DNA from: Tetradesmus obliquus
Taxonomy: Eukaryota > Chlorophyta > Chlorophyceae > Sphaeropleales > Scenedesmaceae
Direction: 5' to 3'
Length of the DNA stretch: 64,000 nucleotides
NCBI GenBank assembly: GCA_030272155.1
Contig: CP126206.1
Coordinates: forward strand, 2,480,001 to 2,544,000
The notes beneath the pieces were generated by a model. The model had not been told where the DNA came from and did no database searches. It saw only the letters and a program-made list of their open reading frames with translations. Of this stretch, positions 1 through 64,000 are shown piece after piece (position 1 is the stretch's first letter; each line of letters starts with the position of its first letter). The position numbers and the translations under genes are program-made.

Positions 1-72
1 AACCGTGTGCTGCACGGTGTGCCGTGACTGCTGGCACTGCCGTGTGGCGGTTGCAGCTGTGTGAGCGCTCAC

Positions 73-482
73 CTGGCAGCAGCTGCACACCACCCGGTCA
101 CCAGGTGGTCTTGAAGAACACTTCTCAACTGTGTAGCTAGCCGCTGAAGATTGCAGCGGCCACTGGGGCAAATGCTTGCTGTAAGACACAAAACTCTGCC
201 GACAAGGTAAACTGGTTGTCCTGTGGCAATTACCTGCAGCTGACTTGCTGACTGTGCGTAGATTCACGAATTGTTCTATGCCTGCCGCCAACTTGACGCC
301 ATTGAATGGCACCATGGAAGCAATCCTTTCGCGTGCACCAGCAGCGGATGCAGCCCCCGCAGCAGTGCGCCTTCCCGACCTAGTCTGGCACTCCCCTTGC
401 ACTTCCGCGCTGCTGCGAGCTGCAGCAGCACTAGTGAGGGCTTCTAGACACTTGCTGTTGCTCCTGCGGCTCAGTGGTGACA
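73..482 (-). CDS. Possible 3' exons of a further minus-strand gene at window start
   Basis: Segment 482-234 (249 bp, phase 1-1, GTAATT donor at 233) encodes a basic, Ala-rich stretch with FNGVKLAAGIEQFVNLRTVS. Segment 73 to about 154 encodes SYTVEKCSSRPPGDRVVCSC ending at a GTGAGC donor. The phases match if the acceptor is TTCAG|CG at 155-156. The phase pattern is like the modular exons of gene A, but there is no recognisable homology. Weak call. Copy 2 lies at 37633-38042. Confidence 0.25.
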
Positions 483-3326
483 CTGCTTATTGAAAAGGCA
501 GAGTGTTGTTCGACTGGCTAAAGCTACAGACGTACAGTTGATGCTACGGCTTGATGGGTAACATGATGATGGTGACACTGCTTGAGTTGCAGGTGCGGCA
601 TGTACAGGATCAAGGATTAACCACCAGTTGGATGCAAACCATTGCCAATTCGGTGAGGTGCTTGGGTCTCATCCGCTTTCTGTTGGTTCTGTAAAGATCG
701 ACAGTCTACCATGAAAAAAGCAAAGCTGCGCACCTTCAAGCAAGGCTCTGTTTACAAAGTATACCTCAGATACAAGTAATACTCGTAAGAATAATTCAAC
801 ACTCAGGGCTGTAACAGATGCTCCACCTGCAGGTGTATACCATCATATATGAACAGCGTCCTGAAGCCACTCAGAGACTCAGAGAACTCCAAAAACAACA
901 TGGAGCAGGATACAAACATTCATAAATGAAGCATAGCACAGCAAAAAAGGTGTGACTCAAAGTCCATGTCCAGCGGTTCAATATGTGTATTCACATCCAG
1001 CCTGGATGTTTGGCTAACAGCAGCAGATCTAGAGCACAGCACGCCCTGCATGCACCAATTGCACACTCGCACACTCCAGTTTTCCTTCAAAAACCCACTC
1101 ACACCGCAACCTGGTAAGTGAGGCCACATCACATCTCACGATGTCAGCGGGTCTGACATAACCCCCCGCACAGATGCATAGCAAAGCCTGCTCATCGCGC
1201 TCAATTGTACCCGCATCTTGCAGCCGCTGCTTTGACACCAACAGTGTTGCAGACAGACAACCAAACCCACATGCAATCCTCTGCGCCTACACAATCACAA
1301 AGTCAGCAGCAACGCGCACACCGCTGCAAATGTTCAAATCGAATCTGAGGTTTCACGCCCATGGCGAACATGCTGTTGCCATATGTGTAGAGCCGGATGC
1401 ATCGTGCAACGCTATGCAGTACCATGTGTCATGGATCAAACCTGTACAACGTGTGCAGTTCTGGACAAAGGCGTACATGCAGAGTCATGCATCAAACCTC
1501 ACATCAGCAAAACCCACCATTAGGCGTCACAGCCACCTCCCAACCAATTTAGAGGCCACTAGTTCCTGCATTGCTGTGATGCACTGGAGCCACCACGTTC
1601 AACCCACTGCAATACAGTGCAGCGCTGCGCTGCCAGCAGCTCACACACAACTGCGGCCATGAACCTTTCACGCGTGCAGCCCCCATCCGCATGCATATCT
1701 GCAGCCAGAGGCATTGCGCAGAGCTACTCAACAAGATGTACAATCCTCGATTGCAACTCACCGCAGCTTGCGGCCAGCCCAACTCATCAGCAGGCGCCAC
1801 AGCCACACTTCTAGCAAAGCAAAATGCACTGTATCACCACATTCAGCGCAGCAGCACACACACTGCTGCGGGTGAACCCGACCCACACAAGCATTGCTGC
1901 TACTTCCGAGCCGCTGCAACTTGGTTTTGGATGCAGCCAGCACATGGAAGAGGCATGCTGAGGGTGCACGGCCCACCAGCAATGCAATGCACGGTCCACC
2001 AGCAATGCAATGCAATGCATTCACAAACCCACATGATAACCAAGATACTGACCCCGTCCTGAAGACAGGAGGACCACCCAACCACCACATGAACACCGTC
2101 GGTAAGTAAGAACACAGCACGTGGTGCTTTACCAGAACTCTATGCGCTCTGCTGTTGTGCGGGAGCCGCCAAACTCTGACTTGGCTGTAGCCACATTCAA
2201 GTCACAGCACTGGGGTGCATCAACAAACAGCAAAGCCATGCGCCCACACCACATCTTTCCAAAACATGCAATGGAAAAAACGCGTGCAGGTGGCAGATCA
2301 AGGCACAAGTGGACCAAGAGCTGAGCAACAGCAGATGGCGCTCAATCACAAACATGACTGACAGGCACTGTAGCTGTAAGATGTGCACATCAGATTTTCT
2401 AGAACAAAGGAGGCTTCAAGCCGCGACGACCCCCGCTCCTGCCAACATGCAATGGAAGCCAACACATGTGTGTCAGCAGAGAAAAGGCACACTGATGGGT
2501 TGGATGAATACTTGGCCAGCATTCTGGCGCTGCTCTTCATGCAAGCTATTCATTGCTGGTATGTGCAGTTTGTACACAGAGACGAGCCTCTGCAACCAAA
2601 AAGGTAGGCGGACGAGCAGCAACAACGATGCACACAATCCGCATGTACACACGGGATCCAGATTTACACACAGACACACTTTGAAAGCAGGACACAAATC
2701 ATGCCAGGGGCTTGTGCACATATACGGTGCAGCATAATCCACTGGCGGCTGTGCTCAAACTTGTGCATAGCTTTGCAGAACTGTGCACGTGCTTGCCTCG
2801 ACATCATTTGGACGTCCCACCCCAGCTGCTGTGCCATTCACAAAGAAGGGGATGGCCAAGCCAAAAATGGCCAAGCCAAAAAGTAGCATGGGGAAACGGC
2901 CACCTGTTGAAACATTCGACAATTCTTCAAGCAAATGCGGTCCTGCCTTTTGATAGCTAAGGCATGCATGATGCCTAGGATTGGGGTCAGGCCAGCACAT
3001 TCCGTAGCCAAAGGCCATGCTGCTGCTGTGCCACAGCAGATGCTGCGGTGATTTCACAGCAACAACGGTGCAAAGTGGCTGGTGCTGGTGCTGCTGCTGC
3101 TGGCGCTGCTGCCGCTGCTGCTGCTGCAAAAGGCGTGACACCAATACGAGCTACAGCAGCTGTTGCTGACCTGCTCTTGCCCCTGCTGCTGCTGCTGCGC
3201 AGACCCTGCTTCTGCAGCATGTGCAGCACACACAGAGCAGCACACTGCTGCAAAGCCCGAGTTGTTTTTACTCGCCACTTTGCTGCTTTGCAGTGGCATT
3301 GCTGCTGCATGCAGCATTGCCGCTGG

Positions 3327-3385
<59 letters not shown>

Positions 3386-3395
3386 GACATACGGC
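483..3395. other. Intergenic, no supported gene
   Basis: Only short overlapping frames with Cys/His/Ala-biased composition on both strands, CA-rich sequence and short CTG/CAG runs at 3015-3220. I see no splice-consistent exon or RNA gene. Copy 2: 38043-40955. Confidence 0.6.
3327..3384 (+). repeat. (CTG)n run in the 3' UTR of gene B
   Basis: About 19 CTG triplets, a few bases past the gene B stop (3398-3396, minus), so the transcript would carry CAG repeats. It produces spurious poly-Leu, Ala, Cys and Gln frames. Copy 2 is at 40887-40944 with no visible length change. Confidence 0.9.
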
Positions 3396-3496
3396 CTAGA
3401 GTACAATAGCTGGCCGTGGTATGTTGCAGGCTCCAGAGGCGCAGTAGCCCCAGCAGGTGACCTGGCCGTTAGGCTTCCTCACACTGCATTATAAAC

Positions 3497-3530
<34 letters not shown>

Positions 3531-4325
3531 CAGCAGCAGTAGGAGCAGGAGCACGAAATGCTGTTAGGTAAGGGCATGTGACATGGAAAGTCCTGCTCCT
3601 GCTTGCTGCGTGCTCATCATCAAGCAGAGCCGAGCAGGGACACAAACAATCAACTCCAATTACACAGCAGTGCTTGCATATCATATGTTACATGGAGGCT
3701 GGCCCACACGCAGTTGCTGCTCAAGCTGCTTAACATGCAAGCTAGCGGTGCACTTCTCACCATGCGTGGTCTGGCCCTGCCGTCACTTGCACAACCCCGC
3801 CGCCCTGTGACCCCAGCCCTAGGCCATCAGGCACAACTAAAGCTCCTCCTGTGCCTGTGCCTTTGCCCCAGCAGAAGACCTGGGCGTTCTGGGTGACACC
3901 ACTGCAGCCACAAAACAGTGACAAAAAGAGCATGAATGTCTGGCAGATGCACCTTGTCATCGAGTAGAGGTCTGCCATGGTTGTGTTTGTCTACGGTGTG
4001 GGCTGCAGCCATATGGCAGGGGAGCACAGGGGACAAGAGATGACCTGGTGTTCAGGTGAGCGGGTTGATATTGGGGCACGGCCAGAGGCCCTCCTGTGCA
4101 TGTGCTCACGCACAGGTTACAGCGCTCACAGAATGAAGCAGTTGTCCAGCAGCAGCAACAGCAGCAGCAGCTGCAGCAGCAGCAGCAGCAGCAAGTGGCT
4201 GAGTGACTCAATGCGCTGCAAGTGAACAGCACAACACAGGGCAGGCAGCAAGTGAGCGAGAGCACGGCTTGCCATAAGATGGTATGATGTTAACCCATTT
4301 TTGAACTGCAGACACGTATCGGATG

Positions 4326-4570
4326 CATGGACAACATTGGCGCATGCAGCGCGGCGCGCATGCAGCAGGGCACGCATGGACAACATTGGCGCATGCAGCG
4401 CGGCGCGCATTCAGGGGCGCGCGCATGGCCAACATTGGCGCATGCAGCGCGGCGCGCATGCAGCAGGGCACGCATGGACAACATTGGCGCATGCAGCGCG
4501 GCGCGCATGCAGCAGGGCACGCATGGACAACATTGCCGCATGCAGCGCGGCGCGCATTCAGGGGCGCGCG
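4326..4570 (+). repeat. 49-bp minisatellite, five units
   Basis: Five exact-length 49-bp units start at 4326, 4375, 4424, 4473 and 4522, each opening CATGGACAACATTG or a one-base variant. Units end either GCAGCAGGGCACG or TCAGGGGCGCGCG. It lies in the gene B intron 3902-4669. The reading frames through it in all directions are by-products. Copy 2: 41886-42130. Confidence 0.95.
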
Positions 4571-4989
4571 CATGCGGGCTTCATGGCATCTTGCTGTATG
4601 CCTGCTTGACGGGCTGCCTGGGCAAGTAAAAGTTCGATTATGTCAACGACATCCCAGCACTCAGCTCACCATGTGTGGTTCACGCCTCCGGTTAGCTTGT
4701 AGCGGTCCCCATCAGGTTTCACCCACGTGCCTGGTACGGTGCACTTGTCGCCGCACGACGCGCTGCCGTCCGTGCACGTGATTTGAATTCCGCTTGCGTT
4801 CACAACACACACGTGTGACGCGCCGCAACCTATGGCTTCCACATTTGAATCGGATTGAAACACTTGGCCAGATGAGGTGATGTTGCCTCCGCCCCACTTG
4901 CCCCAGCAGCGCAGCTTCTTGGTGCCTGCAGGGCAATACCAGTGCAAGGGTGAGTCAGCCTCATGCTTTTGTTTGACAAGGTTTAAGGT

Positions 4990-5110
4990 TTGATGGTTTC
5001 GGGGGCAACAGCTTTCCGCGCAGCTTCTTGGTGCCTGTACAGCACACATGTGACGCGCCACAGCGGATGGCTTCCACAAGGGGGATCGGATTCAAACACT
5101 TGGCCAGATG
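4990..5110 (-). repeat. Degenerate partial duplicate of gene B exon 4925-4670
   Basis: On the minus strand this stretch repeats parts of exon 4925-4670 (a GTKKL-like start, then the QVFxSD and CGxSH segments) but scrambled and out of frame. It lies between the duplicated blade exon and the real exon. The substitution 5049 T/C between the two large copies falls here. Copy 2 is at 42550-42670. Confidence 0.55.
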
Positions 5111-5120
5111 AGGTGCTCAC

Positions 5121-5240
5121 CTGCTGTGGTGACACATGTGTGGTACTGCCCAGCGCACATCTGTGTGACAGCAGTGCTGCCATAAGTCAACGCAGCCGGC
5201 GGGGTGAGCTGGCCAAGCTGCCCTCGTACACAAATGCACG
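5121..5240 (-). CDS. Gene B duplicated RCC1-like blade exon (120 bp, in frame)
   Basis: This 120-bp segment repeats the end of exon 5509-5338, with a GQLTPPAALTYGST core and TQMCAGQYHTC. It has an acceptor (GTGTGCAG at 5241 and above) and a GTGAGC donor, starts in phase 1 and ends in phase 1. It can therefore be spliced between exons 5509-5338 and 4925-4670 without a frameshift. The 5' part differs (CICVRG in place of VVCSGSLGSN). Copy 2 has it at 42681-42800. Confidence 0.5.
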
Positions 5241-6402
5241 CTGCACACCCTGACGCTGCTCACCATCTCTCTGTGTGAACTGCATACATTCACAACACCC
5301 AAAAACAACACACGTGTGTGTGCTGTGCCCTGCTCACCTGCTATGATGGCGCACGTGTGGTACTGCCCGGCGCACATCTGTGTGATGGCGGTGCTGCCAT
5401 CAGTCAATGCAGTGGGTGGTGTGAGCTGGCCGAAGCTGTTACTGCCCAAGCTGCCAGAGCACACCACCTGAGGGGGAACAGCACCGCCCCCACCCGGGAG
5501 ATCCGTAACCTGCAGCGACAACAGCAGAAAAATGGGTGTTATGTTGAAGTTTTTGGGACCTTCGCCACTGCAGTACAATGGTGTATCCAACCTACAACAA
5601 AACTGACATGCAGATCCGCTGATTACATTGTAAAGATAACTGTATAGACGAAGCATGGAGGCCAGCAGCGGTGTGTGCAAAGCATCTAAGCTGCTGCAGC
5701 ACCGCTAAAGCAACCTCTTGCATTTCCAACGTGCACGGTTGGGTACAACATCTGCTTTCAAATACTCGAGTTGTGAGTTCCCACCACTTGGTAGCAGAAG
5801 TGGGTGTCCTACAATCACTGCTTTGTTGCAGTGATAGACAGCAAACAGAAGCAGACGAACAGGCAATAAACAGTAGCAGAAGCAACCGCGGTCACTCACC
5901 TGGTAGCAAACGTGATTTTGGCCAACAGCAAAAGCTCCTAGCACGCCATTTGTTACAGTTTCTCCAAACGCCTCCCGCTGTCCCCAGCAACGCAGGTGCT
6001 GGGTGCCCACATCCTGCCCGCAGGTGTAGCGGTAGCCAGCCGCCAGGGTTTTGAACCTGAGGTTCAGCACTGGCGGCGACAGGTAGTTCACTGCAGTGAA
6101 GCCAGGACGAATTGTTGCTGACAAGCTCACATCTTCGTCCCTCACGCCTGATCGGCCGCCATCAGAGATCCAGATCGTGCTGGATGTGTTGCCTAAGAGG
6201 GCGATGCCTGCCGCGCGCGTGATGTAGGGGTCGAGCACCGTGCCGGTGCCGCCGCCCTGCGCAAACCAGCAGCATCAATAGCAGCACATGTCATTCCATG
6301 GGAACATGCTGCACACAGCAACCATCATTCACATCTAGGTCAGGTTTGCGGCGCAATGCCGGCGGTTTCAAAGGGGGTCAGGTTCAACCATATGCAGCAG
6401 CA

Positions 6403-6410
<8 letters not shown>

Positions 6411-6439
<29 letters not shown>
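6411..6439 (+). repeat. (CTG)n in a gene B intron
   Basis: A run of CTG following CAGCAG, making a potential hairpin, in the intron between exons 6256-5900 and 6693-6525. Copy 2: 43971-43999. Confidence 0.85.
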
Positions 6440-6685
6440 AGTACTGAGCATGCTCCCTGCGCTGCACTTGCAATGCTGCAGCTCAACCGGCGTCGTTGAG
6501 CCGCTGTCCGGCTACCAGACTCACCATGTTCAGTTCGAGCACAGTCCGCACGTCAACAGGGCATGATGGCATGGGGTTCTTGAAGTAGAGCAGGCCATAA
6601 GACCCAGACACCCCGTTGTCATATGCTCTGATGTCGTCACATGCCACCACTAGGTCTGGCGGGACGGCGCACATGTCTGACACGC

Positions 6686-6886
6686 GGCAGGTCCTGCAAC
6701 GTGCAATACAAAGAGAAGAATGCACAGCGTCAGTTGCCCTCTGACTCAGGTTTTGAACGTGACTCTAACACAGGGCAGGTCCTGCAAGGTGCAACCCCAA
6801 TGGCACCGTGCACAGCGTCTGTTGCCTGATGACTCAGGCTTGATCATGCCTGACACTCGGCAGGTCCTGCAAGGTGTAACCCCAAC
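6686..6886 (-). repeat. Triplicated intron-exon junction ahead of gene B exon 6693-6525
   Basis: The plus-strand string GGCAGGTCCTGCAA occurs at 6686, 6774 and 6859, each within an 85-88 bp unit. The first is the real acceptor of the exon. The other two lie in the upstream intron and repeat the acceptor and the first codons. Copy 2 is at 44246-44446. Confidence 0.7.
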
Positions 6887-7631
6887 AACAAAATGCACAG
6901 CGTTGGGTGCTTGCATCAACCCACTGCAGAACATTTCCTCCCATGTCATTCACGATGCCGCAACTGCCACTGCAACTGTCTGTGGCACTCTGCACCACAC
7001 TGCCCAGTAGGCATCATCTCTAACCCTCTAATGCCCTCTGTCCAAGGCGCCGCTATTCAATGGCGGCCGCATGCCAATGATTGGCGCTCACCACACTTGC
7101 AGTGCAGCAGAGCCGCGTGGCTCCTCGGCCGCTAGCCGCACCGTGTGCTGCTTGCCGCGCCTGCTGTTCGCGTCTTTTGCAGCGAGTGTGTCGCTCATCC
7201 CTCCAGGGTCATGGTAGCGAATGCTGCCCTGCTCTGTGTACGCCACGTAGAGCCTGGGCACAATGTAGAGCTAATATCAGTCGCATCTGCTGCAACATAG
7301 GTCGGAAAATCGCTGGGCAGGCGCTCCCTGCCGCAGAAGATAAACACCGCGGGCTCGCACGTCTCGACAGCTGTCGACTGCAGTACCAGCGCTGCGGGCC
7401 TCACGCAGCCATTGCGCGAGTCGGTGATATACGCCTGGAAGGTGCTCGCATCCGACGTATTTTCGTACACAATTTCGATGTCAGTCGGACCCCAGAGGAG
7501 CCCAGTATAAGCCCCAAATCCAGATTCATCGCAGCCATAGCCACCCAGCCTGCTTTGGCAGAGTGCCTCGCGGTCGCAGATGCCCACTGCTGCAACTGCC
7601 GGGGGCGGCGAGGTCGGCCAGTAACTTTCTG

Positions 7632-8140
7632 GGATGCTGATGTCGATCATGCGCACACAGTTGAAGTCTGCAGCCAACAGCAGACGAGGGGGCAGCATGC
7701 GCGGCATGATCAGCAGGTACGGCAGGCGCATCAGGGTGTGTGGTTGGTTCCACCGAATCTCATCCTACCGACACCAGCCTCGCGCTGTTGGTGTGCAAAA
7801 GAGCAGGCAGCTAGCGGATGCGAGGACGGCCAGTATGTTTCTGGGATGCTGATGTCGATCATGTGCACACAGTTGAAGTCTGCAGCCAACAGCAAACAAA
7901 GGCGCAGCAGGCGCACAAGGCTCAGCAGATGCCGGAGAAGATTTCAAGAGGCGGCATGCGCAGCAGAGTGTGTGGTTAATTCCACCGAATCTCAACCTAT
8001 TGATGCCAGCCTCTCGCTGTTGGTGTGCGAAAGAGCAGGCAGCTAGTGGATGCGAGGTGGGCCAGTATGTCTCTGGTATGCTGATGTCGATCATGCGCAC
8101 ACAGTTGTAGTCTGCAGTCGCAGCAGAAGATTAGCGAGGC
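7632..8140 (-). repeat. Three tandem copies of the 5' end of gene B exon 7667-7092
   Basis: The start of the exon (minus strand DFNCVRMIDISIPESYWP) recurs twice upstream, as DFNCVHMIDISIPETYWP near 7845-7895 and a frameshifted version near 8075-8130. Spacings are about 212 and 231 bp, and each keeps an AG acceptor-like site. The upstream copies run into stops and look like decoys left by tandem duplication. Copy 2 is at 45657-46165. Confidence 0.75.
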
Positions 8141-8202
8141 AGCATGTGCAGCAGGGTGCAAGCGTGGCAGGCGCAGCAGGGTGTCATGTGCTTTCAAAGC
8201 AG

Positions 8203-8249
8203 TAGCGTCAAGTTGACGCTACGCTTGGAGACGTGCTGCGGCAGCACGT
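8203..8249. repeat. Two 19-nt palindromes between head-to-head gene fragments B and C
   Basis: Sequence TAGCGTCAAGTTGACGCTA (8203-8221) and ACGTGCTGCGGCAGCACGT (8231-8249) are each perfect inverted repeats around a single central base. They stand between the last B-derived repeat (minus) and the first C exon (plus). Copy 2 is at 46228-46274. Confidence 0.8.
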
Positions 8250-8353
8250 CATGATGCATGCGCACGTCGTCAGAGACAAATCCGGACCTGCTTGCACCAG
8301 TTAACCACGTGTGCCCGTTATTCGTCCACTCATGAACGTGCATGCTTTTGCAG

Positions 8354-10433
8354 TTGGACTGGAAGTCCGGCCGCATGGTACATACAGCCGACGGACGCTT
8401 CGCCTCCGGCCCAGCTGGTTTCAAAAGTATCAAGATGATGCCGCCACAAACTCGCGCACTGTCGTGTTGCTCAGCAGCGACCGCTCCGCAGTTGCTAGCG
8501 GCTCTGCGCAAGAGCAAGAAGTGCGGGGATTCCCTGGCGCATTCTGGGGCATTAGGGGCAGTGTCAGCTATGCTGGGTACACAGGGTACCTTTCTCGTAG
8601 CTTCCCAGCAGGGGCTTCTCCTGGTGTTGCTATGGCACGGCACCTACTAGCAGGTCACAGTGGCAAGCTACCCAGGGACTGGTGCTGCGGACATGCTGAC
8701 AGGTTCCATGTTCAAGGCGTACGCATACAGGCCGGGCGCTACTCTGCTTGACAGGTGTGCCTCTGTAAGGTTACTCCAACTGTTGCAGTAATGCATGTCA
8801 CAACAAACACTAGTCATCAAAGATGCCCTGTCTGCCAAGAGAAAAGTTTGAAAGTATTGTTGTTGTTGCACCTGCTTGCTGCCATGCTTTTCTCTGTCTT
8901 ATTTTGCATGACTGAAATGCAATGCAATGCATGCCATGTTGTACATTTGCTTGTGCTGATTTGATGCTTCTACAAACTTTGTCAAAGCCTTTCCAGTCAT
9001 AACCACAGCTGTGCCACTGCAAAGCATCACCAATACACAGCCCCAGCTGATGCACAGAGGCTGAGGCGAATGTGCATGGGTGCAGGTGCGCTGCCAATTG
9101 TGGAGCATTGAAGTGCAATGAGGGAGCTCGAGAGGTCTGCAATGCCTTAACAGGCACATGCGACATCAGATGTGACAGCAAACAAGACGGTGCCCCATGC
9201 AAGTTGAGGGGTTTCGACAGCACATGTGCAGCGGGAGTTTGCAGAGGTGGGTATGATTCTTGACGGTTCAACACACTTGCAATGTCCGTGCAAAGCTATG
9301 AAACAGGGGAGAAGTCATAAATCATACACGTCAGAAGCATGCAAGCATGCTTGCCAAGCACGCTCACAGCCCTTGCCCTACGGTATGCAAATTATGTAGG
9401 AACAAGGACATGCGTGATGTGCCATATTTTCTGAAATGGTTCAATCCCTACAATGCAGAGCATGCTTGACATACGCATGCATGCCTGCAGGTGTCAATGA
9501 GCTGCATGGATGCATGCAACACTTCAGCGCATAGATGCATGCGTCTATTCCATGCCATGCAACACTTCAGTGCTTGAGATGCATGTGTAAGCGAGCTGCA
9601 TGGATGCATGCAACGCTTCAGTGCATACACTTGACACTTAGCATGCTCCATCGACAACCAGCAACAGAGCATGGCGCCCCGTCATGTTGTGCTGCTGATT
9701 ATGTGTTGTAGATCTGTGCAAGAGTGCGTTGTGCAGCGCAACTGCCTGTCAGGAGCTGCTGGTCCCTGACGGGTCATTGTGCCCGCCTTCATCTTGTGTT
9801 TTGTTTATGTGCCAGGTTTCTTGGCACACAACGCTTGACCATGCAGTAGGGGCAGCATGAACAACCACACAATTGCAGAGGTGACGCGGACACCCTATTT
9901 GCAAAGGGGGGGTACAAACCCCACAAGAAGCTTTCTGAAACCGAAGGTCTAACACTGCTGAGCAGTCTGCTGAAGGCCACAGACTCTTTAGCACCCTGTT
10001 CACCTAAAGTGTGCCCACTTCATGCCCTACATCGCCAATGCGGTGACAAACCACTGTGTGCAGGGTTGTACACCATCTACTACCGTGTGGAGGGCCCATT
10101 GGCCAGCTTCCCCACCCCCCTCGGCAGTCCTGCAGCACTTACTGCATTCGGAGCAGCCGTCATCCGGTCTCTGGGCTTGCCATTGGCATACCCTGTCTCA
10201 AGGGTGCAGACAACTGTCTTCAAGATTATCCCCAACGCACAGCGCAACACTGCCAGCATCCGCAACAACAACAACAGCAACATAGACAATGTTGCAGCAA
10301 GCACGGGAGTCCTTGCCACTAGCAACAGTCGCTCTGGTAGGGTAACTCCTCAACATGCAGTCGAGACGCAGGCTGTGGTATATAGGTCAAGCTTCCCTGA
10401 TAGTGACATTTTGCCTCCGCTCCCCTCTGACGT
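8354..10433 (+). pseudogene. Gene C, 5' half: frameshifted relatives of gene A exons 10-13
   Basis: Exon 8354-8754 parallels gene A exon 10 (LDWKSGRMVHTADGRFA, then LRPSWFQKYQDD, SYAGYTGYLSRSFPAGASP, and AYAYRPGATLLDRC) but needs frameshifts near 8403 and 8671. Exon 9086-9246 is intact, 161 bp like gene A exon 11, with CNALTGTC and CAAGVC motifs. From 9712 a relative of exon 12 (DLCKSALCSATACQELLVPDG) degenerates after about 29 residues. From 10064 a relative of exon 13 (YTIYYRVEGPLASF) runs to a stop at about 10434, shorter than its counterpart. There is no start exon. It is most likely a pseudogene region, with the same lesions in copy 2. Confidence 0.65.
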
Positions 10434-10468
10434 GTAGGCTATACTGTTGCACTGCATGTGCCATGCAG

Positions 10469-13400
10469 CCCGTGGGGAGTTGCTATGCTGGGGCACATGG
10501 GCAAATGGCACCATCAACTCTGAGAAACCTCCAATACCCAGCTTAGATTTCGAGCAGAGAATTCTAGCCATTGGCTGCGGCTCTTCGCACGTGTGCGCTT
10601 TGACAGAGAGCAACATACTTGAGTGTACCGACGGCACAAAGGAATGTGGTCAACAATGTGTCGTGCCTGGTAATTGGACGCCCCCCGTGGGCAAATTCAA
10701 GGTTACGGGAGGCGTCAACCACACGTGGTAAGCTCAGCAGTGCTTATGAGGCTTAGGCAGTTCTTGAATTAACAGAAGATCAGCACAACTTTAATAAAAT
10801 TGGCAGGAATAAAGTCAAAAAATGCAGAGTGAGACTGGCAGCTAAGACGAGATACATGCGAGTGCATGTGCTCACTTATGTTGCTTGATTTCGTGAGCAG
10901 GGCATTTGCAGTGCGTAGGAGCGACACCAAGTTTTGTTGATGCAGCTGCGGCAGCTGCAACGCTCGGTGGTCAGCCTATTTGGCAGCAACTGAGCTGTCG
11001 TCTCCTGCACTGATGCATATACCAAATATTAGCCGTTTACGGCGTTTATACTAGCCGGCACTGCTAATAGGGCGGCTGGGTGGGTGTAGCTGTTGTGCCT
11101 ATGGGGTTCAGGTGGGTCCCTGCTTTTAAGGGCAGGGCCCTGCCTTGCTGGGCCTCTTTCTTGCTGACGCCTTCGGGCAGCAGCAATCAGTCGTTTTTGT
11201 TTGACTGTACATTTGGAAATACATGCGGCTGCGTAGTGGAGTTGTCACCAACGACCGGGACGACAGCACGCGTGTAGGAGAAATGAGCGCGGAGGAGACT
11301 GCAGCTGAGGTCGCAGCACTTCGTAATGAGCTAGCTAGGTTAACAGCTGAGGTGGCCGCGAAGTCAGCTCAGCCGGAGCCCGGCAGCTCCTCATGCTCCC
11401 GGGTTAGGCCCACGGTGCAGATTGCTGAGCCAGTGGACAACGTGGTTAACATCACAGAGTTCAGTGGCATTGTTCATCAGCGCACCAATCCCGTGCAGCG
11501 GTCAGCAGTGGCCCCAGACACTTGCTGCTTGCTCGACTTGGAGTGTGAGTCGGGGCGCATCCGGGCAAGCAAGGCTGGGCCAGCTGTCGTCAAGGAGTAC
11601 GATGAGACAGTGGCTCCGGCGCTTTCCTACCTTTATGACGCTCAGCAGGCGCTGGAGCAGCTGATTCGGGCTGCAGACATTCCTGAAGCTCGCAGGAAGT
11701 CCCTGGCAGTGATAGCAGCAGCGCAGAAGGCCGTGCTGGACTTTCTCACTGAGCGCCATGACCTTCTGGTGGCCAAGGGCGAGTTCAAGCACGACCCCAG
11801 CCTGCTGCATGCTCTGGAGCAGGGTCTGGCTGGAGTGGAGGGCTTGCCCATTCAGAGCGGCGGCCGTGTGCAGCAGCACCTGGAGAAGCTCGCCTCAGCC
11901 CGTGTTTTAGCGCTTACCAAGCAGTCGGCCAAGCAGTCTGGAGGTTCCAGCCGTGGGGGCACAGGCAGTAACAATCCTCCAGCTTAGTTGTCAACAGCGC
12001 TCTCGGCAGGTGGCTGTTGTTACTGGGGTCAGGTGTAGCAGCAGTGGGCGTGGCTAAGTTGGAGGGTAGCAGGATTTGCAGCAGGTGCTGTTGTTTTTTC
12101 CGGTAACGCTCCTTGTGTGGCATGGGCAGCCAATGTCAGCAGGGTAGTTGGCACGATTGCTGCCAGGTGTTGCGCAGCTCTTAGTTGGAGTGGAGGTTCT
12201 AGTGTCAACTTGCATCCAGACTTAGCACGCTGGCCACTGATGCTGTAGTGCGTGGCTGCTCCAGTGTTATATTGTTCTCCTGTTGTCTGCCGCTCCCGTT
12301 GCGATGGAGTTCCTTTAGGCAGTTTAGGGTCCGCCGAGCCCTTCCCCAGCAGGGATCAAGGACAGTGTTTCATTGCGCAGCGCGCTCGTTGCCCTGTTGG
12401 TGTGAGTTGTTGTGTTGGGTGTCATTCTGATGCAGCAAGGCAAAAGTATAAATTAGCCGTTTACGGCGTTTATACTAGCCGGCACTGCTAATAGGGCGGC
12501 TAGGTGGATATAGCTGTTGTGCCTATGGGGTTCAGGTGGGTCCCTGCTTTTAAGGGCAGGGCCCTGCCTTGCTGGGCCTCTTTCTTGCTGCTGCCTTTGG
12601 GCAGCAGCAATCAGTCGTTTTTGTTTCCCGCCCGCCCACCCCTCTTCTTCTGCTGTTGTGGTGGTGTTGAGGGGGGCTCGGGTTGGGGTTGGCGAGCCCC
12701 GTTTCCCAAATGTAACAATTCATTCTGATGCAGCAAGGCAAAAGTATAAAACATTGTTTTGTTATGTGCATGGTCTACGCGGCCGCGGCACGGTGGCCAT
12801 GTGCGTCCTTTTGTTCAGCAAGCCAGTTTCTGCGCTGGTTGTCAGCACATTGAAGGCGCATGAGGTATCATCATCGCCACGCACGTCGCCTTCCTTAACT
12901 TTTGCGGGGTTAAGTGTAAAAACACCACGCATGGCTCACTCACTCACTCACACACTCACTCATTCACTCACCCGCTCGCTCACTCGCTCACTCACCCACT
13001 CACCCACTCACTCACTCTTTTACTCACTCACACACTCAACACGTGCTTGCTACAGTTGCAGGTTGTGTGAATCACACTTTGTGCCAGACCAAGGCGCATG
13101 ATACATAACAAGGAGTTCAGCACATCATTACCCTCTATTATCACCGAACTTCCGCATGGTCAGGTTGTTGTTTCATATGTGTAGCTTAACAAAGAATAAC
13201 TCTCGCATGCGCCACTGGGCATGCACCACAAGGCAAACGCACCACAAACCTGAAACTGTGCCGAAAAAATGTTTGAAATGAGCGGCTCATTCACTAAGTG
13301 CAAAAAGTGTTTGCCGTTTGCCCTGATTTGCGATACATGCAGCGCATTGAGTGGTGACGGCATTGTTGTTTGCTGGGGAGACAACTCGTTTGGCCAGCTG

Positions 13401-14781
13401 GATATGCCTACTGCTGAAGGCAGCGCAATCACCAAGGTCACTGATATTGCCGCTGGAGACTACTTCACCTGGTGAGTGGCCCCGTGGCTGACGGCATTTC
13501 AGCTAATAAATAAAACGTCGCCTTGCATATGGATGCAAGTCATAGTCTCCATGTTTGTGAAGACAGGCATCAAATTGTCCAAGCATCAATCCAACATTCT
13601 CTTGTAGGTAAACATGCCATGTGCATAAGCAGTTGTTGACGCTTGTCGTTATTGTTGATAATGCTAATGCATCAGTTGAGGCTTGGTTGGCAAAGTTTGA
13701 TTTGTGTGGACTGGGTGCTTGATTTGTGGGCGGATCAGGTGTAAGTCGCACTCCACAAACAACATTGTTGATGGAAAGAAGCGACCCTCCTCTGTTGCCT
13801 TTTCAATCATCATTGCTCCTAGTTCCGTTCAGACTAAAAGCACGTGTGTTGTGGCCTCTGCTGAACCTCTCAGATGGTGGCGATGCGCACTGCCATGGAC
13901 TACCTCTCCAGAACATTCACCCACAGCCACCTTCTAATTTAATACCTGGCAACACCTGATCTATGATTCTATGCAAACATCTGAATTTTGTTCTCCATGT
14001 TGTTTCCTGTTTTGTTCGTGCAGTGCCATCAGCAAAGATGCCCAGGTATTTTGCTGGGGCACGGACACTGATGGGCCGCTTTTGCAAGTACCGGAAGGCC
14101 TAGGGCTGGGCTCATTGGGCGGAGGTGTTGAACAGATCAGTGCCGGGTCTGACCACACATGGTGAGCACCCTAGCTAATACCGTATTATGGTATCAGCTT
14201 TCACCCAGACGCCATCTGGGAGATATTGCCATCACCCAAAGCTAACTGATTTTCGCAGCCATTAAATGGTATTGAATCAGACGCGTATTGTTTTGCCTGT
14301 TTTGCCTGTTTTGCCTGTTTTTGCCTTTTTTAATACTTTTGTCACATTTGCAGCACACGTGTCAACATGGTGATCAACCAGCGGCAGCTGCCCCTATGCA
14401 TACTGCTCATGTTTATATTGGACGTTGAACTGGCTCATGTTGTGGTGTTGGTGCTGCAGTGTCAGGAAGCCCAACGGCCAGGTCACGTGCTGGGGCTACT
14501 GCGCCACTGGTGCCTGCAACATACCACGGCCAAGCAGAGCTACACCCCCTTCGCCCCCTTCGCCCCCTTCACCGTCTCCAGAAATTGAGCCTAACCCATC
14601 ACCTTCTCCGCCTCCTCCATCACCGTCTCCACCAATTGAGCCTAGTCCATCGCCGTCTCCGCCTCCTCCATCACCGTCTCCACCAATTGAGCCTAGTCCA
14701 TCGCCGTCTCCGCCTCCTCCAACACCGTCTCCAACAATTGAGCCTAGCCCATCGCCTTCTCCGCCTCCTCAAGCACCGTAG
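10469..14781 (+). CDS. Gene C, 3' half: RCC1-like exons and Pro-Ser-rich tail
   Basis: Exons 10469-10727, 13343-13471, 14024-14161 and 14460-14781 are intact, GT-AG and phase-matched (2-2 after the first). They correspond to gene A exons 25-28, with motifs LLCWG, HTCALSGDGIVVCWG, FTCAISKDAQVFCWG and HTCVRKPNGQVTCWG. The last exon, unlike genes A and B, continues into four repeats of SPSPPPPSPSPPIEP-type sequence (51-bp coding period) typical of hydroxyproline-rich wall glycoproteins. Only four complete blades remain, so the propeller is incomplete. The first intron holds a mobile element. The joint to the 5' half is unresolved. Whether it is expressed is unknown. Confidence 0.65.
11029..11202 (+). 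repeat. Repeat A1 of the split-repeat element
   Basis: Left 174-bp terminal repeat, matched by A2 at 12453-12626. They diverge at a handful of positions, for example GGGTGGGTGTAG versus AGGTGGATATAG. Confidence 0.85.
11223..11987 (+). CDS. Gag-like coiled-coil ORF of the split-repeat element
   Basis: A 254-codon open frame from ATG 11223 to TAG 11987; a second ATG at 11283 precedes the coiled coil. Residues about 24-48 (ETAAEVAALRNELARLTAEV) form a heptad coiled coil. The rest is mostly helical, with a single double Cys and a basic, Gly/Ser-rich end. There is no zinc knuckle, protease or polymerase motif. It sits between A1 and B1 of the element and has the highest coding character of any single-exon frame in the window. 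A gag or ORF1 role is inferred from position. Confidence 0.6.
   Translation: MRLRSGVVTNDRDDSTRVGEMSAEETAAEVAALRNELARLTAEVAAKSAQPEPGSSSCSRVRPTVQIAEPVDNVVNITEFSGIVHQRTNPVQRSAVAPDTCCLLDLECESGRIRASKAGPAVVKEYDETVAPALSYLYDAQQALEQLIRAADIPEARRKSLAVIAAAQKAVLDFLTERHDLLVAKGEFKHDPSLLHALEQGLAGVEGLPIQSGGRVQQHLEKLASARVLALTKQSAKQSGGSSRGGTGSNNPPA
12423..12750 (+). repeat. Right end B1-A2-B2 of the split-repeat element
   Basis: B1 12423-12452, A2 12453-12626, a GC-rich spacer, and B2 12721-12750. B1 abuts A2 exactly, which is the arrangement expected of split direct repeats. Confidence 0.8.
12935..13040 (+). repeat. (CTCA)n-rich tract in gene C intron
   Basis: Imperfect CTCA/CCCA tetranucleotides over about 105 bp, downstream of the split-repeat element. 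Copy 2: 50960-51065. Confidence 0.85.
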
Positions 14782-14997
14782 CAGCAGGAGCGGCAGCAGC
14801 AACAGCATTCCATGCAACAGTAGCAGCAACAGCAGCAGCAGCAGCATTACTTGCAGCAGCTGCGGCGGCAGCAGCAGCAGCATCACTTCTTGCAGTAGCA
14901 GCAGCAGCAACAAAAGTGACACACACACAAACTGGGTCAGAGATGCCGGCAGGTCACAGATGCAGCCACCCAAAGCTCCAAAAGTGCTGCCTTGCAG

Positions 14998-15433
14998 CAA
15001 AGACAGAGCCAGGGCGGAGGTGCTGAAACAGATCACTGCCGGGTCTGACCACAAATGGTGAGCACCGTAGCCAACAGATCAGCTTTCACCTAGACACCCT
15101 CCGGGATAGCTTGCCATCAACTTTGGGTTGGCTTTCACAGCACTTAAAGTGTATGAATCAGACGATTACTGTTTTGCGTTTTATTTATACTTTTGTCACA
15201 TCTGCAGCACACATGTCAGCATGGTCAACTAGCGGCAGCTGCCACAATGCATACTGCTCACGTTCTAATTAAACATTGATGTAGGTCTCCTGCTGTGGTG
15301 TTTGTGCTGCAGTGTCAGGAAGCCCAACGGCCATGCCACGTGTTGGGGTTGCGCCACTGGTGCCTGCAACATACCGTGGCCAAGCAGAGCAACATCACCT
15401 GCACCTGATCCACTGTTTGACCATCCGCCCTAA
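14998..15433 (+). CDS. Duplicated alternative 3' exons of gene C
   Basis: Two segments downstream of the gene C stop repeat its last exons. Segment 14998-15057 (60 bp, QITAGSDHKW end, GTGAGC donor) copies the end of exon 14024-14161. Segment 15313-15433 (121 bp, KPNGHATCWGCATGACNIP, ending at TAA) copies the terminal exon without the Pro-Ser tail. Both keep acceptors and the 2-phase, so they could be used as an alternative terminus, giving a product without the tail. Copy 2: 53023-53082 and 53338-53458. Confidence 0.45.
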
Positions 15434-18400
15434 GCAGTTGCATTTGTTGCGGCAACAGCAATAGCAGCAGCAACAACAGCAGGTCAACTTGCAGTGCAAA
15501 TGCGTAGGGGTGCGGACAGTTCACATGTTGCGGAGCTATACATCTCTACGAGTGTTGCACCGCATCAAAGATAGCTCTAGCTGCAGCGATTGGAACATCA
15601 GCAACAACGGAGACAACAGCAGCAGCATGTGCAGCGTGTGCTATTGTTACTTCTGCAGCATCGCATGAAGTAGCCTACTGTGCTGAGCACATGCGGCAAG
15701 GACCGTTGCAGCAACTGCATCTTGCAGCCTAGAGACCTACTGTGGCAACAACCCAATAGCTCAATCTGGTGCATTTGCAATGGCAAAGCTTGCTTGGCAG
15801 CCCTACACAGCTAGCATGCATGTGCATGGATGGAGTGGGTGTAGTGCATTGGTGTGATCTGTGTGTGACATGCTCTTTTGAACAGAATGGTGTGAAGTTG
15901 TAGCATCCGCCAGTGCAAGGGATCAGAATGTCCCGCAGCCCAGTGCCTTTGCATGCCTAGGCCAACCCAGCAATGAACATGGAGTGCCTGAAATCGGGCT
16001 CACTAGCCGTATTGCGAAGAACTGGCGCGGCATGATCCATGCACAGTGTGTTGACGTCACATTCATTGACTCCAAAAACACATGTTGTGAAAGAGCATAT
16101 GTGTACAGCCTGGGCTTGTCGGAATGCAAGAGAGCTGCCTGATCTGTGTGGCGCACAGCATGAGCATCATGTTGCCGACCTGCAGTTGTCCATGTATGAG
16201 TGCCGCAGTAGTCATCCCTTGGAGAGGTCGATTGCAGCTCCGCTCAGCGCTGCACATGTCCAATGGAGGACTTGTGGAGGACGTAGTTTGTGCACCTCGC
16301 CATCATCAAGCGTGCAGTGCATTGCAACAAGGAGCCTTCACTCTCCTTCCTTTGCTGTGCAAATGGTGGGAGATACATGGGATATGAATGTCGTAGTTGT
16401 GGCCTCTGCTGAGTAGATACTACGGGTGCCGTGCTTATCTCTTTGCTTCGCCGTACGTACACGCGTGACTCATATGTGCGCTGCTAAGGCTGGTACTATG
16501 TAGACTTGCGGCCTTTTCGTTTGCAGTCTGGTTTCCTTGACTGTAGCATAGCATGATTCTGCTGAGTGTGACCATGAGTTCGCTAGCTTGTGCATGCAGA
16601 TTGGTGCGCACGCACACACGAGTTGATGTGCACTGAAGGGGCTGATTGTGACCCCGCATGCCACGCGCATGGTCTTGGATCTTGTCTGAATACATCGTCT
16701 GTAGATGGCCTTTTCACTTCTTAGATGTTTGAGGCTCCGAGGAAGATGCGCTAGTAGAAAGGGGGGGGGGGGCATTTGATTAGGTGCACTCATTTGGTTG
16801 AAGTTGGGTTCAGTTCATGGGTTTGATGCATGAGTGTCAAACATGATCATGAGTGTCATGCACAAGGGTGTTGCAACTGTGCAACGCGTCAGTTGGAGTG
16901 GGACGCATGGGTGTGATGCATGTGTGTGACACATGAATGGGGACGCATTGATGTGATTGTGCAAGCATGAATGGAGTGTTGCGTGCAACCAGGCCGTTGC
17001 CAAGGCAAAAGTAGGGAATGTTCACCATCCTTGCATGGATCAGCTGCTGTTGCGGTCCTTGGTGCCATGCCAAGCTATGCTGCACGCCGGGGTACATGTG
17101 TCAGCACTAACAGTAGTTTCCAAGCCGAGGGCATTTCTTGAGGAGATTGTGTGGTGGCATTTCGGCAGACTTTGAAGCTTATGCACAAGCATTGCTTCAG
17201 CTTGAAATGTGTGCTGAACAATCATCACGCATTTGAGTGAATGGAAGATGCAGATTCGTAGTATTTGTTGTCTGTTTGTGTAGATAACTGTGGCTGCATG
17301 TTAGTGTCCAGGAGGTTCATTTACTTGTTTTTCTAACTTGTGTAAAGCTAGTGCTTTGTTGTAACGGCGACTACTCAAATCACAATTGGGATATGCTCTT
17401 CGAAATCCAAACAAGGCACACATCCACGATCTTACCGCTTTATCCCATCCAAGTAGGCATAGTGTGCATTAGCCACATGAGACTCATGAATAGCCAACAT
17501 GCCGTTGACATGATGTGTTCAACACAGTAGTACTAACAATTGACACTACACAACTCTCACCTATATGTGAGCGGCGGTCGCACCACATGTAATCTTGCCA
17601 GGTTTTGCATTGTGCCATGCATGCCCCAAACCCACCTACTCATATACACTTGTTGTCTCGTTCAAAACCCTTGGAACCACAAAACACATCCATCTAGGTA
17701 CATCAAGGACGGGAAGGATCAAGTAGATCACGGTGAAGTGAGGGTCACCCTTCACATGGATGCAGAGCAACACCCCACACGAGTGTAGAGTCGCCCTTCA
17801 CATGGATGCAGAGCAACTTGCCACGGGAATGCAGAGCAACTCCCCACCTAAGTGTCAAGTCACTCTTCAAATGGACGCAGAGCATCTCTCCACGGAGATG
17901 CAGCTGCATAGGCGTTACCACATGGAAGCAGAGCACCTCCCATACGGACACAGAGTACCCCCCACATGGGTGCAAAACAGATCCGGCCCAGCTCATAGCA
18001 TTGTTGTAACCGTATCTTGAAGGCATAGCAGACGTGGCATAGGTAAAACAATGAAGGCTACGTGTAGCATTGTCCCTGTCTCTGTCACCCGTATCACATG
18101 TTGTGCAGCGATCCCCCCTCCCCTAGCGCACATGTGTGTACATGGAAAGGGCCTTTCCTTGTATCAAATTGTGTGCCATCTCGATGTCAACCTGCATCAT
18201 AATGCCAACGCAAAGCCTGGCAAGAAGCAGCTTGCCATGAGTTGTCTTGGCTGCATGCATGTGTGTAACACAATGCAACACGGTGCTACACATCAGCATG
18301 TGCCGTATATCAGCACATAATAGCACATGTAGAACATATCAGCATGCGCCAAATATCAGCACACATCAACACGTGCCCCATGTTAGCACATTTTTAACAT

Positions 18401-20677
18401 GCGCCACACATCAACATGCCACAAGCCACATATCAGCACCTATCAGCATGCGCCACATATCAGCATGCGCCACACCCTGTCACAGAGAAGAGTCTTCCTC
18501 GTACAACAATGTGTAGGCCATGGCCGCGGCACAACTCCATGTACAATCCCATGGCATGCAAAGTGGTGCCATATACCTGCTCACCCACTGCTGCAGTATT
18601 GCTACCCCTCATGCCTGCAACATGAGACAACTTTTATGGTGCATGCGAGCCACTAGAATTATTGAAAACAAACTGATGTGGTTGCAGCCAGACCTGAAGC
18701 CACAAAGCTTGACAGCTACTTCCACCAAGCACACACTGGATAATCTGCAGGCCATGCATGAACAAGACGGCTCGCCGGTAATAGTGTAAGCAGGAGGCAG
18801 GCCGAAATCAACAGGAAAGTAGGTCGGCACGTGGTATGTGCTGCCACAGCAGAACCACAACAGATCACCCGTTGTGATCCCCATCACGTGCATCATGTCA
18901 CCCGATGTGCCTCCCATCACAAGAAGAACCACTGGTTCTGAGGTTGAACCTCATGACGCTCAGGTGCGCATGCCAAGATGCACGGCAGCAGCAGGCGAGA
19001 AAAAACAAAAAGCAACGGGCGGGAGACCTTTCGTCATAACCCGCGCACACCCGTCAACCCCCTGCAGATGACATCTGGATAAGTAAGCTGGACGAACCCT
19101 GAAATACATGTGATATATAGTGAACCCTAGCAAGCAAGCACGCTGCACAGGGGGGAAATAGTGACAAGCAAACACATCTCTGCATGTGAGCATGTGAGCA
19201 TTGAAAAGCATGTACACACATGAGATCCCTGAAACAAAGAGAAGATGAGCATGTCGACCCACCGCAATGCAATACTGCATACATGTACACACAACTCTGC
19301 ACAAGCTAGTCATATCGATGCATAGCACGGCTATGTGCGCACACACTGCAGAGTTCACAGCCTGCACAACGGCCATGCTGAAAGCCAAGGTCGTGCAAAA
19401 CAAAGGACTTGCAAAGTCTGCAACGGCCTGCTTCAGTCCAATGAAGGCAAGCAACCACAACTGCCGCACACCGCGAGGTGGCAACCGTGCATTTTTTTCC
19501 TCCAGGAAGCTGCTCTGAGCAGCCGCCGTCACAAGATTCAGGCCGCAGTTGAAGCTGCAACATGCACATGATAGCATGCCTGGCCACTTCACTGCTGGAT
19601 GCGTGCAGTTGATCAGCATGCCACAAGCCACGGCTCCCTGAAGGCCATGGCTGTGAACACAGCCAACCACAAGACAATCTCACAGCATAAGATCATGCAA
19701 TGAACATGAAAATTGCCGCGCGCACATGCATGTTGTTTGTCGGGGAAACGACACGTGTGAAAAGACACCAGGTGCATGGTATATCCATGCGGGGTTGCCC
19801 ACTGTTGCTTGCTAACAAGCGGACAGCTGACAACATGTGCCAGCCGAGGGTACACCAACATGGAACAGCCAGGTGGCCTGGCTTGTTGAAGGTGGGCATG
19901 TAGAAGACGAACCACAAACAAGCCATACACCCCAGAGGCTCTCAATGCCCTACCCCAGAGGCTCGAAACGTGCTGTGATATGCAAGGTACACCAAACCAG
20001 CCACACGACACGCCAACAACGCAAACACCCCTGTCAGGCACAAGCCACATGTGTGCTGTGCAGCTAGTTTGCATGGCTGAGGAACTGTCTTCTTCACACC
20101 AGGGTCCGAGGGCTGTATGAAAGCATGCGCAATGCACAAGCTGTGCCGCACGTCTGAACGTGTCTAACAAGGGAAGTATGTCTAAACATGTAGCATGCAG
20201 GGCATGGCTACTTATTGCGGCGCTGGTCATTTTTCCCAACCCAAGTATTGTTGCTTCATCAACAACTGTCCACCAGAACCACATGTGGACGTAACTGCAC
20301 ACATACAAGAGGCCTGGCATGAATCGCACAGATTGCGCTGGCCCGGACTAGGCACCAAGCGGTAGCCATGGTGACAGCAGATCAACGGCTGACAGAAGTA
20401 ACAAGTGCTGAAGAGCAGGTGCTGCTGCTGCTGCTGCTGCCAGTGCTAACCTAGTTGCACTTGCCATGCTGCTGCTGTTGCTGCTGCTGCTGTTGCAACG
20501 GCGGCAGCGGCGACTGCGCCATAAGTCGTATGCAGACTGCTGCAGCCTGCAGATTGTCCAATGAAGTCACTCCACTGATCTCCGCAGCGGCTCCGACGGT
20601 GATGTTGCTGATGTTGTTGTTGCTGCTGCTCTGACGTAAACTAAGCGCCTGGTTGTTGCCTTGGCACCCACTAGGAC
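15434..20677. other. Intergenic, no supported gene; simple and imperfect repeats
   Basis: Contains imperfect 20-30 bp repeats around 17750-17960 (ATGCAGAGCAAC-type) and 18290-18480 (ATATCAGCATGCGCCA-type), a poly-G tract near 16760-16772 and CTG runs near 20425-20490. Long frames at 18960-20329 minus (236 and 238 codons) overlap each other and have His/Cys/Trp-rich composition, so I do not call them genes. Copy 2: 53459-58702. Confidence 0.6.
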
Positions 20678-23600
20678 TCATAAAGGGGTGCCAGGAGACG
20701 GCGGCCGTGGTATGTTGCAGGCTCCAGTGGCGCAGTAGCCCCAGCAAGTCATCTGTCCATTCTCTTTCCTCACGCTGCAGCAGTTGGTTGTCAGCAAGGT
20801 TCAGCGGTCAGTGTGCATCAAGGTGTCATCGTTGTAGCGTGCTCATAATGTCTGATCCAATGCATTCCAAGCAGCGTTTGGTGCAAGCCTGGACCGCATG
20901 CACACAGCAACTGACTTTGTGGCTAAGCAAGGATGGCAAGCTGTGTGATCCTTGACAATAACACAACGAAAATTGTTTCAAAAATGCGGCAATTCAGCAA
21001 GCGGATGCTCATCAAGCATGATTGTTGCCGGCAGTTACGTGTATGGCGCCTCCGCCTCCGCCCAGAGCCCCCACCGCAAGGCTTGCGTGCACGGTAAATC
21101 AACAGGCATTGTATGTTTTGTGACCCTTGACAGTAATACACACATTTAACAAATTGACCATACAGCGATTGGTTGCTCACCAGACATGATCGTTGCCGGC
21201 AGTGACGTGTGTGGCACCACCGCCTCCGCCCGAAGCCCCCACCGCAAGGCTTGCAGGCACGGCCATCTGCTGGCCTGGGCCTGTGTCTTTGCCCCAGCAT
21301 AAGACTTGTGCATCCTTGTTGATGCCACTGCAGCAGCGCACAACACAAGGAGCAGGCATGATATGTGGGTTTATAAGGCTTGCAGGCACGGCCTAGGCAC
21401 AACCGGGCTGACGGTGTCTTTGCCCCAGCAAAAGACCTGTGCATCCTTGTTGATACCACTGCAGCCATACACAGCACAGGGAGCACACTGTATAGGTGAG
21501 ATTGAGGGCAGCTCGTTGATGCGAGGGCGCTGTTAGGCTATACTTCTGTTTCAGTTCTGTGGATCCAACGTGTATGGCAGTGTTTGACAAAACATGCATG
21601 CCATGCACACGTGCACATGCACACGCGCCTCAGGGAAGCGTTTCACGTATCAGTGGTAAATGATAATGTACATAGCCCCCTGTTGGTCCCAAACATTTCT
21701 TGTGTTGTAGGACGAAGCAGCAACAGCCCCAACGATACAGCAGAGAGCGACTGCAAAACAAACACACGTCGTAGCAGCAGACACGTCCACGCCTCAAAAA
21801 CCTGACACAAGCAGCTACTGCAGCAGCTGCTGCTGCTGCTGCTGCTGTTGCGTGTTGCTTGATATGACTTTTGGTGCTTGAAAAATTGAATGAGCTACGC
21901 GTGGTGTGTTAAGCTTGCCACCCGCGACTTTTGGTGCTTCAGGTTCAGTGGCAGGTGTACCTGTACCTCTCGTTATAGGTAGCTACCGGCAGGTTAAGCA
22001 TCAGCGAGTTATCTTCATAATCATCACTGTAAACACCACTATAACCCCATGCCTCACCAGGTGAAGTAGTCTCCTGCTGCAATGTCGCTGACCTTGGTGA
22101 TGGCAGGCGCGTCGAGCTGGTTGTATGTGTTGCCACCCCAACACAGCACACCGCCGTCGCCACTCAAAGCACTGCAAGCAACATCAGCCAAAGGAACAGC
22201 AGAAACAGGCTGGCAGAGTGATTGCAGGCGTGTGGTCTGGGCGATGGGCTGCCACCAGCACAGCACACGTCGTCGCCACTACAAGCGCTGCAAGTAGCAT
22301 CAATTGCTGCATGCACCAGCAGTAGCAAAAGAGCCGCGTCACGATTTGGAACGTGTGGTTTCGAGATGACAGCTCACACGAATACTACACGATGCCATTC
22401 TGTCTGTCTGGCCGGCGCAAGCTGAAACATCCACTTCACGAATGATACAGTCTTGAAAAGGCTTTTGCTCCCTTCTTACCATGTGTGGTCAACACCAGCA
22501 GTCACTTTGAAGTCAAAGCCGACCTCAGGGGCCTCCCAGCCGGGCGGCACAGTGCACTTGGCACCGCATGGCTGTGCCGGCATGGCCCCAGCCGTACAAA
22601 CGATCTCGTATGGGAGGCCGGTGCCCACAACCGCACACATGTGGTTCCTCCCGCAACCAATTGCTTTGACTGTGTAGTCAGTTGTGAAGACCGAGCCGTT
22701 GCTTGGGATGAAGCCATCCTGCCAGTTGGCTGTGTTGCCCCAGTTGCCCCAGCAGCGCAGCCGCTGGCCTGCAGGGAACCACAGATTGCAAGCTGTGAGT
22801 GAGTGAGCGAGTGAGGGAGTGACTACCCAGACAGCTCTGCAGCTCCTAGGTAAGTGGTGGCTTAAAGAGGGTGTGTGGCCAGGGCCGGCGCCTCTGGGCT
22901 CCACGCCCTCTACCTGTGGTTTTAAGCTATAATTAGCGTTGGATGCTGATTTCGCGCAAGCTTTGGTTTCTAGGCTTTACATGCAAGTTGCTACCCATGT
23001 GTTGCTTTAGCTGCCCCAGCACGACAGCCGCTCGCGCTTGCATGAAACAACCAGGGTTTAACAACAGAGTTTAGGTTGGGATTGGTGTTTAGGACGCGTT
23101 TAGCGCATAGTGTTGGAATTTAATGTGCCGACGGCACTGCCTTGAAGCTTGCCCCGTTGCCCTTCTTCTGCGGCAGTGTTGTCTCGGCAGCGCGGCAGCG
23201 CGGCAGCGCGCTGCCTACAAGTTATTGCAGTGAAGTACTAAAGCAGCAACTACAAGACGCCTTAGGACTTCCACATCACTTGATTATATGTAGCAGCGTC
23301 GCGCTGCTTCCTGACCGGGCTCACCTGTTGTGATCGCGCACGTGAACACCTCCCCAGCGCACATCTGGATGGCCCCATCTGTGCCATCTAGCAGCGCAGC
23401 GGGCGGGTCGACCTGGCCGAAGCTGGTGTTGCCAAACTCGCTGGTGCAGACAACGGTGGTGCCGGAGGGCCCGGGGATTTGCGCGACCTGCAGGGGCCGC
23501 ATATGTGGGGCATGATGACCTCATGCACTTTTGCCACTGCCATGGAACTGCATGTTCTCAATATGCTTGGAAGACATGATGCTCAAAGCAGGCAGCAGCG

Positions 23601-23800
23601 GCCTACTAAGCGAAAGCAGCAGCCGCGACCGCCTCCAAATCAATGCAGTGGGTACTCACCTGGTAGCAGTAATGATATTTGCTGACAGCAAACGCTCCTA
23701 GTATGGTTTCAAATGGAGGGGAGGCTGTCACAAAGTCCGGCCGCTGCCCCCAGCACCTGAGACGCTTGGTGTTGAGCTCCTGTCCACAGGTGTAGCGGTA
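20678..23800 (-). CDS. Gene A exons 23(end)-28: seven-blade RCC1-like propeller with Cys pairs
   Basis: Seven repeats follow one another: GYRYTC/LRCWG, YHYCYQ/VVCTS, VFTCAI/LRCWG, NHMCAV/IVCTA, DHTCAL/VLCWG, YFTCGI/VLCWG and DHVCVR/MTCWG. The first Cys of most repeats is split by an intron at the same place (TG|T or TG|C), and the second precedes Trp-Gly in five of seven. Five blades are textbook RCC1_2 motifs (HTCAL..G.V.CWG); paired cysteines suggest disulfides and so an extracellular location. The terminal exon 20774-20678 ends NIPRPPSPGTPL and TGA. Exons 26 and 27 are phase 2-2, so one can be lost without a frameshift. Confidence 0.75.
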
Positions 23801-26800
23801 GCCAGCTGCCAGCTGCTGAACCCTCAGGTTGAGCGTGGGAGGGTCGGTGTAATCAATCACAGCAGTAAATCCTGGTTTGATGGCTGCTGATGTGCTGAGG
23901 TCTCCTCCCTTATCACCTAGACGGCCTCCGTCTGATATCAGTATTGTGCCGGTTGTACCGCCGCGACGTGCGATGCCTGCCGCGCGCGTGATGTAGGGGT
24001 CAAGCATCGTGCCATTGCCGCCGCCCTGCACGCAACAGAAGCAAAAACAACAACAGCAGTAGAAAGTAGTAATGTGCAGGTCACTGTAGTCGGGTGTCTG
24101 GCGCCCACCTGAGGACAGGCTGGCGCGTTGTGACATAGTGAGTTACATTGAAAAGAGGCCATTGACGTCCGCACTTATCCGGTAAGTCTTGAAGACACTG
24201 TGTGGGACTGCCAGACAACGTGCCAGTGGCGCAGCAATTGCGGCATCATGCCGCATCCAGTGGATGCAGTGGCTAGAGCATTGCAAGCTCAGCTTAGCTT
24301 GTAGCAACCGTCTACTGCACTGCATCCTTTGAACCCTGCTTTGAGGAGCCACATAACTGTCACAGCAACCGGGCCAGTTAGGACAGGGCCGCCCTGCGGC
24401 ATAAGACTGTCTTCTGCAAGATCAGTAGTTGTGGCGCATTGCAACGGTTGCAGCATATGCTCCTACTGTTTTTATTGCTACAACTGCATGTTGTTGTTGC
24501 TGCTGCTGCTGCTGCCCAGGCCTACATGTGTTGGGGTGACCTGCAATTACAATGCCACCTTGAAACTTGCTGCCCAGCTGCCACTCTCACCATATTCAAT
24601 GGGAGGATGGTTGTTGCTGCATTCACGTTTGTCGAACGTACAGGAAAAGACAGCAGGCCAAACGATCCAAACACCCCGCCATCGATCGCACTGATGTCAT
24701 CGCAAGCCACCAGCAGGCCCTCATCGGGCGGGATAAAGGTCATGTCTGACACCCGGCAGGCCCTGCAAGTGCAGTTTCATGAGACACAACAAGCACCGAG
24801 TCAGCTCCTTGCCGCACCGCCAAGAGGCAGCAATGCAATAGTATCGAGCGTTGACGCAGCAGCGGTACGTTCAACTGCAAATCGTCTGCCGCAACCGGTC
24901 ACCTACTGGAGCGCCACGCACATGTGCTACAGTGTAGCGCAGGCAGCAAGTTGTGCAGCAGCGACACACCCAAGCACTACAGACGCACCTGCCCGGCGTT
25001 GAATAGTCCTTGGCATTGAAGGAGCCGGTGTTTGGATCAGGCGTCAGCACCGACGGGTCGTGCCACCTGATCTGACCCATCTCAGTGTACGCCACGTACA
25101 GCGCAGGCACGGAATTCGCGGCGATATTCGCGGCATCCACTGCCAGGTAGGTGGGTTTAAAGGTGTTCACGTTGCGATTGTTGTCGCCGCAAAAACCGAA
25201 CACACCGGGCTCATAATGGTCAACATAGCCATTGCTGCGCGTGTACTTCCGCACACAACCATTGCGCGAGTCGCTGATGTAAGCCTGGAAGGTATCCGCG
25301 TCCAATGGGTCCGTGTACACAATTTCGATGTCAGTGGGGTTCCAGAGGGTTGCTAATGTCGCAACTGGAAAAAAGTATATCTGGCAGCCGTAACTCCCTG
25401 GCGTATTCTCACAAGGTGAAGTATCGGAGCAGCTGCCCACTGCGTCCACGGGCGGCGGCGGTGTGTTGCTGCCCGGCGGAGGCAGCTGTATCATCCGCAC
25501 ACAGTTTTGATCTGCAGCGGAAAGCAATATGAGGGTCAGCAGCTGCAGGGTGTTGTACATGTGTCTTGATTGAGCAGTCGTCGTCTTGCAACGCACAGTC
25601 AGGTGCTCAGCCAGGCTGGCAGTATATGGCAGTTCTTGCTGCATTATCAAGTCATGCTCATCCTTGATGAAAAGCTGCACACAATTAGCTGCCACAAAAG
25701 CACGAAAGCCGCTGGTAGTGTGCAGCCACACGATGAGTATATAAGCTGCAAGCAGTTTCACGCCGGCAGTCGACAGCATACACTTGATTGTGCAGATGTG
25801 TTTGTTGACATGAAAGGTGGCGCCAATCGTTGTTTGTTGACATGTACATGTTTGTGCTTGCTGGTGCAGCAGTATGATTGAGTGAAAAGGGACAAGGAAT
25901 CTCAGCCAGCTTAAACTACGATATACGGTCATGCAAGAATCCTACTCACCGTGGTCGGTCACGTAAATCTTGTTCGTCAATTCATCCAGCGCGATGCCGC
26001 GCAACGACCCGGGACTGCTGCCACTGCCGCTGAAGTCGGCAATTACGTCATCGGCTACCACATATGGGTTGGCTGACGAGGCATCAACGGCCGGTAGCGT
26101 CTGGAATGACAACGTCAGAAGCAGACACATGCTGTCACCGTGTTGTGAAAGGTGCATGCTTGCAACTGCTAATGAGCAATCCCGTGTTGATTGGATCAGC
26201 TGCAGTTGCGCCTGTTGATGTTTCTGCCAGAAATGCAGCATGTGCACCAAAAGGTTGTTCGTAAGTGTTGCATCAGTCGCACTGTCAAGCTGTTGAAGCG
26301 CAAACAACATGCCTCTATACGTGCGCCACAGCCACACCTTCCGCACTGTGTTGTCGAGTGCCGTGTAGTAGACGGTGCCTGGATCAATGCCCCAGCTGTT
26401 TGTGCTCCGTGAAACCAGAGCCACAGGGACCGTAGCAGAGCTCAGCTCACCACGGTATCCACGCTTGAACGCTGCGGGCAGCACAACATGAACATGCCTT
26501 GTTGATACAATCAGTGCTGCCGAGTTAGTAGCTTTTGCATGACTGGGGAGCCAGTATGCTCACATCATAGCACTACCAGCTGCATGTGAACTGGTCTGTT
26601 GGGTTGCTGCTTAGCTGCTACTGAACCCTGCCTAGACAGTTGCTGCTTCATGAGCTGATCATCAAGGCTTGTACATGAACCAGCAGGTGCTGCTTCAACT
26701 GCTGCCATGCCCAAGTTGGTAGGCCATTGCAGCAGTTGCTGCATCAGCTGCTAATTAAACAGTTGTTGCAAAAGCCGGGCGGCCATGCCCTTACATGCAA

Positions 26801-29800
26801 GCACTCCTGCATCAGCGGCCGCATCGCAATGACTCACGTACACACTCATTCGGGACCCCAATGAACATGTTGCAGAGCCCATTCTCGCCTTGGGCCAAGC
26901 TGCAGCTTGACCAGTAGAGCCCGTCATTGAATTCACATGTCAAGCTGCCATTGGCAGGGCAAAATCCGCCGTATTCGTAGCAGGTGTTTGGCGGTAGGGT
27001 TGCCGCACAGCCTCCGACATCGCAGGCTGCAACAGCAGCAGCGGCAGCAGCGGCAGCAACACAGGGCAGGTATATACCATGTTATACACATACTCACATA
27101 TGCAGCAGCCGCACTGGTGCATGTGCAGTTGCTGCTTGTGGCTGCCAGCTTCCATGCTGCGGTAGCTGACAAAGTAGTTTTGTGCAGCTGTTGTGGCCCA
27201 CGGTGCTGCAACACTGTTTTGTGTGACACACAAAGTAGCTGACCAGTTGTCATAGTCCAACCAAGCTGACACAGCATGCCTACTGTATGTTGTGCTGTGT
27301 GCAACAACTCACTTGGACCAGCTGGGCTGGGACTGGGGCTAGGGCTGGGGCTGGGGCTGGGTGGGGTGCTTGGAGGGGGGCTGGGGAGGGCGGGTGGTGT
27401 AGTGCAGTTGCCGCTGCGGCAGATGCCCAGCGACCCTGCCTGCCGCCTTCGGCTGGCTGGTATGGTGCAGCTGCCTCCTTCGTTGATATTGCTGAAGCTG
27501 ATAGTTGCTGCTGTGGCGTTGCAGTCGGCCCGGCGGCATTCTGTGCTGTTGTATGCAACGCAGAAGTCTGCGTGACGGAGCAACAAGCGACAGCGGCAGT
27601 TATAGCAAGACATGCTAGCAAGAGCATGCACCAGCAGTCATTGTTCTCACACCCTGCATCATGCATTCAGTGAACCTGCTGCATACCTCAACATACAATT
27701 TGCAGCTGAGCTAATTCATGCAGGGCAACTGTCTATGCTGCCGTGTCAATGCAGCGCAACCTAAAGCGTGCGGAAACAAGCGGCACCACTTCATGCACAG
27801 CTAGCACGACTACGACCACAACTACACCCGACTCACCCACGCATTTCACAGCGTCTCTGTTCCACACGTATCCGGTCACACAACCGCATCTGTAGCCAGG
27901 AGCAAATGGAGAGGGCTGGCAGCTTCTGTCCACGGCAAATGCGACTTGTCCGCATGGGTTGGCGGCACATGCGGGGTCTGTGCAGCCGCTGAGCCTGTCA
28001 CTCCATGCCAGGCCCACTGTGCATTTGCATGCAAAGCCGGTGAAGGAGCCCGGAGCATCGCTGCAAGCGTCCTGTACTGTGTTGGCGATGATGTTGCAGG
28101 GCTTGTTGAAGCATGTATTGGCTGCGCATAGCCAGGCAAGCAGGCGAGCAGGCAAGAAATGACAGCTTAGTGACAGAAAGGTGAGCGAGCGTTGCGCTTG
28201 AGGCAGAGATTGCATGTCCTGTATGTATCAACAGCTGATGCAGCATCGTGTGCAGAAGAACATGATCCAGCCAACTGCCGATTGCTTTTCCAAGATGTAA
28301 TTGGTGCTCACCAATACAGGCCCCGTTCACCCAGGTGTACCGCGGCTGGCAGGTGCATGTGAAGGCCAGCTGTTTGGTGCCAGCAGCCCTCCGAGCGGCG
28401 GAGCAGCTGCCGTTGACAGCAAACTCAATGCTGCCACATGGGTTGTTGGAGCACACAGTTGCTGCAGGGCGGGTACAGATGCGGAAAATATCAGCAGGTT
28501 GCCACGCAAATGCACTGCATGTTGAGTCATCTGCAACGCATTGTGTGTGCAAAACAGTGTTGCTGGGTCATCTTCAGCGCTGCTGCATCCTCACAATGCC
28601 TAGCATGTCACCCATCATTGTGGCACAGTCAAGGAACCAGCTTTATATGACCAGGGCAGTAAGCAAGGTTAGTAGCATTTCACGAGAGCACATCACACCA
28701 TATTCACGGCTGAAGCGCATGCAGGCTTGCCTGAAACTAATTCCTCGGGTGTTGCATCTCAAAGCCACATAAAAGTGTATACTGCATCATCATGCTTACC
28801 TTGCGCATCACAGATTGCCGCGCGGCACGTGCCGTTGGCAATGGTGTTGCCGTTGCATGATGTGCCGTCCGGCAGGTTGATGATGGTGCATTCGCCGGTG
28901 CGAGGCACACATGTTGCATTCTGGCACGCGTTTGAGGCGGCGCATGGCGTCTGTCGTACGACACAGTAGTCTGCGGCAAGAGATATGCAGCCAGCAATGT
29001 ATGGGTGTGTACATGTTGTCGTCAGCTAGATGCAAACACAGCAGGCAGGGGACGCTGCTCAGCCGTCTAGTTGCTCTTTAGGCACAGCACCAGCAGCAAC
29101 GGCAGTAGCAGCAACGTCAATAAAGACAGACACATTGACAAATGCCACATCCCCCTGAATGTGATTGCTGAGCGCTTTGATGACAGTGCATGCATCCTTC
29201 AGCATCCTTCTTCGCAAGCCATGCCCTCTAGCTCACCTACTGCATTCAGGATGTTACCATTGGAGTCTGCCCTTTGCACAGACAGGCCAGGGCCGTACGG
29301 TGTCACCAGCAACATGCGTGCCGGCGACGCAAGGATGAGAAACTCCATCTCAAGAGACAGCAGCGAGCTCTCTGGAAAGCTTGATTTGAACAGCACCGCC
29401 TGCGTCTCTGTCACCTTTGGTGCCACTGCCCGAACGGTGCGGTTGCTGCTGGCGCTCGCCTCAGCCACTACTGCACCCCCGCTGCTGCCGCTGTTGCTTG
29501 GGGTGCTGCGCCGTGAGAGGGTTTTGAGCACCGTGGTTTGCACATTGGAGACGAGGTACCCTGCTGGGAGGCTCAGGGAGTTGCCTACTGATGACCCAAA
29601 TGAGGTCAGGGCTGCTGTGCTGCTGAGGGGGCTAGGAAAGCTAGCCACTGGGCCCTCCACACGGTAGTAGATGATGTATAGGCCTGCACACGTGACATTG
29701 GCAGCAAACAGCAGCAGCAGACAATATAATGTTTCAGTGGGCCAGTGGCAAAACCCTGGCTGCTTTGTGCACGGTATGGTAAGAGAGGCTCACAGTACCA

Positions 29801-32800
29801 CACGTTAACCAGTTGATCTTGTGCGCGCTTCGACAAGACAAGCGACAAGTTGTGCAGAACGTGAACATTGCCGATTTAAGAGACCAACAGCCGCGCATGC
29901 AACACTTGACCAGGTACGCCGTATGTGCCAACAAACCAGCAGAAGCTCTGCACTATACACCAGCAGTAGCGGCAGCTGCAGCAGCAGGAACAAAAGTAGA
30001 AGCTCTGCTCTGTACTATTGGCGCAACACTCACGTGCACATAAGCCACCAGAGCATGCACCCGGGGTTGATGCAGAGTAGTCACATGCTGTGCCATCTGT
30101 CTTGTTTTTGGAATTGCAGACGCCGGCAGCAGGCGGGCACAGCGACCCCTCAGGGACCAACAACTCCCGGCAGGAGGTTGCGCTGCACAACGCACTCTTA
30201 CATAAGTCTGCAAAACAGCGCATACAGCAGCAGCATCAACAACGGTAGCAGCAACAGCAGCATACACAGTAAGTGGTTGCCTTGTCCGTAATGGAGGAAC
30301 AGGAGTGGGCGCTGGCTATGGCGTTGCATTGCATGCGCACCGCTGCATTGCATGCGCCACAACAGCCCCACTTCCCCATTGCCCGTCGAGTTGAGTGGCA
30401 ACTGCACATGTCAGCAAACAAACCACGCGGTTCCGGCACGCCACCTGCACCACAAATGGAACGCCTCCACCTTTGCAGCCGCCGGCATCACGCGGGTAAG
30501 TCAGACAACACACATGGGTCGAGTTTGAAAAACACGTGTGCTCAATGCCGCACCTTTGCAAACGCCAGCAGCGCACATGCTTTCGTATCCCCTCAGCTTG
30601 CAGGGAGTGCCGTCATCTTTGCCGTCACATTTGGTGTCGCAGGTGCCTGTCAGTGCGTTGCAGACTTCACCGGCCTCTGTGTTGCACCGCACGTCGCCGC
30701 AGGTGGCAGCACACCTGCACAGCAAGATCAAGTTGGTATCAGCGCATTTGCATGGTTTTGCAGCAAGCCAGAGCGGCAGCTCAACACAACACATCAATGG
30801 CGACCTCTGATGCCTAAGCGATTTCTATGCATGTTTGTCTCCCAAATATTGCAGCCATCCGCCACAACCATCGCACCTGTCAGTCAGAGTAGCAGCCGGC
30901 CTGAAGGCATAAGACTTGAAAACAGCCCCGGTCCGCTGGTCAACTGCGCCAGTGCCTGTAAAGTTTCCAGCGGTGCCGTCTGCCAGCAGGTCCCGCGCCA
31001 TTGCAACGCCTGGCGAGGCCCCCGCAGGGAAGCTGCGGGAAAGGTAATTGGTGTAACCGGCATAACTGATGCTGCCTGTCATGCCCCAGAAGGCCTGAGG
31101 GAAGCCCCGCTGTTGTTGTGCTGCATCTGAGCCGCTGTTTACTGCGGAGCGGTCGCTGCTGAACAACACAATGGTGCGGCCAGGTGCGGTCTTGGGATCG
31201 TCACGGTACTTTTCGAACCAGCTTGGCCTCAAAGCGAATCGGCCGTCAGCAGTAAGCACCATGCGGCCAGCTTGCCAGTCCAGCTGCACACGTGACAAGC
31301 AGAAACATGCACATGCAAGGGTACAACAGTGAAGTAAAACAGCAGTTGGCAACAGAATAACGCCCTGCCATGTAAGAAGCAGTAAGGAAGTGAGGGACGC
31401 TTGATGGACGAGAGTTGGAAGGCATCAGATGTGCAAGATCAACTGAAATTGTATGTCACTGCACGTGCATACTCTTCTTCATGATGATGATGATGATGAT
31501 GATGATGATGTGCATACTCTTCTACCATGAGTAGATGGCATTTCCATGAATACGCAGTTATTTTTGAAGCAACAGGCAACTCACATTGTAATCGGTGTTC
31601 AGGAAGTCAAGAGAAGCACCACTCATGATGATGGGAGTTTCACCCGCAGAGCTGTCATCCCCAATGCTGCTGACAACCACAAAGGCGTGCGTTGACCAGC
31701 CTTGATAGTCGTCAAGGGATGGTGGGCCCACCGGGCACAGGTTTGGGTCGTTACATTTAAAAGTGACATTGTAACCTGCTGCTCCAAACAACAACGCAAT
31801 CTCAGGGGCTTCGTCACCAAAAGCGCAGCGGTTCTCCCGCAGGTATGGTGCCAGCACTAAAACACTGCCACGTGATGTTGAGCACTTCTGAGTTTGCTGC
31901 AGCTGCCTCAGAGGGAAGGCTGTGGAACCTGTTTCCAGAACAGAGGAGCCGGCGTTGCTTCTGCTGCTGCTGCTGCTGCTGCCAATAGTGCTGTGTGGCG
32001 GCTGCTGTGGATAATCTGTTGCCGCGACGACATCCGCTTGGTCTTGCTGCAGCAGCAACTGCTGCACCTGCTCTGTCAAGTTGTTGCTGACACTGCTGCT
32101 GTCAGAGGTATGTAAGTCTTCTTGCTGCTGCTGTCCAAGGCTGTACTGCAGCAGGCTGCGTGACCTCCTGCTGCTGCTGCATGGCTTGCCGTAGTCATCG
32201 GTGGCCAGGATCAGGCAGGGGAAGTCCTCCTGGGTGAGGAACTCAATGCGCCTGCAGCAGGGGGGCAGCAGGTGCAGTGCGGGAACAGTGCAGACCATGT
32301 GTTGCAAGACAAGAAAGCGAGCAGGGGAGCAGCAGAGGAAGATCAGGGGCATTGGGGCGCAGGTAGAAGTGCCAGTTTACGACATTAGCACTGCTAAGCA
32401 GCAGCCAAAGCCGCATGGGCAGCAGCGGAAGCAACAACAGCAGAAGCAAAAGCAAGAACAGTCTTTCAACGGCCATAATTTTCTCCACGCAGCCAACTTC
32501 CATGACCACCAGCCTTTACCTCTCAGTGACTTTTCTGACCGTGCCATTCTTGATCTTTGGAATGATGGATGTGAAGTTGTTGAAGGTCACTGCTGCCGGC
32601 GCCACTGTTGCTGCTGCTGCTGTCCCTGCATCACTCAGGCGCCGTCGCTGGCCGCCGCTGCCAGTTAGCCTTATCAGCAGATCATACATCTGCTGGGTTG
32701 CTGCCTCGGGCGTTGCGCCAGCTGCTTGAATCTCGTCCAGCTGCTCCTGTGCTGTGCTGACCAGATCGGCGGTGGGGAAGATCTGGATGAACACGTCAAA

Positions 32801-33662
32801 GTCTGTTGTGATGGCGGTGATGATGACTGTAGGATGGAAGCGGCAGGGCAGCGGCAGGCACAGTCTTCAAGCGTCAGCACGTTCCTTGTACGTGTCTAGT
32901 GTACATGGCCTTATTTTGGCTGATACCCAGTTCACCCACCTTGCGAGCTGACATCCCTGTCCAGCAAGCTTACATAGAAGTTCCTGTACACCGCCTCGTT
33001 TGTTTTGGGAAAGTCGACGAAAATGACGTTGGAAAACAGACCGTCGTTGGCATATCTGTCGTCGTGCACTCGCAGCCCATCATCAAACAGAGTGCCAAGC
33101 ACATCTCCGATGCCGTCCGTCGTGTTGCCTTTGCGGCCATGTAGCACAACTTGCGTGGAACCGTTCAGGCCGGCAGTGCTTGCAAAACGCGCTTTGAAGA
33201 TGACGGGTTCGGTTTGGCCCTGTGCTGCTGCGTCGATGTTGGCTGTCATGCCTACGCAAAAGCCGGCCTGGCACCTGCCTGCACATCGGCAGCAGCAGTA
33301 CGGGTGGCAAGGTCAGGGGTATACACATAACTTTCAGAAACACTGCCATTGACGTCATTTATCTCCCGCTGGCTGAACACATGTGTGACGCAACACAGTC
33401 CAACACAACACAGGCAATGTCATTTTGTACACAGCTCATCGCTGCTGCAGAGCTTTGCAGGCGAATCTGCATGCCAGAACCCCACGCCCCTACTCACAGA
33501 ACGCTCACCTTTCACAGGGCCATCCGTGCAGTTGGTTCCATCAGCCACAGGCGTGTAGCTGCATTTGCCAGCAGAGCAGCTGCCAGTCTGGCACACCTTG
33601 TCATCACACTTTGGGGGCGAGCAAGCCGGTGGTGGCCCTGGCGGTGCTGCAGCAGCAACAGT

Positions 33663-33720
<58 letters not shown>

Positions 33721-34653
33721 CAGCAGCGCCTGTGACATTTACGAAGAGTATCTTTACTGTGTTGTGACAACAACGTTAACATTGTGATGGCTTGCAAAAC
33801 GGTGTACAGTGTGGCATCAGCTATGCCCTCGTTAACCTGGTCAACCTGGGTCAATCTTAGTCAAATTGGTCAAACATGGTCAAACTTTGTCTAACTTGGT
33901 CAGACTTGGTGCATGCTCATGCATAACAGCACGTTAAGAGGAAAGCACCATTTCTTGCTCACATGCCGGGATGCCTGTGGTCCTGGTAGCTGCTGCTGCA
34001 GCGGTGACACTGACGGCACCCTTGCTGACGGCCCGCAGCCCATTGCAGACGCCAAACGCGCATCTGTTGGTGTTGATTGTCTTGGCAACACTCGTGAATT
34101 TGGGCAGCACCTGCTGTGCATTGCTGCCGGCGTATGCCAACCGCACGCTGAGCTGCAGCGTGGAACCAGCTGTGGAGCTGGCACCAGGCATCTGCAATGC
34201 AAGAAGTGCAGCCGCAGCAAACCCAGCAGGTGATTAGCAGGTGATGAAAATGCTGAATACACACACGCTGAGCTGCAAGGCAGAGCCACTTGTGGAGCTG
34301 ACACCGGGCACCTGCATTGCAAGCAATGCAGCGGAGAGTAACAGACCATAATGTGTTAAAGTCAGAAGCAAGACAGCGTTGCAGTTGCTTGTGGCTCTGG
34401 GTGTCCTGCAAGCTGCACATTTCCTGCAAGCCCTGCAGGGTTCCTGCAAGCCTGCAAGTGCCGCAGCATTTCCTGCAAGCCCGCATGGTTTCTGACAGGC
34501 AGCAGGCGTTTCAGTGCTTGCAACCGCTGCTTTCCTTGCACGCTCACTCTCACCAGGCAGAAGTGGCAGAGGATTCAACGGGGCAGCAATGCATGCATCA
34601 ATGCGTACAGAGTGTGTCAAGACGTTTCAGGTCAGAAAAACAATTTGAGAGCA

Positions 34654-34696
<43 letters not shown>

Positions 34697-36501
34697 CACA
34701 TAGAGCACAGCAGGTAATGCAGTTGCTTCCTGGCCTCTCACCGGCCCACATCCTGTGGCAGCACGTGCTGTTACATTCGCCTGCTGCTTCAGCGCCGCAC
34801 GCAGCCTGGTCATTGCGGCATTGATCAGACTCGGTCCGCAGCGGCTGCTGTTGCTGCTGCCGGATGCCCCAAGTGTGTAGTTGACAGCAAGCAGCACTGA
34901 AGGCAGCCGCAGTGCACATGCAGAGCTGCTGCTGTTGAGCGCTCCACCTGTTGAAGTGTAGTTTGCTGCAGACAGAGCACAACAACAACAGCAGCAGCAG
35001 CAGCAGCAGCAGCGGCGTCGGCAGCACAGGCATTCAACATGTGAACGGATGCTTGCGGGGTGTGCTTTGCCAAAAACTCACTGTGCTGTTATGACTGGTC
35101 ATTCTGCAGCTAGCAGATGCTGCGGCAACGAGCTGTGTCGTGTGTTGCAGCATGCCCAGCACTTGCTTGTCTCATCTGGCAGCAGTGCATGGTGGTTGCA
35201 GAGCTGCACTACTTTCTATTAGAATCGCTTGATGGAAAGCTGTGCTGCCTGTTTCATACAGGGCTGAGCTACGCAGCAAAAGAGTCATACCGCTGCTTAT
35301 GCTGCTGTTGTTGCAGCTGCCCCTGCCGCTGCTGCATTGTGATTTGAAGGTGGCTGCTACAGACTGAGTCCCCAACAAATCTCCGCTATTTGCAGATGTG
35401 CAGCTGCCAAGCCTCACTCCAACATTACAGGTCTAACCTGGGCAAGGGAAACAGAAGCAGCGCCCGCTGCCCTGTCCAGCCGGCAGGAATGTTACGCTGT
35501 TGTTGTAGAGACTGTCAGAGGCTGGAAAGAACAGCCTGCATGCTGGGGGCTTCACTGGGTACTGCTCTGTCTTCCAGCCTGGCACGTGGGAGCCAAACCC
35601 TGCCTTGCAGGCTGGCATTATACAGGATTTGGTTAGGGTGGAGGGAAAGTCAGCACATGCGGGAACACGACAGCAGGCAGCAGCAGCAGCAGCAGCCGTA
35701 GCAGCAGCAGCAGCAGCCGTAGCGTCAGACTCTGTGAAGACACTGTGAACATGCAGATGATGGATGATGGATGTCCCATTCCGGCTGCAGTGAGACGTTG
35801 AAACATGCCCCGCCTGCATGTGAGCTGCTGCACAGACCAGCGATCATGATGTGCTGCTGCTGGGCATGTTGCTGCTGCGTGCATTGGATTTGCCTCCCCT
35901 CTCCACATCATTCTTCTGCCTTTAGCACCTTTCAACAGCGCATTTGCATCACACATGCATTGGCACAACAAGTGTATCCCGAGGGCATTATAGATACTTC
36001 TTATTGATTCAGGCGCTGCCATGTGCTGCCATGTGCTGCCATGTGCTGCGGTACATGCTGCCATTTGCTGCGGTTACTTGAGTGCAGCAATGGTGCCGGC
36101 TGGTTGCTGCTAGAGCTTGCATGCGTCCAGAACTGGCCCCACAACTTCAACTATGCGTAGCAGTGTGCATTCAGTGGTAAGCTGCCGCAAATGCACGGCT
36201 GCTAGGATATCCAGCTTGTGCACTGCTACTGCAACTGCTGCTGCTGCTGTCCAAATGATGTTGCCAATGCCATTGGCGGTAATGCTGCAGGGATTTAAGC
36301 TACCCGGCGAAACAATCGTATGTAATGCCTTTGACAGCACTCACCGCAGCCCCTGCCTGCTGGCATGTAGCCATTGCTGCATGCAGTCGAGTTCACCGCT
36401 GCCACTTCCAGGCTCAAGTCCCCATCGTCATACGTAAGATCAGTACCGTGACATACTGCTAATATGCTAAATGAAAGCAGTAATGATGTTTGAAATCGCA
36501 T
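20678..36501 (-). CDS. Gene A: giant secreted mosaic protein (NHL-like and RCC1-like propellers, Cys-rich modules, caspase-like domain), 28 exons
   Basis: Exon model in transcription order: 36501-36345, 35611-35556, 35432-35291, 34965-34742, 34191-33963, 33646-33509, 33278-32940, 32823-32520, 32251-31585, 31283-30877, 30714-30554, 30207-30034, 29683-29237, 28970-28800, 28530-28312, 28121-27837, 27567-27313, 27026-26838, 26471-26338, 26100-25950, 25511-24989, 24762-24591, 24025-23660, 23487-23325, 22768-22480, 22171-22058, 21327-21181, 20774-20678. They sum to 6720 nt, stop included, and every junction is GT-AG with matching phase. Exon 2 and its junction with exon 3 are the least certain. The ATG at 36501 opens a hydrophobic signal peptide. 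No transmembrane segment is evident, so the protein is probably secreted to the wall or matrix. The full assembly is not a named family known to me, and its function is unknown. B and C are broken relatives of it. Confidence 0.8.
21000..21466 (-). repeat. Degenerate flanking duplicates of gene A exon 27
   Basis: Exon 27 (21327-21181) has a degraded copy upstream at about 21466-21380 (SGINKDAQVFCWGKDT, then stop) and one downstream at about 21090-21005 (SLAVGALGGGGGA and HVTAGNNHA, then TGA in place of TG|GT). The donor is lost downstream. Copy 2: 59025-59491. Confidence 0.7.
23660..26471 (-). CDS. Gene A exons 19-23: NHL/YWTD-like beta-propeller
   Basis: Exons 26471-26338, 26100-25950, 25511-24989, 24762-24591 and 24025-23660 encode repeated strands of NHL/YWTD type: TVYYTALDNTVRK, GIALDELTNKIYVTD, TFQAYISDSRNGCVRK, ALYVAYTEMGQIRWHD and a segment GTILISDGGR. 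An EGF-like insert with several Cys (CSDTSPCENTPGSYGC) sits in exon 21. These are the expected spacings for a six-bladed propeller used in ligand binding. Exon 23 ends with the first RCC1-like blade (GYRYTCGQ and LRCWGQ). Genes B and C carry relatives of parts of this region. Confidence 0.6.
26838..30714 (-). CDS. Gene A exons 11-18: row of Cys-rich EGF/disintegrin-like modules, one unknown domain, Pro-Ser linker
   Basis: Exon 11 (30714-30554) has CNALTGTC and CAAGVCKG motifs. Exon 12 (30207-30034) has 10 Cys. Exon 13 (29683-29237) encodes about 149 residues beginning LYIIYYRVEGPVASFPSPL, a domain I do not recognise. Exons 14 (28970-28800), 15 (28530-28312) and 16 (28121-27837) are EGF-like with CTCQPRYTWVNGACI and CGCVTGYVWN ends. 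Exon 17 (27567-27313) is Cys-rich and ends in a Pro-Ser repeat linker. Exon 18 (27026-26838) has nine Cys. Exons 12 to 18 are all phase 1-1 and divisible by three, the usual signature of shuffled extracellular modules. They act as a rigid, disulfide-bonded stalk in inference. Confidence 0.7.
30877..32823 (-). CDS. Gene A exons 8-10: helical linker and caspase/CHAT-like domain, apparently catalytically dead
   Basis: Exon 8 (32823-32520) continues with a helical stretch. Exon 9 (32251-31585) starts with a Ser/Gln-rich low-complexity segment, then SVLVLAPYLRENRCAFGDEA, a GYNVTF strand and HAFVVVSSIGDD. Exon 10 (31283-30877) has RTIVLFSSDRSA, SYAGYTNYLSRSF and a Gly-rich end. The order (layout of ALVLAPY, then a strand ending in a His-Gly-type turn, then a strand ending in a Cys-type turn, then GYSDYV) resembles bacterial clan-CD caspase/CHAT-like hydrolases. 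The expected His is Ile (SSIGD) and the expected Cys region is SSDRS, so it probably binds rather than cleaves. Inference from motif order. Confidence 0.5.
31481..31510 (+). repeat. (ATG)10 microsatellite in gene A intron
   Basis: Ten ATG triplets in the intron between exons 9 and 10 of gene A. Confidence 0.9.
32940..33646 (-). CDS. Gene A exons 6-7: Cys-rich module and choice-of-anchor-X-like beta domain
   Basis: Exon 6 (33646-33509) encodes a Pro stretch and a disintegrin/EGF-like Cys cluster (CDDKVCQTGSCSAGKC). Exon 7 (33278-32940) finishes that module with CQAGFCVG. It then encodes a beta-rich domain with VLGTLFDDG, a His-Asp segment and NDGLFSN, the pattern I associate with bacterial choice-of-anchor X domains (LG.L.DDG...GD..AGDG.Y). 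Both exons are phase 1-1. The family call rests on motif resemblance only. Confidence 0.6.
33664..33717 (+). repeat. (CAG)18 in gene A intron
   Basis: Eighteen CAG triplets (CTG in the transcript), just ahead of the acceptor of exon 6. It may serve as a pyrimidine-poor branch-to-acceptor spacer. Confidence 0.9.
33963..35611 (-). CDS. Gene A exons 2-5: N-terminal Cys/Ser-rich extracellular region
   Basis: Exons 35611-35556, 35432-35291, 34965-34742 and 34191-33963 encode roughly residues 53-269. Exons 3 to 5 share a loose pattern: a Ser/Gly-rich stretch, a short beta-like segment such as LQLSVRLAYAG, an isolated Cys, and then an Ala-rich helical tail. Several NxS/T sequons (NYTS, NSSR, NVTA) fit a secreted glycoprotein. 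I do not recognise the fold. The exon 2/3 junction (donor CCA|GTGAAG, acceptor GTTAG|ACC) was chosen because reading straight through meets a stop. The alternative reading from 35555 to about 35449, containing FLPAGQGSGRC, could be coding if the true junction differs. Confidence 0.55.
34260..34315 (-). repeat. Partial duplicate of the start of gene A exon 5
   Basis: On the minus strand an acceptor (TTGCAATGCAG) is followed by VPGVSSTSGSALQLS, a near copy of the exon 5 start (MPGASSTAGSTLQLS). A GTGTGT donor after 45 nt would allow in-frame inclusion as a small exon. Unproven. Confidence 0.5.
34655..34696 (+). repeat. (CAG)n in gene A intron
   Basis: About 13 to 14 CAG triplets downstream of exon 4 of gene A. 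Confidence 0.85.
36345..36501 (-). CDS. Gene A exon 1: signal peptide and start
   Basis: The exon begins MRFQTSLLLSFSILAVCHG, a basic residue followed by a hydrophobic core and a small-residue end, as expected of a secretory signal peptide. A Cys-containing stretch with a GYMPAGRGC motif follows. The donor is G|GTGAGT at 36344 and leaves phase 1. Exon 2 continues in phase with CKAGFGSHVPG, giving a motif like the Cys-rich ephrin-receptor-like/GCC2-GCC3 repeats. No upstream in-frame exon is needed. Confidence 0.75.
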
Positions 36502-37380
36502 CCTACTCCCGCCAGGGAGATGAAGTCTTCGGTGATGTAAGAAGTTGGTCGTTGCGCATCGTTTGACAAAGTTTATGATTGAAATCAAAAACAACAACTT
36601 AGAGCTTTCGTATACGAATCATGGATGCGGGTAACAGTGGTGTGCGACGCAGTTCGTGTGTTCCCTGCGTATTCCCAGACTGTTCTCAATAACAGGCTGC
36701 TGCACGTATCCCAAGCACAAACCACATTCACGGCGAGCATATACTTTCCTCTATGGCTAAGCTCGATGTTGTCACTCGGTGATGGGACCAAAAGGTAACT
36801 GTAGTGACAGCGAGCACGTGATGCAAGATGAGCCTGTCTAGCAGCCATGCATGCTGAAATTTCAACGTAAAAACCTGTTCTGTGTCCACTATAAGCAGTT
36901 TTATGCAGCCTGCCTCGTTCTGGCAGCAGTGTGAAGGCATGAGGAAGTGAATTGCACACTGTGCACTGATTGGCACATGGCACTGCAGTGGACTGCAGTG
37001 CTGACATGATGAAAAAATGACGTAATTATAGGCAAATCCAGGATCCAAAGGACGCTGGTCATGCACAGCTGCGCACCTTCAAGCCGAAATGATGGGCATG
37101 TGCCACTGGCCACTGCCAGTGGCAGCCGTGCCATTGCATGGCATTCGAAGCCGCCCAAAAGTGTGCAGACACAGCTGAGCAAAAACGGGTAACACTACCA
37201 CATGGTAGAATTGATAAAGAGCTGACTTATTACCGAATACAAGGCGTACAGCCTCGCTTTCAACGGCTTTGGACTCGCAGTGTTTGGGTCGATCAAATGG
37301 TGTCGTTTGCAGCGATCGAGGCTCAATAGCCAGTATAATGTAGACATAGTAGGTTTCATTTCCAAGGTAATGTTACCCGC
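36502..37380. other. Region upstream of gene A, no supported gene
   Basis: Probable promoter and 5' UTR region of gene A (minus). I see no clear TATA box or RNA gene. A 63-codon plus frame at 37138-37329 has no supporting motif. Confidence 0.5.
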
Positions 37381-38042
37381 TCCTTAGCTGTACAGTTTGT
37401 CTGGTATTGGAATGCCATTGAGTGCCCAGTGGACCATGAACTTCATGTTGAACACGTACATGGCATGATGGCATGGGGCCGTGTGCATGTTGCCACACAA
37501 AGGGACATACCCTAACACTACACAGTTGAGTAGACTTACAGTGTTCAACGTGGTGTGCCGAACCGTGTGCTGCACGGTGTGCCGTGACTGCTGGCACTGC
37601 CGTGTGGCGGTTGCAGCTGTGTGAGCGCTCACCTGGCAGCAGCTGCACACCACCCGGTCACCAGGTGGTCTTGAAGAACACTTCTCAACTGTGTAGCTAG
37701 CCGCTGAAGATTGCAGCGGCCACTGGGGCAAATGCTTGCTGTAAGACACAAAACTCTGCCGACAAGGTAAACTGGTTGTCCTGTGGCAATTACCTGCAGC
37801 TGACTTGCTGACTGTGCGTAGATTCACGAATTGTTCTATGCCTGCCGCCAACTTGACGCCATTGAATGGCACCATGGAAGCAATCCTTTCGCGTGCACCA
37901 GCAGCGGATGCAGCCCCCGCAGCAGTGCGCCTTCCCGACCTAGTCTGGCACTCCCCTTGCACTTCCGCGCTGCTGCGAGCTGCAGCAGCACTAGTGAGGG
38001 CTTCTAGACACTTGCTGTTGCTCCTGCGGCTCAGTGGTGACA
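37381..38042 (-). CDS. Same possible minus-strand exons in copy 2, open frame to 37381
   Basis: Here the sequence to the left is in view. The minus frame runs unbroken from 38043 to a stop at 37381 (219 codons), across 37560/37561. It could be a single exon or the spliced pair described for 73-482. Low coding confidence. Confidence 0.25.
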
Positions 38043-40886
38043 CTGCTTATTGAAAAGGCAGAGTGTTGTTCGACTGGCTAAAGCTACAGACGTACAGTTG
38101 ATGCTACGGCTTGATGGGTAACATGATGATGGTGACACTGCTTGAGTTGCAGGTGCGGCATGTACAGGATCAAGGATTAACCACCAGTTGGATGCAAACC
38201 ATTGCCAATTCGGTGAGGTGCTTGGGTCTCATCCGCTTTCTGTTGGTTCTGTAAAGATCGACAGTCTACCATGAAAAAAGCAAAGCTGCGCACCTTCAAG
38301 CAAGGCTCTGTTTACAAAGTATACCTCAGATACAAGTAATACTCGTAAGAATAATTCAACACTCAGGGCTGTAACAGATGCTCCACCTGCAGGTGTATAC
38401 CATCATATATGAACAGCGTCCTGAAGCCACTCAGAGACTCAGAGAACTCCAAAAACAACATGGAGCAGGATACAAACATTCATAAATGAAGCATAGCACA
38501 GCAAAAAAGGTGTGACTCAAAGTCCATGTCCAGCGGTTCAATATGTGTATTCACATCCAGCCTGGATGTTTGGCTAACAGCAGCAGATCTAGAGCACAGC
38601 ACGCCCTGCATGCACCAATTGCACACTCGCACACTCCAGTTTTCCTTCAAAAACCCACTCACACCGCAACCTGGTAAGTGAGGCCACATCACATCTCACG
38701 ATGTCAGCGGGTCTGACATAACCCCCCGCACAGATGCATAGCAAAGCCTGCTCATCGCGCTCAATTGTACCCGCATCTTGCAGCCGCTGCTTTGACACCA
38801 ACAGTGTTGCAGACAGACAACCAAACCCACATGCAATCCTCTGCGCCTACACAATCACAAAGTCAGCAGCAACGCGCACACCGCTGCAAATGTTCAAATC
38901 GAATCTGAGGTTTCACGCCCATGGCGAACATGCTGTTGCCATATGTGTAGAGCCGGATGCATCGTGCAACGCTATGCAGTACCATGTGTCATGGATCAAA
39001 CCTGTACAACGTGTGCAGTTCTGGACAAAGGCGTACATGCAGAGTCATGCATCAAACCTCACATCAGCAAAACCCACCATTAGGCGTCACAGCCACCTCC
39101 CAACCAATTTAGAGGCCACTAGTTCCTGCATTGCTGTGATGCACTGGAGCCACCACGTTCAACCCACTGCAATACAGTGCAGCGCTGCGCTGCCAGCAGC
39201 TCACACACAACTGCGGCCATGAACCTTTCACGCGTGCAGCCCCCATCCGCATGCATATCTGCAGCCAGAGGCATTGCGCAGAGCTACTCAACAAGATGTA
39301 CAATCCTCGATTGCAACTCACCGCAGCTTGCGGCCAGCCCAACTCATCAGCAGGCGCCACAGCCACACTTCTAGCAAAGCAAAATGCACTGTATCACCAC
39401 ATTCAGCGCAGCAGCACACACACTGCTGCGGGTGAACCCGACCCACACAAGCATTGCTGCTACTTCCGAGCCGCTGCAACTTGGTTTTGGATGCAGCCAG
39501 CACATGGAAGAGGCATGCTGAGGGTGCACGGCCCACCAGCAATGCAATGCACGGTCCACCAGCAATGCAATGCAATGCATTCACAAACCCACATGATAAC
39601 CAAGATACTGACCCCGTCCTGAAGACAGGAGGACCACCCAACCACCACATGAACACCGTCGGTAAGTAAGAACACAGCACGTGGTGCTTTACCAGAACTC
39701 TATGCGCTCTGCTGTTGTGCGGGAGCCGCCAAACTCTGACTTGGCTGTAGCCACATTCAAGTCACAGCACTGGGGTGCATCAACAAACAGCAAAGCCATG
39801 CGCCCACACCACATCTTTCCAAAACATGCAATGGAAAAAACGCGTGCAGGTGGCAGATCAAGGCACAAGTGGACCAAGAGCTGAGCAACAGCAGATGGCG
39901 CTCAATCACAAACATGACTGACAGGCACTGTAGCTGTAAGATGTGCACATCAGATTTTCTAGAACAAAGGAGGCTTCAAGCCGCGACGACCCCCGCTCCT
40001 GCCAACATGCAATGGAAGCCAACACATGTGTGTCAGCAGAGAAAAGGCACACTGATGGGTTGGATGAATACTTGGCCAGCATTCTGGCGCTGCTCTTCAT
40101 GCAAGCTATTCATTGCTGGTATGTGCAGTTTGTACACAGAGACGAGCCTCTGCAACCAAAAAGGTAGGCGGACGAGCAGCAACAACGATGCACACAATCC
40201 GCATGTACACACGGGATCCAGATTTACACACAGACACACTTTGAAAGCAGGACACAAATCATGCCAGGGGCTTGTGCACATATACGGTGCAGCATAATCC
40301 ACTGGCGGCTGTGCTCAAACTTGTGCATAGCTTTGCAGAACTGTGCACGTGCTTGCCTCGACATCATTTGGACGTCCCACCCCAGCTGCTGTGCCATTCA
40401 CAAAGAAGGGGATGGCCAAGCCAAAAATGGCCAAGCCAAAAAGTAGCATGGGGAAACGGCCACCTGTTGAAACATTCGACAATTCTTCAAGCAAATGCGG
40501 TCCTGCCTTTTGATAGCTAAGGCATGCATGATGCCTAGGATTGGGGTCAGGCCAGCACATTCCGTAGCCAAAGGCCATGCTGCTGCTGTGCCACAGCAGA
40601 TGCTGCGGTGATTTCACAGCAACAACGGTGCAAAGTGGCTGGTGCTGGTGCTGCTGCTGCTGGCGCTGCTGCCGCTGCTGCTGCTGCAAAAGGCGTGACA
40701 CCAATACGAGCTACAGCAGCTGTTGCTGACCTGCTCTTGCCCCTGCTGCTGCTGCTGCGCAGACCCTGCTTCTGCAGCATGTGCAGCACACACAGAGCAG
40801 CACACTGCTGCAAAGCCCGAGTTGTTTTTACTCGCCACTTTGCTGCTTTGCAGTGGCATTGCTGCTGCATGCAGCATTGCCGCTGG

Positions 40887-40945
<59 letters not shown>

Positions 40946-41056
40946 GACATACGGCCTAGAGTACAATAGCTGGCCGTGGTATGTTGCAGGCTCCAGAGGC
41001 GCAGTAGCCCCAGCAGGTGACCTGGCCGTTAGGCTTCCTCACACTGCATTATAAAC

Positions 41057-41090
<34 letters not shown>

Positions 41091-41885
41091 CAGCAGCAGT
41101 AGGAGCAGGAGCACGAAATGCTGTTAGGTAAGGGCATGTGACATGGAAAGTCCTGCTCCTGCTTGCTGCGTGCTCATCATCAAGCAGAGCCGAGCAGGGA
41201 CACAAACAATCAACTCCAATTACACAGCAGTGCTTGCATATCATATGTTAGATGGAGGCTGGCCCACACGCAGTTGCTGCTCAAGCTGCTTAACATGCAA
41301 GCTAGCGGTGCACTTCTCACCATGCGTGGTCTGGCCCTGCCGTCACTTGCACAACCCCGCCGCCCTGTGACCCCAGCCCTAGGCCATCAGGCACAACTAA
41401 AGCTCCTCCTGTGCCTGTGCCTTTGCCCCAGCAGAAGACCTGGGCGTTCTGGGTGACACCACTGCAGCCACAAAACAGTGACAAAAAGAGCATGAATGTC
41501 TGGCAGATGCACCTTGTCATCGAGTAGAGGTCTGCCATGGTTGTGTTTGTCTACGGTGTGGGCTGCAGCCATATGGCAGGGGAGCACAGGGGACAAGAGA
41601 TGACCTGGTGTTCAGGTGAGCGGGTTGATATTGGGGCACGGCCAGAGGCCCTCCTGTGCATGTGCTCACGCACAGGTTACAGCGCTCACAGAATGAAGCA
41701 GTTGTCCAGCAGCAGCAACAGCAGCAGCAGCTGCAGCAGCAGCAGCAGCAGCAAGTGGCTGAGTGACTCAATGCGCTGCAAGTGAACAGCACAACACAGG
41801 GCAGGCAGCAAGTGAGCGAGAGCACGGCTTGCCATAAGATGGTATGATGTTAACCCATTTTTGAACTGCAGACACGTATCGGATG

Positions 41886-42130
41886 CATGGACAACATTGG
41901 CGCATGCAGCGCGGCGCGCATGCAGCAGGGCACGCATGGACAACATTGGCGCATGCAGCGCGGCGCGCATTCAGGGGCGCGCGCATGGCCAACATTGGCG
42001 CATGCAGCGCGGCGCGCATGCAGCAGGGCACGCATGGACAACATTGGCGCATGCAGCGCGGCGCGCATGCAGCAGGGCACGCATGGACAACATTGCCGCA
42101 TGCAGCGCGGCGCGCATTCAGGGGCGCGCG
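41886..42130 (+). repeat. 49-bp minisatellite, copy 2
   Basis: Same five units as at 4326-4570. Confidence 0.95.
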
Positions 42131-43962
42131 CATGCGGGCTTCATGGCATCTTGCTGTATGCCTGCTTGACGGGCTGCCTGGGCAAGTAAAAGTTCGATTA
42201 TGTCAACGACATCCCAGCACTCAGCTCACCATGTGTGGTTCACGCCTCCGGTTAGCTTGTAGCGGTCCCCATCAGGTTTCACCCACGTGCCTGGTACGGT
42301 GCACTTGTCGCCGCACGACGCGCTGCCGTCCGTGCACGTGATTTGAATTCCGCTTGCGTTCACAACACACACGTGTGACGCGCCGCAACCTATGGCTTCC
42401 ACATTTGAATCGGATTGAAACACTTGGCCAGATGAGGTGATGTTGCCTCCGCCCCACTTGCCCCAGCAGCGCAGCTTCTTGGTGCCTGCAGGGCAATACC
42501 AGTGCAAGGGTGAGTCAGCCTCATGCTTTTGTTTGACAAGGTTTAAGGTTTGATGGTTTCGGGGGCAACAGCTTTCCGCGCAGCTTCTTGGTGCCTGTAC
42601 AGCACACACGTGACGCGCCACAGCGGATGGCTTCCACAAGGGGGATCGGATTCAAACACTTGGCCAGATGAGGTGCTCACCTGCTGTGGTGACACATGTG
42701 TGGTACTGCCCAGCGCACATCTGTGTGACAGCAGTGCTGCCATAAGTCAACGCAGCCGGCGGGGTGAGCTGGCCAAGCTGCCCTCGTACACAAATGCACG
42801 CTGCACACCCTGACGCTGCTCACCATCTCTCTGTGTGAACTGCATACATTCACAACACCCAAAAACAACACACGTGTGTGTGCTGTGCCCTGCTCACCTG
42901 CTATGATGGCGCACGTGTGGTACTGCCCGGCGCACATCTGTGTGATGGCGGTGCTGCCATCAGTCAATGCAGTGGGTGGTGTGAGCTGGCCGAAGCTGTT
43001 ACTGCCCAAGCTGCCAGAGCACACCACCTGAGGGGGAACAGCACCGCCCCCACCCGGGAGATCCGTAACCTGCAGCGACAACAGCAGAAAAATGGGTGTT
43101 ATGTTGAAGTTTTTGGGACCTTCGCCACTGCAGTACAATGGTGTATCCAACCTACAACAAAACTGACATGCAGATCCGCTGATTACATTGTAAAGATAAC
43201 TGTATAGACGAAGCATGGAGGCCAGCAGCGGTGTGTGCAAAGCATCTAAGCTGCTGCAGCACCGCTAAAGCAACCTCTTGCATTTCCAACGTGCACGGTT
43301 GGGTACAACATCTGCTTTCAAATACTCGAGTTGTGAGTTCCCACCACTTGGTAGCAGAAGTGGGTGTCCTACAATCACTGCTTTGTTGCAGTGATAGACA
43401 GCAAACAGAAGCAGACGAACAGGCAATAAACAGTAGCAGAAGCAACCGCGGTCACTCACCTGGTAGCAAACGTGATTTTGGCCAACAGCAAAAGCTCCTA
43501 GCACGCCATTTGTTACAGTTTCTCCAAACGCCTCCCGCTGTCCCCAGCAACGCAGGTGCTGGGTGCCCACATCCTGCCCGCAGGTGTAGCGGTAGCCAGC
43601 CGCCAGGGTTTTGAACCTGAGGTTCAGCACTGGCGGCGACAGGTAGTTCACTGCAGTGAAGCCAGGACGAATTGTTGCTGACAAGCTCACATCTTCGTCC
43701 CTCACGCCTGATCGGCCGCCATCAGAGATCCAGATCGTGCTGGATGTGTTGCCTAAGAGGGCGATGCCTGCCGCGCGCGTGATGTAGGGGTCGAGCACCG
43801 TGCCGGTGCCGCCGCCCTGCGCAAACCAGCAGCATCAATAGCAGCACATGTCATTCCATGGGAACATGCTGCACACAGCAACCATCATTCACATCTAGGT
43901 CAGGTTTGCGGCGCAATGCCGGCGGTTTCAAAGGGGGTCAGGTTCAACCATATGCAGCAGCA

Positions 43963-43999
<37 letters not shown>

Positions 44000-44906
44000 A
44001 GTACTGAGCATGCTCCCTGCGCTGCACTTGCAATGCTGCAGCTCAACCGGCGTCGTTGAGCCGCTGTCCGGCTACCAGACTCACCATGTTCAGTTCGAGC
44101 ACAGTCCGCACGTCAACAGGGCATGATGGCATGGGGTTCTTGAAGTAGAGCAGGCCATAAGACCCAGACACCCCGTTGTCATATGCTCTGATGTCGTCAC
44201 ATGCCACCACTAGGTCTGGCGGGACGGCGCACATGTCTGACACGCGGCAGGTCCTGCAACGTGCAATACAAAGAGAAGAATGCACAGCGTCAGTTGCCCT
44301 CTGACTCAGGTTTTGAACGTGACTCTAACACAGGGCAGGTCCTGCAAGGTGCAACCCCAATGGCACCGTGCACAGCGTCTGTTGCCTGATGACTCAGGCT
44401 TGATCATGCCTGACACTCGGCAGGTCCTGCAAGGTGTAACCCCAACAACAAAATGCACAGCGTTGGGTGCTTGCATCAACCCACTGCAGAACATTTCCTC
44501 CCATGTCATTCACGATGCCGCAACTGCCACTGCAACTGTCTGTGGCACTCTGCACCACACTGCCCAGTAGGCATCATCTCTAACCCTCTAATGCCCTCTG
44601 TCCAAGGCGCCGCTATTCAATGGCGGCCGCATGCCAATGATTGGCGCTCACCACACTTGCAGTGCAGCAGAGCCGCGTGGCTCCTCGGCCGCTAGCCGCA
44701 CCGTGTGCTGCTTGCCGCGCCTGCTGTTCGCGTCTTTTGCAGCGAGTGTGTCGCTCATCCCTCCAGGGTCATGGTAGCGAATGCTGCCCTGCTCTGTGTA
44801 CGCCACGTAGAGCCTGGGCACAATGTAGAGCTAATATCAGTCGCATCTGCTGCAACATAGGTCGGAAAATCGCTGGGCAGGCGCTCCCTGCCGCAGAAGA
44901 TAAACA

Positions 44907-45371
44907 TTACATTACATTACATTACATTACATGCTCCACTCAACGAGGAGTGGGAACCCCAGTCAGGAGCCAACGAGAGGCTCATAGGGGGAGGAAACAT
45001 CGAAGAACAACTCATCATCGTCCAAACCGTCAGACGACAACGCAGAAAAAAACTCATCAGCATCATCAATAGCTTGAGCAATAGCCTGAGAGGACAGAAG
45101 GACCTCAGGATCAGTGTCCGGGTGACACCGCATCAGATAGCAGCAGTGCACAAAAGCGGCCACCAAAGCAGGTGCCTGCTTCATAAAAGTGATCATGTCA
45201 TCGCCTGCTGGGTGACAACCAGCAATAGTAGCCCATGTTTGTGACGAGTCCCCGAAGGGTTCGAACAACATAGCAAATCGCTCGCGGACTGGTGCATAGA
45301 AAGGGCACTCAAAGACCATATGAAACTCATCCTCAACAACCTCAGACTGGCAGCCAGGGCGTAGGCACACC
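44907..45371 (-). mobile_element. 5'-truncated non-LTR retrotransposon (LINE) insertion, copy 2 only
   Basis: A 465-bp block absent from copy 1 (empty site between 7346 and 7347). On the minus strand it carries the end of a polyprotein frame, a short 3' UTR and a (TGTAA)5 tail (plus-strand 44906-44930, ATTAC x5). The frame has a C-x4-C...H-x4-C cluster (GVCLRPGC, EFHMVFECP), the zinc-knuckle-like C-terminus seen in many plant and algal LINE ORF2 proteins. No clear target-site duplication; the 5' joint has microhomology (GCGG). It interrupts gene B exon 21-equivalent. Confidence 0.85.
44963..45371 (-). CDS. C-terminal remnant of LINE ORF2 (reverse transcriptase end)
   Basis: About 136 codons to a stop at 44963. 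The N-terminal end of the open frame (MRAR) belongs to flanking gene B sequence, so no native start is present. The visible motifs are C-x4-C, EDEFHMVFECPFY and a long acidic C-terminus. Polymerase and endonuclease domains are missing because of 5' truncation. Confidence 0.7.
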
Positions 45372-46378
45372 CCGCGGGCTCGCACGTCTCGACAGCTGTC
45401 GACTGCAGTACCAGCGCTGCGGGCCTCACGCAGCCATTGCGCGAGTCGGTGATATACGCCTGGAAGGTGCTCGCATCCGACGTATTTTCGTACACAATTT
45501 CGATGTCAGTCGGACCCCAGAGGAGCCCAGTATAAGCCCCAAATCCAGATTCATCGCAGCCATAGCCACCCAGCCTGCTTTGGCAGAGTGCCTCGCGGTC
45601 GCAGATGCCCACTGCTGCAACTGCCGGGGGCGGCGAGGTCGGCCAGTAACTTTCTGGGATGCTGATGTCGATCATGCGCACACAGTTGAAGTCTGCAGCC
45701 AACAGCAGACGAGGGGGCAGCATGCGCGGCATGATCAGCAGGTACGGCAGGCGCATCAGGGTGTGTGGTTGGTTCCACCGAATCTCATCCTACCGACACC
45801 AGCCTCGCGCTGTTGGTGTGCAAAAGAGCAGGCAGCTAGCGGATGCGAGGACGGCCAGTATGTTTCTGGGATGCTGATGTCGATCATGTGCACACAGTTG
45901 AAGTCTGCAGCCAACAGCAAACAAAGGCGCAGCAGGCGCACAAGGCTCAGCAGATGCCGGAGAAGATTTCAAGAGGCGGCATGCGCAGCAGAGTGTGTGG
46001 TTAATTCCACCGAATCTCAACCTATTGATGCCAGCCTCTCGCTGTTGGTGTGCGAAAGAGCAGGCAGCTAGTGGATGCGAGGTGGGCCAGTATGTCTCTG
46101 GTATGCTGATGTCGATCATGCGCACACAGTTGTAGTCTGCAGTCGCAGCAGAAGATTAGCGAGGCAGCATGTGCAGCAGGGTGCAAGCGTGGCAGGCGCA
46201 GCAGGGTGTCATGTGCTTTCAAAGCAGTAGCGTCAAGTTGACGCTACGCTTGGAGACGTGCTGCGGCAGCACGTCATGATGCATGCGCACGTCGTCAGAG
46301 ACAAATCCGGACCTGCTTGCACCAGTTAACCACGTGTGCCCGTTATTCGTCCACTCATGAACGTGCATGCTTTTGCAG

Positions 46379-48458
46379 TTGGACTGGAAGTCCGGCCGCA
46401 TGGTACATACAGCCGACGGACGCTTCGCCTCCGGCCCAGCTGGTTTCAAAAGTATCAAGATGATGCCGCCACAAACTCGCGCACTGTCGTGTTGCTCAGC
46501 AGCGACCGCTCCGCAGTTGCTAGCGGCTCTGCGCAAGAGCAAGAAGTGCGGGGATTCCCTGGCGCATTCTGGGGCATTAGGGGCAGTGTCAGCTATGCTG
46601 GGTACACAGGGTACCTTTCTCGTAGCTTCCCAGCAGGGGCTTCTCCTGGTGTTGCTATGGCACGGCACCTACTAGCAGGTCACAGTGGCAAGCTACCCAG
46701 GGACTGGTGCTGCGGACATGCTGACAGGTTCCATGTTCAAGGCGTACGCATACAGGCCGGGCGCTACTCTGCTTGACAGGTGTGCCTCTGTAAGGTTACT
46801 CCAACTGTTGCAGTAATGCATGTCACAACAAACACTAGTCATCAAAGATGCCCTGTCTGCCAAGAGAAAAGTTTGAAAGTATTGTTGTTGTTGCACCTGC
46901 TTGCTGCCATGCTTTTCTCTGTCTTATTTTGCATGACTGAAATGCAATGCAATGCATGCCATGTTGTACATTTGCTTGTGCTGATTTGATGCTTCTACAA
47001 ACTTTGTCAAAGCCTTTCCAGTCATAACCACAGCTGTGCCACTGCAAAGCATCACCAATACACAGCCCCAGCTGATGCACAGAGGCTGAGGCGAATGTGC
47101 ATGGGTGCAGGTGCGCTGCCAATTGTGGAGCATTGAAGTGCAATGAGGGAGCTCGAGAGGTCTGCAATGCCTTAACAGGCACATGCGACATCAGATGTGA
47201 CAGCAAACAAGACGGTGCCCCATGCAAGTTGAGGGGTTTCGACAGCACATGTGCAGCGGGAGTTTGCAGAGGTGGGTATGATTCTTGACGGTTCAACACA
47301 CTTGCAATGTCCGTGCAAAGCTATGAAACAGGGGAGAAGTCATAAATCATACACGTCAGAAGCATGCAAGCATGCTTGCCAAGCACGCTCACAGCCCTTG
47401 CCCTACGGTATGCAAATTATGTAGGAACAAGGACATGCGTGATGTGCCATATTTTCTGAAATGGTTCAATCCCTACAATGCAGAGCATGCTTGACATACG
47501 CATGCATGCCTGCAGGTGTCAATGAGCTGCATGGATGCATGCAACACTTCAGCGCATAGATGCATGCGTCTATTCCATGCCATGCAACACTTCAGTGCTT
47601 GAGATGCATGTGTAAGCGAGCTGCATGGATGCATGCAACGCTTCAGTGCATACACTTGACACTTAGCATGCTCCATCGACAACCAGCAACAGAGCATGGC
47701 GCCCCGTCATGTTGTGCTGCTGATTATGTGTTGTAGATCTGTGCAAGAGTGCGTTGTGCAGCGCAACTGCCTGTCAGGAGCTGCTGGTCCCTGACGGGTC
47801 ATTGTGCCCGCCTTCATCTTGTGTTTTGTTTATGTGCCAGGTTTCTTGGCACACAACGCTTGACCATGCAGTAGGGGCAGCATGAACAACCACACAATTG
47901 CAGAGGTGACGCGGACACCCTATTTGCAAAGGGGGGGTACAAACCCCACAAGAAGCTTTCTGAAACCGAAGGTCTAACACTGCTGAGCAGTCTGCTGAAG
48001 GCCACAGACTCTTTAGCACCCTGTTCACCTAAAGTGTGCCCACTTCATGCCCTACATCGCCAATGCGGTGACAAACCACTGTGTGCAGGGTTGTACACCA
48101 TCTACTACCGTGTGGAGGGCCCATTGGCCAGCTTCCCCACCCCCCTCGGCAGTCCTGCAGCACTTACTGCATTCGGAGCAGCCGTCATCCGGTCTCTGGG
48201 CTTGCCATTGGCATACCCTGTCTCAAGGGTGCAGACAACTGTCTTCAAGATTATCCCCAACGCACAGCGCAACACTGCCAGCATCCGCAACAACAACAAC
48301 AGCAACATAGACAATGTTGCAGCAAGCACGGGAGTCCTTGCCACTAGCAACAGTCGCTCTGGTAGGGTAACTCCTCAACATGCAGTCGAGACGCAGGCTG
48401 TGGTATATAGGTCAAGCTTCCCTGATAGTGACATTTTGCCTCCGCTCCCCTCTGACGT
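46379..48458 (+). pseudogene. Gene C copy 2, 5' half
   Basis: At +38025 from copy 1: exons 46379-46779, 47111-47271, from 47737, and from 48089. The same two frameshifts near 46428 and 46696 and the same degenerate third exon are seen. Confidence 0.65.
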
Positions 48459-48493
48459 GTAGGCTATACTGTTGCACTGCATGTGCCATGCAG

Positions 48494-51400
48494 CCCGTGG
48501 GGAGTTGCTATGCTGGGGCACATGGGCAAATGGCACCATCAACTCTGAGAAACCTCCAATACCCAGCTTAGATTTCGAGCAGAGAATTCTAGCCATTGGC
48601 TGCGGCTCTTCGCACGTGTGCGCTTTGACAGAGAGCAACATACTTGAGTGTACCGACGGCACAAAGGAATGTGGTCAACAATGTGTCGTGCCTGGTAATT
48701 GGACGCCCCCCGTGGGCAAATTCAAGGTTACGGGAGGCGTCAACCACACGTGGTAAGCTCAGCAGTGCTTATGAGGCTTAGGCAGTTCTTGAATTAACAG
48801 AAGATCAGCACAACTTTAATAAAATTGGCAGGAATAAAGTCAAAAAATGCAGAGTGAGACTGGCAGCTAAGACGAGATACATGCGAGTGCATGTGCTCAC
48901 TTATGTTGCTTGATTTCGTGAGCAGGGCATTTGCAGTGCGTAGGAGCGACACCAAGTTTTGTTGATGCAGCTGCGGCAGCTGCAACGCTCGGTGGTCAGC
49001 CTATTTGGCAGCAACTGAGCTGTCGTCTCCTGCACTGATGCATATACCAAATATTAGCCGTTTACGGCGTTTATACTAGCCGGCACTGCTAATAGGGCGG
49101 CTGGGTGGGTGTAGCTGTTGTGCCTATGGGGTTCAGGTGGGTCCCTGCTTTTAAGGGCAGGGCCCTGCCTTGCTGGGCCTCTTTCTTGCTGACGCCTTCG
49201 GGCAGCAGCAATCAGTCGTTTTTGTTTGACTGTACATTTGGAAATACATGCGGCTGCGTAGTGGAGTTGTCACCAACGACCGGGACGACAGCACGCGTGT
49301 AGGAGAAATGAGCGCGGAGGAGACTGCAGCTGAGGTCGCAGCACTTCGTAATGAGCTAGCTAGGTTAACAGCTGAGGTGGCCGCGAAGTCAGCTCAGCCG
49401 GAGCCCGGCAGCTCCTCATGCTCCCGGGTTAGGCCCACGGTGCAGATTGCTGAGCCAGTGGACAACGTGGTTAACATCACAGAGTTCAGTGGCATTGTTC
49501 ATCAGCGCACCAATCCCGTGCAGCGGTCAGCAGTGGCCCCAGACACTTGCTGCTTGCTCGACTTGGAGTGTGAGTCGGGGCGCATCCGGGCAAGCAAGGC
49601 TGGGCCAGCTGTCGTCAAGGAGTACGATGAGACAGTGGCTCCGGCGCTTTCCTACCTTTATGACGCTCAGCAGGCGCTGGAGCAGCTGATTCGGGCTGCA
49701 GACATTCCTGAAGCTCGCAGGAAGTCCCTGGCAGTGATAGCAGCAGCGCAGAAGGCCGTGCTGGACTTTCTCACTGAGCGCCATGACCTTCTGGTGGCCA
49801 AGGGCGAGTTCAAGCACGACCCCAGCCTGCTGCATGCTCTGGAGCAGGGTCTGGCTGGAGTGGAGGGCTTGCCCATTCAGAGCGGCGGCCGTGTGCAGCA
49901 GCACCTGGAGAAGCTCGCCTCAGCCCGTGTTTTAGCGCTTACCAAGCAGTCGGCCAAGCAGTCTGGAGGTTCCAGCCGTGGGGGCACAGGCAGTAACAAT
50001 CCTCCAGCTTAGTTGTCAACAGCGCTCTCGGCAGGTGGCTGTTGTTACTGGGGTCAGGTGTAGCAGCAGTGGGCGTGGCTAAGTTGGAGGGTAGCAGGAT
50101 TTGCAGCAGGTGCTGTTGTTTTTTCCGGTAACGCTCCTTGTGTGGCATGGGCAGCCAATGTCAGCAGGGTAGTTGGCACGATTGCTGCCAGGTGTTGCGC
50201 AGCTCTTAGTTGGAGTGGAGGTTCTAGTGTCAACTTGCATCCAGACTTAGCACGCTGGCCACTGATGCTGTAGTGCGTGGCTGCTCCAGTGTTATATTGT
50301 TCTCCTGTTGTCTGCCGCTCCCGTTGCGATGGAGTTCCTTTAGGCAGTTTAGGGTCCGCCGAGCCCTTCCCCAGCAGGGATCAAGGACAGTGTTTCATTG
50401 CGCAGCGCGCTCGTTGCCCTGTTGGTGTGAGTTGTTGTGTTGGGTGTCATTCTGATGCAGCAAGGCAAAAGTATAAATTAGCCGTTTACGGCGTTTATAC
50501 TAGCCGGCACTGCTAATAGGGCGGCTAGGTGGATATAGCTGTTGTGCCTATGGGGTTCAGGTGGGTCCCTGCTTTTAAGGGCAGGGCCCTGCCTTGCTGG
50601 GCCTCTTTCTTGCTGCTGCCTTTGGGCAGCAGCAATCAGTCGTTTTTGTTTCCCGCCCGCCCACCCCTCTTCTTCTGCTGTTGTGGTGGTGTTGAGGGGG
50701 GCTCGGGTTGGGGTTGGCGAGCCCCGTTTCCCAAATGTAACAATTCATTCTGATGCAGCAAGGCAAAAGTATAAAACATTGTTTTGTTATGTGCATGGTC
50801 TACGCGGCCGCGGCACGGTGGCCATGTGCGTCCTTTTGTTCAGCAAGCCAGTTTCTGCGCTGGTTGTCAGCACATTGAAGGCGCATGAGGTATCATCATC
50901 GCCACGCACGTCGCCTTCCTTAACTTTTGCGGGGTTAAGTGTAAAAACACCACGCATGGCTCACTCACTCACTCACACACTCACTCATTCACTCACCCGC
51001 TCGCTCACTCGCTCACTCACCCACTCACCCACTCACTCACTCTTTTACTCACTCACACACTCAACACGTGCTTGCTACAGTTGCAGGTTGTGTGAATCAC
51101 ACTTTGTGCCAGACCAAGGCGCATGATACATAACAAGGAGTTCAGCACATCATTACCCTCTATTATCACCGAACTTCCGCATGGTCAGGTTGTTGTTTCA
51201 TATGTGTAGCTTAACAAAGAATAACTCTCGCATGCGCCACTGGGCATGCACCACAAGGCAAACGCACCACAAACCTGAAACTGTGCCGAAAAAATGTTTG
51301 AAATGAGCGGCTCATTCACTAAGTGCAAAAAGTGTTTGCCGTTTGCCCTGATTTGCGATACATGCAGCGCATTGAGTGGTGACGGCATTGTTGTTTGCTG

Positions 51401-52806
51401 GGGAGACAACTCGTTTGGCCAGCTGGATATGCCTACTGCTGAAGGCAGCGCAATCACCAAGGTCACTGATATTGCCGCTGGAGACTACTTCACCTGGTGA
51501 GTGGCCCCGTGGCTGACGGCATTTCAGCTAATAAATAAAACGTCGCCTTGCATATGGATGCAAGTCATAGTCTCCATGTTTGTGAAGACAGGCATCAAAT
51601 TGTCCAAGCATCAATCCAACATTCTCTTGTAGGTAAACATGCCATGTGCATAAGCAGTTGTTGACGCTTGTCGTTATTGTTGATAATGCTAATGCATCAG
51701 TTGAGGCTTGGTTGGCAAAGTTTGATTTGTGTGGACTGGGTGCTTGATTTGTGGGCGGATCAGGTGTAAGTCGCACTCCACAAACAACATTGTTGATGGA
51801 AAGAAGCGACCCTCCTCTGTTGCCTTTTCAATCATCATTGCTCCTAGTTCCGTTCAGACTAAAAGCACGTGTGTTGTGGCCTCTGCTGAACCTCTCAGAT
51901 GGTGGCGATGCGCACTGCCATGGACTACCTCTCCAGAACATTCACCCACAGCCACCTTCTAATTTAATACCTGGCAACACCTGATCTATGATTCTATGCA
52001 AACATCTGAATTTTGTTCTCCATGTTGTTTCCTGTTTTGTTCGTGCAGTGCCATCAGCAAAGATGCCCAGGTATTTTGCTGGGGCACGGACACTGATGGG
52101 CCGCTTTTGCAAGTACCGGAAGGCCTAGGGCTGGGCTCATTGGGCGGAGGTGTTGAACAGATCAGTGCCGGGTCTGACCACACATGGTGAGCACCCTAGC
52201 TAATACCGTATTATGGTATCAGCTTTCACCCAGACGCCATCTGGGAGATATTGCCATCACCCAAAGCTAACTGATTTTCGCAGCCATTAAATGGTATTGA
52301 ATCAGACGCGTATTGTTTTGCCTGTTTTGCCTGTTTTGCCTGTTTTTGCCTTTTTTAATACTTTTGTCACATTTGCAGCACACGTGTCAACATGGTGATC
52401 AACCAGCGGCAGCTGCCCCTATGCATACTGCTCATGTTTATATTGGACGTTGAACTGGCTCATGTTGTGGTGTTGGTGCTGCAGTGTCAGGAAGCCCAAC
52501 GGCCAGGTCACGTGCTGGGGCTACTGCGCCACTGGTGCCTGCAACATACCACGGCCAAGCAGAGCTACACCCCCTTCGCCCCCTTCGCCCCCTTCACCGT
52601 CTCCAGAAATTGAGCCTAACCCATCACCTTCTCCGCCTCCTCCATCACCGTCTCCACCAATTGAGCCTAGTCCATCGCCGTCTCCGCCTCCTCCATCACC
52701 GTCTCCACCAATTGAGCCTAGTCCATCGCCGTCTCCGCCTCCTCCAACACCGTCTCCAACAATTGAGCCTAGCCCATCGCCTTCTCCGCCTCCTCAAGCA
52801 CCGTAG
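48494..52806 (+). CDS. Gene C copy 2, 3' half: RCC1-like exons and Pro-Ser-rich tail
   Basis: At +38025 from copy 1: exons 48494-48752, 51368-51496, 52049-52186 and 52485-52806. I see no differences from copy 1. The first intron again carries the split-repeat element. Confidence 0.65.
49054..50775 (+). mobile_element. Split-direct-repeat element, copy 2
   Basis: Same element at +38025: A1 49054-49227, B1 50448-50477, A2 50478-50651, B2 50746-50775. Confidence 0.65.
49248..50012 (+). CDS. Gag-like coiled-coil ORF, copy 2
   Basis: 254 codons, identical in translation to the frame at 11223-11987. Confidence 0.6.
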   Translation: MRLRSGVVTNDRDDSTRVGEMSAEETAAEVAALRNELARLTAEVAAKSAQPEPGSSSCSRVRPTVQIAEPVDNVVNITEFSGIVHQRTNPVQRSAVAPDTCCLLDLECESGRIRASKAGPAVVKEYDETVAPALSYLYDAQQALEQLIRAADIPEARRKSLAVIAAAQKAVLDFLTERHDLLVAKGEFKHDPSLLHALEQGLAGVEGLPIQSGGRVQQHLEKLASARVLALTKQSAKQSGGSSRGGTGSNNPPA

Positions 52807-53022
52807 CAGCAGGAGCGGCAGCAGCAACAGCATTCCATGCAACAGTAGCAGCAACAGCAGCAGCAGCAGCATTACTTGCAGCAGCTGCGGCGGCAGCAGC
52901 AGCAGCATCACTTCTTGCAGTAGCAGCAGCAGCAACAAAAGTGACACACACACAAACTGGGTCAGAGATGCCGGCAGGTCACAGATGCAGCCACCCAAAG
53001 CTCCAAAAGTGCTGCCTTGCAG

Positions 53023-53458
53023 CAAAGACAGAGCCAGGGCGGAGGTGCTGAAACAGATCACTGCCGGGTCTGACCACAAATGGTGAGCACCGTAGCCAAC
53101 AGATCAGCTTTCACCTAGACACCCTCCGGGATAGCTTGCCATCAACTTTGGGTTGGCTTTCACAGCACTTAAAGTGTATGAATCAGACGATTACTGTTTT
53201 GCGTTTTATTTATACTTTTGTCACATCTGCAGCACACATGTCAGCATGGTCAACTAGCGGCAGCTGCCACAATGCATACTGCTCACGTTCTAATTAAACA
53301 TTGATGTAGGTCTCCTGCTGTGGTGTTTGTGCTGCAGTGTCAGGAAGCCCAACGGCCATGCCACGTGTTGGGGTTGCGCCACTGGTGCCTGCAACATACC
53401 GTGGCCAAGCAGAGCAACATCACCTGCACCTGATCCACTGTTTGACCATCCGCCCTAA
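53023..53458 (+). CDS. Duplicated alternative 3' exons of gene C, copy 2
   Basis: Same arrangement as at 14998-15433: a 60-bp exon-like segment 53023-53082 and a terminal-exon duplicate 53338-53458 ending at TAA. Confidence 0.45.
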
Positions 53459-56400
53459 GCAGTTGCATTTGTTGCGGCAACAGCAATAGCAGCAGCAACA
53501 ACAGCAGGTCAACTTGCAGTGCAAATGCGTAGGGGTGCGGACAGTTCACATGTTGCGGAGCTATACATCTCTACGAGTGTTGCACCGCATCAAAGATAGC
53601 TCTAGCTGCAGCGATTGGAACATCAGCAACAACGGAGACAACAGCAGCAGCATGTGCAGCGTGTGCTATTGTTACTTCTGCAGCATCGCATGAAGTAGCC
53701 TACTGTGCTGAGCACATGCGGCAAGGACCGTTGCAGCAACTGCATCTTGCAGCCTAGAGACCTACTGTGGCAACAACCCAATAGCTCAATCTGGTGCATT
53801 TGCAATGGCAAAGCTTGCTTGGCAGCCCTACACAGCTAGCATGCATGTGCATGGATGGAGTGGGTGTAGTGCATTGGTGTGATCTGTGTGTGACATGCTC
53901 TTTTGAACAGAATGGTGTGAAGTTGTAGCATCCGCCAGTGCAAGGGATCAGAATGTCCCGCAGCCCAGTGCCTTTGCATGCCTAGGCCAACCCAGCAATG
54001 AACATGGAGTGCCTGAAATCGGGCTCACTAGCCGTATTGCGAAGAACTGGCGCGGCATGATCCATGCACAGTGTGTTGACGTCACATTCATTGACTCCAA
54101 AAACACATGTTGTGAAAGAGCATATGTGTACAGCCTGGGCTTGTCGGAATGCAAGAGAGCTGCCTGATCTGTGTGGCGCACAGCATGAGCATCATGTTGC
54201 CGACCTGCAGTTGTCCATGTATGAGTGCCGCAGTAGTCATCCCTTGGAGAGGTCGATTGCAGCTCCGCTCAGCGCTGCACATGTCCAATGGAGGACTTGT
54301 GGAGGACGTAGTTTGTGCACCTCGCCATCATCAAGCGTGCAGTGCATTGCAACAAGGAGCCTTCACTCTCCTTCCTTTGCTGTGCAAATGGTGGGAGATA
54401 CATGGGATATGAATGTCGTAGTTGTGGCCTCTGCTGAGTAGATACTACGGGTGCCGTGCTTATCTCTTTGCTTCGCCGTACGTACACGCGTGACTCATAT
54501 GTGCGCTGCTAAGGCTGGTACTATGTAGACTTGCGGCCTTTTCGTTTGCAGTCTGGTTTCCTTGACTGTAGCATAGCATGATTCTGCTGAGTGTGACCAT
54601 GAGTTCGCTAGCTTGTGCATGCAGATTGGTGCGCACGCACACACGAGTTGATGTGCACTGAAGGGGCTGATTGTGACCCCGCATGCCACGCGCATGGTCT
54701 TGGATCTTGTCTGAATACATCGTCTGTAGATGGCCTTTTCACTTCTTAGATGTTTGAGGCTCCGAGGAAGATGCGCTAGTAGAAAGGGGGGGGGGGGCAT
54801 TTGATTAGGTGCACTCATTTGGTTGAAGTTGGGTTCAGTTCATGGGTTTGATGCATGAGTGTCAAACATGATCATGAGTGTCATGCACAAGGGTGTTGCA
54901 ACTGTGCAACGCGTCAGTTGGAGTGGGACGCATGGGTGTGATGCATGTGTGTGACACATGAATGGGGACGCATTGATGTGATTGTGCAAGCATGAATGGA
55001 GTGTTGCGTGCAACCAGGCCGTTGCCAAGGCAAAAGTAGGGAATGTTCACCATCCTTGCATGGATCAGCTGCTGTTGCGGTCCTTGGTGCCATGCCAAGC
55101 TATGCTGCACGCCGGGGTACATGTGTCAGCACTAACAGTAGTTTCCAAGCCGAGGGCATTTCTTGAGGAGATTGTGTGGTGGCATTTCGGCAGACTTTGA
55201 AGCTTATGCACAAGCATTGCTTCAGCTTGAAATGTGTGCTGAACAATCATCACGCATTTGAGTGAATGGAAGATGCAGATTCGTAGTATTTGTTGTCTGT
55301 TTGTGTAGATAACTGTGGCTGCATGTTAGTGTCCAGGAGGTTCATTTACTTGTTTTTCTAACTTGTGTAAAGCTAGTGCTTTGTTGTAACGGCGACTACT
55401 CAAATCACAATTGGGATATGCTCTTCGAAATCCAAACAAGGCACACATCCACGATCTTACCGCTTTATCCCATCCAAGTAGGCATAGTGTGCATTAGCCA
55501 CATGAGACTCATGAATAGCCAACATGCCGTTGACATGATGTGTTCAACACAGTAGTACTAACAATTGACACTACACAACTCTCACCTATATGTGAGCGGC
55601 GGTCGCACCACATGTAATCTTGCCAGGTTTTGCATTGTGCCATGCATGCCCCAAACCCACCTACTCATATACACTTGTTGTCTCGTTCAAAACCCTTGGA
55701 ACCACAAAACACATCCATCTAGGTACATCAAGGACGGGAAGGATCAAGTAGATCACGGTGAAGTGAGGGTCACCCTTCACATGGATGCAGAGCAACACCC
55801 CACACGAGTGTAGAGTCGCCCTTCACATGGATGCAGAGCAACTTGCCACGGGAATGCAGAGCAACTCCCCACCTAAGTGTCAAGTCACTCTTCAAATGGA
55901 CGCAGAGCATCTCTCCACGGAGATGCAGCTGCATAGGCGTTACCACATGGAAGCAGAGCACCTCCCATACGGACACAGAGTACCCCCCACATGGGTGCAA
56001 AACAGATCCGGCCCAGCTCATAGCATTGTTGTAACCGTATCTTGAAGGCATAGCAGACGTGGCATAGGTAAAACAATGAAGGCTACGTGTAGCATTGTCC
56101 CTGTCTCTGTCACCCGTATCACATGTTGTGCAGCGATCCCCCCTCCCCTAGCGCACATGTGTGTACATGGAAAGGGCCTTTCCTTGTATCAAATTGTGTG
56201 CCATCTCGATGTCAACCTGCATCATAATGCCAACGCAAAGCCTGGCAAGAAGCAGCTTGCCATGAGTTGTCTTGGCTGCATGCATGTGTGTAACACAATG
56301 CAACACGGTGCTACACATCAGCATGTGCCGTATATCAGCACATAATAGCACATGTAGAACATATCAGCATGCGCCAAATATCAGCACACATCAACACGTG

Positions 56401-58702
56401 CCCCATGTTAGCACATTTTTAACATGCGCCACACATCAACATGCCACAAGCCACATATCAGCACCTATCAGCATGCGCCACATATCAGCATGCGCCACAC
56501 CCTGTCACAGAGAAGAGTCTTCCTCGTACAACAATGTGTAGGCCATGGCCGCGGCACAACTCCATGTACAATCCCATGGCATGCAAAGTGGTGCCATATA
56601 CCTGCTCACCCACTGCTGCAGTATTGCTACCCCTCATGCCTGCAACATGAGACAACTTTTATGGTGCATGCGAGCCACTAGAATTATTGAAAACAAACTG
56701 ATGTGGTTGCAGCCAGACCTGAAGCCACAAAGCTTGACAGCTACTTCCACCAAGCACACACTGGATAATCTGCAGGCCATGCATGAACAAGACGGCTCGC
56801 CGGTAATAGTGTAAGCAGGAGGCAGGCCGAAATCAACAGGAAAGTAGGTCGGCACGTGGTATGTGCTGCCACAGCAGAACCACAACAGATCACCCGTTGT
56901 GATCCCCATCACGTGCATCATGTCACCCGATGTGCCTCCCATCACAAGAAGAACCACTGGTTCTGAGGTTGAACCTCATGACGCTCAGGTGCGCATGCCA
57001 AGATGCACGGCAGCAGCAGGCGAGAAAAAACAAAAAGCAACGGGCGGGAGACCTTTCGTCATAACCCGCGCACACCCGTCAACCCCCTGCAGATGACATC
57101 TGGATAAGTAAGCTGGACGAACCCTGAAATACATGTGATATATAGTGAACCCTAGCAAGCAAGCACGCTGCACAGGGGGGAAATAGTGACAAGCAAACAC
57201 ATCTCTGCATGTGAGCATGTGAGCATTGAAAAGCATGTACACACATGAGATCCCTGAAACAAAGAGAAGATGAGCATGTCGACCCACCGCAATGCAATAC
57301 TGCATACATGTACACACAACTCTGCACAAGCTAGTCATATCGATGCATAGCACGGCTATGTGCGCACACACTGCAGAGTTCACAGCCTGCACAACGGCCA
57401 TGCTGAAAGCCAAGGTCGTGCAAAACAAAGGACTTGCAAAGTCTGCAACGGCCTGCTTCAGTCCAATGAAGGCAAGCAACCACAACTGCCGCACACCGCG
57501 AGGTGGCAACCGTGCATTTTTTTCCTCCAGGAAGCTGCTCTGAGCAGCCGCCGTCACAAGATTCAGGCCGCAGTTGAAGCTGCAACATGCACATGATAGC
57601 ATGCCTGGCCACTTCACTGCTGGATGCGTGCAGTTGATCAGCATGCCACAAGCCACGGCTCCCTGAAGGCCATGGCTGTGAACACAGCCAACCACAAGAC
57701 AATCTCACAGCATAAGATCATGCAATGAACATGAAAATTGCCGCGCGCACATGCATGTTGTTTGTCGGGGAAACGACACGTGTGAAAAGACACCAGGTGC
57801 ATGGTATATCCATGCGGGGTTGCCCACTGTTGCTTGCTAACAAGCGGACAGCTGACAACATGTGCCAGCCGAGGGTACACCAACATGGAACAGCCAGGTG
57901 GCCTGGCTTGTTGAAGGTGGGCATGTAGAAGACGAACCACAAACAAGCCATACACCCCAGAGGCTCTCAATGCCCTACCCCAGAGGCTCGAAACGTGCTG
58001 TGATATGCAAGGTACACCAAACCAGCCACACGACACGCCAACAACGCAAACACCCCTGTCAGGCACAAGCCACATGTGTGCTGTGCAGCTAGTTTGCATG
58101 GCTGAGGAACTGTCTTCTTCACACCAGGGTCCGAGGGCTGTATGAAAGCATGCGCAATGCACAAGCTGTGCCGCACGTCTGAACGTGTCTAACAAGGGAA
58201 GTATGTCTAAACATGTAGCATGCAGGGCATGGCTACTTATTGCGGCGCTGGTCATTTTTCCCAACCCAAGTATTGTTGCTTCATCAACAACTGTCCACCA
58301 GAACCACATGTGGACGTAACTGCACACATACAAGAGGCCTGGCATGAATCGCACAGATTGCGCTGGCCCGGACTAGGCACCAAGCGGTAGCCATGGTGAC
58401 AGCAGATCAACGGCTGACAGAAGTAACAAGTGCTGAAGAGCAGGTGCTGCTGCTGCTGCTGCTGCCAGTGCTAACCTAGTTGCACTTGCCATGCTGCTGC
58501 TGTTGCTGCTGCTGCTGTTGCAACGGCGGCAGCGGCGACTGCGCCATAAGTCGTATGCAGACTGCTGCAGCCTGCAGATTGTCCAATGAAGTCACTCCAC
58601 TGATCTCCGCAGCGGCTCCGACGGTGATGTTGCTGATGTTGTTGTTGCTGCTGCTCTGACGTAAACTAAGCGCCTGGTTGTTGCCTTGGCACCCACTAGG
58701 AC

Positions 58703-61700
58703 TCATAAAGGGGTGCCAGGAGACGGCGGCCGTGGTATGTTGCAGGCTCCAGTGGCGCAGTAGCCCCAGCAAGTCATCTGTCCATTCTCTTTCCTCACGC
58801 TGCAGCAGTTGGTTGTCAGCAAGGTTCAGCGGTCAGTGTGCATCAAGGTGTCATCGTTGTAGCGTGCTCATAATGTCTGATCCAATGCATTCCAAGCAGC
58901 GTTTGGTGCAAGCCTGGACCGCATGCACACAGCAACTGACTTTGTGGCTAAGCAAGGATGGCAAGCTGTGTGATCCTTGACAATAACACAACGAAAATTG
59001 TTTCAAAAATGCGGCAATTCAGCAAGCGGATGCTCATCAAGCATGATTGTTGCCGGCAGTTACGTGTATGGCGCCTCCGCCTCCGCCCAGAGCCCCCACC
59101 GCAAGGCTTGCGTGCACGGTAAATCAACAGGCATTGTATGTTTTGTGACCCTTGACAGTAATACACACATTTAACAAATTGACCATACAGCGATTGGTTG
59201 CTCACCAGACATGATCGTTGCCGGCAGTGACGTGTGTGGCACCACCGCCTCCGCCCGAAGCCCCCACCGCAAGGCTTGCAGGCACGGCCATCTGCTGGCC
59301 TGGGCCTGTGTCTTTGCCCCAGCATAAGACTTGTGCATCCTTGTTGATGCCACTGCAGCAGCGCACAACACAAGGAGCAGGCATGATATGTGGGTTTATA
59401 AGGCTTGCAGGCACGGCCTAGGCACAACCGGGCTGACGGTGTCTTTGCCCCAGCAAAAGACCTGTGCATCCTTGTTGATACCACTGCAGCCATACACAGC
59501 ACAGGGAGCACACTGTATAGGTGAGATTGAGGGCAGCTCGTTGATGCGAGGGCGCTGTTAGGCTATACTTCTGTTTCAGTTCTGTGGATCCAACGTGTAT
59601 GGCAGTGTTTGACAAAACATGCATGCCATGCACACGTGCACATGCACACGCGCCTCAGGGAAGCGTTTCACGTATCAGTGGTAAATGATAATGTACATAG
59701 CCCCCTGTTGGTCCCAAACATTTCTTGTGTTGTAGGACGAAGCAGCAACAGCCCCAACGATACAGCAGAGAGCGACTGCAAAACAAACACACGTCGTAGC
59801 AGCAGACACGTCCACGCCTCAAAAACCTGACACAAGCAGCTACTGCAGCAGCTGCTGCTGCTGCTGCTGCTGTTGCGTGTTGCTTGATATGACTTTTGGT
59901 GCTTGAAAAATTGAATGAGCTACGCGTGGTGTGTTAAGCTTGCCACCCGCGACTTTTGGTGCTTCAGGTTCAGTGGCAGGTGTACCTGTACCTCTCGTTA
60001 TAGGTAGCTACCGGCAGGTTAAGCATCAGCGAGTTATCTTCATAATCATCACTGTAAACACCACTATAACCCCATGCCTCACCAGGTGAAGTAGTCTCCT
60101 GCTGCAATGTCGCTGACCTTGGTGATGGCAGGCGCGTCGAGCTGGTTGTATGTGTTGCCACCCCAACACAGCACACCGCCGTCGCCACTCAAAGCACTGC
60201 AAGCAACATCAGCCAAAGGAACAGCAGAAACAGGCTGGCAGAGTGATTGCAGGCGTGTGGTCTGGGCGATGGGCTGCCACCAGCACAGCACACGTCGTCG
60301 CCACTACAAGCGCTGCAAGTAGCATCAATTGCTGCATGCACCAGCAGTAGCAAAAGAGCCGCGTCACGATTTGGAACGTGTGGTTTCGAGATGACAGCTC
60401 ACACGAATACTACACGATGCCATTCTGTCTGTCTGGCCGGCGCAAGCTGAAACATCCACTTCACGAATGATACAGTCTTGAAAAGGCTTTTGCTCCCTTC
60501 TTACCATGTGTGGTCAACACCAGCAGTCACTTTGAAGTCAAAGCCGACCTCAGGGGCCTCCCAGCCGGGCGGCACAGTGCACTTGGCACCGCATGGCTGT
60601 GCCGGCATGGCCCCAGCCGTACAAACGATCTCGTATGGGAGGCCGGTGCCCACAACCGCACACATGTGGTTCCTCCCGCAACCAATTGCTTTGACTGTGT
60701 AGTCAGTTGTGAAGACCGAGCCGTTGCTTGGGATGAAGCCATCCTGCCAGTTGGCTGTGTTGCCCCAGTTGCCCCAGCAGCGCAGCCGCTGGCCTGCAGG
60801 GAACCACAGATTGCAAGCTGTGAGTGAGTGAGCGAGTGAGGGAGTGACTACCCAGACAGCTCTGCAGCTCCTAGGTAAGTGGTGGCTTAAAGAGGGTGTG
60901 TGGCCAGGGCCGGCGCCTCTGGGCTCCACGCCCTCTACCTGTGGTTTTAAGCTATAATTAGCGTTGGATGCTGATTTCGCGCAAGCTTTGGTTTCTAGGC
61001 TTTACATGCAAGTTGCTACCCATGTGTTGCTTTAGCTGCCCCAGCACGACAGCCGCTCGCGCTTGCATGAAACAACCAGGGTTTAACAACAGAGTTTAGG
61101 TTGGGATTGGTGTTTAGGACGCGTTTAGCGCATAGTGTTGGAATTTAATGTGCCGACGGCACTGCCTTGAAGCTTGCCCCGTTGCCCTTCTTCTGCGGCA
61201 GTGTTGTCTCGGCAGCGCGGCAGCGCGGCAGCGCGCTGCCTACAAGTTATTGCAGTGAAGTACTAAAGCAGCAACTACAAGACGCCTTAGGACTTCCACA
61301 TCACTTGATTATATGTAGCAGCGTCGCGCTGCTTCCTGACCGGGCTCACCTGTTGTGATCGCGCACGTGAACACCTCCCCAGCGCACATCTGGATGGCCC
61401 CATCTGTGCCATCTAGCAGCGCAGCGGGCGGGTCGACCTGGCCGAAGCTGGTGTTGCCAAACTCGCTGGTGCAGACAACGGTGGTGCCGGAGGGCCCGGG
61501 GATTTGCGCGACCTGCAGGGGCCGCATATGTGGGGCATGATGACCTCATGCACTTTTGCCACTGCCATGGAACTGCATGTTCTCAATATGCTTGGAAGAC
61601 ATGATGCTCAAAGCAGGCAGCAGCGGCCTACTAAGCGAAAGCAGCAGCCGCGACCGCCTCCAAATCAATGCAGTGGGTACTCACCTGGTAGCAGTAATGA

Positions 61701-64000
61701 TATTTGCTGACAGCAAACGCTCCTAGTATGGTTTCAAATGGAGGGGAGGCTGTCACAAAGTCCGGCCGCTGCCCCCAGCACCTGAGACGCTTGGTGTTGA
61801 GCTCCTGTCCACAGGTGTAGCGGTAGCCAGCTGCCAGCTGCTGAACCCTCAGGTTGAGCGTGGGAGGGTCGGTGTAATCAATCACAGCAGTAAATCCTGG
61901 TTTGATGGCTGCTGATGTGCTGAGGTCTCCTCCCTTATCACCTAGACGGCCTCCGTCTGATATCAGTATTGTGCCGGTTGTACCGCCGCGACGTGCGATG
62001 CCTGCCGCGCGCGTGATGTAGGGGTCAAGCATCGTGCCATTGCCGCCGCCCTGCACGCAACAGAAGCAAAAACAACAACAGCAGTAGAAAGTAGTAATGT
62101 GCAGGTCACTGTAGTCGGGTGTCTGGCGCCCACCTGAGGACAGGCTGGCGCGTTGTGACATAGTGAGTTACATTGAAAAGAGGCCATTGACGTCCGCACT
62201 TATCCGGTAAGTCTTGAAGACACTGTGTGGGACTGCCAGACAACGTGCCAGTGGCGCAGCAATTGCGGCATCATGCCGCATCCAGTGGATGCAGTGGCTA
62301 GAGCATTGCAAGCTCAGCTTAGCTTGTAGCAACCGTCTACTGCACTGCATCCTTTGAACCCTGCTTTGAGGAGCCACATAACTGTCACAGCAACCGGGCC
62401 AGTTAGGACAGGGCCGCCCTGCGGCATAAGACTGTCTTCTGCAAGATCAGTAGTTGTGGCGCATTGCAACGGTTGCAGCATATGCTCCTACTGTTTTTAT
62501 TGCTACAACTGCATGTTGTTGTTGCTGCTGCTGCTGCTGCCCAGGCCTACATGTGTTGGGGTGACCTGCAATTACAATGCCACCTTGAAACTTGCTGCCC
62601 AGCTGCCACTCTCACCATATTCAATGGGAGGATGGTTGTTGCTGCATTCACGTTTGTCGAACGTACAGGAAAAGACAGCAGGCCAAACGATCCAAACACC
62701 CCGCCATCGATCGCACTGATGTCATCGCAAGCCACCAGCAGGCCCTCATCGGGCGGGATAAAGGTCATGTCTGACACCCGGCAGGCCCTGCAAGTGCAGT
62801 TTCATGAGACACAACAAGCACCGAGTCAGCTCCTTGCCGCACCGCCAAGAGGCAGCAATGCAATAGTATCGAGCGTTGACGCAGCAGCGGTACGTTCAAC
62901 TGCAAATCGTCTGCCGCAACCGGTCACCTACTGGAGCGCCACGCACATGTGCTACAGTGTAGCGCAGGCAGCAAGTTGTGCAGCAGCGACACACCCAAGC
63001 ACTACAGACGCACCTGCCCGGCGTTGAATAGTCCTTGGCATTGAAGGAGCCGGTGTTTGGATCAGGCGTCAGCACCGACGGGTCGTGCCACCTGATCTGA
63101 CCCATCTCAGTGTACGCCACGTACAGCGCAGGCACGGAATTCGCGGCGATATTCGCGGCATCCACTGCCAGGTAGGTGGGTTTAAAGGTGTTCACGTTGC
63201 GATTGTTGTCGCCGCAAAAACCGAACACACCGGGCTCATAATGGTCAACATAGCCATTGCTGCGCGTGTACTTCCGCACACAACCATTGCGCGAGTCGCT
63301 GATGTAAGCCTGGAAGGTATCCGCGTCCAATGGGTCCGTGTACACAATTTCGATGTCAGTGGGGTTCCAGAGGGTTGCTAATGTCGCAACTGGAAAAAAG
63401 TATATCTGGCAGCCGTAACTCCCTGGCGTATTCTCACAAGGTGAAGTATCGGAGCAGCTGCCCACTGCGTCCACGGGCGGCGGCGGTGTGTTGCTGCCCG
63501 GCGGAGGCAGCTGTATCATCCGCACACAGTTTTGATCTGCAGCGGAAAGCAATATGAGGGTCAGCAGCTGCAGGGTGTTGTACATGTGTCTTGATTGAGC
63601 AGTCGTCGTCTTGCAACGCACAGTCAGGTGCTCAGCCAGGCTGGCAGTATATGGCAGTTCTTGCTGCATTATCAAGTCATGCTCATCCTTGATGAAAAGC
63701 TGCACACAATTAGCTGCCACAAAAGCACGAAAGCCGCTGGTAGTGTGCAGCCACACGATGAGTATATAAGCTGCAAGCAGTTTCACGCCGGCAGTCGACA
63801 GCATACACTTGATTGTGCAGATGTGTTTGTTGACATGAAAGGTGGCGCCAATCGTTGTTTGTTGACATGTACATGTTTGTGCTTGCTGGTGCAGCAGTAT
63901 GATTGAGTGAAAAGGGACAAGGAATCTCAGCCAGCTTAAACTACGATATACGGTCATGCAAGAATCCTACTCACCGTGGTCGGTCACGTAAATCTTGTTC
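58703..64000 (-). CDS. Gene A copy 2, 3' part, cut by window end
   Basis: Exons at +38025 from copy 1: 58703-58799, 59206-59352, 60083-60196, 60505-60793, 61350-61512, 61685-62050, 62616-62787, 63014-63536 and the start of the next at 63975, which runs off the window. All frames and splice sites match copy 1. The 5' two thirds of this copy, if it exists, lies outside the window, so it is unknown whether copy 2 is a full gene. Confidence 0.75.

Follow-up and report, generated by a model that had tools for sequence, protein, structure and literature searches.

A tandemly duplicated gene of Tetradesmus obliquus predicted to encode a large, secreted, cysteine-rich chimeric protein with two propellers

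The window analysed here is a 64,000-base stretch of contig C16 (C16:2480001-2544000) of Tetradesmus obliquus, in whose genome 104,662,953 bases in 17 contigs were searched. The window contains a minus-strand gene that extends from an ATG at 36501 to a TGA at 20678. The curated model of the gene has 27 phase-consistent exons with 6630 nt and predicts a protein of 2209 amino acids. All introns of the model are of the GT-AG type, and most of them have GTGAGN donors and GCAG acceptors. The model was built on splice sites, open frames, and the conservation of paralogues and was then curated by hand, with the replacement of wrong automatic introns, one of which ran through exon 8. The exon borders are therefore not independent of the paralogues. 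The first-pass annotation of this DNA had proposed a phase-consistent model of 28 exons and 6720 nt, of which the span, strand, phases, and multi-exon structure were retained, whereas the exon count and length were revised. The additional exon (21390-21458) is a partial duplicate of exon 26, which follows it, and belongs to a 90-nt direct repeat with 81% identity; its inclusion would result in 28 exons, 6699 nt, and 2232 amino acids. The duplicated exon is probably skipped, because its use removes a conserved cysteine of the following propeller repeat.

Exon 1 (36345-36501) contains the start codon and, judged by eye, a probable signal peptide. The cysteine-rich module of exon 2 (35438-35611) is followed by an N-terminal domain divided between exons 3 (34742-34965) and 4 (33963-34191), and by another cysteine-rich module in exon 5 (33509-33646). 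A stretch resembling the choice-of-anchor X domain is encoded by exon 6 (32940-33278), and the domain continues in exon 7 (32520-32826). A variable Ser/Gln-rich insert and the first half of a stretch previously described as caspase-like are encoded by exon 8 (31585-32251), and the second half of this stretch by exon 9 (30877-31283). Cysteine-rich modules in exons 10 (30554-30714) and 11 (30034-30207) precede a conserved domain without an assigned fold in exon 12 (29237-29683, residues 993-1141). One more module is present in each of exons 13 (28800-28970) and 14 (28312-28461), two in exon 15 (27837-28121), and one, together with a Ser-Pro hinge, in exon 16 (27313-27567). Exon 17 (26838-27026) encodes a cysteine-rich lead-in to the putative propeller 1, which is NHL-like and is formed from exons 18 (26338-26471), 19 (25950-26100, an NHL repeat), 20 (24989-25511), 21 (24591-24762), and the beginning of exon 22 (23660-24025). 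The rest of exon 22 encodes the first crinkly-type repeat of propeller 2, which continues through exons 23 (23325-23487), 24 (22480-22768), 25 (22058-22171), and 26 (21181-21327), all with matches to the RCC1 profile. The last crinkly-type repeat and the stop codon are located in exon 27 (20678-20774).

The predicted protein has a molecular mass of 230.5 kDa and contains 112 cysteines and 27 N-glycosylation sequons. Its N-terminus is hydrophobic and by eye resembles a signal peptide, and similar starts are present in the models of four distinct paralogues from the same cluster, designated A1, B1, B2, and A2. The protein has no strong internal hydrophobic segment, as the highest 19-residue Kyte-Doolittle mean in its 2209 residues is 1.42. 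The previous description of the product as secreted, mosaic, and cysteine-rich is supported by the sequence, and the protein is probably exported. The exons are collinear with those of the four paralogues, in the case of A2 only up to residue ~1342, and the core exons are also collinear with copies on contigs C1 and C12. The dN/dS ratios of exons 1-16, 17-21, and 22-27 are 0.16, 0.32, and 0.22 in the comparison with A1, 0.23, 0.28, and 0.29 with B1, and 0.19, 0.37, and 0.31 with B2. Judged from this range of 0.16-0.37 over three large blocks and three comparisons, the gene is under purifying selection. Single exons vary more, and exon 1 alone reaches 1.09 against A1, over 52 codons with a dS of 0.056.

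The gene is part of an array of ~38-kb units arranged head to tail (C16 ~2444510-2564000), which holds three gene copies, lies inside a larger cluster, and had gone unmentioned in the first-pass annotation. Two further copies of the gene are located 37,560 bases lower and 38,025 bases higher on the contig and differ from the analysed copy at 1 and 0 positions, respectively, in 15,824 bases. Both are intact over the 27 exons, and long blocks of the array are at least 99.88% identical. The tandem gene cluster is a recently copied one. One array unit in the window contains an extra 462 bases (44907-45368) that its counterpart in the window lacks, so the assembly did not simply place one sequence in the array several times; the difference itself may nevertheless be an assembly error. 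A CATTA-type repeat marks one end of the insert, which also contains a long minus-strand open frame without a Pfam family above cut-off; by eye, the insert resembles the terminal part of a non-LTR retroelement.

Several further pieces of the family are present in the window. The C-terminal half of another member (3411-7668, minus strand) is 94.6-99.0% identical, in blocks, to its B1 counterpart. Fragments of exons 9-12 of the same gene family are located on the opposite strand (8351-10413, plus strand); they probably constitute a pseudogene, because the copy of exon 9 has a stop and loses similarity in the middle of the exon. The position of the 3411-7668 member next to these opposite-strand fragments suggests a rearrangement breakpoint near 7700-8350. 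Scattered fragments of propeller-2 exons are found at 10477-14532 (plus strand). A 260-residue open frame with a coiled-coil-like start (11205-11984, plus strand) has no Pfam family above cut-off and by eye is perhaps gag-like.

The distribution of individual exons in the genome separates the core of the protein from its C-terminal extension. Exon 8 occurs at 10 places, seven of which belong to the C16 cluster; of the other three, contigs C1, C12, and C4 carry one each. Exons 20 and 22 each occur at at least nine places genome-wide, and nine of nine in both cases are in the C16 cluster. The core, residues 1 to ~1410, belongs to a family that is also represented on C1, C12, and C4, the last of which was seen over 3.3 kb. 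The similarity to the C1 and C12 copies ends at about exon 16, which encodes a 14-residue Ser-Pro run positioned about where the shared core ends. The B1 and B2 models have longer runs of this kind, and none was found in those of A2, C1, and C12. At the C12 copy, the tail of the exon 12 domain occurs several times (C12:2463081-2464785). The hinge and propellers look specific to the cluster, because no propeller exons were detected near the C1 and C12 copies and exons 20 and 22 are found only in the cluster. The simplest reading is that they look like an addition in the cluster lineage, presumably a gain rather than a loss elsewhere.

An alternative reading is that a core gene with its end near exon 16 or 17 was wrongly merged with a separate propeller gene downstream. 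No convincing propeller exons were detected in ~7.7 and 5.8 kb downstream of the C1 and C12 copies (best profile E-values 0.08 and 0.12), the A2 copy has no match past residue 1342, and exon 17 is followed by a TGTAA and an in-frame stop. However, both halves are collinear on one strand in four distinct copies (the analysed one, A1, B1, and B2), and the A1, B1, and B2 models have the same order and strand of the halves, with doubtful small exons in the B1 and B2 models. The splice phases run on across the Ser-Pro hinge, and the frames of exons 17 and 18 offer no upstream ATG before a stop, whereas those of exons 19 and 20 do. The TGTAA after exon 17 is not conserved in the paralogues. We therefore consider two merged genes unlikely, and the 27 exons are treated below as one gene.

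The available text of one report gives UGUAA for 66.4% of Scenedesmus transcripts (PMC1868727). No such TGTAA poly(A) motif is present between the stop codon and window position 19000, which counts against a single gene; of four copies scanned over 1.2-1.3 kb downstream of the stop, B1 alone has one. The TGTAA in the intron after exon 17 lies 43 bases past the exon, and failure to splice exon 17 would lead to an in-frame stop ending at 26812. A short form ending after exon 17 is possible in the analysed copy. It was rejected as a general isoform because the poly(A) motif is not conserved, being absent from the intron after exon 17 in A1, B1, and B2.

The comparison with A1, located at C16:2418781-2435712, exposed a divergent cassette that includes exons 17-21 and their introns (24000-27400, minus strand, borders approximate). 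The dS of exons 17-21 is 0.955, close to saturation, as opposed to 0.266 in exons 1-16 and 0.262 in exons 22-27. The five cassette exons have dS values of 0.60-1.12, and all 22 others have values of at most 0.47. Such a separation has a probability of 1 in 80,730 under free exchange of exons, with the reservation that neighbouring exons are not independent. The identity of the DNA to A1, exons and introns together, is 0.41-0.77 in 100-base steps within the cassette, and outside it, in 400-base steps, mostly 0.75-0.97; a single step, at 30600, falls to 0.67. The divergence of the cassette is chiefly a matter of DNA history, either exchange of the cassette or conversion of its flanks, and not of selection on amino acids, because the introns have diverged too and dN/dS is 0.32. 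Positive selection on propeller 1 was considered and is unsupported at this ratio.

An alternative reading is a cell-recognition or sexual-adhesion protein whose propeller variants decide the choice of partner. The change of dS between the cassette and both flanks, the elevation of all five cassette exons above all 22 others, and the divergence of the introns are consistent with that function. Nevertheless, the cassette dN/dS is purifying and gives no sign of positive selection, and conversion of the flanks is by itself enough to explain the same pattern, which makes a role in partner choice distinctly improbable. We speculate, with a similarly low expectation of being correct, that the cluster is a young variable-receptor system. 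The secreted scaffold would be conserved, the NHL propeller would be exchanged or kept diverse as a cassette, and conversion would preserve the similarity of its flanks; as a result, cells or coenobia might differ in their surface binding heads for self-recognition, adhesion, or defence.

The C-terminal region of the protein matches the Pfam family RCC1_2 with an E-value of 1.1e-27 (95.5 bits against a gathering score of 22) in four stretches. Its closest PDB entries are ACR4 (5.7e-19), the 'predicted protein' 7a0k (4.9e-18), which we take to be CR4-like, and BLIP-II (4.6e-17), with UVR8 weaker. Five strict C(X9-10)CWG repeats are present, and two more degenerate cysteine pairs were recognized by eye. 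According to the available part of PMC4617170, the C(X~10)CWG motif marks crinkly repeats, and such repeats are present already in single-celled algae. RCC1 repeats in general are frequent in the genome, where a search produced 96 matches at E-values of 0.001 or lower; none falls in the C16 cluster, whose repeats are split by introns. Propeller 1 matches the Pfam NHL family in four of four members, with a best E-value of 4.4e-6, and in the analysed copy with 17.7 bits against a cut-off of 20, and its profile had no PDB match up to E 1. Of the two propellers claimed in the first-pass annotation, the predicted C-terminal RCC1 propeller is thus confirmed by a profile above cut-off, and an NHL propeller preceding it is probable, with moderate support.

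BLIP-II is a secreted, single-domain bacterial protein with an RCC1-type propeller that binds a protein partner. Like the CRINKLY4/ACR4 receptor kinases (PDB 7a0j), in which a TNFR-like domain follows the crinkly repeats, the algal protein has an RCC1-like propeller whose repeats carry the C(X~10)CWG motif. In contrast to these kinases, it shows no TNFR-like domain after the repeats, no transmembrane part, and no kinase, and has an NHL-like propeller and a ~1400-residue core before the RCC1 propeller. Since ACR4 is the closest solved propeller, the gene could be imagined as a CRINKLY4-type receptor-like kinase of which downstream transmembrane and kinase exons had been missed. However, the last CWG is followed by about 20 residues only, and the models of the analysed copy, A1, B1, and B2 all end shortly after the last repeat. 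Below the stops, tblastx found nothing shared between the analysed copy and B2, A1 and B2, or the analysed copy and B1, and between B1 and B2 no more than dispersed fragments of 8-43 codons, which are in mixed frames and in some cases contain stops. A downstream kinase was rejected, as there was no convincing shared coding sequence below the stops, and a missed receptor kinase is very improbable.

The domain types of the core had been regarded as bacterial, with one stretch assigned to choice-of-anchor X and another to caspase-like peptidases of clan CD. The choice-of-anchor X model (NF041940) matches five of six members, with a best E-value of 0.0014. In the analysed copy, positions 2-22 of 37 are matched below the curated cut-off (16.1 bits against 25), and the assignment is reduced to a weak motif. 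In one member the unrelated MzrA model scored better (0.00016), which shows the noise level. Pentatricopeptide matches of the anchor-X profile in the PDB (0.0056) reflect similarity of the repeat type and were not credited. Peptidases of clan CD, such as caspase, gingipain, and clostripain, have a catalytic histidine in a His-Gly motif and a catalytic cysteine. The His-Gly is absent from the 'caspase-like' stretch in seven of seven aligned sequences and in the partial C4 copy, and no cysteine is near the expected catalytic place. The cysteines common to all are at 11, 30, 54, 60, and 247 in the numbering of the first sequence. Past the fourth of these, five of the seven sequences have only the shared terminal cysteine, and the copies on C1 and C12 each contain an additional cysteine, the position of which differs between the two. 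A profile of the seven sequences retrieved 16 sequences from the PDB, the best being RACK1 at E 0.11, and Pfam gave one family at 0.34 in one of the seven members and no peptidase family. The order of hydrophobic strands resembles clan CD by eye, but a secreted peptidase of the clan CD kind that carries accessory modules is, given the missing catalytic pair and the lack of credible Pfam or PDB matches, hardly tenable, and the caspase-like label was abandoned.

A bacterial or viral origin was also rejected on the basis of scans with two short patterns each, which could miss distant relatives, and the description of the domain types as bacterial is not supported. The scans found no relative of the anchor-X and 'caspase-like' stretches in the genomes of 84,980 bacterial and archaeal species, and none of the core stretches and propeller 1 in viral contigs. 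A single-sequence search of the PDB with the first 882 residues produced six FtsI/penicillin-binding matches (best 0.016) to a low-complexity insert, which were rejected. The cysteine-rich modules, as in exon 15, have only weak matches to RANK, factor Xa, and EGF, below cut-off. No published family with this domain order was found in a literature search of partial coverage, in line with the earlier statement that none was known. Overall, the earlier observation was partly confirmed and is largely real.

Based on the gene model, its paralogues, and the profile matches, we propose that the locus contains one gene for a secreted, N-glycosylated, cysteine-rich chimeric wall or matrix glycoprotein, a reading to which we give slightly better than an even chance. 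The protein would be exported, with its core placed within the cell wall or on the outside of it. The Ser-Pro hinge, presumably O-glycosylated, would join the core to two heads, the NHL-type propeller and a seven-repeat crinkly-type RCC1 propeller, the latter probably held by disulphides between the cysteines of the C(X9-10)CWG motifs. Partner proteins or glycans at the surface may be the ligands of the propellers. Tandem duplication together with exchange or homogenisation of segments would generate variants that differ most in propeller 1.

Hydroxyproline-rich glycoproteins form the walls and matrix of Chlamydomonas and Volvox, as stated in the available text of PMC10762512, and that of PMC11839794 mentions extensin-like chimeras from green algae. 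The predicted protein resembles such algal glycoproteins in its probable secretion and its Ser-Pro run. It differs from them in the two propellers at one end and in the shortness of the hinge in the analysed copy. The accessible part of PMC11839794 lists KAF6261957.1, an entry from Scenedesmus sp. NREL 46B-D3, with two peptides, for the maternal cell walls of Scenedesmus obliquus 633, and describes it as a protein of 2214 amino acids and 229.4 kDa with a predicted signal, no transmembrane helix, and an EGF-like domain. Its similarity in size to the protein predicted here (2209 amino acids, 230.5 kDa) makes it a lead only, since size alone proves nothing.

If the proposed reading is right, the gene shows how a green alga can assemble very large secreted proteins from modules: the family core, the Ser-Pro hinge, and a pair of propellers, of which one is of the type found in a surface receptor of land plants. 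The multiplication and variation of such genes would be illustrated concretely by the near-identical 38-kb copies and by the divergent cassette. Little is known about the wall glycoproteins of Scenedesmaceae, among which the protein is a candidate.
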